Assembly: GCF_000003815.2 (NCBI RefSeq)
Contig: NC_049992.1
Coordinates: 4,786,481-4,850,480, forward strand
Source: Branchiostoma floridae
Lineage: Eukaryota; Chordata; Leptocardii; Amphioxiformes; Branchiostomatidae
Reading direction: 5' to 3'
DNA: 64,000 nucleotides
The notes beneath the pieces were generated by a model. The model had not been told where the DNA came from, ran no database searches, and worked only from the letters and a program-made list of their open reading frames with translations. A program made the translations under genes and the position numbers. How positions within the stretch are numbered: position 1 is the stretch's first letter; every line of letters starts with the position of its first letter. Positions 1 through 64,000 of this stretch are shown here, in pieces.

Positions 1-224
1 GTCATGCCTCCTCGTAATTTAGAGCTCGCAGACTCATCATCCGATCGATTTTCGCCTAATGTGAGGGGGTATTAGGACCCCGCATTATAGACCCTGTCTC
101 CCGCAAAGACCCCGATCTTTGGCACCGCCAGGTGACCACAATAGACTCCACACACCTGAGCTGACAAACGTGGGACGGCGGACCGACCTCACATGTCCTT
201 CCAGAAGGTCTCCCAGGCACGAAC
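1..224. other. unassigned intergenic sequence, repeat end at left edge
   Basis: No coding signal is visible. The first 70 bases resemble 11265-11330: both have a CCGAT..TTTTCG..AATGTGA..GGGGTATTA string. The window therefore probably opens inside a dispersed repeat. Confidence 0.35.
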
Positions 225-850
225 CACACACACTTACAGGAGCAGGCAGGGTGGGGAGAAACAATTACCGTTTGTGTCTTGCTTGGACATGTTTTTATAA
301 AGGATTGTGGGTTCACAGGTGTACTTGAGGTGACTAACTTTCGGTGCGAGTTCGCTGGAAAGTTAAAATTCACTATCACCACAGTCAAGAACAGCACACA
401 CACTTAGAGGAGTAGGAAGGGTGGGAAGAAAGAATTGCTGTAATAGTGTCTTGCTTGCACATGTTTTTATACAGGCATGTGTGTTCACAGGTGATTAACG
501 CCTACGTCACATTTCCAAACCGAGGCCCGGCCGGGCAGCTTTCGGGAACGAAAAGTATGGTACAAAATTGATTAAGACGTAAAGAGAACGGGGGAGAAAC
601 AATCGCTGTTTGTGTCTTGCTTGGACATTTTTTTTATAGAGGATTGTGTGTTCACAGGTGTACATGTACTATATATGATGACTTATTTTCGTTGTGAGTT
701 CTCTGGAAAGGTAAATTCACTATCACCACAGGCACAAACCACACACGCTTAGAAGATCAGGGAGGGTGGGAAGAAATCATTGCCGTTTGTGTCTTGCTTG
801 GTAATGCTTTTATACAGTCGTGTGTGTTCACAGGTGTACTTGAGGTGATT
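225..850. repeat. tandem repeat, about 170-bp unit, about 3.5 copies
   Basis: Units begin near 239, 408, 589 and 755. Each carries a GGTGGGAAGAAACAATTGCCG-like start, then GTGTCTTGCTTGGACATG, TTTTTATA and GTGTGTTCACAGGTG. A family E hairpin element lies at the same place in two units (from 495 and from 850), so the element probably inserted once and was copied with the unit. A weaker remnant of the unit is at about 1215-1285. No protein is supported. Confidence 0.75.
495..582. mobile_element. family E hairpin MITE, truncated
   Basis: This is the left half of a family E element: TAACGCCTACGTCACATTTC, then a GC-rich CCGGCCGGGC stretch, then AACGAAAAGTATG. It breaks off into the next 170-bp unit at about 582. 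Confidence 0.6.
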
Positions 851-1039
851 AAGGCCTACGTCACATTTCCAAACCGAGGCCAGGCCGGGCAGTTTTCAGG
901 AACGACAAGTACACCAAAGTACTTAAGACGTAAAGAGTATAGTCGTGGGTATTACTTGTGTATATGTTTACGTCTACATTTCTATTTTTCGTTTCTACAA
1001 ACGGCCGGACCGCGGTTTGGAAATGTGACGCTAGCCTTA
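850..1039. mobile_element. family E hairpin MITE, full length
   Basis: The inverted ends are TAAGGCCTACGTCACATTTC on the left and GGAAATGTGACGCTAGCCTTA on the right (the first 20 bases are diagnostic). The interior is AT-rich with the family's TAAAGAGTATAGTCGTGGGT segment. It has no coding capacity, so it is a non-autonomous element. Confidence 0.7.
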
Positions 1040-1890
1040 CTCTCACCACAGTCACGACCAATACATTTCTTAAAACCTACTTGTCACTAGGACGGCGCTC
1101 TCTGCGACATAAATTTCCTGTAAGAGGAGCGCACCGGTAAATTTGCCGACTACAACTATATCTCCGCGAATCAACCTCTGCTTAGAGTTTCAATAGATCG
1201 CTCAACGAATTGTATGCAGGTCGTAGAAACAATCGTCGCTTGTGCCTCCCTATGCTACACGCGTGTGTGTTCACAGGTGTGTTCGGACAAACACAGTAAT
1301 TACTAAACTCTGTGCTGTTCATTTGGAGCAACATTCAGTCGTTTAAAGCCTGATGACACCGCTGTGTACAGTGTACATACCCGTGTGTGTGTGTTCTTTA
1401 GTAGTTCTGTATGGATAGCCTGGCTAGTGAACGGGTACGTGGTTTATTGGGGATAAGGCAGAAACGCAGGACGTAATTAAGCTATTGAGAAAGATGGAAC
1501 GAAGTAGGGATCGGAGAAAGGAAAAATAGTATTGCTCGTATGTTTTGATTAGTAATATGAAATATCATAATGTCACATATAGTGACATCGTACAAAATAC
1601 GTTACAAACTACGTAACATGACTTAAAGTGATAGATGTCTTAAAAAGAAGGAAAAAACATGATGTCCTTTCTTTTCTGAAGACTAGCGTGACAGAAGCGT
1701 CTTTGTCCGTCATCTCTGTACAAATACATCGCCATATGGAGAGCGGTCATAGGAAAAACAACAACATAAATTTCGACACTGTTTTGATGTGTGATGTATT
1801 TACATGTATGTTCGATGGCATAGCTGCCTGAAACTCCCCTGTATTACCTTGTGCAATTTCAAAATTAAAACTGATGACTCTAAAGTTGCT
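1040..1890. other. unassigned AT-rich intergenic sequence
   Basis: Apart from a remnant of the 170-bp unit near 1215-1285 I see no conserved protein, RNA gene or hairpin here. Short open frames lack splice context or recognisable domains. Confidence 0.4.
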
Positions 1891-1897
1891 GTTCCGG

Positions 1898-2272
1898 GCT
1901 GAGCAGGTTTTGCTGTTTCGCGCGTTTTTCCAACCTTTGACCCGAGCCATCTGGTCCCGCTGCCTAGGATTCCAGCTGTATTGCCTAGTCAAAAAAAAAT
2001 TGATGAAACGAAAAGTGTGATATAAAAGCCACCAAACTGCACAAGACGAAAAGAGAACAGTCGTGGGCATTATTTGTGTATATGTTTAGTACAACACGTG
2101 TACATTTCTATGTCTCGTTTCCACCCTCGTTTCCAGCCCGGCCGGACCCCGGTTTGGAAATGTGATGATTAGCCTTGCGAAAATCCAATTTCAATATTGC
2201 TATGTCAGGCTAAGCAGGTTTTGCTGTTTCGCGCGCTTTTCCAACCTTTGACCCGAGCCATCTGGTGCCGCG
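1898..2272. repeat. direct repeat of about 65 bp flanking a family E element
   Basis: Positions 1898-1962 and 2210-2272 are nearly identical. Both contain GCAGGTTTTGCTGTTTCGCG, then TTTTCCAACCTTTGACCCGA and GCCATCTGGT. The right copy runs directly into the CSL module at 2261-2395; the left copy ends after GGTCCCGCTG. A family E element lies between them. This looks like a local duplication that copied only the upstream flank of the module. Confidence 0.7.
1998..2176. mobile_element. family E hairpin MITE, left end eroded
   Basis: The right end (CCCGGCCGGACCCCGGTTTG then GAAATGTGATG) and the interior matching the copy at 850 are present. The left GC-rich terminus is missing or replaced by an A-run. 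Confidence 0.6.
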
Positions 2273-2395
2273 CGGGCCGGGAGCGGCGCGCCCAATTATC
2301 CATGTGTAGCGCGTGGCACGTCCTGGCGCGCCTGGTGCGCTGCATTGTGCGCGAAGTGTGGGAAAACCACGCCTCCTCCCGACGACTGTCATCTA
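2261..2395 (+). promoter_or_regulatory. second copy of the Hairy CSL/E-box module
   Basis: This segment has, in order, CATCTG (from about 2258), CAATTATCC (2293-2301), a GGCACGT box, and AGTGTGGGAAAACCACGCC (2355-2373), which contains the CSL/Su(H) site TGTGGGAA at 2357-2364. It ends with TCCCGAC..TCATCTAAAC. The same blocks, in the same order and with the same 62-bp spacing between CAATTATCC and AGTGTGGG, occur on the minus strand upstream of the Hairy gene (20126-20206). I infer a duplicated Notch-responsive regulatory module. No bHLH exon is visible beside this copy, so its target is unknown. Confidence 0.65.
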
Positions 2396-2399
2396 AACT

Positions 2400-2760
2400 T
2401 CATCTCAAGGACATCCGGGCGGAAAGTCAAGGTCGAAGTCGACAAGAACGACGTTATGTCAGTTCTTAAACGTCCTTAAGATCTCAAACTAACGACAGAT
2501 TCGCGTCTTAGAACACGTCCTTGACTGTTTCCTTAGAGTCGATGAACTGTACAAAGGATCTCTACAAGGTCATTGGGGGGTCAAAAGTCAAGCGGCGTAT
2601 TAGAATGCGTCCTTAGAAACGTCTTGGAACGTTCCCACGCGTCGCACCTGCCAGCAGACGTCTGTGTCGGAACGCGGCACAATGTGGCCGGCTAGGTGGT
2701 CCGGCGGGGGGACGCGAGGCACAAAAGCGCTGCAGCGTGGACCAGCTAAAGTTAGCGTAT
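2400..2760. other. GC-rich non-coding island after the CSL module
   Basis: There are many CpGs and a second CSL-type site, TTCCCACG at 2632-2639, in the opposite orientation to the one at 2357. Open frames here are short and match no domain I recognise. It may belong to the same regulatory unit. Confidence 0.35.
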
Positions 2761-3760
2761 TATAGTCTGCATGAACGCCACGGAGTCGACTTCAAAGCTA
2801 TTATTGGGATATGGCCAGAGTATAGTCTCCATACAAGGCTTTTGGCTGTGCTTGTTTTTTTTCGTAGGCCCCCTTTTAAATAGACGTCGATCGCGCTGCG
2901 CTCTCACTGCGCTCTCACTGCGACCAACGTTCGATATCATAGAAAATATAAAAGTGTAACTGAAAAGACAACACACAAAGTTCGTAAAAGATTCTTTTTT
3001 TTCCTACAAAATTCGTTGAGCGATCTGTCAAAATGTAGGTGCTTTATGATTGTATATTGGCTTTGAGTGTATCTGATTTTCTATAGTCTTCCAGCCTAAA
3101 ACAGGGTACATACAGCGGATGTATCATATGATGCCCTTGGTATAATCAGAGCTGATATATTGTCAAACCACTACAAGTGACCACCTTGCCAATGTGACCA
3201 CATAAGGTGGCCTGCTTAGATAATGCTTCATCCTGTCGCAAACCTTAAGAATCCTGTCCATAGCGACCACCTGTCCATAAATTTTATAAGTCATGTGAAT
3301 TAATGGTCTTCTTAGGCAGTTCCAGTAATGTACAATATGTGTGTCAGAAAATAAGACATTATTGCACAAGTCATGATGATTGGACATAGTAATATATTAC
3401 ACGCACCCGCACTTGTTTACACCATTTTTTACTAGTTTGAACGTCCCGACTTAAAAAAAAAAGACTGGCAAGAATTTTGCGTTTTATCACGCCTTCGCTT
3501 CAGTATTTGTTTGCTTGATATTGTATAGTTAGGTGTGACGGATCGTTCAGTGTAATATAACCAGCTGCTGCCGCACCGCGTGCCTGCGAAGCTGGTGTGT
3601 TACGCCGAATGGCGGTTATACCGGCTATATAGATACAGATACAGATATTAATCATCGTACTTCATTAACTTGTATCGTTGATTTTAATTTGCAAAGTTTG
3701 ACATTAACACAACCAGCTGGCTACCATTGTTGGATTTTTTGTCCTCTCAATAAAACCGTT
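2760..3760. other. unassigned intergenic sequence
   Basis: The stretch is AT-rich. I see no supported gene, hairpin element or RNA gene. Confidence 0.35.
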
Positions 3761-3934
3761 CAATCACCGTCATAATAAGTCCCAATACAAAGAGAAAAAG
3801 GCCCGTCCAAGAAGCCTGCTGGTAGGCTATATGTCAGTAGAAGTTCACGCCCGCATCTGTGAGTGAAACCTCGGCTCACACGCTCGACCAGCTGGAAGAA
3901 AGTTCGGCAAATCGCTTCTGACTTTAGCCGCCGT

Positions 3935-4010
3935 GATAATGAGTGAATGAAGACCTTTATTATACATTTTTGCCCAAACGAAAAGTACAGGTCACTAAAC
4001 AGAGCATACA
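3935..4010 (-). mobile_element. LINE 3' tail
   Basis: On the minus strand it reads AATAAAGGTCTTCATTCA and continues as an ATTC-type microsatellite. The same tail ends the LINE fragments at about 29300 and 40410. Confidence 0.5.
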
Positions 4011-4043
4011 TAATAGTATCATAGACCTATAGCTAGTCTAACA

Positions 4044-4171
4044 TAATCTCCAAGCAGATCCTACGGTGCCATAAGATAGTATCAAAGCTGGCCAGGGACT
4101 ATAGCCGGCTAAGGGAGTCAAACGGGCGTTTGATACTATACATAACGCACCGTGGATCTGGTTCGAGATTA
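4044..4171. mobile_element. family C hairpin MITE
   Basis: The inverted ends are TAATCTCCAAGCAGATCC and GGATCTGG..GAGATTA. The flanks repeat GTCTAACA on both sides, an 8-bp target duplication with a possible ninth base. The interior includes GATAGTATCAAAGCTGGCC. It carries no coding sequence. Confidence 0.8.
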
Positions 4172-4424
4172 GTCTAACACAGAAGTTCGGCTTCTTCTAG
4201 CTTCTTGGTATCAAATGGTAAAAATGTAGGTTTGTATGGGTTTAGCAACAGTTGGTTTGTCAAATGAGGAATACAAACTTGTCACTACCACTCATGTCTA
4301 AAGATAATGGCCTCGGACGGAACCGCTTGTGCCTGCTAGGTGTGGGTTTAAAGGGACACCCGCGGGGCTTTAAATCATATGTTCTCTTCTCTCAAAGAAA
4401 AGGTTTGAAAGGACGACATCTACC

Positions 4425-4530
4425 AAATAACAATGGCGGCCGCGATTCTCACGCGCATGGCAACTAGCTAAGATGACGTCATGTCGCCCCGGCCTGGGGT
4501 ATATTGGTCGCCATGGCAACACAGACGCTC
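4425..4530. promoter_or_regulatory. promoter-like cluster: YY1-type, CRE, CCAAT and RFX X-box sites
   Basis: Within about 100 bp there are AACAATGGCGGCCGC (YY1-like, around 4429-4443), a perfect CRE palindrome TGACGTCA (4474-4481), ATTGG (reverse CCAAT, 4503-4507) and a perfect RFX X-box GTCGCCATGGCAAC (4507-4520), in CpG-rich sequence. These site identities are established knowledge of the factors. That they act here is inference. No gene body is recognised on either side, so a non-coding transcript or a distant first exon is possible. Confidence 0.45.
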
Positions 4531-4539
4531 TATTTTTCT

Positions 4540-5227
4540 GACAAGAAAAGTTCTTGGTTTTTATGAAAAACACGAATGCTTCGACCTTTTTTCTAATAAT
4601 AAGCAAGTGGTGTAACACAGATGAAATACGAAAACTAAGATGTAATATAACTATCTAAGATTTACAGGAGACTTTATTGAACATCATTTAAAAAATTAAT
4701 TTCAACTTAGTGTTCTGGGAGTACTTTGTGCGTATTTCCAATGGCCCAGCTTTTTCAATCTTTACCTCCCGCCTTAAAGCAGATAAATTGTTTGGCTGAT
4801 TGTTTTACGGAGATGATGATGATGAGGAAGAGGCGAAGAGGACTGCTTGCTCAAAAAACATAAAAGAATCGTGTGAAAATGATGTACTTAGCTGAACCTT
4901 ACATCTTCTTGGAGATTAGTAACTGATCCCGCGAACATGCAGCACAACAAAACCCAACAAAAGTGCCATTGACGGAAGAGTGGAGTGTGTGGTGACTTTC
5001 AAAGGACGTTATGATTGTGACGGGAACCGGATCGGACATGCCGACCGGGCCACTGCAGCGTGCAGCTGCGGGGTTAAACAAATACAGGCCCGAGCCTGTC
5101 CCGCTGACCGCCCGGCACAATACCCACCCGTCCGCCTTATAAACGAGACGGAACAAATTTGTGTTAACGTCCAGCTGGCCCTATAGTGTCGGAACAAACG
5201 TGCTGGGTCTGTCAGGGGCAGGGTTGG
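4540..5227. other. unassigned, with a CpG-rich patch at 4960-5230
   Basis: The left part is AT-rich with nothing recognised. The patch from 4960 is CpG-rich and holds a TATA-like CCTTATAAACG at about 5134. I cannot tie it to a gene. Confidence 0.3.
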
Positions 5228-5990
5228 CGTCAACAGCAGCTGCTGGGGACTTTGGCGATGTGAATCACGTAGGAGACAGAAATATGGAGCTAGGGCCGTT
5301 CGGATTACGACTTTTGCTGTAATCTACAATCAAATCCAGGGTCCGACTAAGTTTTTAAAACAATTTCACATGTCTTTTTTTAAGAAAAAGAGGCGTATAG
5401 AAAAATTCTGAACTGGAAATACCTATAGCAGATGCTGAGGACTTTAGCGATGTGAATTACGTCCGAGACAGAAATATGGAGCAAGGGCCGTTCGGATTAC
5501 GACTTTTGCCAAAACTTGCGGCTAATCTCCAATCAAGTCCAGGGCCCGATCCAATTTTTTACATGTCTTTTTTAATAAAAAGAGGTATAAAGGAAAATTC
5601 TGATCTGGAAATACCTATAGCAGATGCTGAGGACTTTGGCGATGTGAATTACGTCCGAAACAGAAATATGGAGCAGGGGCCATTCGGATTACGACTTTTG
5701 CCAAAACTTGCGGCTAATCTCCAATCAAGTCCAGGGCCCGATCCAGTCTTTACATGTCTTTAAAAAAAAAAAAAAAAAAAAAGAGGTCTCAAGAAAAATT
5801 CTGACCTGGAAATACCTATAGCAGATGCTGAGGACTTTAGCGATGTGAATTACGTCCGAGACAGAAATATGGAGCGTGGATCGTTCGGATTACGACTTTT
5901 GCTAATCTACAATCAAATTTAGGGTCCGACTCAGTTCTTAAAAGTTGTTTTTACATGTCTGCTATAGATAGAGGGATTGAGAAAAATGGT
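5228..5990 (+). repeat. tandem repeat, about 192-bp unit, about 3.7 copies
   Basis: The string GGACTTTRGCGATGTGAAT recurs near 5248, 5439, 5631 and 5832, giving periods of about 191, 192 and 201. Each unit contains ATATGGAGCAAGGGCCGTTC and TCTGACCTGGAAATACCTAT. One frame stays open over about 1.6 units (5452-5763, 103 aa) because 192 is a multiple of three. That frame is broken in the outer copies, which have deletions and a poly-A run at 5763-5781, so I call it a repeat rather than a gene. Confidence 0.75.
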
Positions 5991-7045
5991 GCGCTGAAAA
6001 TACGCATAAAAAGTCTGAAAAACGTGTGGAAGCACCGAGCATTGGCCTTTTGAATTGCTTGTAAGCCGAATTCTTGGGAACAAGAAATTCGGACAAAAAT
6101 GTCATGGAAGGTTTTGGCCCTGATATTTAGAATATCAATATCATAATGGATTAATACAGACCTTGAAACAGTTCTATTATTGATGTTTTCGTCTATTTTG
6201 ACATTCACATTTTTGCTAGAACACTGAGACTTTCATACAGAGAGCTAGAGCAGTTCTCAACATTAGAACACTGAAATAATCCAGAAATATGCAATGAAAG
6301 TACAAAACGACAGTCTTCCAAGCAAACTTAAAAATACGTGTTAACAACAATGACAAGAGATCAACTTTACCTAGCTATAGTCTGTATGTATCGAAAGTAC
6401 AAATCAGTGACTAGATATCCTTCTTACGTACATACATGAGCTTAATCTTTTACCAATAAATTGTCACCTATGACAAATGTAGAACAGTTCTATGTTTGCT
6501 TGTTTCTGACAATAGCTTATAAAAAATGTTGATACCCGTAGCTAATTCGTTACTTTGCTTATGCTGCCTTTGTCGAGTCTATGATGACTCCTTACAAACA
6601 TGGATCTTAGAGTTGTATCAATGTTTGTCTTTTTTCCGGTTTCCCCAATGCCCACTTGGACCACATTTTAATTTGAACAAGTTTTTGACAAATAATCACT
6701 TGTCTGTACTTTTTCTCATATATTCACTTACGAGTTTAGGAATAGAGGGTCAAGTAAACAATAATCTATGATGTCAAATTTGAAGCCTCTAAGTATATTT
6801 GATTATTCTTTTGTGATTTTTTTTCTGCATCCGACTTTTCCATTCTTCTTTCTGTATGTCATATTTCAACATTTTTGTGTATTCTGTTTATGTTGTGCAT
6901 TCTTTCAAGCACTGATATTACAAGCACAGCTCAACTTTATATCTTTTGTGTAAGTTTGAACAACACGACATTTTGTACAAAGAAATACAAAATGAATACA
7001 TAGAAAAGGCCATGGCATGGTAGTTTAACACACAATACTTTGCTG
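5991..7045. other. unassigned AT-rich sequence
   Basis: I see no conserved domain, hairpin or RNA gene. The hydrophobic open frames at 6526-6953 reflect T-rich composition. Confidence 0.35.
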
Positions 7046-7800
7046 GACTAGCCCCCTGCTGTTGTGATTGCATAAAAGTTGTGTGACCTAACGGCTATTG
7101 CAATGGAGAAGTACTAAAGTCTTCTATTTTTTTCATCAAGAAAATAAGTAGAGTAGAGATTACCGTAGGTATGCTAAGAACAGGTGACTCAAAAACTGTA
7201 CATACATTATTTTTCTGCTTAGCTTGCAATATTTCGAAAAGGGTATGGTAGTTGAACACACAGCACCACATTTGGACTAGCGCCCTGCTGTAGTGATTGC
7301 ATAAAGTTGTGTGACCTAAAGGCTATGAGCTATAGCTATTGCAACGGAGAATGACTTAAACCAACGTCTTCTATTTTTTTCATGAAGAAAATTAGTAGAG
7401 TAGAGATTACCGTAGGTATGCTAAAAGCAGGTGGCTCAAAAATTGTACATACATTATTTTTCTGCTTAGCTTGCAATATTTCGAAAATAGTATGGTAGTT
7501 GAACACACAGCACCACACTTTGACTAGCCCCCTGCTGTAGTGATTGCATAAAGTTGTGTGACCTAATGGCTATTGCAACGGAGAATGACTTAAACCAACG
7601 TCTTCTATTTTTTTCATCAAGAAAATAAGTAGGATAGAAATTACTGCAGGTATGTTAAGAACAGGTGACTCAAAAATTGTACATACATTATTATTTGCAT
7701 AGCTTGCAATATTTCGAAAAGAGTATGGTAGTTGAACACACAGCACCACACTTGGACTAGCCCCCTGCTGTAGTGATTGCATAAAGTTGTGTGACCTACG
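7046..7800. repeat. family I tandem repeat, about 235-bp unit, about 3.2 copies
   Basis: GACTAGCCCCCTGCTGTAGT followed by GATTGCATAAAGTTGTGTGA recurs at about 7048, 7274, 7522 and 7756. The intervening CTTCTATTTTTTTCATCAAG and TTGCAATATTTCGAAAA blocks repeat in step. Further pieces lie at 8078-8183 and 8952-9030, so the array was once longer and was split by later insertions. Confidence 0.85.
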
Positions 7801-7911
7801 ATTGATTTACATATTAACCGGTAATTTGATCTGCTAATTTAAAAATCAATCTTTAATCCAATCTACTGACGTCCTGGTAGGCACTAACCGCCGAATACCC
7901 CGGATATAAAC

Positions 7912-8055
7912 TAATCTCCAAGCAGATCCACGGTGGGGTAACATAGTATCAAACTCACCGGTGCCTGTCTGACTTCCTTTGGCCAGCTATAATCCTTTTT
8001 GCCTTGGCCAGCTTTGATACTATCTTATGGCACCGTAGGATCTGCTTGGAGATTA
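7912..8055. mobile_element. family C hairpin MITE with 9-bp target duplication
   Basis: Ends are TAATCTCCAAGCAGATCC and GGATCTGCTTGGAGATTA. GATATAAAC flanks it on both sides, a perfect 9-bp duplication. It lies in sequence that interrupts the family I array. Confidence 0.85.
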
Positions 8056-8077
8056 GATATAAACAACAACAGCGATC

Positions 8078-8183
8078 GCTCGTATTGCAACGGAGAATGA
8101 CTTAAACCAAAATCTTCTACTTTTTTCATCACGAAAACTAGTAGAATAGAGATCACCACAGGTATGTTAAGAACAGGTGGCTG
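8078..8183. repeat. family I repeat fragment
   Basis: It carries the unit's GTATTGCAACGGAGAATGAC block through GGTATGTTAAGAACAGGTGG, and then stops. The missing remainder resumes near 8952, after the insertions at 8184-8950. Confidence 0.65.
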
Positions 8184-8446
8184 CCCCAGCTGGACCGGAC
8201 TGCTGCCCTCTGATTTTCGTCGTGCCGCCTCAGCTCAGACATTCCGCCGCCCGGACCCGGGCCTGTCATACAGACGTACCGGTGCACAATTACCTGCGGA
8301 TACCTGTCGGAGTTCTGTATGACACCTGTCAATCACTCAGGCCTGGTTAGTGTCATCTGACGGATGGGCTGTAATTTAGGCGTCACTGGGGATTTTTGGA
8401 GCCGTCTAAGGTTGGTAGTCCCTTTTGGAGGCCGTAGGGGCAGCGG

Positions 8447-8645
8447 TAGCCTCCATAGCAGGCTCTCTGAGTATTTCTTCGGTCTTTTTTGGTGCTCATA
8501 ATACGCTTTTGCTGGCCTTTTTGTGCTGGATCGCTTCCACGGGTCACCAGTACGAGCAACCAAGTACAAAAAGAAAAGGTCAGCAAAAGTGGATTATGAT
8601 CCAAAAAAGGCAGGAAAATACCCAGAGAGCCTGCTATGGAGGCTA
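8447..8645. mobile_element. family A hairpin MITE
   Basis: The inverted ends are TAGCCTCCATAGCAGGCTCT and AGAGCCTGCTATGGAGGCTA. The flanks GGGCAGCGG and GGGCGGTGG match at 7 of 9 positions, a decayed 9-bp target duplication. The interior has the family's TGGTGCTCATAATACGC segment. It is non-coding. Confidence 0.8.
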
Positions 8646-8646
8646 G

Positions 8647-8890
8647 GGCGGTGGGTTGTTATCCACTGTGTCTGGGACACGGTATTGTAGTTGGAGTCCA
8701 ACTCTCTCCGCCCTCATCTTTTACCTTCCAAATCCATTTTGAGTGTAGAGGAAACTCATTTCCCAAGGACAGAATATTGGTGGCATGCCAGAGGATTAGA
8801 ACCCAAGGCCTTTTGGTTCCGGACTTTAAAAAATACCATAGAGGAGAGAGATTTGGGAGATGTTTGGACTTCGAAAAACTGATTTCACAC
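8647..8890 (-). mobile_element. SINE-like element with Pol III B-box
   Basis: On the minus strand GGGTTCTAATCCTC (near 8800) matches the Pol III B-box. The plus-strand start GTTGTTATCCACTGTGT resembles the one at 44750, where the same layout recurs. I infer a tRNA-derived SINE family distinct from the one at 25714. The ends are not defined. Confidence 0.45.
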
Positions 8891-8951
8891 AAAAATGGTA
8901 CAAGCTGCTTTCCGGATTCTTACTTAGCACCAATTTGGGATCGGCTATGAT

Positions 8952-9030
8952 AGCATGTTGAAGACACACCACTACCAGTGGACTAGCCCCCTGCTATAAT
9001 GATTGCACAATAATTGTGCGGCCCAGGATT
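8952..9030. repeat. family I repeat fragment
   Basis: It matches the GACTAGCCCCCTGCTATAAT and GATTGCA part of the 235-bp unit and is the other half of the unit interrupted at 8183. Confidence 0.6.
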
Positions 9031-10140
9031 ACAGAAATGGTGATGAGAACCACCCTATGCACTATCCGATGAGGAAAAGACTTTAATTTGGCATATCGAA
9101 GTGTTCAACAGAAAACGGCCGTAAAGTAAGAATGTTTTGAATACTGATACGTAGTATGCATCTAATTGTGATATCTTTGCTGTTATAAAGAAGAAAAGTA
9201 AATCAGTAAACATGTTTGAGATCTAGTGAATAGACGAATTCACATAAATGAAGCCATCAACAATACAAAACATGTCACAACGAAATCAACGTATTAAAGT
9301 ATACAAAATATATCTTTACATTATCAAATACTTCAACTGCTTTTTATTATAACAAAAACATTGATTGTTTTCACCTAATTTTCAAATAGTCATCTTTAAG
9401 ATAACTGACTACCAACATTTGGTGAGTCTAATCTCTTTGGCTTTCAAATAATAATTGAACTATTTCATGTTGTTATATTCTATGTGTTTGTATTCCATAT
9501 ATTGTGTTTGCGAGCTCAACATGTCCTGATATAGTAGTACGTAATGATAAACATTTTGCAGTTATTTCCTCACGTGTTGTTCACTTGGACGTCTCGCTGG
9601 GGGGTCACTGTGGGGTTTCTGGCTACCCTGTTATCAGCGCCGGTAGAGTGGTATAGTTTCATCTGGTGTTACCGCAAATTATAGTAATAGTCCTGCACAA
9701 TAGCGGGGAGATGGGTATGATTAGACACTCAACAAGCATTGCCGGAATCCATGATAACCTGTCTTCAAACAAGGCACCTCATGGTTCTCATCGCATCTCA
9801 TATTTTTCTATGTCGATGGGCTTTTATGAAAAAAGGGTCATTCTTTATTCCTGAATACTTGACCGTTGGGGAACCACAAACGACCTTGCGAGCAATATTT
9901 ACACCCTTACCTCAGTGTTCTACTTTATGCAAGGAGGTTAAAAATCAAGCCTCCTTGCTTAATGTCAGTCCGTTCTCTGGTATTAGCCTCCCGTCTTTTC
10001 TGTTGTCTACACCCCATTCTCAATGGTCCAGGTCTCATGGTTTGAGTTGCTCCCTAGGTTGCTGGAGATAGTATTGGGAAGGAGATTGAATAGCATGTCA
10101 GCGGAGTTGGTCGATCAGAATTACCCAGGTTGGCTCCTTC
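9031..10140. other. unassigned, with one mini-hairpin
   Basis: No gene is supported. A short perfect-arm hairpin GCAAGGAGG..CCTCCTTGC lies at 9928-9958 and resembles those inside the minisatellite at 34800-36475. The 110-aa open frame at 9739 has no recognised domain. Confidence 0.35.
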
Positions 10141-10321
10141 AGGGCGCGGTCACATATAGGTAGTGCGTACGATCGCTTCGGGCATTTTGGAGCACAAAAA
10201 CGTACGTCTGCAAAGTTCAAATGTCTTGGTACACAAATTGCTGTTTTGGATCCATGTCGGTGGTTGGTTGTGTCACAGCCTGTTCTATCCTATCGTGCGA
10301 CGGTCGCATGACATATAATCG
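10141..10321. mobile_element. family H MITE
   Basis: It starts AGGGCGCGGTCACATATAGG and includes GTACGATCGC, GGCATTTTGGAG and TTTTGGATCCATGTCGGTGG. Fuller copies are at 24887 and 58207. The right end is eroded. Confidence 0.65.
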
Positions 10322-10465
10322 CAAATTTCATAGGTAGATGAAAAACGAATCTTTTCGCTTTGATCAAGTGTTTTGTTGTCTTTTCAGTCTTACGTTTACT
10401 TTTTTCGTTTTATTTGAATTATAAAACCAATGGTTACACCTAGGACAACATTTAGGGATGTATCT

Positions 10466-10711
10466 ATAGTCACATTTCCAAACCGGGGCCTGGTCGGAAT
10501 GTTGGCGGAAACGAAACAGAAATGTATACATAAACATAATTTATACACAAATAATGCTCAAGACTATTCTCTTTACGTCTTGTGTAGTTTGGTGCCTTTT
10601 ATATCATACTTTAGACTTTGTGACGATACCAGCCTGCTGCCTCGTGTCATACTTTTCATTCCCGAAAGCTGCCCGGACGGGCCCCGGTTTGGAAATGTGA
10701 CGTAGGCCTTA
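10466..10711. mobile_element. family E hairpin MITE, near full length
   Basis: The left end is CACATTTCCAAACCGGGGCC and the right end GGCCCCGGTTTGGAAATGTG then ACGTAGGCCTTA. The interior contains TTCTCTTTACGTCTTGTGTA, shared with the copy at 32171. Confidence 0.75.
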
Positions 10712-10765
10712 CCAAAGCCTTACGCAAATCCGTAGTTCGCAGTGAGGTCGCCGTCTAGTGGAATG

Positions 10766-11085
10766 GGGTCACCTTAAACAGTGTTCATACGTGCGTCTGT
10801 AGTCCGTATGAGGTCCGTGTGGAATTCTTAGCCTCTACCAGGCTTACAGGTTGCTGGACAAATGGTAGAAATTGACCAAAATAAACGCATAACAATTAAC
10901 ATGCCAGAGGAGCTAGCTGTCCGAGGAGTATAGTTTGCGACCAGCTAACCCCGCAGGCATGTTATCCGTCTATATTTGTCCAATTTCTATTTTTTCTCCA
11001 GCGACCTGTGGAGCCTCGTAGAGGCTTAGACTTCCATACGGACCTTATACGGACTTGAATATATGCGCACGTGTGAACCCACCTT
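10766..11085. mobile_element. long hairpin element with a family D-like core
   Basis: The outer arms are TCCGTATGAGGTCCGTGTGG on the left and CCATACGGACCTTATACGGA on the right, ending GTGTGAACCCACCTT. The inner core has TTAGCCTCTACCAGG and GCGACCTGTGGAGCC, as in family D. Related long forms are at 16985 and 28449. It is non-coding. Confidence 0.7.
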
Positions 11086-11189
11086 ATACCCTGTCACATT
11101 ATCCACGATCTTCGGGCGTATCGATGGAAGATCGGCCATATCTAAGATCGACAGAGGGCTGCGCGTATGTTTCACCTGAAAACCGCCCC

Positions 11190-11330
11190 TGTCACGTATA
11201 AGCCATACTTTGTACCTTGTACAATTGTTGTGCAATAAAGTAATTATTATAAACGAGGCTCGGGCGATTGCCGCAGAATCGTCGTCTGGCCGATTTTCGT
11301 CAAATGTGACAGGGGTATTACACAAATCCA
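11190..11330 (+). mobile_element. LINE 3' tail-like fragment
   Basis: CCATACTTTGTACCTTGTAC then ATTGTTGTGCAATAAAGT matches the tails at 18300 and, inverted, 31680. No reverse-transcriptase coding sequence remains. Sequence after 11270 resembles the left edge of the window. Confidence 0.5.
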
Positions 11331-11949
11331 ATTTGAGTCGCAGAAAGGTCGCAGCATGATCGCCGTCTAGTTGAATGGAGACACCTTAAATCTGTGACTC
11401 CAGCCTAAACAGCAGTCTTTATTCCCGAGCACGCTCGGTGGAACCCCTCAGGCCGCATAACTACCGAGTGAACCGTGAAACTGCAGGTACCCCGCATTGT
11501 AACTTACCTACGCATAAAACAAACAGTCATTCAGGGAAAAATAATCGTTACTTTGATGTCTGTGTGCTACCGACGCGTGCACATCGGTACACACCGACAA
11601 ATCGCTGGCTTGTATCGAGACGGGGGAATGTTATTAAACATTCTTCGCTGTACGTCCGCAAACACTACATCAAAATGTTCAAAATATCTGGTGCTCAATG
11701 TAGCTTGCTGTCAAGTTGGAAACACTGACTGTTAAGTCTTCCATGAAGGACGATTCGAGATAATGACAAAGTTAGAGGGGGGGGAGGTCACACTTCAAAT
11801 CCTTTCTAAATCCGCGATTTCTGATATTCCCATATTCCACTCGGAAGAATCCAAACCTTTTCTTACAGTCTGCCAAGATAATCAGAGAGCTCGACTCCCC
11901 CCCCCCCTCCCTCCCGGGGCAAGACTATGGTGCAGTCGTTAACTTTCAA
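11331..11949. other. unassigned intergenic sequence
   Basis: There is no recognisable domain or repeat family. Poly-G and poly-C runs lie near 11778 and 11898. Confidence 0.3.
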
Positions 11950-12073
11950 TACTCTCCATGTAGAAGTTTGGAGGCTCCCACTCCTTCGGGACGTCTTTCA
12001 ATTTAAGGCTTCTTTCAATCGGGTTTATATTTTGTCAGGTTTTCTTTTCCCATCAACCTCTGCTTGGAGAGTA
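11950..12073. mobile_element. family B hairpin MITE, diverged
   Basis: Ends are TACTCTCCATGTAGAAGTTT and AACCTCTGCTTGGAGAGTA. The arms are imperfect and no clear target duplication is seen. Confidence 0.55.
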
Positions 12074-12086
12074 CCTCCTCCTTTTC

Positions 12087-12397
12087 TTCAAGCTGAGGTT
12101 GGGTCTAGCCTCCATAGCAGGCTCTCTAGTGCCTTATTTTGGCTCATAATACACTTTTGCTGGTCATTTCTGGGTCGCTGATTGCTGGCCTTTTCTGACT
12201 GCCAGTCCAGCAATCAGCGACCAAGTACAAATAAAATGGCCAACAAAAGTGTATTATGAGCCAAAAAAGGGCCCCAGAGAGCCTGCTATGGAGGCTAGTT
12301 GGGTCGCGGAGATAGAAGTGGTCGGGATTTTTACTGACCTGCTTCCCTCGGAAAAATCCCGACCTCTATTATCTCTGCGACCCAACATATGCTTGGT
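12087..12397. mobile_element. family B element interrupted by a family A element
   Basis: The outer arms are AGCTGAGGTTGGGTC and GCGACCCAACATATGCTTGG, with the hairpin interior GTCGGGATTTTT..AAAAATCCCGAC. A complete family A element (12106-12297) lies inside. GTTGGGTC is repeated on both sides of the inner element, an 8-bp target duplication. The insertion order is therefore B first, then A. Confidence 0.75.
12106..12297. mobile_element. family A hairpin MITE nested in family B
   Basis: Ends are TAGCCTCCATAGCAGGCTCT and AGAGCCTGCTATGGAGGCTA. The interior TTGGCTCATAATACACTTTT has a matching inverted copy on the right. It is flanked by GTTGGGTC duplications. Confidence 0.85.
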
Positions 12398-12689
12398 CCT
12401 ACAACTATACATATAAAGAAACAATTCTATACAAGTCCAATACCTTCATCTATGTTTATGAATAGATATGAATAAATCAATATGTTTCTAATAAGGTCTA
12501 AACTTCTTTGATATATATCTCCTTGTTTAATTTATACACAGCAAGGGCTATCTCCTCCCAGAATATTTGTTATGCGGCTATGGCAGAACCGGACGGCATA
12601 TAAGGAAAAGGTTACGACTTCCCACCAATGACAAAAAAAGACAGCATATAACAAAGAGGTGACGATTTTATCTATCGACGGTTGAACCC

Positions 12690-12990
12690 TCTTCTTTGAG
12701 AGTACACCCCTCCACCCCCACCGTGGTACAGTCCTGTGCTGGCCGCGGTCTCCGACCCCGCAGCGCCGGCGGCGTGTCCGCGGGGCATGCGCGCTAATCA
12801 GGGCCTGGCATCGCGGGGCAGCACTTTCCCACGCTGTTTCCACCCCAGCGCGCTAATACCTGCCGACACCTGACGGTAAATGTTTGCACAGGTATGACAA
12901 TGCGGGCCGCCGGCACACCTGTGCGGGATACCTGGGCAGGTAAGAACTCGTGCCCGCACGTGCCCCGGCATGGCCCCGCAGATTTAGACT
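12690..12990. promoter_or_regulatory. GC-rich island rich in CAGGT/CACCTG boxes
   Basis: A 300-bp CpG-rich patch in AT-rich surroundings contains a CSL-type TTCCCACG (12826-12833), two GCGCTAAT boxes and several CACCTG/CAGGTA E-boxes near 12868-12942. It may be a cis-regulatory element. No gene is recognised and the call rests on motif density alone. Confidence 0.3.
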
Positions 12991-13430
12991 CCACAGCAAA
13001 CATTCCCATACACAGAGGCTGGCAACCAAGGACAGCTCGTAACATACATCTTCTGGAGTTCATCTCTTGAAACGTTGTGAAAAATAAAAACAGTGATCTT
13101 GTTCCCCCGGCCTGTCTTGTTTTCTTTTTTTTTTAGATCTATCATACCACAACTACAAACTGGACAGTGGTTCTCAGGCACTGAGCTTGAATAGTCTCAA
13201 ACAACCAATGAACAAGCTGAAAACTTGATTTTATAGAAGCCACTGGCTGTAAGAAAGGTATGTGAAAAAAATGTAAAACAAGGCTATAAATATGTATTTT
13301 CTGTGTACCTGCGTACCAACCCTCAGGAAAGTATGTGTAAAGAAGTATGGATGACACTGTTTAGAAACCACTCCAACTCTTCATTTAGTATTTCAGAAGT
13401 GGTTACAATATACCATTCCCTTGAATACTC

Positions 13431-13752
13431 AGTACATGGACCAGTGCAGGCTAGGTACAGGTAGAAATCAGAAATACCTGGACAGCTTCAATATTACCTG
13501 CACTAACCTGTATATACCCTGTACATAGACAAGTGCAGGTAGACATCAGAAATACCTGCACAGCTCCAATTTTACCTGCACTAACCTGTATATACCCAGT
13601 ACATGGACCAGTGCAGGTTAGGTGCAGGTAGACATCAGAAATACCTGCACAGCTTCAATTTTACCTGCACTAACCCGTATATACCCAGTACATGAACCAG
13701 TGCAGGCTAGTTGCAGGTAGACATCAGAAATACCTGCACAGGTCCAATTTTC
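13431..13752. repeat. tandem repeat, about 90-bp unit, about 3.6 copies
   Basis: Units start with AGTACATGGACCAGTGCAGG near 13431, 13521, 13600 and 13687, each followed by GACATCAGAAATACCTGCAC and TTTTACCTGCACTAACC. No open frame runs through the array. Confidence 0.85.
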
Positions 13753-13759
13753 CAGGCCT

Positions 13760-14609
13760 CTTGGGGCTGAATAGTCAGTACAAATTGGCCGAAGTGGAAT
13801 TGATAATCCGGAGGAGGAGTTAGCCGGCCACAGAGCGTCCCTCAGGAACTAGTAGACATTATCTGGTTACCTTACTCCTCCAGCAAGTGATTTCACCGAA
13901 GATGATACTGTTAAATGACTGAAGGAATGAGATAAGAAAATTATAAATGGCGTCCTTTAAGAAAGTGGTGATGTAGAGAATAGGAAGGAAGATGTCAAAA
14001 GAATAAGCCTACGAAATGCGACAAAATGAAACGCCAAATTTTGTGATATTGTTTATGATGGTCAAAGCTCCTTGTGATGATACAGTGATGTTAAAATGAC
14101 AATGAAACCTTGTGGTAGTGGGATGGATATGATGTTGAAACAGTGGTGATACGATCAGTGCAGAAGGCACAAGGCTGCAAACCACAATGCATATAATTTC
14201 AAATTCATAGATGTTAGCCAACATCTTCTCAACTATTGTCCTCCTCATTGTTAAATAATTTTGCCCTGACGTGCTGCAAAGTATTGTTCTTTTCAACATC
14301 TTCAGTAAGCTTGCGGCGACAATCATTTCAATGTTTCTTACGAAACCAAAAGAAGCTGTCATTCTCTGCTCTGGACCCTCCCAGTGATACTATCATTGTG
14401 CTGCCACGATTGTTCACTGAGCTCGTCTAATCTCTCTTATCGACACGAGAAAATCTGGCTCAACTCGGACAAAAAACGCCAAAATCTCCCCCGCGCCGGG
14501 AGGACTGCAGTTTTATCAGTGAGGGCTCAGGCGTCCCGGGTAATCTTACAGGGGGGACCACTGATACCGGTGTCATGTGTCCTGATAGGTTTGTCATGCA
14601 AATAGAAGG
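13760..14609. other. unassigned intergenic sequence
   Basis: No domain, RNA gene or clear hairpin family is recognised. The open frame at 14009-14362 on the minus strand has no identifiable family. Confidence 0.3.
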
Positions 14610-15175
14610 GCCACTACTGCGACCTATTAGTCTCTGTAAGAATGTACTACAGAGGTAGCAGTGACAAAATGCTTCTTCATAGCATTCACAGAAGTAGATT
14701 TACAGAGAAGTAGATTTTTCCTAATAGTAGTTCGACAATGGAGTATTATTAGTCTCTACAAGAATGTACTACAGAGTTAGCACTGAAGAAATGCCTTTTC
14801 ACAGCATTCACAGAAGTAGATTCACAGAAGTAGATTTTTCCTAATAGTAGTTCTACATTGGAGTATCTCCACAAGGAAGTACTACAGAGTTAGCGCTCAC
14901 GAAATGGCAGAAATTCACAAAAGTTTGACAATGGAGTATTAGTAGATACAAGAATGCACTATACAGCTAGCGCTGAAGAAATGGGAGAAATTCAGCGAAG
15001 TAAATCTTTATAATTACTCATACATATAGTAGTTTGGCAGTGGAGTTGGCTGTCATGCAAAGAGAAGTGACACTACTGCGACCTATTAGTCAATACAAGA
15101 ATGTATTACAGAGTTAATACTAAAGGAATGGTGAAAATTCACCACCAAAGTAGATCTTCCGAAGTAGATCTTTTC
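14610..15175. repeat. degenerate tandem repeat, about 120-bp unit
   Basis: The blocks GCGACCTATTAGTC, AAGAATGTACTACAGAG, TTCACAGAAGTAGAT and TTTTTCCTAATAGTAGTT recur about five times with deletions. It is non-coding. Confidence 0.7.
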
Positions 15176-16434
15176 AGGCAAGTTCACCGTGTTACTCCTA
15201 CTCTTCTAAATACGGTGTGTTAGATTATTTTACATCCAGAGAATTGACACCTGTTGTAAAGAAAATCGTAGAAACCCGTCCGTTACAGTAACACATCTAA
15301 GATTTGAAGTACAATGCTCGAAAATTCTTAAAACCGTCGTTCAATTAAGCCACAGAGATACGTTCCAACTTGTCAAGGTCAAGCTTTGCTGTCGCCGGGC
15401 ACCCTGCAAGTTGCCCCCCTCCCCTCTCCTCCTTAATCACTCGGTAGGAGCGGACCCACACGAAGCCCTGACCCGTGTGCCCACCGTGGGAAAAATCAAC
15501 ATTCTCGACAAGTCGGACAAATAGAAAAGACAAACGAGGTCGCGGCGCTGGACGGATGCAAAGTTTGCTCCAAACCACAACCCGCCATGTAAGGATCGAC
15601 AAACACACGCTGACCTTTAACCCCATATCCATCATGGCCTCCGGAGACAGGTTCCGTCAAACAGGCGTTTTTACTGTTATGGCTGTTTTTAGTCCGTCTG
15701 GTTCTGTCTTTGTTTCTTTACGGTCTCTTTTCTTTTGTGATGACAACAAGGATTTTATGAATACAAGGGGCGTTACATGTAGCGTTTGCTGAATAACAGA
15801 GGTGTGCTCTTATGACTGTAACCACCTGTTCAGTCTTGCACCAATGATTTGATAATGTGTACTTTCAAATGGAGATCAATAAAGTTAAAAGTCAAATGAT
15901 TCATAATACGGCACCTCTGAACAAGGATGACATTTTATTCCTCAAGCGAAACCTAATGCATAATTTGAACCGAATAGATTGTGTACATTCTGTACGCTGT
16001 TTTGTGTGAGTCTGTATGTATCTTAGTTAACAGGTGCAAAAAACATAGCCATAAATGCCACTACCATGAAAACTTCTTAATAAAAAATATTTTCAATTTT
16101 GCCGCCGAAAATTCCACGCCAAAACCCCTCAAAGAACAGGGCAAGCAAGACAATGCCGCTATCTGTCTTCCGAACATCTTCTTAGATAATAAACAAAGGT
16201 CCCTGTAATAGCTGACATCTTGCGTCAAACAAATCACATTAATTTATGACCGGTGCAGTAACAACCCCTATATCCACCGACCCCCTACTGCGAATTACTA
16301 GGTAAGCGTATTTTCTGTGTCATCTACTGTAAGAGAGACTGTCCGCTCGTAAAATCCGTAATTTTCAGTAATCAGAGTCTTCTCTCCGAGCAGAGTTTAC
16401 TACCCGGCTTGTTTTGCAATTGGACGTGTTTTTA
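15176..16434. other. unassigned, possible 3' end of a plus-strand transcript
   Basis: At 15874-15882 ATCAATAAAG gives a polyadenylation-type signal following a 105-aa open frame (15475-15792) that I cannot assign. It could equally be a retroposon tail. I see nothing else in this stretch. Confidence 0.25.
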
Positions 16435-16580
16435 TAGCCTCCATAGCAGGCTCTCTGGGGCCTTTCTTGGGCTCATAATACACTTTTGCTGGCCATTTCT
16501 ATTTGTACTCGGTCCCTGATTGCTGGCGTTTTCTGATTGCCGGCCTCTTGAAGGCCCTAGAGAGCCTGCTATGGAGGCTA
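16435..16580. mobile_element. family A hairpin MITE
   Basis: Ends are TAGCCTCCATAGCAGGCTCT and AGAGCCTGCTATGGAGGCTA. The flanks GTGTTTTTA and GCGTTTTTA agree at 8 of 9 bases. This copy has a shorter interior than the copies at 8447 and 12106. Confidence 0.8.
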
Positions 16581-16601
16581 GCGTTTTTACGAGTTTTTGT
16601 T

Positions 16602-16725
16602 ATTCTCCAAGTAGAGGTTTCGGTCGGGGGGGCATAGCAGTGGTCGAGATTTCATACTGAGCAGCCCCTACTGTGAAATCGCTGCCACTACTATGCCTCT
16701 GACCGAAACCTCTACTTGGAGAAAA
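16602..16725. mobile_element. family B hairpin MITE
   Basis: Arms are ATTCTCCAAGTAGAGGTTTC and GAAACCTCTACTTGGAGAA. GTTTTTGTT occurs next to both ends, a likely 9-bp duplication. It lies only 21 bp from the family A copy on its left. Confidence 0.75.
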
Positions 16726-16775
16726 CGTTTTTGTTGCACTTTCTACCTTTCTTTACGTAATTCTTTACGTTCACC

Positions 16776-16921
16776 TTTCTCCGCGGGTTATCCTATATCC
16801 ATTATTATCCCGCAAACTATTTAGCGATATAAAGTCGAAAACAAGCACCGTCCGTTGATTTGATACCCCTAAATATCCTGTTTTTAAAAACAACGGATAT
16901 AGGTTACCCCGCGGATAATGG
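16776..16921. mobile_element. family F hairpin element
   Basis: TTATCCTATATCC on the left pairs with GGATATAGGTTACCCCGCGG on the right. The interior has CACCGTCCGTTGATTTGATA. Related copies are at 30965 and 51935. Confidence 0.6.
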
Positions 16922-16984
16922 TGGCATAGCGGTATACTGGCCTAGAAATACGTCCACAACATACCGGAGCATGCGCGGACAGTA

Positions 16985-17295
16985 AAGGTGGGGTCACACC
17001 TGCGTATATATTTAAGTCCGTATGAGGCGCGCATAGGAGTATTTGCCTCCACCATGCCACACAAGTCGTTGGAAAAATAATAGAAATTGGACAAACATAA
17101 ACAGGTAACATGTCAGACGAATTAGCTGGGTCGCTAACCATACTTCTCGGTCAGCTAACTCGTCTGGCATGTTATGTAACTACATTTGTCCAATTTGTAC
17201 TATTTTCCCCGCGACCTGTGGAGCCTGGTAGAGACTAAGAGCTTCATACGTACCTAAAACGGACTTGAATATATACGCATGTGTGACCCCACCTT
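16985..17295. mobile_element. long hairpin element (family D core), complete
   Basis: The outer ends AAGGTGGGGTCACACCTGCG and GCATGTGTGACCCCACCTT are inverted repeats, flanked by TA on both sides. The core carries CAATTTGTACTATTTT and GCGACCTGTGGAGCCTGG. It is non-coding. Confidence 0.8.
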
Positions 17296-17739
17296 TAAGC
17301 GAAGTCCACAGATTCCAAGTACAATGATTACACCCTGCCTACACCGAAATGATTTAATTATTTGGGTTGACTTGTTGTCAGTATTGCCATTATCACAAAA
17401 GGCATCTTGCTTTGTTTTGAATGATCAATTACCAACCTTCATGGTGGTTATACCAACTGCATAGGTTAAGTACGAATATTTGACCATCCTACTCAAAGGG
17501 TCAAGGACTCAAGGGTTATAGATAGCATGTATTGATATCAATATTGATTATGAATACAATACACGACCTCTGGTGACCTGATATTGAAACAATTGAGTTT
17601 ATATGATTTATCTAATAGTAGACTATAATGCCAGTGTTCTGTTTGATCTATTGTTGTTGTCAATTTGCTAAAAGTGTTTGAATACACCGTATTTTGTATT
17701 TGGACTTTGTATATCTAGCGGTGTGCTGTTGTTTTACTA
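17296..17739. other. unassigned AT-rich sequence
   Basis: Nothing recognised on either strand. Confidence 0.3.
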
Positions 17740-17825
17740 TTCTCCAAGCAAAGGTTTCGGTCGGAAGAATGTAGTGGAATTTCATACGGCTGTATCATCC
17801 CCCCAACCGAAACCTATGTTTGGTT
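17740..17825. mobile_element. family B hairpin MITE, short form
   Basis: ATTCTCCAAGCAAAGGTTTC faces GAAACCTATGTTTGG. The right terminus is degraded. Confidence 0.55.
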
Positions 17826-18165
17826 TTATTGTACGTAAAGTAAACTGCTCCTGCTCTGCTCTTCCTCTCACTTTGTGGTAAACTGCAATTAACAAATAAA
17901 CAATTATCGAAGTTAACACCATTTGGGTATCAGAATCAGAAATAGAAAAGGTGAAAATGTTACCGGCGGTGCATACCATGATGTAATGTCTATCAGATGT
18001 CCAATGTTACAAATTGGCCAACCAGGTTGACCAATTCGTACGTCAAAGAAGTTTTATAAGCACAGGGAGTCTGGTATATCGTGTTGTGAACTCTATATGA
18101 ACGTATTCATCTGGCAAATTATCCAGTCTAGTTGGGCAAGTTATACTACAAGTCTACATTGGTAG

Positions 18166-18325
18166 CTAAGCATTATATGTTATTGTTCTAGAAATTATGA
18201 TGTCAAATTTCATTCTATATTCATAATCTGCATATGTACTATGTTTAATACTTGTTTTAATAATTAGGATGATAAGTTTGCCATACATTATACCGTGTAC
18301 GATCGTTGCGTAATAAAGTTCTTTT
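18166..18325 (+). mobile_element. LINE 3' tail-like fragment
   Basis: GTTTGCCATACATTATACCG then TGTACGATCGTTGCGTAATA AAGTTC matches the tail of the LINE fragment at 31640 read on its own strand. No coding part is left. Confidence 0.5.
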
Positions 18326-18499
18326 TCTTTTTCTATGTTTCGTGGCTTTGCAAACGATAGATTTAGATGCAGCATAGTTTTTTTTCTCCCAGTGTTTGCA
18401 AGCGATGCTTCAATTATTATGGATGACATTTTGTCTTTCATGTAAATTAGTATAAATATTGCATTCGTGAACAGAAAACATCATTTATACACTATATTT

Positions 18500-18840
18500 C
18501 ACGGAACCCAGCGAGTGTGGAAGGGAGCATGGTGAGTGTGTGTGCCGGTAGCCGCGCGCACGACGCACACATGGCGGACACTCGATCCGGATGTGGACGC
18601 GCGCGGGACGCTCGCCTACAGAACGCGCCGGTCGCGACTACAGCACCGACACGCGACGGAACGGTACCGGCTTGCAGGCGTGACGGCGGGCGGGCAACAG
18701 GCGACTGTTGGGCGGCGACACGCGACGGCTCACGGGTTCACGCTGCCGCCTTGCACGACACGGCTACGGGACCGACACGCGCCTAATGCTATTGACTTGC
18801 AAGGTGTGACGATAGGCCGGCCGCAGAGGAACCCCTTGAG
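18500..18840. repeat. GC-rich degenerate repeat upstream of Hairy
   Basis: This is a CpG-dense block. GACCGACACGCG and CGACACGCGACGG each recur, as do CTTGCAGGCGTGACG and CTTGCAAGGTGTGACG, giving loose units of about 60-80 bp. A related unit sits at 19286-19375. Arginine-rich open frames (89 and 128 aa) follow from the composition, so I do not call a gene. Confidence 0.4.
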
Positions 18841-19029
18841 ATTAGCCTCCACCGTCCTACGGAGAAGCGGGAATCGTAGAATTTGGCAAAAAAAAATCGG
18901 GAAATTTGCCAGTTCACGATAAGGTCTCCCTATAATAGCCTACGTAGTCAGTCTAGTAGGGCTTGGTGAAGGGTTGGACGATACCGGTAGCATCCTTAGC
19001 CGACCGACCACAACAACAAAGTACAAATA

Positions 19030-19070
19030 CTAGATAGGTCCAAGGAGCTTTCATCAAAAGCTCCTTGATA
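19030..19070. repeat. mini-hairpin
   Basis: CCAAGGAGCTTTCATCAAAAGCTCCTTG forms a near-perfect 12-bp stem with a tiny loop. It is similar in size and arms to the hairpins at 9928, 35605, 35763 and 36318. Confidence 0.55.
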
Positions 19071-19099
19071 GATCCAACATCCCATCAGGAAAAAAAAGG

Positions 19100-19260
19100 T
19101 TATTAACAATTATATCAGAGTAGTTTTAGAACCCATGTTTTAGATTAGTCTTAGAAACCATCTCAATGTCATCATGTGTATTTCGTATCTTTATGACATG
19201 TGCTTATCCCGATAGGGCATGAATGTGCAATAAAGGCTATTAATATTATAAGCCTCCAAA
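19100..19260 (+). mobile_element. LINE/SINE 3' tail-like fragment
   Basis: CCCGATAGGGCATGAATGTG followed by CAATAAAGG is a typical non-LTR retrotransposon end. The body is not recognisable. Confidence 0.35.
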
Positions 19261-20050
19261 ATCGCCCGCCTGTAGAGTTTGCCATGGACGCTTGCAGGGT
19301 TTGACGACGCGTGGACAACAGACAGACCGTCCGTCGAACCCGACACGTGACTTGACGTCGGATGGCGTCATGACGATAAGGGCGGGATAATCTCGCCACT
19401 TACGACTAATCCTGAAGCTCTCAATCATCGATAACGATATCAAAACTGCTGTATTTAACCTAAAATTTAAAATTTTGTAAATTGACAATGGTCTGGTCGT
19501 TCGCTGGTACATCTCTCTGTGACAGTTAGGGAAATTGACAAAATACAATACATGTGCAAGTGCATACTGTGATTTCTTGCTTTTGTTTGTGAGCAGGGAT
19601 CCTTTTGATATTTGAGGGTATTTAATAGCCTATTTTTTCATCTAAAGACACGCTGTGTGTACTGATATTTGGCAGTGTTTTTGAAGTGTATTGCCGCGAT
19701 GCTGAACTAGACCTTGAAGTTCAAAGTTGGTGTTATTCCGACGGTGTCGCGTGCTATGACGTATCGTGTAAACATTTACATAGTCTAAAGTCCACCTTAG
19801 CTATATGTATATGTACTAGTATTTCTTTCACACCCAAAATATCAACATCATGTCTTATGAACTCAACCCTGCTTATGCTTATATCCCCTGGACATCAAAT
19901 GTTAGTCGAACGTGACCGTGATGACATTTCAACGTCTGTATATTTGTGCCAAGACCCCCAAGGCCGCCAACAGGTAGTTGCAGATGATCATCGTAGACCT
20001 GCGAGGACGCTATGGGGTCGTTACCTTTCATCCCTGAACCCGTCACTCAG
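19261..20050. other. upstream flank of Hairy, unassigned
   Basis: The first 110 bases resemble the GC-rich unit at 18590-18830. The 173-aa open frame at 19686-20207 overlaps the Hairy promoter elements, shows no domain and is probably chance. Confidence 0.3.
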
Positions 20051-20119
20051 GCGGGGGCACTTATCACTGCTCCTGTTTACCTTTTTCAACATTTGTTTAG
20101 AGAATAGTCGGGACAAGCA

Positions 20120-20500
20120 ATTGGGGGCGTGGTTTTCCCACACTGGGCTCTCTGCCTCCACACGCCCGGCACAAAGGGCTTGGCACGTGCTTCCCCGGGA
20201 TAATTGACCCGCCACTTTGTAATAGCACGACTGCAGATGTCACTTGTCAGCACGGATTGCGCATGGCTGGCTGGGTAGATGCAACAACCGACCAATCACG
20301 GGCGAGGACCGGCGAACCATCGGTGACTTCGACCAATGGGAGAGAAGGTCACAGACGTGGTCGGAGGTGTGCCGGCTGCAGTGATTGGAGGGAGAGTGAA
20401 GGAATGCCTTGTGGGAAAAGCCTGTCAGCGCCGTTCACACGAGCCGAACTGAATACTAAATACAAACACTTCTAATCGGCGCATTCCCACACTCCCGCGG
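20120..20500 (+). promoter_or_regulatory. Hairy promoter: CSL, E-box and CCAAT sites
   Basis: Seen directly: CSL sites TTCCCACA (20135-20142), TGTGGGAA (20410-20417) and TTCCCACA (20484-20491), the last two facing each other 66 bp apart; the E-box CACGTG within GGCACGTGC (20182-20190), a Hairy/HES-type target; CCAAT at 20292 and 20332 and its reverse ATTGG at 20384; and a weak TATA-like CTAAATA near 20456. CSL sites upstream of HES genes are the established route of Notch activation, and E/N-boxes allow autorepression. Both roles are inferred here. The spacing exceeds the 15-17 bp of classic Su(H) paired sites. Transcription probably begins between about 20480 and 20600. Confidence 0.7.
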
Positions 20501-20613
20501 ACGGTGCGACAGCGCGACCGACGGACGGCCGACCGACTACCCCGCCGTCATACCTCCACACGCCACGTTCCACCACCCATACACACCCAGGAACATACCT
20601 ACAAACTTCCGCC

Positions 20614-22867
20614 ATGGAAAAACAAAAAGACTCGAGACCCAGCGAAGGACGCAAGGTGAGGAACTACTATTTAGCACTTTTTTGTCAACACAAAAATGAT
20701 AATAACGCAGGTCGGCGTCAGGTATATTTTACAGGTAGAACGGTTCCATGTCGCGTGTTATACGTGTGCCGATTAAGAACAGGGTATGAAAACATTGATA
20801 TCAACATAAGTTTGACATGTTTTATTTCACCCACAGTCCTCCAAGCCCATCATGGAAAAGCGACGACGGGCCCGCATCAACGACAGTTTAAACCAGCTGA
20901 AGACGCTGATTTTGGACGCGCTTAAGAAAGATGTAAGTAGTCTGTGTTTCCTTATCAATTTCTAGATACAACCAACGAAGTAACTTACGATTTATAGACT
21001 CATTTGCAAACACAGAAAAGGCTTCTTGACAAAGTTAATGTAGGCTCTTCCTGGTAACTAGACCGACGCGTCCCTGTACTTAATAGCGTCGGAACGGAAG
21101 TTCTGTTTAGAACGCAGATCTGTTTACTACGTGAGTAACAAAACTATAGTGGAGCGATGACACACGACAAGCACTTGTCTGTAACAATCTGACGAGGAAA
21201 CAGTCCTACTTTACCGTCAAGTTTGATCAACAGGTGGTTGGCTGGGCGAGGCGTCGGGGTCTTAACGTTACATCGAGGCATGCTGAATACATGTTCTATT
21301 TCCTGTTGCGTTCTCAGAGCTCGCGTCATTCCAAACTGGAGAAGGCTGACATCTTGGAGATGACCGTCAAACATCTAAGGAACCTGCAGAGACAACATGT
21401 GGCTGGTAGGCTATGTTTTATGTCACGAAAATGTCTTATTAATATATGTAATACTAAGCAACGCTATTAAGTAGAACCTGACTCCAGAGAAGAGTATAAA
21501 GATGGTAAACATTACGACGACAGATAGGCTTGTACAGTAGAATTTTGTCTTTAAACAACTTGCCCATTATTTCCAAAGGCTTTGGGAAGTTGTCTAGTAG
21601 ACAAATTGGCGCCTGTGACAGGTTTAATGCGTCCCAAGTTGCTATGGATACCGACTGTCTAACATATGTTATCAGGACGGTTCCGTCATTACAGGATCTG
21701 ACTGGCGTTGCTGTAATTGTACTGGGACCACTGTAGTCTCTACCAGGCTCCACAGGTCGCTGGGAAAACAGCATAAATTGGCTAAATAGAAAGATAAAAT
21801 GCTAGAAGAATTAGCCGGCCTGATGTACAGCTTGTGGCATGTTATCTGTCTATTTAGTACTTTTGTTAGATATTTTTGGAGCGACCTATGGAGCCTGGCA
21901 GAGGCTAGGACCATTGTACGATTTCTGCTTATCAACTTGTTGGCTGCTATTTGTTTAGGTCAAGACGATGTGGCATTTGCTTAATGTCAACAAATAGAAG
22001 AACAAATATTATACAAAAGTGCCAGTTGTTGGTATCTGAGATTGTTGGTACTTATTGTTGTTGTTGTTTTGTTGTTGTTTTTTAATAGCGGCCGTAAGCA
22101 CAGACCCGAATGTTCTCGGACAGTACCGCGCGGGTTTTAACGAGTGTATGACGGAGGTGAGCAGTTTCCTTGGTTCCGCCAGTACCGTGGAGACTGAGGT
22201 GCACCAGAGACTCCTGAACCACCTAGCGGGCTGCTGCCACACCGTCAGTCCCGTCACATCCACCTACACCAGCCCCACCGTCCCGCCAGCCGCGTCCGGC
22301 CCGGCCATGGCGCACGGGCGGCCCGTCCAGGTCCAGGTCCCCGCCGCGGCCTCCTCCGCCACCCTCCCCGTGGCCGCCAGCGTGAATCTTCCGAGACCCA
22401 ACCTCCAGCTCTCCCCTCCGGAAGCGTCCTGCTCCCAGCCGCCGCTCCAAGCGAAAGTCTACGGCGGAATCCCGCTGGTGTCCGGGCAGATCGGCGGGGG
22501 CGAGCCGGTGGCGGTGCTCCTGCCGAGCCAAGTCTTCTCAGGCGGACAGATGCCGAGTCATCTCATCCCGGTCTACACCAACCCCACTGTCCTCACGGGG
22601 GCCAGTTATGCTCCTCCAACCGGACTGTTACCCCAGAGCGGGCCCATACAGCCGTCCGCACAGGAACCAACCGTGTCCAGTATCCCCCCGGCTATGAACA
22701 TTATGGGACTGCCGACTAGCAGCGCGCCGACAGCGACGCAGGTCGTCCACGTGCCCATGTCGGCAGCGTCGGCGTCCCAACCGGTGCCGCCAAACGCCAG
22801 ACCCGCCAACCAGCAAGCTCCACCCGTCCAACCTGCCGAGCCCGAGAAAATGTGGAGACCTTGGTGA
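20614..22867 (+). CDS. Hairy: Hairy/HES bHLH-Orange transcriptional repressor, 4 exons
   Basis: Exons are 20614-20655, 20837-20932, 21318-21405 and 22089-22867. Joined, they give 334 aa with GT-AG introns in phases 0, 0 and 1. Residues 15-75 form the bHLH: a Hairy-type basic region [13 protein letters not shown] with the family proline, helix 1 [14 protein letters not shown], a short loop, and helix 2 [19 protein letters not shown]. Residues about 84-128 are the Orange domain ([15 protein letters not shown] through HLAGCC). A long Pro/Ala/Ser-rich tail ends in MWRPW, the Groucho/TLE-binding peptide. Proteins of this family act in the nucleus as Notch-induced DNA-binding repressors. The start is the first ATG (context CCGCCATGG) and precedes the bHLH by 14 codons, as in other HES proteins. 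Amphioxus has several Hairy genes and I cannot say which one this is. Confidence 0.95.
21734..21907. mobile_element. family D hairpin MITE in Hairy intron 3
   Basis: Ends are TAGTCTCTACCAGGCTCCAC and GGAGCCTGGCAGAGGCTA. The flanks GGACCACTG and GGACCATTG agree at 8 of 9 positions, a 9-bp target duplication. The element is non-coding and leaves the splice sites intact. Confidence 0.8.
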
Positions 22868-23455
22868 TGAAATTTACATTTTGTAGCCTGGGTACCATCC
22901 GGATAGCAGCTCGCTCCGGCGTTTGTTACATAGCTACATATAGTCGCTTCTCGCTTTGACATTCGTTATACACTATATACAGTCGCATCTCGCTCTAACT
23001 TTTGTCATACACTTTATACAGTCGCTTCTCACTCCGAATTTTATTATACTCTATATACAGTCGCTTCTCTGCTAATTTTTCCACGAAAAAAGAGTTGATT
23101 ATATAATTCCCCAGACAGGTAGCAGAAGTGAACGTAGGAGTAAACTACAAACCGGATGGTACCCAGGCTAGACATTTTGAGCGTTGACATATCTTTTTTT
23201 TCGAATTTCTTATTGAATCAAATTGTAAAGATGTATAGAGTGTATATACAGGAAAAATATGTTTTTGTGTGAACCATTGAATAATCATAAATGCCGTGTA
23301 TTTGAACCAGTGTCAGTCGAAACTTAAGTACTGGAGAAATATGTTATTTTTTGTACCTTGTGATCATGAATTCATGATGATGTGTATCTGAACAAGTGTG
23401 TGTTGCAATTTCCTTGCCTCGAGGCAAGGGGTGAATAAATGTGACCAAAAGTTAT
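22868..23455 (+). other. Hairy 3' UTR and polyadenylation signal
   Basis: AATAAA at 23434-23439 is the first good polyadenylation signal after the stop, giving a UTR of roughly 590 nt. About half of it is the inverted-repeat element at 22884-23170. Confidence 0.6.
22884..23170. mobile_element. inverted-repeat element inside the Hairy 3' UTR
   Basis: TAGCCTGGGTACCATCCGGA at the left pairs with CCGGATGGTACCCAGGCTA at the right. The interior (22941-23075) is about 3.5 tandem copies of a roughly 42-bp unit with TATATACAGTCGCTTCTC. It starts 17 bases after the stop codon. If transcribed, the arms would form a stable stem in the mRNA. Confidence 0.75.
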
Positions 23456-23570
23456 ATGGCTTCTCCTTATGATTTAGCAATGGTCTATTTTTGTAGACGA
23501 TAGTAGCACATTCTTAGATACATACATCTACAGTAAGATGGCACGTCTAAAACGTAAGTCAGATCCAGCT

Positions 23571-23597
23571 ACTAGTACTACTAGTACTACTAGCATA
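23571..23597. repeat. TACTAG microsatellite
   Basis: A short run of ACTAGT/ACT repeats. Confidence 0.6.
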
Positions 23598-23610
23598 AAC
23601 AGTACAGCCA

Positions 23611-23740
23611 ACTAGCCTCCCTAGTAGGCTATCTGTGCTTTCTTTTCGTCTTTTTGGGCTCATAATACACTTTTGCTGACCGTTTCTTTTGTACTGGGTC
23701 TCTTGTGTCGCTGGCCAACAGTCAACCCTTTATTAGCTAG
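23611..23740. mobile_element. family A MITE, left half only
   Basis: TAGCCTCCCTAGTAGGCTAT and TTGGGCTCATAATACACTTT match the family's left arm. The right arm is missing. Confidence 0.55.
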
Positions 23741-23834
23741 GGCATCGTCCTCCGTTGTAACCACCGACTCGTTTTTTTTTTCGTGGTGAGCAAGCGAAAA
23801 GATTTAGCGGTAAACTTGGGAGGATGGTAACCCT

Positions 23835-23968
23835 TAATCTCCAAGCAGATCCTACGGTGCCATAAGATAGTATCAAAGCTGGTCAGGGACTATAGCCGGC
23901 TAAGGGAGTCAAACGGGCACCGGAGTTTGATACTATACATAACGCACCGTGGATCTGGTTCGAGATTA
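23835..23968. mobile_element. family C hairpin MITE with 9-bp target duplication
   Basis: Ends are TAATCTCCAAGCAGATCC and GGATCTGGTTCGAGATTA. GGTAACCCT is repeated exactly on both sides. The interior is almost identical to the copy at 4044, so this copy is relatively young. Confidence 0.85.
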
Positions 23969-24277
23969 GGTAACCCTGTAGATGACCACTTCGGACAGAC
24001 AATAGTAGGCAGTTGGTCACCAAATACGGGATCTTAATTTAAGTCTTGCACGAGCGGTAAAATCATCTAAAAGGTCACCAAAGTAAAATTACAATAGACA
24101 GATGGTGTCCATTTTATTTCCCGTATTTCCACAGTACACATGGTCCCACATGTTCCCGTAGTTAACGAGAGGTCACGGACGAAAAAAAAATTCCAAGCGA
24201 AACCCGTAAAAAATAAAGGGTTCCTTTTTCAACCTCCTTGCTTAACCTCAGAACAGTCAGTCATTGTAATACAACAC
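23969..24277. other. unassigned spacer between MITEs
   Basis: No gene or repeat family is recognised. Confidence 0.3.
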
Positions 24278-24468
24278 TACTCTCCAAGCAGAGGTTCGAC
24301 TTTGGCTGTTAACGTTTTTTATAGGTTTTTATCAGGCTTTCTAATTTGTAATGGTTTCTCTATGTTCGCTGGAAGACATAGAGAAAACAAGTTCAAAATA
24401 GAAAGTCGATAAAAGAGGCCAAACAACACGTCCAAAGCAGTCGGAGCCGAACCTCTGCTTGGAGAGTA
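24278..24468. mobile_element. family B hairpin MITE
   Basis: Ends are TACTCTCCAAGCAGAGGTTC and GAACCTCTGCTTGGAGAGTA. The flanks ATACAACAC and CCACAACAC match at 7 of 9 bases. Long imperfect arms have AGGCTTTCTA facing TAGAAAGTC. Confidence 0.8.
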
Positions 24469-24886
24469 CCACAACACACCTAGTCCGGCCATAGGGTTTA
24501 TAACAGGGCGAAAAGAGTCAATATTTAGCGTTTGAAACGTCTGACGTATGCGTTGTCATCGCAACGGGGAGGGAACAAGTAACTTTTGTGTTCCTTCCGG
24601 CCAGCACGCGGTAAACAAGGTGACATTGTCGATGTAATGAAGGAAGTGCCTCTCTGATCTCCAAGCAGATGTAAGGGTGAAAGATCGTGATGTTTTACGA
24701 CGATTTGGTCTCTGTCAGTCAAGTCATCACATCTGTCATTCAGTGTCAGAGAGGTGCGCTCGAATTTTTTAAATCTAAAAAAAAATGAAATCCCTCGTGA
24801 TACAAGTAGAAGCCTGTGTGATATCGTAAAATATGGACCGGTATACTACACAGCACACCCGCATCGAACTCAGGTATGGTACAATT
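24469..24886. other. unassigned spacer
   Basis: A weak inverted repeat around 24650-24755 (TCTCTGATCTCCAAGCAG and GTCAGAGAGG) may be another decayed hairpin element. No gene is seen. Confidence 0.3.
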
Positions 24887-25111
24887 AAGGGCGTGATCAC
24901 ATAGATCGTGAGATCGTCGTACGATCACTAACCTCTGGTATTTTGGAGGACAAAAATGTACGTCTCCTGCAAAGTTAAACTATCTTTGTACATAAAATGC
25001 AGTTTTGGATCCATGTTGGTGGTTGCAATTGGTTCTGTCACGGCCTGCTTGAAATTCCCATACATGGCATCAAAATCGTACGACAGTCGCACGACCTGTG
25101 ACCGCGCCCTT
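24887..25111. mobile_element. family H hairpin MITE, full length
   Basis: Ends are AAGGGCGTGATCACATAGAT and GTGACCGCGCCCTT. Further paired blocks are CGTACGATC and ATCGTACGACAG. The interior TTTTGGATCCATGTTGGTGG is shared with the copy at 10141. Confidence 0.8.
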
Positions 25112-25713
25112 ACCCAACATCATAAGTGTAGCAAAAGTGAAGTAGCATAAGTGGTAACACGAGATGAAGAAGACCCATCTGCTTGTAGATGACAACCTCT
25201 CTGTTGTTAGGGCGATGTGGAAATCTGGCTTCAACTCTCCTGAAGTAACGTTCGAAATAACAACGTATGATAATAAGCGATTAGGACACAGGCCTACAGA
25301 ACAGAATGTAACGATTTGTGTTTGCTAATAACATCAGGTATGTGGAGACGGGTTAGAATGCAGAGTATCTATTTTTAGCAAACTACCTCTTTTGATAGTT
25401 GTCATTTTGTTAAGTTCAAGTTTCAGACGGACAGATGTAGTTTCTTTGTGATCCGCTAATTTGACCTCGTAGCGTATTTTGAGCACAACTCGTTTACCTG
25501 CCTCTCATCAAAATTTAGCCAAACTAATTTCTCAAGTTTCTAGTTTTAGAATTTAGAAACTAAGCGTCTCTTTGCCCTCTCTTTCGTTTCCTTGAAATAA
25601 ACTAAGAGTAATTGTGTTAAGGCTCGCTTTGTGACAGAAGCAGACACGCGGTGGCATTTTTAGACAGAAGGTCAAACTTCTACAGAGGAAATATAACCTT
25701 GGCAATGTGTTTT
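25112..25713. other. unassigned intergenic sequence
   Basis: No recognisable gene or repeat. Confidence 0.3.
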
Positions 25714-25980
25714 GTGGCGTCGGGCGTGGCGTAACTGGTAGAACGTTCGGCTCGGAACCTAGAGGTTCAGAGTTCGATCCCCACCGTGCCCCCGACGTTG
25801 TTCCCTTGAGAAAGACACTTTACACGACCTTCCTCACTTCACCCAGGTGTAAAAATTGGTACCTTCTGTCTGTACCGTGTATGTGGCACTGTTAATATAC
25901 CAAATAAGTTATAAGTTACCAAAACTAGAGTGCAGTGCCACATTGTCCTCGTCTGTCCAAAAGCAAAATAGAAAAAAAAC
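25714..25980 (+). mobile_element. tRNA-derived SINE
   Basis: A tRNA-like head has an A-box TGGCGTAACTGGTAGAACG and a B-box GAGTTCGATCC about 30 bases later. The body follows (CGACGTTGTTCCCTTGAGAA, CTTTACACGACCTTCCTCAC, CACCCAGGTGTAAAAATTGG) and ends in AATAGAAAAAAAA. A second, inverted copy at 33539-33829 matches over its whole length. The Pol III boxes make it transcribable, but the tRNA fold is imperfect and no functional tRNA is called. It is dependent on a LINE for movement. Confidence 0.8.
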
Positions 25981-26054
25981 TAGAGGTGTTTGGCCCAGAC
26001 CCCAGAGGTCCGTGCCGTCCTGGGTTCGTATCCCCAAGCATGCTCAGATGCTGT

Positions 26055-26240
26055 TAGTCTCCACCAGGGTTTCCTACGGGGGTGTGGGGACCGTAGAATT
26101 CGATTGGCCAGGGGAGTCAGTCCAGTTTAAGCTAAATGTTTCCCTCTGGCTGCGCGGCCGGCCAACTCCTCTGGAAGCAATACTCCTCAGGCAAATTATT
26201 CTCCCTGTAACAGCCAGTGTAGTCAGTCTGGTAGAGACTA
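26055..26240. mobile_element. family D hairpin MITE with 9-bp target duplication
   Basis: Ends are TAGTCTCCACCAGG and TCTGGTAGAGACTA. AGATGCTGT flanks both sides exactly. The inner arms GGCCAGGGGAGTCAG and CTCCTCTGG are partly preserved. Confidence 0.8.
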
Positions 26241-27033
26241 AGATGCTGTGCCCTCAGTTGAAAATGAGAAGCTAACTTCGATTTTGGATGCCTTTCGCAT
26301 CGGACGTAAATGAGGCCCCGCGTTTGAGGAGACCCAATATTCGAGCACGTTAAAGACTCCATCACACTTTTTAAAAAGAGTAAGGGTCCGTCCCGGTGTG
26401 AGTGGATGAAATGAATCTGTTCGGATATACAGCTTTTTCAGTACAGCTAGTTCAGTACAAACCTGGTGTTACTCCATGAGTACCGGGTATGTAATACAAA
26501 CAAACAAACAAACAAACAAACACCAAACCGTTCCATCACACTAATAAGTATGACCCTAACTCTACTATTGCATGATTATAGACTACCGAATCCTAGCCTG
26601 GGAACAACAGCGGGAGGAGAACATTTACTTACAGATCGGTAAAGCTGTGGAATATGATACCTAGAGATTTGAAGATCGTCTCTGACACCCGATTGTTCAA
26701 GAGGATGATATGCCAATTTTACGGATCATAATGGTTTTTAGTGGATATCACAGATGTGCCCTTCGACCCCACTCGTGATTTTAGACTTAATGTATGTCTG
26801 ATTTGTATCTGAGTGTATGTTATTGTATCTGTTTATGTAGTTGTATATACTGTATGTTTTTTTATCGTACATGTATGAGCCATGGAGGATTTGCTCAATC
26901 TGAGCTAAAAGACATCCCAATAAACTCAACTCAATGGTAAGAAACGTCGGTAGAGAATAAAAAGAGGTTCACAGATTCACATCATTCTGATACAGAGTTA
27001 GCCTGAAAGTCATTCTGGTCAGTTTACCGGGGC
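26241..27033. other. unassigned, LINE tail at right
   Basis: A CAAA microsatellite lies at 26497-26523. The stretch 26750-26935 ends CATCCCAATAAACTCAACTCAA, a likely retroposon tail on the plus strand. No gene is supported. Confidence 0.35.
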
Positions 27034-27133
27034 TAACCTCCATGCAGATCTATCCGCGGGCAAAGACAGTATCCAAATGAGTAAACAGTATCCAATTTGA
27101 TACTGTCTTTGCCCCTGTTAGATCTGCTTGATT
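27034..27133. mobile_element. family C-like hairpin, short variant
   Basis: TAACCTCCATGCAGATC pairs with GATCTGCTTG. The interior GGCAAAGACAGTATCC faces GATACTGTCTTTGCC. The terminus is less conserved than in other copies. Confidence 0.6.
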
Positions 27134-27275
27134 TGAAACAGTTTAGACAAACAAGAAGTTCTTTTGCAGAATATTCAAACATGAATGAATGTAAAGAGTG
27201 AAATATATTAGAAGACGTAGACGCTTTCTAGAGTCATTTGTCAATTTCTCTCTGTTTATATTTCAAGACAGTACA

Positions 27276-27463
27276 TATTCAAATACATATCAATCTCTAC
27301 ATCTGGATAAAAAAACGGAGATTTACTTCAGAACTTTTCGAGTGACATCCATTCCTCAGCCTAGAGTAGAGACACTGAAGAAGAGTGATGGATGTCACTT
27401 GAAACGCCCGGAAGTAAATCTTCGTTTTTTATCCAGTTGTAGAGATCGAATTCTATTTGAATG
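27276..27463. mobile_element. family G long hairpin
   Basis: TTCAAATACATATCAATCTC faces GAGATCGAATTCTATTTGAA. Inner arms are CTGGATAAAAAAACGGAG and CGTTTTTTATCCAG, and GTGACATCCATTC faces GATGGATGTCACT. A second copy lies in an intron of the astacin gene at 50640-50822. Confidence 0.75.
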
Positions 27464-27719
27464 TTGTTTACCTGGATGTCTAACTTTCGTAAGCGTATCG
27501 AGGCAGTACAGTTTTATTGAAATGGCACGTTTGATGTGGGAACTCACCAAGCCTTGAACCAAACTTTGTATCTTTGTCCTGTTTCACTATACGGTGATCA
27601 CGCAACGAACTGGCTGTAACATAAACTGAATTGTGTAATCATTGACTTCAAAATGTGAATATAATGCAAGCTGCAAAGGTATGACCAAGAAAACACACAG
27701 TAAGCGCAAAAAAAAATTA

Positions 27720-28176
27720 GTTTCATATGAAACAAGCTTTATTGACACGACAGAAAGTGGTCAAATATAAACTACAAAAAAGTGGGTACAGAACAAATCT
27801 TCAAACTCTACTAACTAAACAATATAGAATAATAAGAAACCTCCATACCATCAAGGTATGGAGCTAAACATGGGTGTCACTATCTTTCTTATCACAAAGC
27901 GATATTTTATATATTTGCCTATCTTAGCATTATGAGGGCTGTCGGAACTAAATCGATGACATTTGTTGAGCGCTCTGCCGAATCACGCGGTTGCAGCGTG
28001 GTGTCAGTGAGGTTGCCACCCGAGTTACGCAGGGAAGTTGTGGACTTCTTAATATTAAGTTTATATGAAGTGGAAACTGCGAAAAATAAATTGCGAACAG
28101 TCTCTTCACTATTCACATTGAACTCTGCTTTGTTCTGAATGTTGCATAATTGGTAATTCACAGAATTTTCCACCAA
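27720..28176 (-). other. possible minus-strand 3' exon and polyadenylation signal
   Basis: Read on the minus strand, an 85-aa open frame (28176-27919) is followed by about 180 nt and then CAATAAAGCTTG at about 27740. The protein is not recognised. This could be the end of an unknown gene or a retroposon tail. A small perfect hairpin CTCCATACC..GGTATGGAG is at 27841-27863. Confidence 0.25.
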
Positions 28177-28219
28177 AAAATGGTCTCTTTCGTAGACTTC
28201 TAAGGGCGCTTTCGTTTGT

Positions 28220-28256
28220 TTTGTGTGTGCGTGTGTGTGTGTGTGGGGGGGGGGGT
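28220..28256. repeat. TG microsatellite with G-run
   Basis: A GTGTGTGTGTGTGTG run followed by GGGGGGGGGG. Confidence 0.7.
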
Positions 28257-28448
28257 ATTTATATTGTATTGTCTTTCACTCGTCCCACGGCAGAATATGG
28301 CCCGTGTTGAAGATAAAACCGAGGCCCCTAGTTCTAAGTCTGTAAAGGAGACTACGGTTTTACAGTGAACCTAATCTGGAAGGGAGTCAAAGGTGGAATC
28401 ACTGATGAATCAATCATACGTCAATGTCCTATGACTATGCTAACTGTA

Positions 28449-28930
28449 AAGGTGGGTTCACACGTGTGCATATATTCATACAGAACGTGGGACAGTTCAT
28501 TAATCACTGCCTTCAAAGAAGAAGTCAAACCCGACAATAGTATTTATAATATCATGTAGTTGATTAGACACTAGTTTTACTTCTCTCAGTTCTTGAGACT
28601 TTTTATGCAATTAGCCCTCGGGCGTGATTTGGAAATAAACTATTACAATGTATATTCAAGTCCGTTTGAGATCCAATATGGACGTTTTAGCCTCTACCAG
28701 GCTCCACAGGTCGGTGAGAAAAATAATAGAAATTGAAAAAATACAGACTGCAGATAACTTGCCAACGAAATCAACTGTTTGCAACCCATACTCCCCCGAC
28801 AGCTAACTTCTCTGGCATGTTATGTGTTAATATTTGTTCAATTTCGACTATTTTTTCAGCGACCTGCGGCTTAGAATTCCATATGAACCTGAAACGGACT
28901 TGAATATACACACACGTGTGGACCAAGCTC
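28449..28930. mobile_element. long hairpin element (family D core) split by a retroposon tail
   Basis: The left end AAGGTGGGTTCACACGTGTG faces CACACGTGTGGACCAAGCT. From about 28480 to 28655 foreign sequence ends GCAATTAGCCCTCGGGCGTG then AAATAAAC, a retroposon 3' end also seen at about 46100. The family D core resumes at TTTTAGCCTCTACCAGGCTC. Confidence 0.65.
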
Positions 28931-28941
28931 TACATTGATTG

Positions 28942-29330
28942 ATTAAACAAGATAGAAGACGAGTGTCATTTTATTGTTGACTGTTCACAATACAACAATG
29001 AGAGAAATATGTTCTTCAATTATGTAAAAGATAAGTTCCCATGCTTTCCATATCTAAATAACACTGAAAAATTTGCATTTCTCATACAATTAGACAAACC
29101 ATGTATTCTAAACTCCACCTGCAACTTCATTTACAATTGTTTTAAGAAGCGAGAAGAAATTGAACCTGTGTATACTAGTACTAGTATACTTTAGACTTTG
29201 TAGTCTTAGTCATGTATGACACCCTACACAAATTGTACTTCACTTGGAGATGTATCCTATTCACCTTGACTTGTACTAAGCTTGTCAGAAAGCAAAAAAG
29301 TACAATAAAGGTCTTCATTCATTCATTGAC
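28942..29330 (+). mobile_element. LINE fragment: C-terminus of reverse-transcriptase ORF and 3' UTR
   Basis: From 28945 one frame reads KIEDECHFIVDCSQYNNERN, followed by lengthy coding-like sequence to a stop near 29190. The pattern EDE.HF...C..Y...R is the conserved zinc-knuckle-like C-terminus of CR1/L2-type LINE ORF2. The UTR ends AATAAAGGTCTTCATTCATT, a microsatellite tail. The 5' part is absent, as in normal LINE truncation. Confidence 0.75.
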
Positions 29331-29405
29331 TCCCGTACAGGTAGAAGGTGAGCAAGAAATATCGCTGTCACTTAAGCTTCTTCCCCCATTAAACTAGGGC
29401 GGTGA

Positions 29406-29610
29406 TAGTCTCTACCAGACTCTGGATCGCTGGAAAATCGTAGAAATGGAACAAATAGAGAGGAATATAACCAGCCAGGGAACAGCTCGCGATCCTAGAT
29501 CCGTAGATCGCGTACTGTTCCCTGGCCGGTTATATTTCTCTGGCCGGCTTACTCCTCTATTTGTTCCATTTCTACGATTTTTCCAGCGATCCGGAGTCTG
29601 GTGGAGACTA
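29406..29610. mobile_element. family D hairpin MITE with 9-bp target duplication
   Basis: Ends are TAGTCTCTACCAGACTCTGG and CCGGAGTCTGGTGGAGACTA. GGGCGGTGA is repeated exactly on both sides. The arms are nearly perfect over 80 bases, with a loop around 29500, so this is a recent insertion. Confidence 0.9.
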
Positions 29611-30480
29611 GGGCGGTGACATGGCGACGACCTGTGATCAGACATATCGCTCAACGAATTTTGTAGATAAAAAAAAAAGAAATAAAATTTACCCCATATG
29701 TATATTGTTGTCTTTTCAGTCATATTTGATTTACCTCTTGCCTGATATTTCAATAATGATATGAAGGCATAGATCTACTCACATTTGATTCAGGTCACCG
29801 CTAGGTCACAGCGACGTCGTTGTGCGAGCGCCGTCTAGAGAAATGGGGGCCTTCACAGGTGTAAATATTTGGCATCGTCCCAAATTCGCGACCTTTTCCA
29901 GGTCTAGATGTCGAATCTTCGCATGAATTCAACGTTACATCGTGGACTGCTTTTCTAGAGCACTTCTAGAAGTTACGCATTTATTTGTGAGACGTTTTCC
30001 CAAACAAGACGTGAAACATTCCTTTATTAAATTAGCAGGTTAGTCAGCTTATAATTGAGACAAGGTAACTATCAATTTGTAATTGATAGGCCAGAAGAAC
30101 AGCATTCGTACGTAGCTTAGTCTTTGTTATCAAGGACGTTATATAAGGCCGTTATCTAAATATGCATGTCATATATATGACATAGAAACTCTTACAAAAT
30201 GGGGCACTTGAGTTCTAAAGGTATAGGATATATAAATACATTCATTGGATCTGCATAGCTATATCCACAGATGATACACACACATAGAAAGTTTACAACG
30301 TTTGACCCGTTGAGAACGACAATCGTTTCTACTTGTACTCCTAAATGAACGAAATATTTCTAGTATATTTCTTAGTTGATTACACTGATAACTGTTATCT
30401 CCAAATGACTTGAATGAGAGTCATTTGTGAACTTTTAGAACGTTTTATGGCAACGTTTACTTCAAGAAATAAACTTTATC
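29611..30480. other. unassigned, AT-rich
   Basis: A GAGCGCCGTCTAGAGAAATG block near 29827 also occurs near 10750 and 11362 and is probably the end of a dispersed element. No gene is seen. Confidence 0.3.
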
Positions 30481-30960
30481 GTCGGTTAACCCCCCAGGCA
30501 GCGATTTTCCCTGCTCATGATCACGTAAAATCTCGCGTTGTTTGGTCGTCACTTGACTGAGTGAGCACAGACAACTGGTGGAGGAGGGCGCGCCTGCCGT
30601 TTAGGGCAGGGTTCATCGGAATGTATTTATCTTGTTAAATATCTCCGGGCCTTCTGGCGTTCCTTTGTCCGCGTGATTTGCGCAGAAACATTAACTTCGT
30701 GGTTCCCACGAGGCGAGACAAAGGCGACCGAAGCCGCCGAATGCTTCAGTAATTATCTGGGGGCACGGAGGTCGTGAGAACGCGGGGACTCGTGGCGCGG
30801 CCCGAGATAATGCCGGGCCGCTATTGTTGTGTACACGGGGACTGACGTGTCGGACGTGTCAGGACGTATGTTAGACGTGAGGCGGACGTCATACCGGTAC
30901 GGAACCCTGTGTGTAGTGTTATAGCCCGAGACGCACACGCGCGTGGCAGGGACGGTAACG
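30480..30960. other. CpG-rich non-coding island
   Basis: GC-rich sequence in AT-rich surroundings, with GGTTCCCACGAG (a CSL-type core) near 30700. Possible regulatory DNA; no coding support. Confidence 0.25.
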
Positions 30961-30964
30961 CTAG

Positions 30965-31155
30965 TTCACCTTTATTCGCAGGGTAACCTATATCCGTTTT
31001 ATTAAAAAAAGTACTTAGGGATTTAACATCTACAGACTGGTTCAAAATGCGATGTTTCGAATACATTGCAATTTGAAACCACCTTCCGTCGACTTGATAT
31101 CCCTAGATACTAAAATTTTTAATGCAACGGATATAGGTTACCCCAGGGATAAATG
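30965..31155. mobile_element. family F hairpin element
   Basis: GGGTAACCTATATCCGTT faces AACGGATATAGGTTACCC, and GTTCACCTTTATTCGCA faces TAAATGTGAAC. The interior contains CCGTCGACTTGATATCCCTA. Confidence 0.75.
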
Positions 31156-31515
31156 TGAACCAGAGTTACCTTCAAGCAAGTACTGAAAGGAAACATCGTT
31201 ACTTTTGCCTCCCAACATCTGCTTGGAGATCAGCAGAGAGGATCGTCTGTAAAACATACAAGACGAGAAGCTCTAGCCTAGGTCTGTCAGGAGATGACAC
31301 AACACCCTCCTCAGAGAAAACAAAATATATGAGAAAGCAACAAAAAAGTCCCACCAAGAAACCTGATATTGAGGCTACTCATTTCCAAAGAGACGCGAGG
31401 GCCCGTTTTGCATGTTTTATTTCACAGACTTAGACTCGTGGCGAAGCTCGAGATAATTGTTATTATTGTTGTTGTGTACACAGGGACTGACGTGTCGGAC
31501 ATACCGGTACGGAAC

Positions 31516-32095
31516 TAGTCTCCAAGCAGACCCTACGGTGCCTTAGAGATAGTATAAAACCTGGACAAGGAGTGTAGCCGGCTCCGGTGCCAGTTTGATT
31601 CCCTTTTGCCGGCTATGCTCTATGGCCAGCTTTGATATGAATGATTGAATGAATGAATTTATTGCTCAACGATCGCACAAGGTACAAGGTATGGCAACCA
31701 ATAACAACTAATAGCAATACAGACAATAGTACTAAGAGGCTACATACAAAACAACATCAAAAATTATCGATAACACATTAACAGTACAGTTATGTATGAG
31801 TAATCTGGTCTCGCATTTGGAATACGTATTATAAAGAAACTGACCTACGTAGCCTGATATATAAGTTGATAATGAGAGCAGTATATGGAAAATATCGTTC
31901 TCTGTGAGATGTGTGTTTTGGTTCTAATCTTCTTAAACAATGTTTCTCTCTTTACTGTAGGTAGGACATTTCATAACAAAGTGGAATTCATCTTCTATAT
32001 TTTCATGACATGTAGGACACAGTCTCTGAGTGGCTGGCGTGTTACGGTGACACTACTAGTATCTCTAAGGCACCGTAGGGTCTGCTTGTAGACTA
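31516..32095. mobile_element. family C MITE interrupted by a LINE 3' end
   Basis: The left arm is TAGTCTCCAAGCAGACCCTA and the right arm TAAGGCACCGTAGGGTCTGC through GACTA. They are separated by the minus-strand LINE fragment at 31637-32055, so the LINE copy inserted after the MITE. Confidence 0.75.
31637..32055 (-). mobile_element. LINE fragment: C-terminus of reverse-transcriptase ORF and 3' UTR
   Basis: On the minus strand from about 32045 a frame reads TQRLCPTCHENIEDEFHFVM, then KCPTYSKERN and a stop. The CPxC..EDE.HFV..CP.Y...R motif is typical of CR1/L2-like ORF2 ends. The UTR ends GTGCGATCGTTGAGCAATAA followed by ATTCATTC repeats. Confidence 0.8.
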
Positions 32096-32170
32096 TAAAT
32101 ACGGAATCCCGTTTCAGCCCGGGACGCACACGCGTGGTGAGGAGGGATTGAGGGAACCTTCAAGCAAATG

Positions 32171-32333
32171 CTGAAACGAAAAATAGACATGTGTACGTAA
32201 AGATATACGCAAAATAATATTCACAACTATTCTCTTTACGTCCTGTGCAGTTCGGTGTCTTTTTTACCATACTTTTCGTTCCAGAAAGCTGCCCGGCCGG
32301 GCCCCGGTTTGGAAATGTGATGTAGGCCTAAGG
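32171..32333. mobile_element. family E MITE, left end truncated
   Basis: It has the interior TTCTCTTTACGTCCTGTGCA and the right end CCCGGCCGGGCCCCGGTTTG then GAAATGTGATGTAGGCCT. Confidence 0.65.
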
Positions 32334-32536
32334 CTTAGGTCACATTTCAAACCCGGGGCCCGGCCGGGATGTTTTAAGAAACGAAAAATTACAATGTATA
32401 CCTAGAAATATACTCATGTCATGCTTATGAAACTTATTTTGACATTTTGTGTATTTTGATGTCCTTTATATCATTCTTTTCGCTCCCGAAAGCTACCCGG
32501 CCGGGCCCCGGGTTGGGAATTGTGACCTAGGCCTTA
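32328..32536. mobile_element. family E hairpin MITE, abutting a second copy
   Basis: GGCTTAGGTCACATTTCAAA and GTTGGGAATTGTGACCTAGG are the two ends. It begins where the previous copy ends, giving a tail-to-head pair. Confidence 0.7.
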
Positions 32537-33530
32537 CTTAGCCCGAGTTGAAAACCGCGAATCATCCAATAATAAACGCTGCAGCTCCAGAAGTCTACGA
32601 AGGAGGCTACACATGGCATGAGTAATCAAATAAGGAGGGCCTGAAGAAATGTCAAACATGCTTATGTAATACGACGGGAGTATAAAGCAAGCTTAAGATA
32701 GCTTAAGGGGGTCCTTGGGGGTATATTTTGTTTGTAACCTTGTTACAAAACAGGTACATAGCGTCAGAAGTTGTTAATGATAAGAAAATCGCTGGTATTG
32801 ACTTTCACTTCAGGTATGGGAAACGACGAAATGTGGGTAATTCAATTAAAGATACAAACTACATGAGTATGATATAAATGTGTTAAGTGACGTGGTATTT
32901 CGGAAGGTATGTCATTATGATATTTCTTAGCAGTAACATGACTTACTTCAGTCTGTCGTAGTTTTAGGGTTGTTATACAACAAATACAGACCTCCTTTGT
33001 ACACTTTGAGTTGACATTAAGTTCACAGTAATGTCAGGAAAAATGTTCAAAATCAATTATCCCATCCTTCAATGTCACACGGGCTCTTAATTCACGATAA
33101 CTATGTGTAAAAGGTGAAGGTGGACAAGAGAGAGCATTTGTCACTTTCACACACGTCATACGTGGTGACCTTTGACCATTCAGATCTTCAATTGAATATA
33201 CAGAGTTTTTGGGCGTTTTACGCTGCCTTTTTTGTCTTCTCTTTTTTATCTCTAAGGAACTGGAAACAAGAAACACAAACTCTTCAGACACGCAGAAGGA
33301 ATCGCTTGCGGGCAAGGCAGACCAGGCGGCCATCTTGTAACAGGTGGTGCGAGTCGTCTGATAATGACGTCATCTCCTCAGGCGAATCGCCTCCGTAGAA
33401 AGGTCAGCGACTCCGTGTTTTCGAGCGGAATGATTTGATTGGCCGGCTAATCGAGTTACGCTGTCAACATTCATTACCTGATGCGAGGTCAATCGTCTAT
33501 GTCACAACTGGTTTGGCACAAAAAAAGCCT
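32537..33530. other. unassigned intergenic sequence
   Basis: A perfect CRE palindrome TGACGTCA lies at 33365-33372. The two overlapping 94-99 aa open frames at 33034-33398 have no recognised domain. Confidence 0.3.
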
Positions 33531-33837
33531 TTCTAGTTCTTTTTTTTTTCTATTTGCTTTTGGACAGACGAGGACAATGTGGCCCTGCACTCAAGTTTTG
33601 TAACTTATATTAACAGTGCCACATACATGGTACAGACAGAAGGTAAAGGTAGTCTTTCTAACCTCCCCGACCGAAGTCAGGTACCCATTTTTACACCTGG
33701 GTGAAGTGAGGAAGGTCGTGTAAAGTGCCTTTCCGAGGGCACAACGTCGGGGGCACGGCGGGGATTGAACTCAGGACCTCTAGATCCCAAGCCGAACGCT
33801 CTACCAGTTACGCCACGCTCGACGCCACATTCTAGTT
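33531..33837 (-). mobile_element. tRNA-derived SINE with 8-bp target duplication
   Basis: This is the inverted full-length relative of the copy at 25714. On the minus strand it has an A-box TGGCGTAACTGGTAGAGCG and a B-box GAGTTCAATCC, and ends in an A-run. TTCTAGTT at 33531-33538 and 33830-33837 is the target-site duplication. Confidence 0.85.
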
Positions 33838-34136
33838 TGGACGTCGGTGGAAAAAAAAATCAAAATTAAAGACACATTTAGCCAATCAACTAATAAGCAC
33901 TATCAAAATAGAAAGGATAAATGCAAAGAAATGTTGAAAACTAATCAATTACTAAGGCTAAATATCATATAATGGCAGATAAGTGGCCAATTACACGTTT
34001 ACAGCCCATAAATGTGTTTACGGCCCGTAAATGTTGTAAATGTTCTAATGGAATGTGACAGGAACTTGAAAGACCATCAAAGTAAGGCGAAGAAGCGAAT
34101 TGAGCAGGTCTAGTTTAAACGAAGTCCATTTTTTCG
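33838..34136. other. unassigned AT-rich sequence
   Basis: Nothing recognised. Confidence 0.3.
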
Positions 34137-34284
34137 TAATCTCCAAGCAGATCCTGCGGTAGCATAAGATAGTATCAAAGGGTGACAGAAGAGTGTACAT
34201 GCCCCCCTGAGTTCCTTTGGTGGACTATACTCCTCGACTAGCTTTGATACTTGCTTATATTAGCGTAGGATATGCTTGGAGATT
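34137..34284. mobile_element. family C hairpin MITE
   Basis: Ends are TAATCTCCAAGCAGATCC and GGATATGCTTGGAGATTA. The flanks ATTTTTTCG and CTTTTTTCG agree at 8 of 9 bases. Confidence 0.8.
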
Positions 34285-34327
34285 ACTTTTTTCGATAGCT
34301 TGTAGCACAATTAATCTCCAACTTGTA

Positions 34328-34466
34328 TAGTCCAAGCAGAAGTTGTTACCGAAAATCATGACATTTCTGAGCTGCTCTTTACTGTTAGGAACTGGAGAAC
34401 AAATTATAGCAAGGAAGTTCATAACATAAACGAGCATCAACCTTACCTAACGTCTGCTTGGACATA
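34328..34466. mobile_element. family B-like hairpin, diverged
   Basis: GTCCAAGCAGAAGTTGTTAC faces CTAACGTCTGCTTGGAC. The interior is not well paired. Confidence 0.5.
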
Positions 34467-34502
34467 AGTGCAAAACACTTCACCAAGGATTACCACTCTT
34501 CT

Positions 34503-34760
34503 TAGCCTCTACCAGGCTCTACATGTCGCTGGAAAGTAGTAGAAATTGGCCAAACCGACAAGTAACACACCAGAGGAGTTAGCCGGTTAACACGTACATG
34601 CCCCGGAGAGGAGATAGACGCCGCCAGGGGACTAAAAGCCTGTTGAGCCTACGACTGATTAAAAGGTTATGGGACGAACGAACGAACGTACATTTGGCGA
34701 CACGGTGATCGCTTGATTTGGCCTATTTCTATTATTTTATGGACAGGCTGTTAGAGGCTA
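34503..34760. mobile_element. family D hairpin MITE, enlarged interior
   Basis: TAGCCTCTACCAGGCTCTAC and GGACAGGCTGTTAGAGGCTA are the ends, with GTAGAAATTGGCCAAA facing TTTGGCCTATTTCTAT. Extra sequence around 34600-34700 is not shared with other copies. Confidence 0.65.
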
Positions 34761-35095
34761 TAGCTAGTGCATAACCTAGGTACTTTATTTGCTTCTGTCG
34801 TGTCCAAATGGCTAGACTGCTTAAGGCTAGGCCCGACCTGTATTTGCCCACCATTGGGAGCCTACCACAAGTACTTTGCTTACTTGTGTTTAGGTTCTTA
34901 CGGCTGAGCAAGGAGGCTGCGTTCCAGGTCCGAGCTGTATTTTCCCACTGTGTAATTAATCATAATGGTAGCAGTTTTGTCTCGGGCCTGTTGCAGGTAA
35001 ATGTTTGGTTGCTTGTTCTTGGGTCCATTAGGCCGTGCCTGTTCAGAGACTACATATAACTGTCTGCCTAGCCTGTCGTGAAGCAGGCCAGAGCC

Positions 35096-35232
35096 ATTCT
35101 CCAAGCAGAGGTTTGGTTGCGGAGATTAGTAGTGGTCGGGACTTTCACTGGCTTGCTCCCCTCTCCGAACGATCGAGCCGGTAAAACTCCCGACCACTAC
35201 TATCTCCGCGACCCAACCTCTGCTTGGAGAAT
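35096..35232. mobile_element. family B hairpin MITE inside the minisatellite
   Basis: ATTCTCCAAGCAGAGGTTTG and CAACCTCTGCTTGGAGAAT are the ends, with GTAGTGGTCGGGACTTT facing ACTCCCGACCACTACTA. The arms are nearly perfect. Confidence 0.85.
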
Positions 35233-35602
35233 AGGCCCGATCTGCATTTGCCCCTTGTCTAGCTAAGGCCTGTCCCAGGTACTCTGTTTTCTTGTTTTAG
35301 GTCAACACAGCTAAGTCTGTTCAAGGCTAGGCCCGAGCTGTATTTGCGCCTTGTTGGTAGCATGAGTATCTCGTGAAGGTACTTTGTTTGGATCCCTACA
35401 GCTGAGGCTGTGTCCGAGGCTAGGCCCGAGATATATTTGTCACTTCTCAGGCCTGTTCCATGCACTTGCTTGTTCGTGGGTCTGTACGACTGAGTCTGTT
35501 CCAGGCTAGCTACTAGGCCCTTGCTGTATTTGCCCCTTGTTGGTAGCCTGCTTGTCTTAGGCCGACCCCAGGTGCTCTGTTTACTTGTTCTTGGGTCTGT
35601 AC

Positions 35603-35634
35603 GGCCAAGGAGGTTATAAAACCTCCTTGGTGCG
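35603..35634. repeat. mini-hairpin in minisatellite
   Basis: CCAAGGAGGTTATAAAACCT then CCTTGG: a perfect stem with almost no loop. Sister copies are at 35763-35802 and 36318-36352. Confidence 0.75.
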
Positions 35635-35762
35635 GCTGAGTCTGTTCCATGGCCTTCCAGGCTAGCTAGGCCCGATCTGTATTTGCCCCTTGTTCAATGG
35701 TAGCCCGCGTGTCTCGAGCCTGTCCCAGGTGCTCTGTTTGCTTGTGTTTGGGGCGGTACAGT

Positions 35763-35802
35763 CAAGGAGGTTAAAAATCAGATCTGATTTTCATCCTCCT
35801 TG
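35763..35802. repeat. mini-hairpin in minisatellite, longer loop
   Basis: CAAGGAGGTTAAAAATCAGA is followed by its imperfect reverse ending CATCCTCCTTGG. Same unit position as the copy at 35603. Confidence 0.7.
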
Positions 35803-35951
35803 GTACGGCTGAGTCTATTCCAGGCTAGCTAGGCCCGATCTGTATTTTCCCCTTGGTAGTATGCGTGTCTATGCGTGTCGAAGCAGGTACTTAATTTGCT
35901 TGCTCTTGGGTCCATACGGCCGTGCCTGTTTAGGGACTACATATAACTGCC

Positions 35952-36094
35952 TAATCTCCAACCAGATCCACGGTGCGTTATGTATGTATAGTATCAAACT
36001 TCCCGTAGGTGCCCGTTTGACTCCCTTAGCCGGCTATACTCCCTGGCCAGCTTTGATACTATCTTATGGCACCGTAGGATCTGCTTGAAGATTA
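35952..36094. mobile_element. family C hairpin MITE with 9-bp target duplication
   Basis: TAATCTCCAACCAGATCC and GGATCTGCTTGAAGATTA are the ends. ATAACTGCC flanks both sides exactly. Confidence 0.85.
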
Positions 36095-36317
36095 ATAACT
36101 GCCTGCCTTACCCGATAACCTGTCGTAAAACAAGTCCAATCTGTATTTTCCCCATTGTTTGCAGCATACGTGTCTGTTTGCTTGTGTAAGTTGTAACAGT
36201 TTTAGGTCCTTACGGCTGAGTCTGAGGCTAGGCCATATTTGCCCCTTGTTCAATGGTAGCCCGCGTGTCTCGAGCCTGCCCCAGGTGCTCTGTTTACTTG
36301 TTCTTGGGTTTGTACGG

Positions 36318-36352
36318 CCAAGGAGGTTATAACTTATATGACCTCCTTGGTA
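36318..36352. repeat. mini-hairpin in minisatellite
   Basis: CCAAGGAGGTTATAACTTAT then ATGACCTCCTTGG. Its arms match the hairpin at 35603 but the loop differs. Confidence 0.75.
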
Positions 36353-36475
36353 CGGCTGAGTCTGTTCCAGGCTAGCTAGGCCCGATCTGTATTTACCCCT
36401 TGTTCAATGGTAGCCCGCGTGTGTCAGGCCGTCCCCAGATGCTCTGTTTGCTTGTGTTTGGGGCGGTGTGTCGGT

Positions 36476-36826
36476 GCGGTTGTCAGGCGCGTGGCGGAGA
36501 GTAAACTGCCCGGACCGTGGGAAAAGTCCACAAACGCGCCCGGCCTGATCGGACCCTGATTGTGGACGGTGGAATGTTTGACGTGGGATCAAACCATTCT
36601 GTACGCAGGAGGCGCAGCCTGTGTAGTACCATAAACTCTGCTGTCCAATGGGCCTGGGCTGTAACTGCCCTCTCGGATCCCTTTAAGCGAGATACAGCAG
36701 TCCGCCCAACATCCTATAAGCGAGATTGCAGGAGGGTCAGCTGTCAGGAAACCGGAGAAGGGACGTAGCGATTTCCCTTACTGATATCTGCTAGGAGAAG
36801 AAACTGCATGCTACATTTGTTACGCA
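36476..36826. other. GC-rich unassigned block with a CSL-type site
   Basis: CGTGGGAA at 36516-36523 is a strong CSL match, and GTCCAATGGG (CCAAT) lies near 36640. No coding exon is recognised. Possible regulatory DNA. Confidence 0.3.
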
Positions 36827-37045
36827 CACACAAATAGACTACACACATACACCAAAGAGACACACATAGATAGACATACACAGACAAGGACACATGCACA
36901 TACACAAATACCTACCTACACACACGCACACACACACGCAAGCACGCACGCACGCACATGCACATACAAACACACACACACAGACGCACACGCACGCACG
37001 CACACACACACACACACACACACATATATACACATGCACATACAC
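36827..37045. repeat. CA/CG-rich microsatellite
   Basis: A long ACACAC tract with interspersed GCACGC. It continues at 38153-38233 on the other side of the element at 37046, so the two tracts were once one. Confidence 0.9.
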
Positions 37046-38152
37046 CACTGGCGGATCCAGAAATTTGGTAAGGGGGGGGCGCGCACCATGACGCGGCCGA
37101 AGGCCGCGGCCGCGCAGCGCAAGCTGCGCGGGGGGAGAGCACGAGAGGGGGGTACCCCCTCTCGTTGGGGGGGTATGGGGGGCCTCCCCCAGAAAATTTT
37201 TAAGAAATAGAAGCTCTCTGGTGCATTTTAGAGCCATCTCTGAGCAAATTTGAGAAACAAATTAACACTGATTTTTTGTCATGTCTGTGGCAGTCTAGTT
37301 CACGTTAGGGACATTTTTTTAAGCAACTATCACTGAGGACAAACCTAACGAAGGCTAGTTCCTCCTTCTTAATATTCATAAATGACGCCACGTTACAGAA
37401 ACAATATCGCAAAATTATTTGTACCTGGCTGCCGATGTGACTTGCTTGTCGAAGCGGCTCGCGCTCCTATAAAATCGCATAGAAATCTTGTGGGGTCTGC
37501 ATCTGAGCGGCTTACAGGAGACTATTTTGAAAGTGTCTTACGCATTTGAAATGACATATATTACGGACTCTTTTTGCTTTTGTGGTGGCAATTGATGACG
37601 GTTAATCGGGGAAAATGACAACAAAAACGTCAGGACGATCAATCATTGCGTCGACTGATCAGAACTGTAGTGGGGAGGGGGGTGTCGGCGCTCGACGCCG
37701 ATTTTCCCAAGGCGGGGTCGACCGGTCGAGTCTCTCTAGCCGATAACGGACGATAGAAATCATCAGTTCATTAACAATAATTAAATTTCGCTGATTTTCT
37801 GGAGATGTTACAAAATTTCCACGCTATTTTTATATTTTCAAGCGCCGATTTGGGCTTACAGCGGCCCACGAGTTTCATGGGGAGAAATTGATGCCACCGC
37901 GCTCCGTCCCCGGGCCTTCACCATAAGTTTACGTGACTCGGAGGACCCACTAGTAATTGCAAACCGCAAGTTTTTCTAAATAATTACCAGAAAATCTCCT
38001 GTTAAATAAGCGAATTAGTTTTATAACGTTGTCAATATTCTTGGCGTCCCTCAGAAGACCTCTAGTAGCCTGGGTTTATCGTACCAATTTTTTTTTCCCC
38101 AGCTGAAGGGGGAGGCGCGCGCCTGGCGCGCCTCCCCCTGGATCCGCGCATG
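37046..38152. mobile_element. 1.1-kb non-autonomous DNA transposon inserted in a CA repeat
   Basis: The left end CACTGGCGGATCCAG and the right end CTGGATCCGCGCATG are imperfect inverted repeats. Subterminal regions are strongly GC-rich (GGGGGGGGCGCGC near 37072; GGAGGCGCGCGCCTGGCGCG near 38111). The 600-bp interior has no transposase-like frame. CA repeat lies directly on both sides. I do not assign a superfamily. Confidence 0.7.
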
Positions 38153-38234
38153 TACACACTCACACATACACACGCACACAAATAAACACACGCGCACACA
38201 CGCACATGCACACACACACACACACACACACCAG

Positions 38235-38722
38235 CACACGTCATGACGAAATGATTTCGTCTGACTGACAGGTAAAAGCAGACGTCGTGACAAGGAAGTA
38301 TGATTGACAGGTAAAGCAGACGACATGATGAGACAGTAAGATTGACAGGCAAAGCAGACGACGTGATGAGGCAGTATGATTGACAGGTAATGCAGACGAC
38401 GTGATGAGGCAGTATGATTGACAGGTAAAGCAGATGACGTGATGAGGCAGTATGATTGACAGGTAAAGCAGATGACGTGATGAGACAGTATGATTGACAG
38501 GTAAATCAGACGACGTGATGAGGCAGCATGATTGACAGGTAAATCAGACGACATGATGAGGCAGTATGATTGACAGGTAAAGCAGACGACATGATGAGGC
38601 AGTATGATTGACAGGTAAAGCAGACGACGCGATGATGCAGTGTGATTGACACGCAAATCAGACGACGTGATGAGGCATGCAGTATGACTGACAGGTAAAT
38701 CAGACGACGTGATGAGGCAGTT
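38235..38722. repeat. 38-bp minisatellite, about 12.5 copies
   Basis: The unit is CAGACGACGTGATGAGGCAG then TATGATTGACAGGTAAAG. Copies are contiguous with no spacers. The 233-aa minus-strand open frame across it arises because the period is not a multiple of three and the unit lacks stops; it is not a gene. Confidence 0.9.
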
Positions 38723-40185
38723 TGTACAACAGCACACAGTCCGGCTGCACACCTGGAGGAAGGGGGCGGTTCAATACAGGAAGGTCAACAACCGCCTGAT
38801 CCCTTAATCCTTATAAACAGTGGGGTCAAAAGGAGTTAATACTCCATATAATTAAAGTGTGGAGTGGTGCTCGCCAAATGTTATCAAAGCAACCAAACAA
38901 TGACAACCACACAACGGAGAAACTGTGCCTCTAAACTAAGAGCACACGGCAGGGAAAGGTACCGCTAGTTTGTTCTGAAACTGTGGGCTAGGATAGTCAC
39001 GTAACATTATTTGATGATGTACTGTAAGGTGGAAAATGTTCGCGATCGCGCGAGGGTTGATCTCACTCTACAGACAAATTGGAGTGTTTATAAGTTCGCA
39101 GGTGAAACTGCCATGCGCGTGAGGGTTACTCACTTCTAGACCCTGTAGCCTTATCATTTTTCATCCTACCACAACTTAACTTTGACACAACTTACAGAAG
39201 CACATGTACATGTACATAACATCCGTAAAATTATATTTAAGGAAGGTTTGAAGAAAACTGAACGTTCGCGGTGAAGAGGTCACGAGAAAACATGCACACC
39301 AAAAACACCGCGAAAATTCCTTCTTTTACAGTACCCTTGATCCAGTTGGTGCTTTTTGATATCATATAGTAAAGTGCTTCCTTTTCATGTATCAAGTCTA
39401 CTAACCAAATGTTGAAGTGATTATAGAGTTGTCTGGGTTCCTAGCGCTATCGTTATGTATTTTGTCAGCAACAAAATACCCCTTTTCCGACGGAAAGGCG
39501 CAATCATTCAAAATTTTCTGCAGACTCAAACAGAGAAACATCTCTGTCTGGAAACTTTAAACACACTTTGAATTATGGTGTAGTGATAGCAGTGGTGGCT
39601 CTTTTGTTTGGTAACAGTTCTATGCCATTCGCATGGCAAACTTTGGAGTAACGTGTAATTGACCTCTTATAACATTTTCGATTTGAATAAGTATTTGAAT
39701 TTGAGGCTAATACTGACATTTCTGACAATTCTTCCATTGCAGATATAGGTCAGTACATACACAGAAAACTGCATAAATCGTAGAAATCTCACTGAAGAAT
39801 GTACAAGAGCATATCTACATGTTCTCTTAGAGAGTAATCATTTTGATTTCTATAAAAGTGACAGAGCCACTTTGAACTGTTGACAAAAAGAGTCACAGTG
39901 CAAGTTTTTAACAAGACTGTATTACTCTCATGGTAACGTGCCAATGCTTGGCTATAACTACTGTGGCAACTAGTATTTGTTTTCTTAATTACAACAACAC
40001 AATACAATATGGTGCAAGTCCCAAACCTGTATATCACGTTTAACGTATGTACTACTCAAAAAGGTTTTTCTGAAGTTGTTTTGAGTAACGTTATACGTTC
40101 ACCGTCCCATTTGAATTGATAATGTGTACTCTATAAGAAGTGTAAATGTAGGCATGTGTTAGAACCCAATATCAGCGAAGCTGCA
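38723..40185. other. unassigned intergenic sequence
   Basis: AT-rich, with no recognised domain, RNA gene or MITE. Confidence 0.35.
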
Positions 40186-40440
40186 TGAGTTTGCCATGCA
40201 TTGTTTGCAATCTCAATAAAATCTAAATCTACACAGGCATCGGAATGATGATTTTTTTTCACCAATCTAAGCCAACCCTTAGTAGGGAAACTCAGAAATA
40301 CAAGAAATATAAGCTTAGAACTATAATTATGATTGTTACCATTGTTACATTTTGTAATTGTTATGATTATATGTGGTCCGTTCTTAGCTCAGCGGGGCCA
40401 AAAAAGTGAAATAAAGGTCTTCATTCATTCATTCCATAAC
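40186..40440 (+). mobile_element. LINE 3' tails
   Basis: Two retroposon ends occur: GCAATCTCAATAAAATCTAA near 40208 and GTGAAATAAAGGTCTTCATT CATTC near 40407. The second matches the tail of the LINE at 28942. Confidence 0.5.
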
Positions 40441-40629
40441 CCATTGATTAATTTATAATCTTTTCAGCAACTCATGGAGTAGGGTACACAGTAGATAGAG
40501 GCTAGCAGGGTATACAGAAGATGCTAGCACTGCTCGGCTGCTCATCCATAGCTTAGCACCAACTACCCCGGGAGAATGCAGTATTGTCCACCCGGGAAAA
40601 TGTTACAAGTGTCGGCGGAGACAGTGACT

Positions 40630-40870
40630 ATGTATGTTAATGAAAGAATTATCATATTTAGTTATATAGAAAGTAGATTCCCTCACTTTAGACATATGAG
40701 TAGCACTGAAAAATTAAATTTTTCATGAGATCTGACAAACCGACTATAGTTGAACCCACACAGTCCTACATTTTCAACGTTACCAAGATATGAAAAGAAG
40801 CTTTCTGTGCACGACTAGATCTATGACACTTTTATATGCATGTTGTGACATGTACGTTGCTCGGTTGGGA
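40630..40870 (+). pseudogene. decayed LINE ORF2 C-terminus
   Basis: From about 40640 a frame related to the LINE at 28942 can be followed: NERI..FSYIESRFPHF..MSSTEKLNF then a stop. It has internal stops and no intact zinc motif. Confidence 0.5.
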
Positions 40871-41215
40871 AAAAATGCACGTACCCATGCAGTACAGAAG
40901 AGGTTAGCACTACCCAGTCACCCATAGTTTAGCACCAACTACCCCGGGTGAATGCAGTATTGTCCGCCCGGGAAAATGTAACCAGTGTCGGCGGGGACAG
41001 TGACAAATGTGACACAGAACGGGTCATTACGGTTCTGACGGCAGGATGGAGCGGAGAGTAATGATTTAGAACGGGGAAACTCCAGTAAGCAGTGTGAGCG
41101 GACCGCGGATGATGGAAAAGGAGGAAAACTAGTATCAGGCGATCCGTTAAAAAGTGCAATACTAGAGATAACACGTAGGTAAAGTTAAAGGTTTGCTGCC
41201 GTTTTTGATGCCGTT
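40871..41215. other. unassigned, short direct repeat
   Basis: TAGCACCAACTACCCCGGG..GAATGCAGTATTGTCC occurs at about 40554 and again at 40929, so a roughly 375-bp interval was duplicated. Confidence 0.45.
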
Positions 41216-41410
41216 GGTGCAGTGGGTCCGGGGCAGGGTATAGGAAGGCGGAGGCCAGCCCTCTCCTTCCACTACATTTTTGTTATCCCCAAACCGACGC
41301 CAGGTGCTAGACCCATTTTGCACCTGGGTGGAGTGAGGGAAGTTAGTATAAAGTGCCTTTCCCAGGGGCACAAGATTGGTACCGGTAGTCTGGAAGGATC
41401 GGTAGCATGA
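41216..41410. mobile_element. SINE 3' part
   Basis: CCAGGTGCTAGACCCATTTT then GCACCTGGGTGGAGTGAGGGA resembles the body shared by the SINEs at 25714 and 44750. The tRNA-like head is not recognisable. Confidence 0.45.
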
Positions 41411-41659
41411 CAGACCTGTGGGCTAGTAGATAATAACGTTTAAATTTTCCACCCTGTATCTGCTTTAAGAAGATTGAAATACAGCCCTGTTAGTGATTTA
41501 CACCCCCGCTAGGCGGTAATGACTTTACGGCCTTTCCTGTTGTCAGGAGCGCGGGAGGCGAAGTTTATGGACTCCGGAAAAGGGACCATATATCACCGGG
41601 TGCTTTGTTCCACGCTCTGGCTCGATACTCTCAAAAAACTGAAGTCTTCTAGCCTTTAC

Positions 41660-41825
41660 CATAGCCTCCATAGGCTCTGTGGTCTTTTGCCTCATAATAT
41701 TTTTGCTGGCCATTTCTTTTTGTACTGGGTTCTTTGTGCCGCCTGCTTGACAGCAAAAACGAAAAGAAATTGCCAAGAAAAGTGTATTACGAGGAACAAA
41801 CGCGAAGAGAACTTGCAATGGAGCT
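41660..41825. mobile_element. family A MITE, diverged
   Basis: ATAGCCTCCATAGGCTCTGT, GCCTCATAATATTTTTGCTG and the paired AAGTGTATTACGAGG show the family layout. The right end is degraded to TTGCAATGGAGCTAAG. Confidence 0.6.
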
Positions 41826-41924
41826 AAGACCTTCCTATGGAATTATTGATAAAAGAAAACTACAGATGGTAAGTCCAGCAAAGTATACGTACTCTTGAGG
41901 CAGAGTTTAACCCTTTCTTGTTTT

Positions 41925-42087
41925 GTACGTTTTGGGGCGTTTCTATCGGGGTTTCTATTTGATCAGAAATTTTTGTCCGTTTGACTGGCTTGCAAAATGA
42001 ACAACTAGCAAAACAGAAAGTCAGATAAAACCACCTAAAATCTGTTTAAAATAAGCTAGAGCCTAACCTCTGCTTAGAGTGTACTAG
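41925..42087. mobile_element. family B MITE, diverged
   Basis: The right end GAGCCTAACCTCTGCTTAGA and the interior TTTCTATTTGATC match the copy at 42283. The left end is weak. Confidence 0.5.
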
Positions 42088-42282
42088 AAAAGGACACGAG
42101 GTCAACCGATGGTCACTCTGGAATGACCAAAAGCGCTGTGCACAAGTGATTATGAAATGACCACCTTTCACGGGGATATGACCATTATATGCTAAGATTT
42201 ATGTTTAGTCCCGTAGGGGTGATTTACCCTGGCTAGCAGGGGGTCTGTGTTACTGAGTAATTAGCGTTTTCCTCCTAGTATG

Positions 42283-42442
42283 TACTCTCCAAGCAGAGGT
42301 TAGGCTCCGGCTGTTTTTGACTTGTTATTAGGCGTTTTATCGAGCTTTCTATTTTGTGCTGTTTTCTTCATGTCTTGGCAGGAAAATAAACGCCCAAGAA
42401 CACTTCAAAAACAGCCGGAGCCAAACCTCTGCCTGGAGAGTA
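42283..42442. mobile_element. family B hairpin MITE with 9-bp target duplication
   Basis: TACTCTCCAAGCAGAGGTTA and AACCTCTGCCTGGAGAGTA are the ends. CCTAGTATG is repeated exactly at 42274-42282 and 42443-42451. Arms include GCTCCGGCTGTTTTTGA facing TTCAAAAACAGCCGGAGC. Confidence 0.9.
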
Positions 42443-42514
42443 CCTAGTATGTAGCCAGGATTATCGCGAACTATTTTTGCTGTCCGCGGAAAGTCTCCAT
42501 GAAAAAATGGAGAT

Positions 42515-42562
42515 ATTGTTTTGTGTGTGTGTGTGAGTGTGTCTGTGTGCGTGTTTGTGTTT
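42515..42562. repeat. TG microsatellite
   Basis: A run of GTGTGTGTGTGTGTG with minor interruptions. Confidence 0.7.
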
Positions 42563-43039
42563 CCGAATTTTTGTAATCAGCATAACTCAAGAATCTCTTA
42601 ATTGATTTATTTCACCAGATTGGCGAATAACGTTAGATGAATGACCAAATATTTTCTTTTCATCGGCTGACATTTCGGTGACCGTCCGCTAATATTTAGG
42701 GCAAAAATGACTTTCACTACGCACCTGCTAGGTGTCGCTTTCAACAATGCAGTCTCCCACATAAAGTATTGGACATTGTTCTCCAACGATATAAGACAAG
42801 GTGTCAGTGACTTTATGAATATGTGGTTTTAAACACGACGAAACCGCGTCAAAGGGAATGTTTTTTGTTTGATAGATCTTTGTTCATTCATGAGAACTTC
42901 AAATCTGCTTACAGACCGCTTTTCATTGAGGTCATCATAGAAGAGGTAAGGGTTAGACGAAATACATAACAGAGGAACAGTTTTTGGTATGTTTGAAATA
43001 GACTTATTTCTTGATAGGCTTGGCTAAATCGAGCTTCTA

Positions 43040-43172
43040 GCAGACCTTTTCACGAGCGAGCTAGCCGGTAAAATCCTGAGATCTACTATCTCCGCGACCC
43101 AACCTCTGCTTGGAGAATACCCTATGTTACTATTCGGCCAGGCGGGAGTCTGGTAGAGACTAGGGCCGGACT
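43040..43172. mobile_element. fragments of family B and D MITEs
   Basis: CGCGACCCAACCTCTGCTTG then GAGAATAC is a family B right arm (to 43121). CTATTCGGCCAGGCGGGAGT then CTGGTAGAGACTA is a family D right arm (to 43163). Both left arms are missing. Confidence 0.5.
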
Positions 43173-43272
43173 TGTGGCTGCTTTGCTATAACTCGTCTGC
43201 GTGAAAAGCCGCCCCTAGCCCTCAGCCCCGGCCCCTACATGAGGCTTGTTAGCTACACGCGGTTTGTTGATA

Positions 43273-43448
43273 CAGTAGAAGCCGCTTAATTGCACGGCCT
43301 ATTTACCAGTGAATTTCGTGCAATTATCCAGCTGGCGCAATAATGCGAAGTTATCTAGCTGGACCGCACCGGTTTGGGATTTTGGGATTCTGTGCAGTTA
43401 ACAGAAGTGTGCGTTAATCCGTTGTGCAATTAACTGGCTTCTATTGCG
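43273..43448. mobile_element. pogo/Tigger-like MITE
   Basis: It begins TA-CAGTAGAAGCCGCTTAATTG, and its right side TGCAATTAACTGGCTTCTAT is the imperfect reverse. CAGTA termini next to TA are typical of pogo-type elements (established knowledge). An inverted, less complete relative is at about 48886-49030 in the astacin gene. Confidence 0.6.
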
Positions 43449-44349
43449 TGATACTTGAAGCCTTGAAGCACTCAGGGCTCATGTAGATAATCCAGTCCCG
43501 TGGGTTTGGATAAAACCGCGGTTTGCTGTTTCGTTTAGGCTAAATATAGCAATATAGGTGGAACCCGATACAGTCATGAATGTGCAAAGACCTGCTGTGT
43601 ATGATCTAACTCTAAGACCGTCATGTTTTACAGTGCCAGCGATCGAAGAGCACAGTGCAAGGAGGACCTCTGGCGAAATAAGTATAAACTGCAATTTCCA
43701 GTCTTGCGCTGATGCAGCGCTAATGCCAATGGCAAAAATCCACGCGGACAGCCACTATAAAGCGCTCTTATCAACCAATGCCTGTCAGTAACAGTATGTC
43801 CACATCCTTCCAAGAACCCCAGTGGAAGTGACCGCACGAACACCCGCGACCGGATACTTCCAAGTATCGCGAACGTATGCCTGAAAATGTAAAATATATC
43901 TATGCAAAATTTTATCGAATGGTAGAATCAAATAATCCCTCTTGTTTAAATCTGTTTGTTTACGCGATTAACAAGCTCACGAAAACAGAACAACAACAAC
44001 AAACAGACAACTTAGATACAACATGCAGGATAAGTAGAGACGTAACGTTTACCTTCAGTTCACAGTTGGTCACTTGCCTACATAAACAAGGAAATAAAAG
44101 TATAAAAGTTTATGCTGATTTTAAGATATATTTAAAATCGAAGAGAAACACCCCTGCCTCACAATGGAACAGCCTGTTATTGAGTTGATACTGATTCCAG
44201 CCGAGATAGACGCTGCATGGTAAACAACGAGGGCACAAAATCCGTTCACGTGGGGGGTCGATCGAGACAACACAAAACTCTGGTTTCGGCTACACTAAAA
44301 GTCATAGTAAGTCGACTGTCATCGGAGAAGAAAGTCTCGGCGCCATACA
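43449..44349. other. upstream flank of the astacin gene
   Basis: No domain or repeat family is recognised. The 5' UTR and promoter of the protease should lie in the right part but I find no clear TATA box. Confidence 0.3.
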
Positions 44350-47300
44350 ATGGATCCAATGATTGTTGTGGCAATTTTGCTGACTGTGAGCGCCACTGTT
44401 TCAGGGAAGGCATTTTTCCTATCAGGTAAGTCTGAAATGTAATATTTATCACGATATGATAAGTGTCTAGATACAAAGATGAAGCAGTCTGAGTTGGGAA
44501 ATGCTTTTGTTTGCTGGCAGCTAGGGGCAGTGTGAAATGACCGTGGCATTTCTCAATGGTAAGACTAAGTGCGAAACAAGAACGAAGTTATAAACAAATC
44601 CTGCACATCATATTTTCGAACCTTTGGACCCGTAGTAATCTAACAGTTTATATATTTGTTTCACCTCGTTTGACCTTTGAGCAATGGCTTAAAAAACACT
44701 TGACAATAGTTAAAGGTAATTCCGTAACCTTTTTGAGGTAGTATGGGTCGTTATCCACTGTGTGTAGGGTAGGGTATTGGAAGGTGGAGCCTATATTTGC
44801 TTAAAGCTAAGTTTGTAATTCAGTGCCCTTCACAATTGGTGCTGCTATATATATGTTATTATTACCACCCCTCGCCTTCCACTGCCGTTTACCTCCCCAA
44901 CCGAAGTTAGGTAGTCCATTTTACACCTAAGTGAAGTGTGGAAAGTCGCGTAAACTAACCTTTACAAAGGTAGCATCATCGGTAGCATGTCAAGAGATTC
45001 TAACCCATGACGTTTGGGGTTGGGCCATGCACCTTAAACTGATACACAAAAACGGTGCCATAGTTTACACTTCATCACGGTACCCTTTTCCACAGAAGAT
45101 GTGCCCCGCCTGCCAGAGCGGGAAAACGCCATGTCAGATATATTCGCCGCCAATGAAGGTCTGTACATAACGTTTTAATGTTATCATAATCCAACAATCG
45201 CGTATGTGTACATATATTAAAAATGCCAAAGTGGTCTATATTATGCGTGAGTACCACTGACGGAAGGTAGTGGATGCTACTTGAAGCATCTGACCATTTC
45301 TGAAATAATACCCAGGTGCTTGAGTAACTATGATTTGGCGTATTTTGACTAAAACACTCATATTCTAGCTATCCCACTAGGTCTGTAGGTCATTATAAAC
45401 GCACAAGTGCTTTAATCAAGATAGTTTGCGTGACCGTCTGTCACCTTCCACAGGGCAATTTTGACTGGTTCTGCGACGCATTGCAAGTAGGTGTCGCTGC
45501 TTACAGCTTACAGATGCGGTTCCAAACGTGAACTACCCATCTCTGTATACCTGTAAATATTTCATTTGGGACCGCATATGTTCGCAGCGACACATAGCTG
45601 CAGTTTAAGATACATGACAACGACATTGCCACATGCTACGTACTGCATCTGCGGCTATGGCACTAAGTGAGCATGACATCGGTAACCTTAGTATAAACGT
45701 TTTAGTAATCTATTAGAGCATTCCTTGTGAAGCACATGAATAAATCACTGAATGCCCAATTTACTTCTAAAACAGGGGCTATGGAACTGCTGAACCTGGT
45801 GGAAGGGGATATCAGAATACCGGTGAGAAATACTGATAATTGTATTGCACACCGATGCTATAGGATAAAATGTGTAGCTGCTTTAATCTAAACTGTTTGT
45901 TAAGCACGTTGACACACCATGTGAACTATAGCCTCTACCAAGGTCCGCAAATCGGTGGTCTAATAGTAGAAATTGTACAAATAGAGTCAATAGTACGCTA
46001 GGGGAGTCGGTCGGCCGTGAGGACCCATTTCCTCACGGCAGCACTCCTAGGCCAATTAACAATTGAATTACCATTATTTGTATGTCATTTTTGTCACTTG
46101 CAATTAGCCCTCGGGCAAGAATTTGCAGTAAAACGTATTATTATTATCAACTCCTACTAGGTTTTATTCCTAACTTGGCCAAAGTCCCCTATTTCTTTTC
46201 GGCCAGGCCGGAATCTGGTAGAGACTAGGTAAAATACCCGGCAAAGCCCTTTTTCCTATTGTGACCGAAGCGTTACTATACATTCCCTACAGGAGGATGA
46301 AGAACCCCACCACCTTAAGAAGAGGAACGCCGTACCGTACAAGGACAACACCTGGGCACCGTACAGGGACGACAAAGTTGTACCGATCTCTATCAGCCAA
46401 GATCTGCGTAAGACTGTTTCTTTGTCTTCCATTGGTCTTTGCAGAGTCTTGACGTAGCTATAGCTAGATTATACCCTTTTGGAATAGTGATTTTACTGTA
46501 AATTGATGTAAATTGTACGTATCTCCATCAGCCCTAATCTACGTACGTTTGTGCCTTTGTCTTCCATTGGTCTTTGCATAGTCTTGGGGAAGCTACACTA
46601 TAACCTTTGGAATATCAATTTTACAGTAAATTGAAGCCTGGGAGTGACAAAGGTGAGAACCAAACAAGGTGTCCAATCTGCTGAGGAAGCCTACATTAAT
46701 TACTTTACGAATGTTGTTGTGGCCTATGCTCGTTTTATTGTTGTGCCAGGTTGTCTTTTTATCCACCAGCCAAAAATTCTGAGAGAGAAAAAAAACACAC
46801 GAAAGAAACGTCCGAAGACAAGTAAAAAATCATCACTAGCCTAATGTCTACTTAGAGATCTGAGTATGTTTAGCACGTGATTTTAGAATATTCTTTTTTA
46901 AATTAGATTTTTCATTTTTGACCTTGCAGCTCCTGCAGCGCAAATTGCGGTTCAACAGGCCATTGACGAGTACCACAGGAAAACCTGCATCCGGTTCAAA
47001 CAGCGTACAAACGAGAGGGAGTACATATACTTCTTCAGGGACGTGGGGTAACTATATGTTTATTTGATTTTAAAAGGAACGATTTCAAGTTATTGCACCA
47101 ATATACATAGCAAATTATCCAACATGATAACTATTGTAATTTAAGAACCGACGAATGTATATTGGGGGAATTCAAAGTCATACAACGTGATCATAATTAG
47201 TGCTAAGTTTTAACAGTCATACACAAGGAGAAATATTTACAAAGACCGGTTCTAGAATATGTTGTATTTTAAAAATGCCCTTATGTAAACTAAAGCACAA

Positions 47301-50300
47301 TTCAAGGTGTTGTCTATATATGATCTGTAAATACTGAAATAAACCAGTCATTACTGATAATGGCGTTAAGAAGCAGGATGGGTTCATAAGGTTAAATAGA
47401 TAAACAAGAATACAAATTTCAAGTCGAATGCATTCCCTCGATAACAGATTTCAAATTTTGCAAATCTTCACTTTCTTCTCTTTTGCAGTATTGGGAATTA
47501 TCAGAAAACTTTTGACAAATCGTATAGTACTTCATTGATAAAGAAGCGTATTCTGTAAGGTTTCCTTGCTTTGTTTTCTCCTAAGCAATATACATGTATT
47601 TGCATCATGGATTGCATCTAACTTAAAAAGAAATTTGTAACACAAGTCCATTTTTAGTCGCTCTAATGAAAAGGTATCCATCGAGCAAAAGGGGGCCTAA
47701 TGAAAGCTACACACGTAGAAGCATCATATCATTGTAAAAAATATCCAGGATACAGCGCATGTTTCTCTAAACTCTCAGCTGCTGGTCTTACGTCGGACGC
47801 GTGGGCAGCCAGCCGAACAGGATATCACTGGGTAACGGCTGTGAGACGAAGGGCATCGCCGTGCATGAGATAATGCACGCGCTCGGGTTCTGGCACGAGC
47901 AGAGCCGATACGACAGGGACAACTTCGTCACTATCTTCCTGGACAACGTTATTCCCGGTGAGCGGAAGAAGTTGTCTTATGTTTATGTGTTCCAGACCGT
48001 GGCAGTTAGGAATCCTGTGACTTTGTGTGTGTTGTCAAATTGTACTACTAATCGCGTATGCACAAGGACCACCTGACCGTTGATGTAGCAGACTGAAACT
48101 TGTACTTGTGACCATCTCCACATAGGGACAACCTAGCATGTGTAATTACTTGTTATTAGCACTTTAGATAATTTTGCCCTTAGACTTGACTCAAGCACCC
48201 GTCTAGTCTGACTGTTTTGACAGCACAAGATTTGATTCGACGGATCTTATTTGCTTTGTACCATTTATGACTTAAAAATACGTCTCTACACAGGAAGGAA
48301 CGGAGAGAAAGACTTTTACTACGGGAACTTTGACAAACTGACCAGAATCAACAGCCAGACGCTGGACACGACATACGACTATCACTCCGTCATGCACTAC
48401 CCCACCGACGCTTTCGGGAAGAGCGGGAAAATCACCATCGAGCCCAGACTGGGCAAACAGCTGTACAAGTGGCTCGGGCAACGGAACGGTCTGAGCGAGA
48501 TCGACACTCTGAAAATCAACAGGCTGTACGAATGTGGTGAGTTCGCTTGTTGTTTTTCCAATACCATTATCGAAACCAGAACTCGAGATATCAAACCCGG
48601 AGGTTCCGCTGCAGTACCATAGCAAGCCAATAGGGAGCCCCAAATCTGATCGTTTCCAGGTCTCATCAAGACCTACCAATGTACTAAATATCCAGACAGT
48701 CTATGTAGGCATTCTGGAGTTATGCTGGTCGACTACACACATACACCCAAATGCTACCGAAAACATAACCTTCTAGCAAAGGCAATAAAAATCATGTAAA
48801 GTTACATATGGATATGATCGCAAAGAGGAGTAACCTGGTTGACAGAGTGTTTAGAAGGCCTCTAGCTAGGGCCAATATAATGCAAGGAAACGGATTAACG
48901 CATACTTCTGTTAACTGCACGGAATCCCCAAATCCCATACCGGTGCGGTCCAGCTAGATATCTTCGCAATATTGCACCCGCCGGATAATTGCATGAAAAT
49001 CACTGGCAAATAAGCAGTGCAATTAAACGGAAACAAATAGTTGACTGACGCCTAAACACTCCTGTCCGTCCCAGACATGGTAGTGTGCACTGCCGAGCCT
49101 GATGTGTTCGCCTGTCAACAGAAGTGTGTGAAACTGAAGAGCGGCTTCACCTGCGGCTGTCACCGGGGCTTCTCTCTGGACAGCGACGGATATCACTGTT
49201 CTGGTAATAACTAGTCTTCCCACAAACATCTCTAGCCGTTAAAGAAGAAAAAAACAACTAACGAGCGTTGAACTGTTTTCTTTTCTTAAAACTCTAAAAC
49301 ACTGCTCTGATACTTCCCACAAACACCTCTAGTTGCATTTAAGGATAAACTGAAGAGTTTTTTGGCTGTTTTGCTTTTTTATAACTCTGGACAGCGACAT
49401 TATTGTGGCACAAACTATCGTTATTCTAAACATCCGAAGTTGTAAATTAGGAAAGAGTTTTGTGACTATTTTCCTCATCTGTAGCTCTGGATGGCAATTA
49501 TCCTTGTGCGAAATATCCGCCCTAGTAATGATAACGACAAATCTACATTAGACAAACACGAAGAACAATCTATGAAAGCTACAGGAGTGTTATGTATAAC
49601 AGTTAAACATAGATATTGATTGTTAATGTTTACTTCTCAGATGTGAACGAATGCGCCGATGGAAATTTCGGCTGCTCACACAAGTGCGTCAATCTGATCG
49701 GAGGAGCCTACTGCGCATGTCCGAAAGGGCATCACCTGAGCGACGACGGAAAGACCTGTATAGGTAAGATGACGTCATCTGGGCTCGGTCTAGTCTTCAA
49801 GTTAAAAATTAGAACCTCTCTCTATATAAAGATGATGAAAATGGCCCGCTTAAAATCGACGGGTCCTTTGTCTTATTCGACGAGTCTCTGTCTATCGGGA
49901 CAAAAACATAACATAATACATGTTTACGGTGTATGGAATTTTGAAGATATTCTTCGCTTCGCGTTGGTCCGTAACCTGAAGAATAAGAACTAAACCTTTC
50001 CATCTTTTCTTCAGAAACTAACGAATGTGCGCTAGGAAACGGCGGTTGTGAACAGCTGTGCACCGACAGCCTCGGGTCGTTCCAATGTTCCTGTTACAGC
50101 GGCTTCAAACTCAGGCGGGACGGATACACATGCGAGGGTATGCTGCAGAGGGGAATATGATTATGATGTTTTATGTCACATACATGGGCAGCGAGCACGA
50201 TAACGTTTGCCGTTCGTGTGTAAAGGTTCCGAATAGGGTTCCTCTTGTATTAAATGGGCTTCCATGGAATAAATAGAACGCATTCGATCGAACACACTCG

Positions 50301-53300
50301 AAAATTCGAATCCCGGATCCGGAAGTTGGAATTGCTAAATTGCTGCAATATTTATTTTTTCAAGACGTCTAGAAAAGTGCAAATCCAGTGCAAATACATG
50401 TGTCTATAACAAATAATTAGATAATCTTAGCGTATCTTGAAATGATATTTTCCTGTCAACAGACGTGGATGAATGCGCGTCACGTGACCACGGCTGCCAA
50501 CAGGAGTGCGCCAACTACGTGGGCGGGTTCCACTGCGCATGTCAGGAGGGGTACGAGCTGCAGAGGGACGGCCGGACTTGTGAAGGTACGACATGGATAA
50601 ATGCGTTTATGAAGATTAGAAATCCAGGTTAACAATACTAAAATACAATTCAGTCTCTACAACTAGATAAAAACGAAGATTTACTTCCGTGCGTTTGGAG
50701 TGACATCCATCACTCTAAATTTCTAGTGATGCTGAAGAAGTGTGATGGATGTCACTCGAAACTATTTCTCCTCCTCAGCTCTCCGTTTTTATCCAGTTGT
50801 ATAGCAAGAGATTGAATTGTGTTTGGACATAGACAAGTATGACATGAAATATCCATTCTTAGTATTGACATCTATGATGTAAACAATTTTCTGCTATATT
50901 CTTAAGGCTTAGAGTTCTGTCGCACCTTACTTTTGAACAGCGAGTTTCAGATGGACGGGCTGGCGTGTGAAGGCGCAGCATGGATACGTATGGTAGGAAA
51001 AATACACTCCTAGTATTGACATCAATGATACAAACAACTTTCTGCTATATTCTTATGAGTCAGGGTTCAGGGTTAGGGTTCTGTCGCACCTTACTTTTGC
51101 ACAGCTAGCTGCAACTTTTTTTTAAAAAGTTATCTAATGCGGATGCACCTAAAATACTAGTTTGGTGGTAATGCCGTTAGAATGACATGTACTAACAACT
51201 TTTTTTCTCCCCTCCAGAGATCCACTGTTACGGACTGGCGGTGCCTGTCAGAGGGTCGGTCTATCCAGCAGAGAACTGTTCCACCAACGGCGCACGCGCA
51301 GGACAGCACTGCGTCTTCTCATGTGACCCTGGGTACGAGCTGGTCGGCAGCGAGAATCGAACGTGTCTGATCAACGGATCCTGGGAAGGAGAGCATACAG
51401 ACTGCAAGGGTAGGATGAAAAATTCATACTATTATCCCCCAATTATCATGAAATACTGCATATACAGCAACTCATAAGTACGTGACTAGACATTGAAAAT
51501 CCCATCTCACAATGTAAAGTCAAATTTCTGTATTTCTTTTTGCGACTCCTCAGGGGTGAACCCTTCTTTTGGCGACGCCTCAGTGGTGAGCCTAATTGTG
51601 CTCGAGTAGCTTGACAAGATACAAGCTGCTGGGAGAGAACATTCTACATTTTACAGAAAATGCTGCGTATGTAGTTAGTTTTTTCCTGCTCCTTTCTTCA
51701 CGTAGCCAAGCTGTGTGACGTACTGGCCCCGCCTAGTAACGGTTCGCTGTCGCCCCCCTCGTGTACGGACCCGGGCGCGTTGCGTGTCGGGAAGGAGTGC
51801 GTGTATGTCTGCGGGCCGGGACTGGTGCTGAACGGGACAGAGGCTAGGGTCACGTGTTCGACGGGGCCAAACGGTACCATGGTCTGGGACAACCTGGAAA
51901 CGCCCACGTGCATTCTAGGTGATGAACTCAACGCTTGTTCACCTTTATCAGCGGGGTAACCTACACAGGAATATTAAATGGACGGATGACGACTGTCTGA
52001 ACTGTCTGGAGCCGCCACGCATCAACTCATGATGCAAGCGAGCGATTGATTGGGGGTGGTGGTTTCAAATATCAATGTTTTCAACATATTGCATTTCAAA
52101 ACCACCGTCCGTCAACTTGATATCTCTAGATAATCAGTCTTTATAAGAAAGGGTACAGGTTACCCCTCAGATGAAAGAGAATTAGTGTCATAAATAAGTG
52201 GAACTTTATCAAAAAGTTTTTCATAGGGTATTAATAGCTGCCGTTTAACACCGGGACCCAGTAGCGATTCTTTCCATTTTTTTTGGCGAATTTGTCTGAC
52301 AAACTTTTGAATCTTGAAGACGAGAATCCATGGATGCAGTGTCCCCACAGACTGCACGTCCCGACCATCCCTGGAAGAGACTACGGCACCGCCAACCTTA
52401 CTGCGCCTCTGACAAATGTAGAACAGGTCAGTTTGAATGTTACATAAAAATCATGGTATACCACACCGATAACGTTGATCCTAATCCTGTCGACAGCTGT
52501 GCTACTTTTAAAAAACGGGACTCTGTGCTTTGAACAAGTCCTATCCGAAATTAAAGGACGTCCCTAACCGAAGACATGTACTTATCTTCACGTAGTCGAC
52601 TGAGGAATTAAGTGCCTTTCCGAAAGGCACATCATATGGACCTGCTAGGAATGTCAGCCGTTAGATTTTAAATGTCCTTAGATTCTAAGAATCGTAAACA
52701 AACAAACAAACAAACAGTCAAACCCTGACCACATGCCCATTGTGTCACCAGGTCTTTGTTGATGGGAACTTGACACTCGGACCGAATAACTTCACCGTGG
52801 GGGAGACTACCGTGTTGTTTTACGGCTTCACGGCTGGTGGGGACAGGGTAGAGTGCGAGACAGCAGTAGTGGTTACAGGTAGGTCCAATCTACCGTGGCC
52901 GACAGCAACAATGATTCAACACCTATTACATTGGGGGTAGACACTTTTCTGGACAGACAATTACTTTTGTGGGCGGAAAGACACTTTTTGGGCTGAAAAG
53001 TACTTTTTAGGGGGCAGGCACTAAAAAAGTAGACGTCTGCCCCCAAAAAGGGTTGTTGGTGTTGGCCACCGTACCATTAGGTACGTTTTCAGACAGAGGT
53101 TGGAGCTAGAAGTTTTTCTTTTGATTGGTTCCCGTTTCCTGATAGCCATAAAAAACGTTAACTGGTACCAGTCAGAAGAAGGTTCCCCTTCTGCCTTTGC
53201 ATGGAGAGCAATTACAAGTTTGTTGATATAAAGTTAAGTAAAATGATAAAAGTTATTTCACACGATTGTACAGCAAAATGAAAACGAATCTATTCAAAGT

Positions 53301-54874
53301 GACCATTCAATTCTATGGAGTTGTAGTAAATTGTTAGCCTCCTTCGCAGGCTTCTTGGAGCGCTAGCGTTTTTTAAGAGGGGGGGGGGGGGTTCTGATTC
53401 GCGATTTTCTGACTTCTGTTTGATGCACATTCCCTTACAGATGACGAGCACCCTGAGTTTGACAACTGTCCGGAATCTTTCGAGATGAACAGCTCCCGCC
53501 AGTTCCCACATGTGCACTGGGAGAAACCGGAGGTGCGGGACAACGTGGGTATGTGGGCATGGACTTACATGTTCTCATTACATATTGGTCATGTTTGCCA
53601 AAAGCAGCAAAATAACTGTTGTGTCATACCTGGGACGGGGTACTGGACCATAAATGTGTCAGTCCACATTTCATGGTGTTGCACGGTAGTCTCCCCCACG
53701 CAGTTTGGCCAAATCTGAACGTCCATAATAGATTTTTCTTTAGCAAACCAACATGGGGGTGCGTCTTTTTTTTCTGTTGTACTTGTGTCATCACTTGATT
53801 TATCGTTTATTTGTGCTGTGGAATTAAGTTTGACATCCTGAGTGTAGGGACATACTGCAGGGCCATATTATCCCTGGAAGTTTTATTCATTTAAATTCAT
53901 TTATTTTTATTATCTTTTAAATTCATTCATTTATCTAAAACAATCTATTAACAAATTAATGTATTTATTTATTTCGTTGATTTAGATAAAACTTATCCTT
54001 CCATCAAAAAAATGTTCTTCCAGGGGTGGTGGCTGTGAAGAGGAGGCGGTTACCCACTGGCCGCATCACGTGGGGCGAGTACAGCGTGCGGTACACCGCC
54101 AGGGACCGGGCAGGGAACCATGCCGTCTGCAGGTTCAACATTCACGTTAAAAGTGAGCACTTCAGTTTTCTTTGGCGTGGGGAAATTGAAACGTAGTAAG
54201 GAAGACCTACAGCTAAAACTAGAAACCCGACGAACATAGACATATACAGCTCTTTCTGTCTGTATTGTCTGCAACCGTAACACGCCAGGTTTTCATAGAA
54301 GAGTACAAACGGCATATCCGAAAAGACATATTTGATACACTCACACCTGGAATAACCCCTATTGTAATTTGATAAGTGTGGTGTGTTCTTGCTCGAGGTC
54401 TCCTCAACCGAATCTAAGCACACATTTTCTTCTGAAGTAAGTGTCAAGTATAACTCGGTACAACCAGATTCTCAGTTCCTCGGGTACAAGATTCTGAGCT
54501 GAGTCAACAACCCTATCCACAAGGCATGTCACCATTGCACAGGAAGCAGTCAAGGTTTTTCATCGCAAATGTATCGTACGTCTTGTAAACCTAATAAAAG
54601 TTAACGTTACCAGGTCCTTATGCTACGTTTGCTCTCTATACCCACAGAACCATCCTGTCCGCCCTTGCCTCCCCCCACCCACGGCAGCCTGACGTGTGAC
54701 TGGTGGCACATGGGGCAGTTCTGTGACCTGACCTGCAGTACCGGGTACGCTCCACAGGGGGAGAGCGCTCGCTATGTTTGTGGCACCCGCGGAACATGGA
54801 CGCCCAGGACTCCTCTACCCAGCTGTCTGCCCATCTACACCCCATCTACACCAGAGACTGCTACTGCTCAGTGA
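44350..54874 (+). CDS. secreted astacin metalloprotease with EGF, CCP and HYR modules, 18 exons
   Basis: Exons: 44350-44425, 45096-45158, 45776-45822, 46293-46407, 46930-47047, 47779-47957, 48294-48536, 49075-49203, 49641-49763, 50015-50137, 50463-50585, 51218-51409, 51706-51918, 52320-52426, 52752-52878, 53441-53548, 54024-54152, 54648-54874. All phases match, giving 813 aa. Residues 1-19 are a signal peptide. The propeptide has a VEGD segment like the FxGD aspartate switch and ends in a furin-type KKR (71-73). In the catalytic domain, [13 protein letters not shown] supplies zinc ligands H169, H173 and H179 and general base E170. SVMHY (231-235) is the Met-turn, and C120/C280 and C141/C161 fit the two family disulfides. 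Then come four EGF modules (281-446; the second and fourth begin DVNEC/DVDEC, the calcium-binding form), two CCP/sushi (447-581), two HYR (582-738) and a final CCP (739-813). There is no membrane segment. The order recalls BMP1/tolloid and meprin relatives but lacks CUB or MAM domains. The substrate is unknown. The weakest splice site is the exon 2 donor (GTCTGT). Confidence 0.92.
44745..45020. mobile_element. SINE-like element, astacin intron 1
   Basis: CGTTATCCACTGTGTGTAGG, TTACACCTAAGTGAAGTG and, on the minus strand, a B-box-like GGGTTAGAATCTC are shared in order with the elements at 8647 and 41216. Confidence 0.45.
45929..46227. mobile_element. family D MITE split by a retroposon tail, astacin intron 3
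   Basis: TAGCCTCTACCAAGGTCCGC and CCGGAATCTGGTAGAGACTA are the ends. A tail with CAATTAGCCCTCGGGCAAGA then CAGTAAAAC lies inside at about 46060-46150, related to the insert at 28600. Confidence 0.65.
48871..49031. mobile_element. pogo-like MITE relative, astacin intron 7
   Basis: GGATTAACGCATACTTCTGT, CCATACCGGTGCGGTCCAGC and GCAATTAAACGG are the reverse complement of blocks in the element at 43273. The terminal CAGTA is not preserved. Confidence 0.55.
50640..50822. mobile_element. family G hairpin, astacin intron 11
   Basis: AATTCAGTCTCTACAACTAG and GTTGTATAGCAAGAGATTGAATT are the arms, with GATAAAAACG facing CGTTTTTATC and GTGACATCCATCAC facing GTGATGGATGTCAC. It is a second copy of the element at 27276. 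Confidence 0.7.
50866..51110. repeat. direct repeat of about 100 bp in astacin intron 11
   Basis: TTTTCTGCTATATTCTTA..GGGTTCTGTCGCACCTTACT occurs at about 50888-50935 and again at 51041-51098. The vestigial EGF sequence follows the first copy. Confidence 0.65.
50905..50990 (+). pseudogene. vestigial EGF exon 3' end in astacin intron 11
   Basis: GAGTTTCAGATGGACGGGCT then GGCGTGTGAAGGCGCAGCAT aligns with the end of exon 11 and its donor (GAGCTGCAGAGGGACGGCCG then GACTTGTGAAGGTACGACAT). The encoded [11 protein letters not shown] corresponds to [11 protein letters not shown]. The donor GT has become GC, the first half with its cysteines is gone, and no intact acceptor is seen. It is the remnant of a duplicated EGF exon. 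Confidence 0.65.
51935..52180. mobile_element. family F element, astacin intron 13
   Basis: GTTCACCTTTATCAGCGGGG then TAACCTACAC on the left, and ACAGGTTACCCCTCAG on the right. The interior CACCGTCCGTCAACTTGATA matches the copies at 16776 and 30965. Confidence 0.6.
53333..53385. mobile_element. family A MITE fragment, astacin intron 15
   Basis: TTAGCCTCCTTCGCAGGCTT then CTTGG resembles the family A left arm. It is followed by a G-run. Confidence 0.35.
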
Positions 54875-55460
54875 CGACTGAAGGACCGAAGTGTAACAAT
54901 TTGAAAGTAGCATTTGTACTAGTAGAATCAAAATTGGGTCCCTTGCCCTGTTAAGTAATAGTACTTGGATATTTTAGTTAGCTTGCTGTATTAATATCAG
55001 TTTCAAATAAGGCCACACTGACTTAATTTTATGGATGACCACGCGCGCATTGATTTTCGTCTGTTCCGAAGAAGAAAAAAATTCTGGTCCCTGGTCAATC
55101 CGGATTTTATGCTTGCCAGAGGACCTACTTTAGGGGTAAGGGACACATAGTCAGAGCATGGTGACAAAATGCCATTACTCAAAATTCACACAACGTACCA
55201 AGACCCAAGTAAGGCCACTTCGAGGTTACACAAGCAATACGTTGAGCAAACGAACAGACAGACAGACCATAAACAATATCCTGGCGAAACCCCCCTCACG
55301 GAGGTAATGATCAGACTCAGTGCACCAAAGTTACGCTACTTTTGAACAACTCTTTATTCAATACGTCAAATAAAGACAACCCAGAGGTACAACAGGGTTA
55401 CATTTCAACAAGGCTGAGATGTTGCAAAAACTAAGAGGCGTCGAATAAACATACTCATGA
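54875..55460 (+). other. astacin 3' flank with dispersed repeat and polyadenylation signals
   Basis: CAAATAAAG at about 55368 and GAATAAAC at about 55445 are candidate polyadenylation signals. The part from about 55035 to 55310 ends CCTCACGGAGGTAATGATCA and looks like a retroposon 3' end, so the true end of the transcript is uncertain. Confidence 0.4.
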
Positions 55461-57057
55461 CTCACTTTCGGTCATTCAAATAATAACAGAAATGAAATTT
55501 ATGTTCGCTAAAGATAAAGTTAATGTTGTCTGCTCATAGAAATGCTCGGTTTGACTGAAGATTTGATTCCATATGAAAGAGCTGCATGCATTGTGTTGTT
55601 TTCTACTAATGAGTCTCACAAATAGTGGATCGCCCCGCAGGCTAGCCCTGCGTGCAATTTAAGGAGTTTCTATTTCAAACGTCTTGTCTAAATTCTCAGT
55701 GTAGCTTTCAGTTCTTAAGACTGTTGTTCAGAAAATGAGCACAGATTTTACACACCAAGCATCATTCTTAAGGAATACTTGCGCTGATTACAAAATGACT
55801 CTAGTAATACTTCTTAGTACTTCTTAGTAGTAGTAGTAATACTTACAAAAGAAATACTAGTAATATTTCCCAAAGAAACACATGTAATACTTCAAGAATC
55901 TCAGTTATCATATTATTACATTCGAATTTCTGTTTGGTATTTTTATGATCATATTGAGACCTTTGGTTATCATTTGCGCTATTCGTGTACACAAGTCTAT
56001 GGGTATTTAATTGAGCTATTATCATCATTCTGTTGGATGGTTCTCCAAGTGTCTATGTTTTGTTTTATTTGAAAGAAAAAAAAACACGATAAACAATACT
56101 TCCAAAATGGCTAAAAATGTCTCTAAACGAAATTCTTTACTTACAATAGCTCTGAAAGGACTTGCAATACTTCTAAAAGGAATACTCCTAATAGATCACA
56201 CATATTGACCTACCACACATAGAAACGTACTTATAAACACCTTCGTCATGGCGATGTTTTTCTATTGTCATTTTTATTAACTTCTTCTACATTTTGTATT
56301 ATACTTCATGAAATAGGCAGCATCTATACATGCGCAATAGCATTAATAAAAATACAAAAAAAATACATAAAAATATTATGCAAAAACCACAATACTACGC
56401 TACAACGTCGAGCATACTGTCTCCGTTGGTAACTTCGTCAGTGCTATGAATAAATACGTTTGATATAAATAAAGATAAACATGTTGATTTCTTAATTGAT
56501 TACTGAAGTTAACACGTACAAATACTTCATTTAGAATATCAAGCTGAAATAAAACACAACTCTTTGTCAAAGTCCTCAATTTGAAGCCGAAAATATCTTA
56601 CTCATGTATACAGAACAGTTTCTTCTCAGCTTTTCTCATTAAGGATTCTATGATGGCAGTCGTACTGGTAGAATTGTTCTACCAACAAAAACCATAGTCT
56701 CCACTGATTGCAACTAAGAAACCAAAACTCAACATTGTAGACGATATATAATTTTACATCAGGTTGTATACCTCATGTGGTATTCACTGCCTCTCTCTCT
56801 CTCACTCTCTCTCTCTCTTAGAATATCCACTTCTAATTTCTTCGAGACTATGGCATAAACTCGCATTATTGAATAAATTACATTTAATTGTAGAATGCAA
56901 GTTGATATTTGATCTAAGTACAAACATAGAACAGTGCTCAACCTTTGCCCAACACAATGAATAATAGCATCAAGTTTTTTCATGCTGCACAAGCTTAGGT
57001 CATATTTACAATTCAAGTGACCAATCATCAAAGTTACGTGACTCGTCTTGGAAATGT
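55461..57057. other. unassigned AT-rich spacer
   Basis: A CT microsatellite lies at 56788-56820. I see no gene. TTTATT at 57058-57063 is the minus-strand polyadenylation signal of the lectin gene. Confidence 0.35.
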
Positions 57058-57063
57058 TTTATT
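57058..57063 (-). terminator. polyadenylation signal of the lectin gene
   Basis: AATAAA on the minus strand, about 165 bases after the stop codon. Confidence 0.5.
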
Positions 57064-57228
57064 TCTCGACTTTCATACCCTGTTGCTGCTATTACAGTCA
57101 CAAAGAAGTTGTAAATGCTTGGATGGATTGCCTTCGTACTAAAGTTAATACATTGGTAGATGTTCAGGAGATCTAGAAATTATTAGATTTGGGGATTTTA
57201 GATTTTAGAGAGGGTGGAACTCAAGCTG

Positions 57229-60200
57229 TTAAATTGGTTTCTCGCAAATGTAAGGGTACTTCATGTCGCATCGGACATCGTTCCACTGTCCCGTGCGCCT
57301 CCATTTCCCCAAAATCCAATTTTTGCCGGTCTGTGAAAGAGATGACACAGCAATTATTTTACATTCATATGAATATATTTTCCGTAAAAATAGAATGAAA
57401 AAAAAAACCTTTCAACATCATATACAGTACGAAACATCTATCGATTATGTTTTTATCTAATTGATGCTAACCATTGTTTTAAACGCTACGAAAAGAATAT
57501 GTATCCTTATTCAAAATACTGCAGAACATAAAATGGATATAGATTTGATATGAGACGATCTAAAGGTATTCATTGCAAGAGTCTAAAAAGCGTGGTGTTT
57601 TCCTGCATGTAAAAGAAATATAAGTGATCTGGGACCAGTTAAGCTTATCACCCAGGTAATGTTTCACTGCTCGTGACAGAGAAGACAGTCCATTTGCACA
57701 GAGCACAGAGTTAAAGTTGTACTAAGGAAATTTACATAGCTCTTTTGGCCGAGAACAGTGACCACGGCTTAACGTCCTGACCTAATGACTGCAGCCCTCT
57801 GTCTTTTCTTTTAATTCACTTTAACAGACATGACAGACGTAGTGGTGGCGCACTGAAGTTATCTACTTATATTAACTTTTCATATATATATATACAAAAA
57901 CATAAACATAACTAAACTAAGCAAAATACAAAATGAAGCAAGATGTAAACAATACTGATAAATGGAAATTGAATGATGGGTATGATAAAAGTTGGTATGC
58001 GCGCGTGTCCGATCCCCTTCCCAAGTAACAAAAGTGTTACAGAGAACTTTGAAGGATAAATCGTTTGGAGGTTGTGATGAAATTTTGGCTTATAGTTAGA
58101 ATTTTCGAATTTATGGATTATGTAAAAGATGGGCTTCCACGAAGTAATAAAGAAATCTGAACATTTTCTGAAAGTGTTTACAAATGTGTTAACTGAGTGT
58201 CTCGTTAGGGCGCGGTCACGTCACAAAGATCGAACGATCGCTAACTTTGGGCATTTTGGAGGATAAAAATGTCCATCTCCTGCAAAGTTCTTGGTACATA
58301 GAATTAAAATCCTATGGCATCAAAACCGCACGACGTTGACAGGAACTGTGTGACCGCGCCCTTAGCGGGGATTGGAACGCCTAACCTCTTAGTTCAGAGG
58401 CAGCTGCGGAATCACTAATCACTGGACGTGTGTTCTCCTCGATAGTGAAGATAAAAAACTAGATAGTTTTCTTTACTAGATAGATATTAATAGAAAGAAA
58501 TAGGAGAACACAGACGATACGTTCCGGCTATCTTACTCCCCAAGAAAAGAACAAGAACACACCTTCGAATACACTGCGACGCAGTTCTCTGTCGTCAGAC
58601 GCGAGAAAACGCTGTCATTAGGCTCGCCCTTAGCCCAGTTTGTGTAGCCAATAGGTGATCCATCTGTCCACTTCCATTTTCCACCTTTTTTATACACTTC
58701 CCATTTATGTTTTCGACCTTCTCTATGAAGACCGTGCCAGATGGATGGATTGTCCCTGTCATCAGGAACTGCAGTCAAAGATCAACAGTCTGTGTTAAGT
58801 TATTTGCAATCTCCGTCGACTTTTGAGGTATGGGGGGGCACTTTTGTCTTTGCTTCTTTTCAGGCGACGCACGTGGCTAATTTGTCAAACCAAAGTGGAC
58901 GTAAGTAAAGTAAATGTAGGAAATTTGTAATGATGACCCAAGTCTAAGGAAAGACTGCATGTACACAAGGACTAACCGTCTCTTTGTATACAGGACCTTT
59001 GCTATTCCTTCAAGGATAAGACATTTCCAACAATGAACATTTCTCCAGAAAATGTTTGTCATTTTTACAATGAATAAAAAAAATCAAATACTAAGAAAGG
59101 TGTAACGTTTTAGTGGTCCTGCCTCAGATTATTTTGACTTTGATCAACCATTTAATAAAATCTTGTTATTTGTTTATTTGACCATTTTCTGCAATTCTGT
59201 TGGGTGGTCACTCTATACAGGTTTTACTGTATGTGTCTATCTTATGATTCCTTACGCATATATCTAGTATAATGAGAGAGATTTAGATTGCGTTCTGCTA
59301 CTGCAGTGGTATTTTACATTCTCCAGCTGCAATTAGTCTTTCTGAGAGAGATATGATAAGGATTTATGAGAATGCCTGTGTAATTCCAGACCACTAAGAG
59401 AGATACAACATCTTCACCATTAACGCGCAAAAACTGTTACTCACATTTAGATAGCAGATATGCAATAAAGTCGTTCTCTGCCTGGTCCGTGATAGAGGCA
59501 AGAATTGCACCATAATGTTTGCATCGTGAGCTCGCTGTAGACCATTTGGCTTTGTCTGTCATCATCACTTTGTAGCAGTGGTTGTTGTTGTTGTATTTGC
59601 TCCACCCACTGGGACACTGTACAGCTGCAGTAATCGGCAATAGGACGGACTAAAACGTCAGTGGTTAGAGGTGTGTTTCTCACACAAGCTTAGGAATATC
59701 GTTATAAATTTAATACGAATTCTTGCCCGTGGGCTAAATGCAGGTAACATGAAATGGTGCAAACAAAAGTGTATAACAACATAGCAAGTGCCAACTCTAG
59801 TCTAAAGGCTAACTCTAGATTCTAAGTCATTTGATTCGTCAACTTCTTTTTTGAAGACAGTGAAAGACGAACAATCCCACTTTTTCTGTAATGAGTAGGT
59901 TTTGTGATGTTAAGAGGAGATTGTTTTATGTTTGTCAGTGAAAGTGGAGAAAGTGGACTCTTTAAACAACTCAGTATCTGGTGATAATTATCGATGAAAG
60001 CCCTAACCGCGATTGGGCACATCACTGTAAAGGGCTGCATCCAGCCGCCAAGCAACAGCACCAAGTATTTTGTATTGAAGCTCGCGTCTTATGTGGTAAC
60101 ATTTAGCGGACGAGACGATGATAGACATTCTGTTTGTCTTCTATATAGGTATTCTGTCACACACGGAAAAAAGAACTCACCACTCTGACAGTTCTGTCCA

Positions 60201-62186
60201 GTCCATCCATGTGGGCAGGTACATTTGTAGCCTCCATCTTTGTTCTTACAGCGTCCATGTTTGCAAGGGTTCCTGGTAGTACACTCATTGATGTCTGTGC
60301 GATACAGAATGAAATCATCACGCGTCATCTGACATGTACATGTACTTGATATAACCAGAAAGAGCAAATAAAAAGAAAGAAAAGGAAAGATTAAAATCAA
60401 TGTAATACACAATGAATGAAAATCAATGTAACACACAGGGAATGATAGCTAGAGAAAGAAAACGTACCATGCCGACAGTTCTGTCCAGTCCATCCAGGTG
60501 AGCAGGCACATATGTAGCTGCCATGTTTGTTCACACAGCGTCCCCCATGTTGGCATGGTTTCTGGGTACACTCATCAACGTCTGTGTAATCAATGGAATA
60601 TTGTGTAATTATAAGACCAGAGACCTTAGGTCAATGTTAGATTGTAGATGTTGAATGTGCAGGACAAAATAGCCTAGAAANNNNNNNNNNNNNNNNNNNN
60701 NNNNNNNNNNNNNNNNNNNNNNNNNNNNNNNNNNNNNNNNNNNNNNNNNNNNNNNNNNNNNNNNNNNNNNNNNNNNNNNNNNNNNNNNNNNNNNNNNNNN
60801 NNNNNNNNNNNNNNNNNNNNNNNNNNNNNNNNNNNNNNNNNNNNNNNNNNNNNNNNNNNNNNGATTTTTTAAGTTCGTACATCGTACATCGTACACCATG
60901 CCTACCTGTACAAAGTTAGATGACGTCACTTAAAACTTCCGAAGTTTACCGATTACGGTCTATATCTACCTTTAACTTCGTACAAGTTCGTACAAGTTCG
61001 TACACACTAACTTCGTACAATTACCCCTTTTCTGGACATACCTCAGCTAGCGAGGCTAGCATGGTGTAAGAAGCAAAACGGGATAAATCTAGCGAATCTA
61101 TACCTGTATTATACAGCCAGATGAATGAGAAGATAACAAGTTCAGGAGAAACATAAAAGACGGCAATCCTATCTCCCTCCATAAATCATAAAAGATGTAC
61201 GATAAACTTATGCAACGCACACACAGATAGATAATCACACACACACACAACGACGTATACAGCACACACACAGTGTGCACTACAACACACACACACTCAG
61301 GGCCTGTTCGACATGTGTGTGTTGTTCTTCGCTGTGTGTGTGTGCATTTTTACTTCAGTGTGCGTGTTGTACTGGTATCTGTGTGCGTGTTTTGGGGAAA
61401 TAATTAAAACTGGTCTTGAGTTCCATTCTGTTTATGGCATAATTGGTATCAACTGACGTTTAACAATAAGTTTAACGTCACGACAACCATCTTTGTGTAA
61501 TACACTGCGACCATACCACGGTGTAAATATCAAGAGGCCTGGACGGAAACTAGAGTACAGCTGTATTGTACAGCAAGATGAACGCGAAAATGAGAAGTTC
61601 AAGGACACGTAAAATACGATAATGGTGTCTCATTCATCCATCAATAAATACCCGATTCTTTCATTCAACACACACACAAACATNNNNNNNNNNNNNNNNN
61701 NNNNNNNNNNNNNNNNNNNNNNNNNNNNNNNNNNNNNNNNNNNNNNNNNNNNNNNNNNNNNNNNNNNNNNNNNNNNNNNNNNNCCCAAGGGAGAGTACAC
61801 CATGTTGGCATGTTTTCTGGGCACACTCATCTTTGTAAGAAGCTAAATGAAGAAAATAAAAACTAGACCCTTGTCATCAATTAAAAAGAGCATCACCAAC
61901 AAATAAATTGCTACAGACATGGGGCTAACAAAATAGTAAACTGAATAAACTCAAACTCAATTGAAAACTAACGTTACTTACCAGTGGTTGAGAGAGATGT
62001 GACTTTTGTAGGCAAGGCATCGGAAGTCTCACTGCTGTTAGTAAATGGCACATACATTGGGGTCGAGTCGATGACTACGAACTCTTCAAATGCCGAGTTG
62101 TTTTCTTCATAGAATGTCGTCTTCCATGGAGTACTGGTTTCCAGGATCATCGTGCCATTTTGTTGCAGCTTTGAAGCAAGTGCAGC
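57229..62186 (-). CDS. EGF/C-type-lectin-domain protein, 3' part of gene, 5' incomplete
   Basis: Minus-strand exons, 5' to 3': 62186-61982, 61830 to the gap at 61783, 60581-60468, 60294-60181, 59624-59445, 58768-58563, 57330-57229 (stop). The first is Ser/Thr-rich linker (about 68 codons). The next three are EGF modules, phase 1 on both sides; two are exactly 114 nt (DVDEC and DINEC starts, calcium-binding type, CPHGWTGQNC ends). The last three exons form one whole C-type lectin domain: CPSGW..HCYK, W..A...C...GA.LASI, then DGSPIGYTNWAKGEPN, then QWNDVRCDMKYPYICEKP. EPN plus WND predicts a calcium-dependent mannose-type site (family knowledge). Phases 1, 1, 1, 1 and 0 all join. It is presumably extracellular; the signal peptide or anchor must lie upstream, beyond or within the gaps. 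Confidence 0.85.
58207..58363. mobile_element. family H MITE in a lectin-gene intron
   Basis: AGGGCGCGGTCACGTCACAA and TGTGTGACCGCGCCCTT are the ends, with GATCGAACGATCGC near the left. It lies in the intron between the last two exons. Confidence 0.8.
60681..60862. other. assembly gap (182 N)
   Basis: Unknown sequence in a lectin-gene intron. It is flanked on the right by a CGTACAT/TTCGTACAAG microsatellite (60875-61020), a likely cause of the gap. Confidence 1.
60875..61022. repeat. CGTACA-rich microsatellites
   Basis: GTACATCGTACATCGTACAC near 60880 and TTCGTACAAGTTCGTACAAG near 60985. Confidence 0.7.
61684..61783. other. assembly gap (100 N) cutting an EGF exon
   Basis: The gap truncates an EGF exon on its right. 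The last 17 bases before it (61784-61800) no longer match the EGF sequence, so the edge itself may be misassembled. Confidence 1.
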
Positions 62187-62935
62187 CTACGTTTAGGAAC
62201 ACAGATTTATCCATAAAGCTAAGGGCACAACCCACCGTACGTGCAAATACGTGCTGTCTGCGTGCCAAAACGTGGGCAATCTTTGGGGATCCGTAAGTGG
62301 TAAGTACCGCCTCCGCACGAACTTGTAATGGAATCCGACGGATTTTGGAGCATGCAGACACGCCGTAGAACTTTACGTGCAGGCAAAACTTTGTGTGCCA
62401 TCGGGCTGCGGAATCGCCCCCTACGGAGGGCCAAGTGTTGCAAAATTATACACACACAAATCGCGCGCATCACACAAACATAGCGCAAGTGCAACACACA
62501 CACACAACCCCAGATTCCAACACACACACACACAAATCACACGCATCACACAAACATAGCGCAAATGCAACACACACACATAACGCCACTTTTGTTTCGC
62601 ACACACAACTCCAGATTCCAACACAAACACACACAACCACACACACACACAACCACAGTACCACTTCTGTCTGATACACTCATATCTCACAGATTCTTGT
62701 TCAATCATACATCTCCCCCCCCCCCCCCCTCCGTTACTTTAACAACGTTCAAGATAAAGGTAGTTATCTGGTATGAATGGAGATGTATGCATACATTGTT
62801 GGAAACGAATGTGGATTCATAACCAGCTACAAAATTCAACGGAAGCTGTACTGTTCATACCGTACAGCCAGATAAATAAGAAGATGTCAAGTTCAACATT
62901 CATTCATCGATGCATGATACCACCCAAATACACAA

Positions 62936-62936
<1 letters not shown>
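62187..62936. other. upstream of the lectin exons: CA-rich repeats
   Basis: 62450-62660 is a patchwork of ACACACACACA with ATCACACGCATCACACAAAC repeated at about 62469 and 62537. No further lectin exon is recognised on the minus strand. Confidence 0.4.
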
Positions 62937-62991
<55 letters not shown>

Positions 62992-63028
62992 TCACACACA
63001 CACACACGCGCGCGCGCACACACACAAC
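62937..63028. repeat. CA microsatellite
   Basis: A nearly pure AC tract of about 50 bases, then ACACACGCGCGCGCGC. Confidence 0.95.
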
Positions 63029-63603
63029 TACTCATGCATCAAACAGCTGCGCAACTTGCAGCACGTACACTCAGGGTCTGGCATGTGTGTGTGTCTGTAT
63101 GTTTGTGTTTGCATTAATTATTGCTTTTGCGTTCCTCAGTTAACACTAAAAGCATGACTCCTTATTTCAACAAGTTCAAGGACAAATAAAAGACAGAAAG
63201 GCTATCTCACCCACTGCCCAATAAATGCATTTATTGGGCCGCGAAAACGTTCGATACAGGTGTTCCGGACCGGGTGATACTTTTCTGTATCGCATGGGGT
63301 CTAAGTTGCTGTTCGGTTACAATTTTTTGTCCGAGGACACAACATTTTCTCAACTTCTGGTGCATTTCGCATCAAAAGATATGTTTTCTCAGGTGGATAT
63401 GATATAAATAAAATACAACACGGTGTATTCCGTATCACCCGTGGTTCCAGCACGACCGCGGGAAGGATCACCCGACGGCCGAAAATTTATCCAACACATA
63501 CGCAAAGAAACACAATCACACGCACATACAAAGCCGTAAGACACACACACACACTGTGCCACTTGCAACACACACACACTCAGCGTCTGCCCAGTATGTG
63601 TGT
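63029..63603. other. unassigned, microsatellite at right
   Basis: No exon is recognised. CA repeats resume at about 63540. Confidence 0.3.
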
Positions 63604-63925
63604 NNNNNNNNNNNNNNNNNNNNNNNNNNNNNNNNNNNNNNNNNNNNNNNNNNNNNNNNNNNNNNNNNNNNNNNNNNNNNNNNNNNNNNNNNNNNNNNNN
63701 NNNNNNNNNNNNNNNNNNNNNNNNNNNNNNNNNNNNNNNNNNNNNNNNNNNNNNNNNNNNNNNNNNNNNNNNNNNNNNNNNNNNNNNNNNNNNNNNNNNN
63801 NNNNNNNNNNNNNNNNNNNNNNNNNNNNNNNNNNNNNNNNNNNNNNNNNNNNNNNNNNNNNNNNNNNNNNNNNNNNNNNNNNNNNNNNNNNNNNNNNNNN
63901 NNNNNNNNNNNNNNNNNNNNNNNNN
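63604..63925. other. assembly gap (322 N)
   Basis: Unknown sequence with CA-rich tracts on both sides. Missing 5' exons of the lectin gene could lie here or beyond. Confidence 1.
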
Positions 63926-64000
63926 TTGATACAAAAATCCCACAAACACACACACACTCATAAACACAAACACACACACACACACCAGGATATACACAAC
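63926..64000. repeat. CA-rich microsatellite at window edge
   Basis: CACAAACACACACACACTCA and similar runs. Confidence 0.8.

Follow-up and report, generated by a model that had tools for sequence, protein, structure and literature searches.

In this study, we observed that the segment 2247-2640 of the window (the whole stretch of 64,000 nucleotides of amphioxus DNA that was analysed) carries two Hairy-type elements in the order, orientation and spacing in which they stand before Hairy (HES) genes, which are targets of the Notch signal. Judged from its letters, this segment, hereafter the orphan, is a Hairy gene's upstream regulatory region with no such gene attached to it. We estimate the probability at about one half that it now acts as a distal, shadow-type, Notch-responsive enhancer of the window's own Hairy gene, 18 kb away.

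Distribution of the module in the genome

The first element of the orphan (element 1; 2259-2373, minus strand) reads, in the direction of a Hairy gene, GGCGTGGTTTTCCCACACT with a CSL site, 53 bases, GGATAATTG, 28 bases and CAGATG. Its 19-bp block, AGTGTGGGAAAACCACGCC on the plus strand (2355-2373), contains the CSL/Su(H)-type site TGTGGGAA (2357-2364) and has no other exact occurrence in the genome than the one at the window's Hairy gene. The genome searched was the 513-Mb assembly that contains the window, and in it the 19-mer was found in six places when up to two mismatches were allowed: the two exact ones are the window's two copies, three on chromosome 14 (15.369, 15.414 and 15.462 Mb) differ at one base, each of them standing in front of a Hairy gene, and the last, on C19, differs at two. 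The C19 match was rejected as a chance match, with its two mismatches and a module profile score of 3.6 bits (E 2.2).

A composite pattern of CSL site, GMTAAT and CAGATG with loose spacing gave five matches in the 513-Mb genome, which are four Hairy genes and the orphan (2259-2364), and none in the reversed control, in agreement with the earlier note, which had held the shared arrangement to be very unlikely by chance. This pattern is strict and makes no census, missing three of the seven module-bearing Hairy genes, namely the two at 9.2 Mb and the one at 15.336 Mb. A module profile built from four Hairy modules, with the orphan left out, matched the orphan at 2397-2247 with an E of 2.8e-8 in 224 kb (about 6e-5 for the whole genome, by arithmetic). 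The match was weaker (E 2.5e-4) with a profile made without the window's Hairy, and with a longer profile extending into the Hairy core promoter only element 1 matched at the orphan. Together, the genome pattern and the profile matches support the proposal that a Notch-type module, with CSL sites, is associated with Hairy genes and has been duplicated.

With the bHLH region of the window's Hairy, a protein search of the genome returned ten matches, of which eight are on chromosome 14; eight amphioxus hairy genes are reported in PMC8320183. The search for copies beside other Hairy/HES genes, which the earlier note had proposed, found the module by profile at seven of the eight HES genes detected on chromosome 14, four of these seven being the ones used to build the profile; E was about 2e-17 at the two 9.2 Mb genes and 2.4e-6 at the 15.336 Mb gene. 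The one gene of the eight at which no module was detected, at 9.222 Mb (L028), gave no profile match. In all seven module-bearing Hairy genes the module lies 396-734 bp upstream of the bHLH exon. At 9.208 Mb (L021/L027), a single TAG interrupts the frame of the HES match, and the module there shares 98% identity with the one at 9.254 Mb, perhaps as a recent duplicate.

A transposon-borne copy was also considered and rejected, the segments 2191-2420 and 2400-2800 having no match apart from themselves and a partial repeat of 75 bp nearby. Dozens of genomic copies unrelated to HES genes had been named beforehand as the mark of a transposon; the orphan is single copy in the genome and is therefore not a transposon.

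Comparison of the two copies in the window

Read directly on the plus strand, the orphan has CATCTG at 2259, CAATTATCC at 2293 and AGTGTGGGAAAACCACGCC at 2355, and the Hairy copy, on the minus strand, has the 19-mer at 20144-20126, CAATTATCC at 20206-20198 and CATCTG at 20239-20234. The 19-bp and 9-bp blocks that had been described as shared are thus both exact in the window, within 2259-2373 (plus) and 20126-20239 (minus). The distance of 62 bases from the first C to the A is the same in the orphan and the Hairy copy, the gap beside CATCTG, formerly given as 27-28 bases, measures 28 and 27 bases in the two copies, and CCCGAC and TCT-AAAC are present in both. Of the earlier description of the sequence between the blocks, the divergence stood and the retention of the boxes did not stand in full, the CACGTG palindrome of the Hairy copy not being intact in the left copy, which has GGCACGTCC in that place with CACGCG adjoining on the other strand.

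Without gaps, the stretch between the blocks is identical at 21 of 53 positions against a shuffled mean of 15.5 (P 0.06), and 161 out of 185,392 random pairs drawn from the same repeat-bearing window scored at least as high as the gapped local alignment of the two copies. The rarity of the arrangement rests on the exact blocks at fixed spacing and not on gapped similarity. Homology extending into the flanks of the two copies was rejected, the search (E up to 1) giving three matches to a repeat shared with 23834-23969 and six of 14-27 bases with E of 0.078-0.95.

The second element

A second element, which is not in the earlier note, lies at 2583-2639 on the minus strand and consists of CGTGGGAA, holding a second CSL-type site (2632-2639), and further on CTTGACTTTT, then GACCCC, by eye a DR1-like nuclear-receptor site. 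The CSL site of this element 2 stands upstream of the first CSL site of the orphan, at -275; in four of the seven module-bearing Hairy genes it stands at -259, -279, -291 and -301, oriented as in the orphan. CTTGACTYYT follows the second CSL site in all five loci (the orphan and the four Hairy genes), with CCAATGRC coming next, by eye, at the orphan and at the 15.369 Mb gene. At the window's Hairy and the genes at 15.462 Mb and 15.336 Mb, CGTGGGAA was absent in the 600 bases upstream. The element-2 pattern, which was composed after the orphan was seen, gave six matches in the genome, these being the five loci just named, all of which carry element 1, and one on C13, with three in the reversed control. 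By itself, a profile of element 2 matches the orphan weakly (E 0.65 in 224 kb), and the element is convincing there through its place and orientation.

That CSL and E-box sites have come together in GC-rich DNA by chance or by convergence could be supposed from the gapped similarity, which random pairs can reach, and from the CSL-type sequence YGTGGGAA, which matches 13 times in the window. Against it stand the exact blocks at fixed spacing, their scarcity in the genome and the presence of element 2 where it would be expected, and we regard it as very improbable; it is largely refuted by the composite pattern, with its empty control, and by the element-2 pattern, five of whose six matches fall at element-1 loci.

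Structure of the Hairy genes

The window's Hairy/HES gene (20614-22867, plus strand; Pfam HLH and Hairy_orange) has an exon marked by a stretch of 17 protein letters, bHLH exons at 20840-20941 and from 21312, and an Orange-WRPW exon that runs to 22867. Element 1 of this gene (20067-20253, plus strand) comprises the CSL block at 20126-20144, GGATAATTG at 20198-20206 and CAGATG at 20234-20239, and the core promoter (20410-20463, plus strand) comprises a head-to-head CSL-type pair with a 16-base spacer and a weak TATA-like TACTAAATAC. The module had at first been called the promoter of Hairy, a name that has to be dropped, the module being distinct from the core promoter, whose TATA-like box stands 236-320 bp further downstream of the first CSL site in six of the seven Hairy genes (two of the six boxes, ACTAAAT and CATAAA, are weak). 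Two to five CCAAT boxes are found in each of the seven genes, 109-249 downstream of the first CSL site. That GATAAT and CAGATG serve a leftward promoter, the one as TATA box and the other as initiator, was rejected on the alignment of four Hairy genes, in which the CCAAT, CSL and TATA-like boxes lie further downstream than GATAAT and CAGATG.

A head-to-head CSL pair with a 16-base spacer stands directly upstream of the TATA-like box in two of the seven Hairy core promoters, those of the window's Hairy and of the 15.414 Mb gene (L011, about 2624-2680), and these paired-CSL promoters resemble that of vertebrate Hes1. In Hes1 and E(spl), sequence-paired CSL sites are described as lying head to head and 15-17 nt apart (PMC7561103). 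The likeness consists in CSL sites as Notch input and in the pair with a 16-base spacer at the window's Hairy, whereas the two CSL sites of the orphan are 275 bp apart and unpaired.

Surroundings of the orphan

Within 700 bases downstream at the orphan, neither a TATA-like box nor a head-to-head CSL pair (15-17 nt apart) was found, and the orphan has no intact CACGTG, no TGTTTAC (Fox-like) sites and no CACTTT. Within the CCAAT range of the Hairy genes it has a single ATTGG (CCAAT) box, at +175, and there is another ATTGG at 68 inside GGATAATTGG. The G+C content at 2201-2400 is 0.61 and the CpG o/e 1.18.

To the left lies a plus-strand gene with weak VWA similarity, below the Pfam curated cut-offs, which is also weakly similar to PTMP1 (E 5.7e-6) and human CLCA1 (E 2.8e-4); this VWA/CLCA-like gene ends near position 4,777,920 of chromosome 14, its last exon ending, by eye, near L008:1441. 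No Pfam family was matched by any of ten ORFs in window 56-14389 (nine of the 20 ORFs of at least 100 aa in window 1-20000, and one of 98 aa), a search that small exons might escape. The CAGATG edge of the orphan has a 75-bp segment (2197-2271, plus strand) that recurs with 91% identity at 1886-1960, 311 bp away, and a dispersed repeat copy (2004-2176) lies between the two segments. Imperfect local repeats of about 80-85% identity are seen at 214-937, left of the orphan. Elsewhere in the window, astacin metalloprotease exons (plus strand) and an EGF-type exon (minus strand) were noticed at 47771-48622 and 60089-60448, and at 38051-38770 a tandem repeat runs as a long open frame of recurring CQSYCLITSS...LPVNHTASSRRLL units.

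The orphan might be the promoter of an unrecognised leftward transcript, of a small or non-coding gene, between it and the VWA/CLCA-like gene. Leftward transcription is what the orientation of the module predicts, and the GC-rich, CpG-rich composition and the CCAAT box at +175 would suit such a promoter. We nevertheless consider this unlikely in view of the 700 bases downstream, with no TATA-like or paired-CSL sequence found, the repeats that occupy most of 214-1040 and 2004-2176, and the ORFs, which gave no family in Pfam.

The earlier statement that no bHLH exon lies near the left copy agrees with our tblastn search of the 20 kb leftward, in which no HES exon reached an E below 0.1. Neither this search nor the genome search, among whose ten matches the nearest other bHLH match on the chromosome is 4.4 Mb off, supports a divergent paralogue that lives on to the left of the window, which had been offered as one explanation and was rejected.

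Another reading, which we hold to be possible rather than probable, is that the orphan is a relic with no present function, the upstream sequence, now decaying, of a ninth Hairy gene that once stood head to head with the window's Hairy, its core promoter and exons having been deleted or displaced by repeats. The leftward orientation is as expected for a divergent gene, several motifs have already gone, and the homology ends about 12 bases past CAGATG (at 2247, the end of the profile match), where it adjoins the 75-bp local duplication and the repeat copy at 2004-2176. Weighing against decay, the blocks are intact at 19 of 19 and 9 of 9 bases and element 2 is intact too, with the spacer near chance; and remnants of Hairy coding sequence, looked for by tblastn with nine Hairy exon queries (E up to 10) in the 10 kb to the left and in window 1-20000, yielded a best match with E 0.41, which is at chance level.

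Relationship of the orphan to the Hairy modules

When the orphan was compared with the seven Hairy modules, that of the window's Hairy scored highest (33, with none of 300 shuffles as high); for the other six, 5 to 163 of 300 shuffles were as high, and the modules at 9.254, 9.208 and 15.336 Mb fell within the shuffles (163, 132 and 59 of 300). GGCGTGG, GATAATTG and a CSL-GATAAT gap of 54 bases are common to the orphan and the window's Hairy only; the gap is 41-42 bases in the four others measured, the 15.369 Mb gene (which has GCTAAT) and the 15.336 Mb gene being unmatched by the expression. The identity of aligned columns between the orphan and the window's Hairy, 0.70, is the lowest of the seven (0.72-0.81 for the other six), and the window's Hairy scores higher with the modules of the 15.4-Mb cluster (46, 38 and 36) than with the orphan; a sister relationship is therefore not secure.

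The simplest origin, itself not secure, would be a local inverted duplication, or an old head-to-head pair from which one gene disappeared. As element 2 is present at the orphan only, of these two, either the Hairy gene may have lost it after the split or the orphan may come from another copy. The orphan keeps 57 of the 74 columns that are invariant in four Hairy modules, while for the 59 variable columns the match averages 35%. Selection on the orphan would leave such a pattern, but the sequence was discovered through its match and the alignment was fitted, and the retention cannot say whether selection acted after gene loss.

Discussion

Conserved CSL elements upstream of amphioxus Hairy genes were reportedly described by Jimenez-Delgado et al. 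2006. The orphan resembles the upstream modules of the amphioxus Hairy genes in its two CSL-containing elements, whose order and orientation are those seen there, and it differs from them in that no core promoter, Hairy exons, intact CACGTG or Fox-like sites were found with it. Our literature search found no paper on the orphan element, and an earlier mention in the main amphioxus Hairy papers is possible.

By a modest margin, a distal enhancer seems to us a better account of the orphan than a relic, because no other HES gene was found within 4.4 Mb, because the orphan has two CSL sites, and because element 2 complements the upstream region of the window's Hairy; the intact motifs could equally date from a recently lost gene. 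Such an enhancer would have arisen by inverted duplication of a Hairy upstream region near the window's Hairy, or by inverted duplication of a whole gene that lost its body afterwards. The Notch intracellular domain with CSL would bind at 2357-2364 and 2632-2639 and bring about activation, Hairy itself, in negative feedback, and bHLH activators would have access through the CACGCG and CAGATG boxes, and the orphan would supply element 2, which is missing from Hairy's own upstream region. The CSL, Hairy (CACGCG), Fox and nuclear-receptor sites are assigned from their motifs, and their binding is predicted.

Shadow enhancers are known, and so are promoters repurposed as enhancers after gene loss. 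The orphan is like them in repeating the regulatory logic of a gene at a distance, within 18 kb of the first copy, and it differs from them in being recognisably like the upstream region of a paralogue and in that its activity is predicted. Tentatively, the distal enhancer may further be seen as control DNA that outlived a ninth Hairy gene, since lost, was adopted by the neighbour and supplies element 2 to it, a history that we find conceivable and somewhat doubtful. In that history the Notch response of one Hairy gene would be split between two places 18 kb apart.

The paralogues of one genome define a two-element Hairy pattern (CSL-GATAAT-CAGATG and CSL-TTGACT) that is searchable in other chordates. 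The orphan is a candidate case for the fate of a Notch-responsive control region left without its gene, be it death or adoption by a sister gene.
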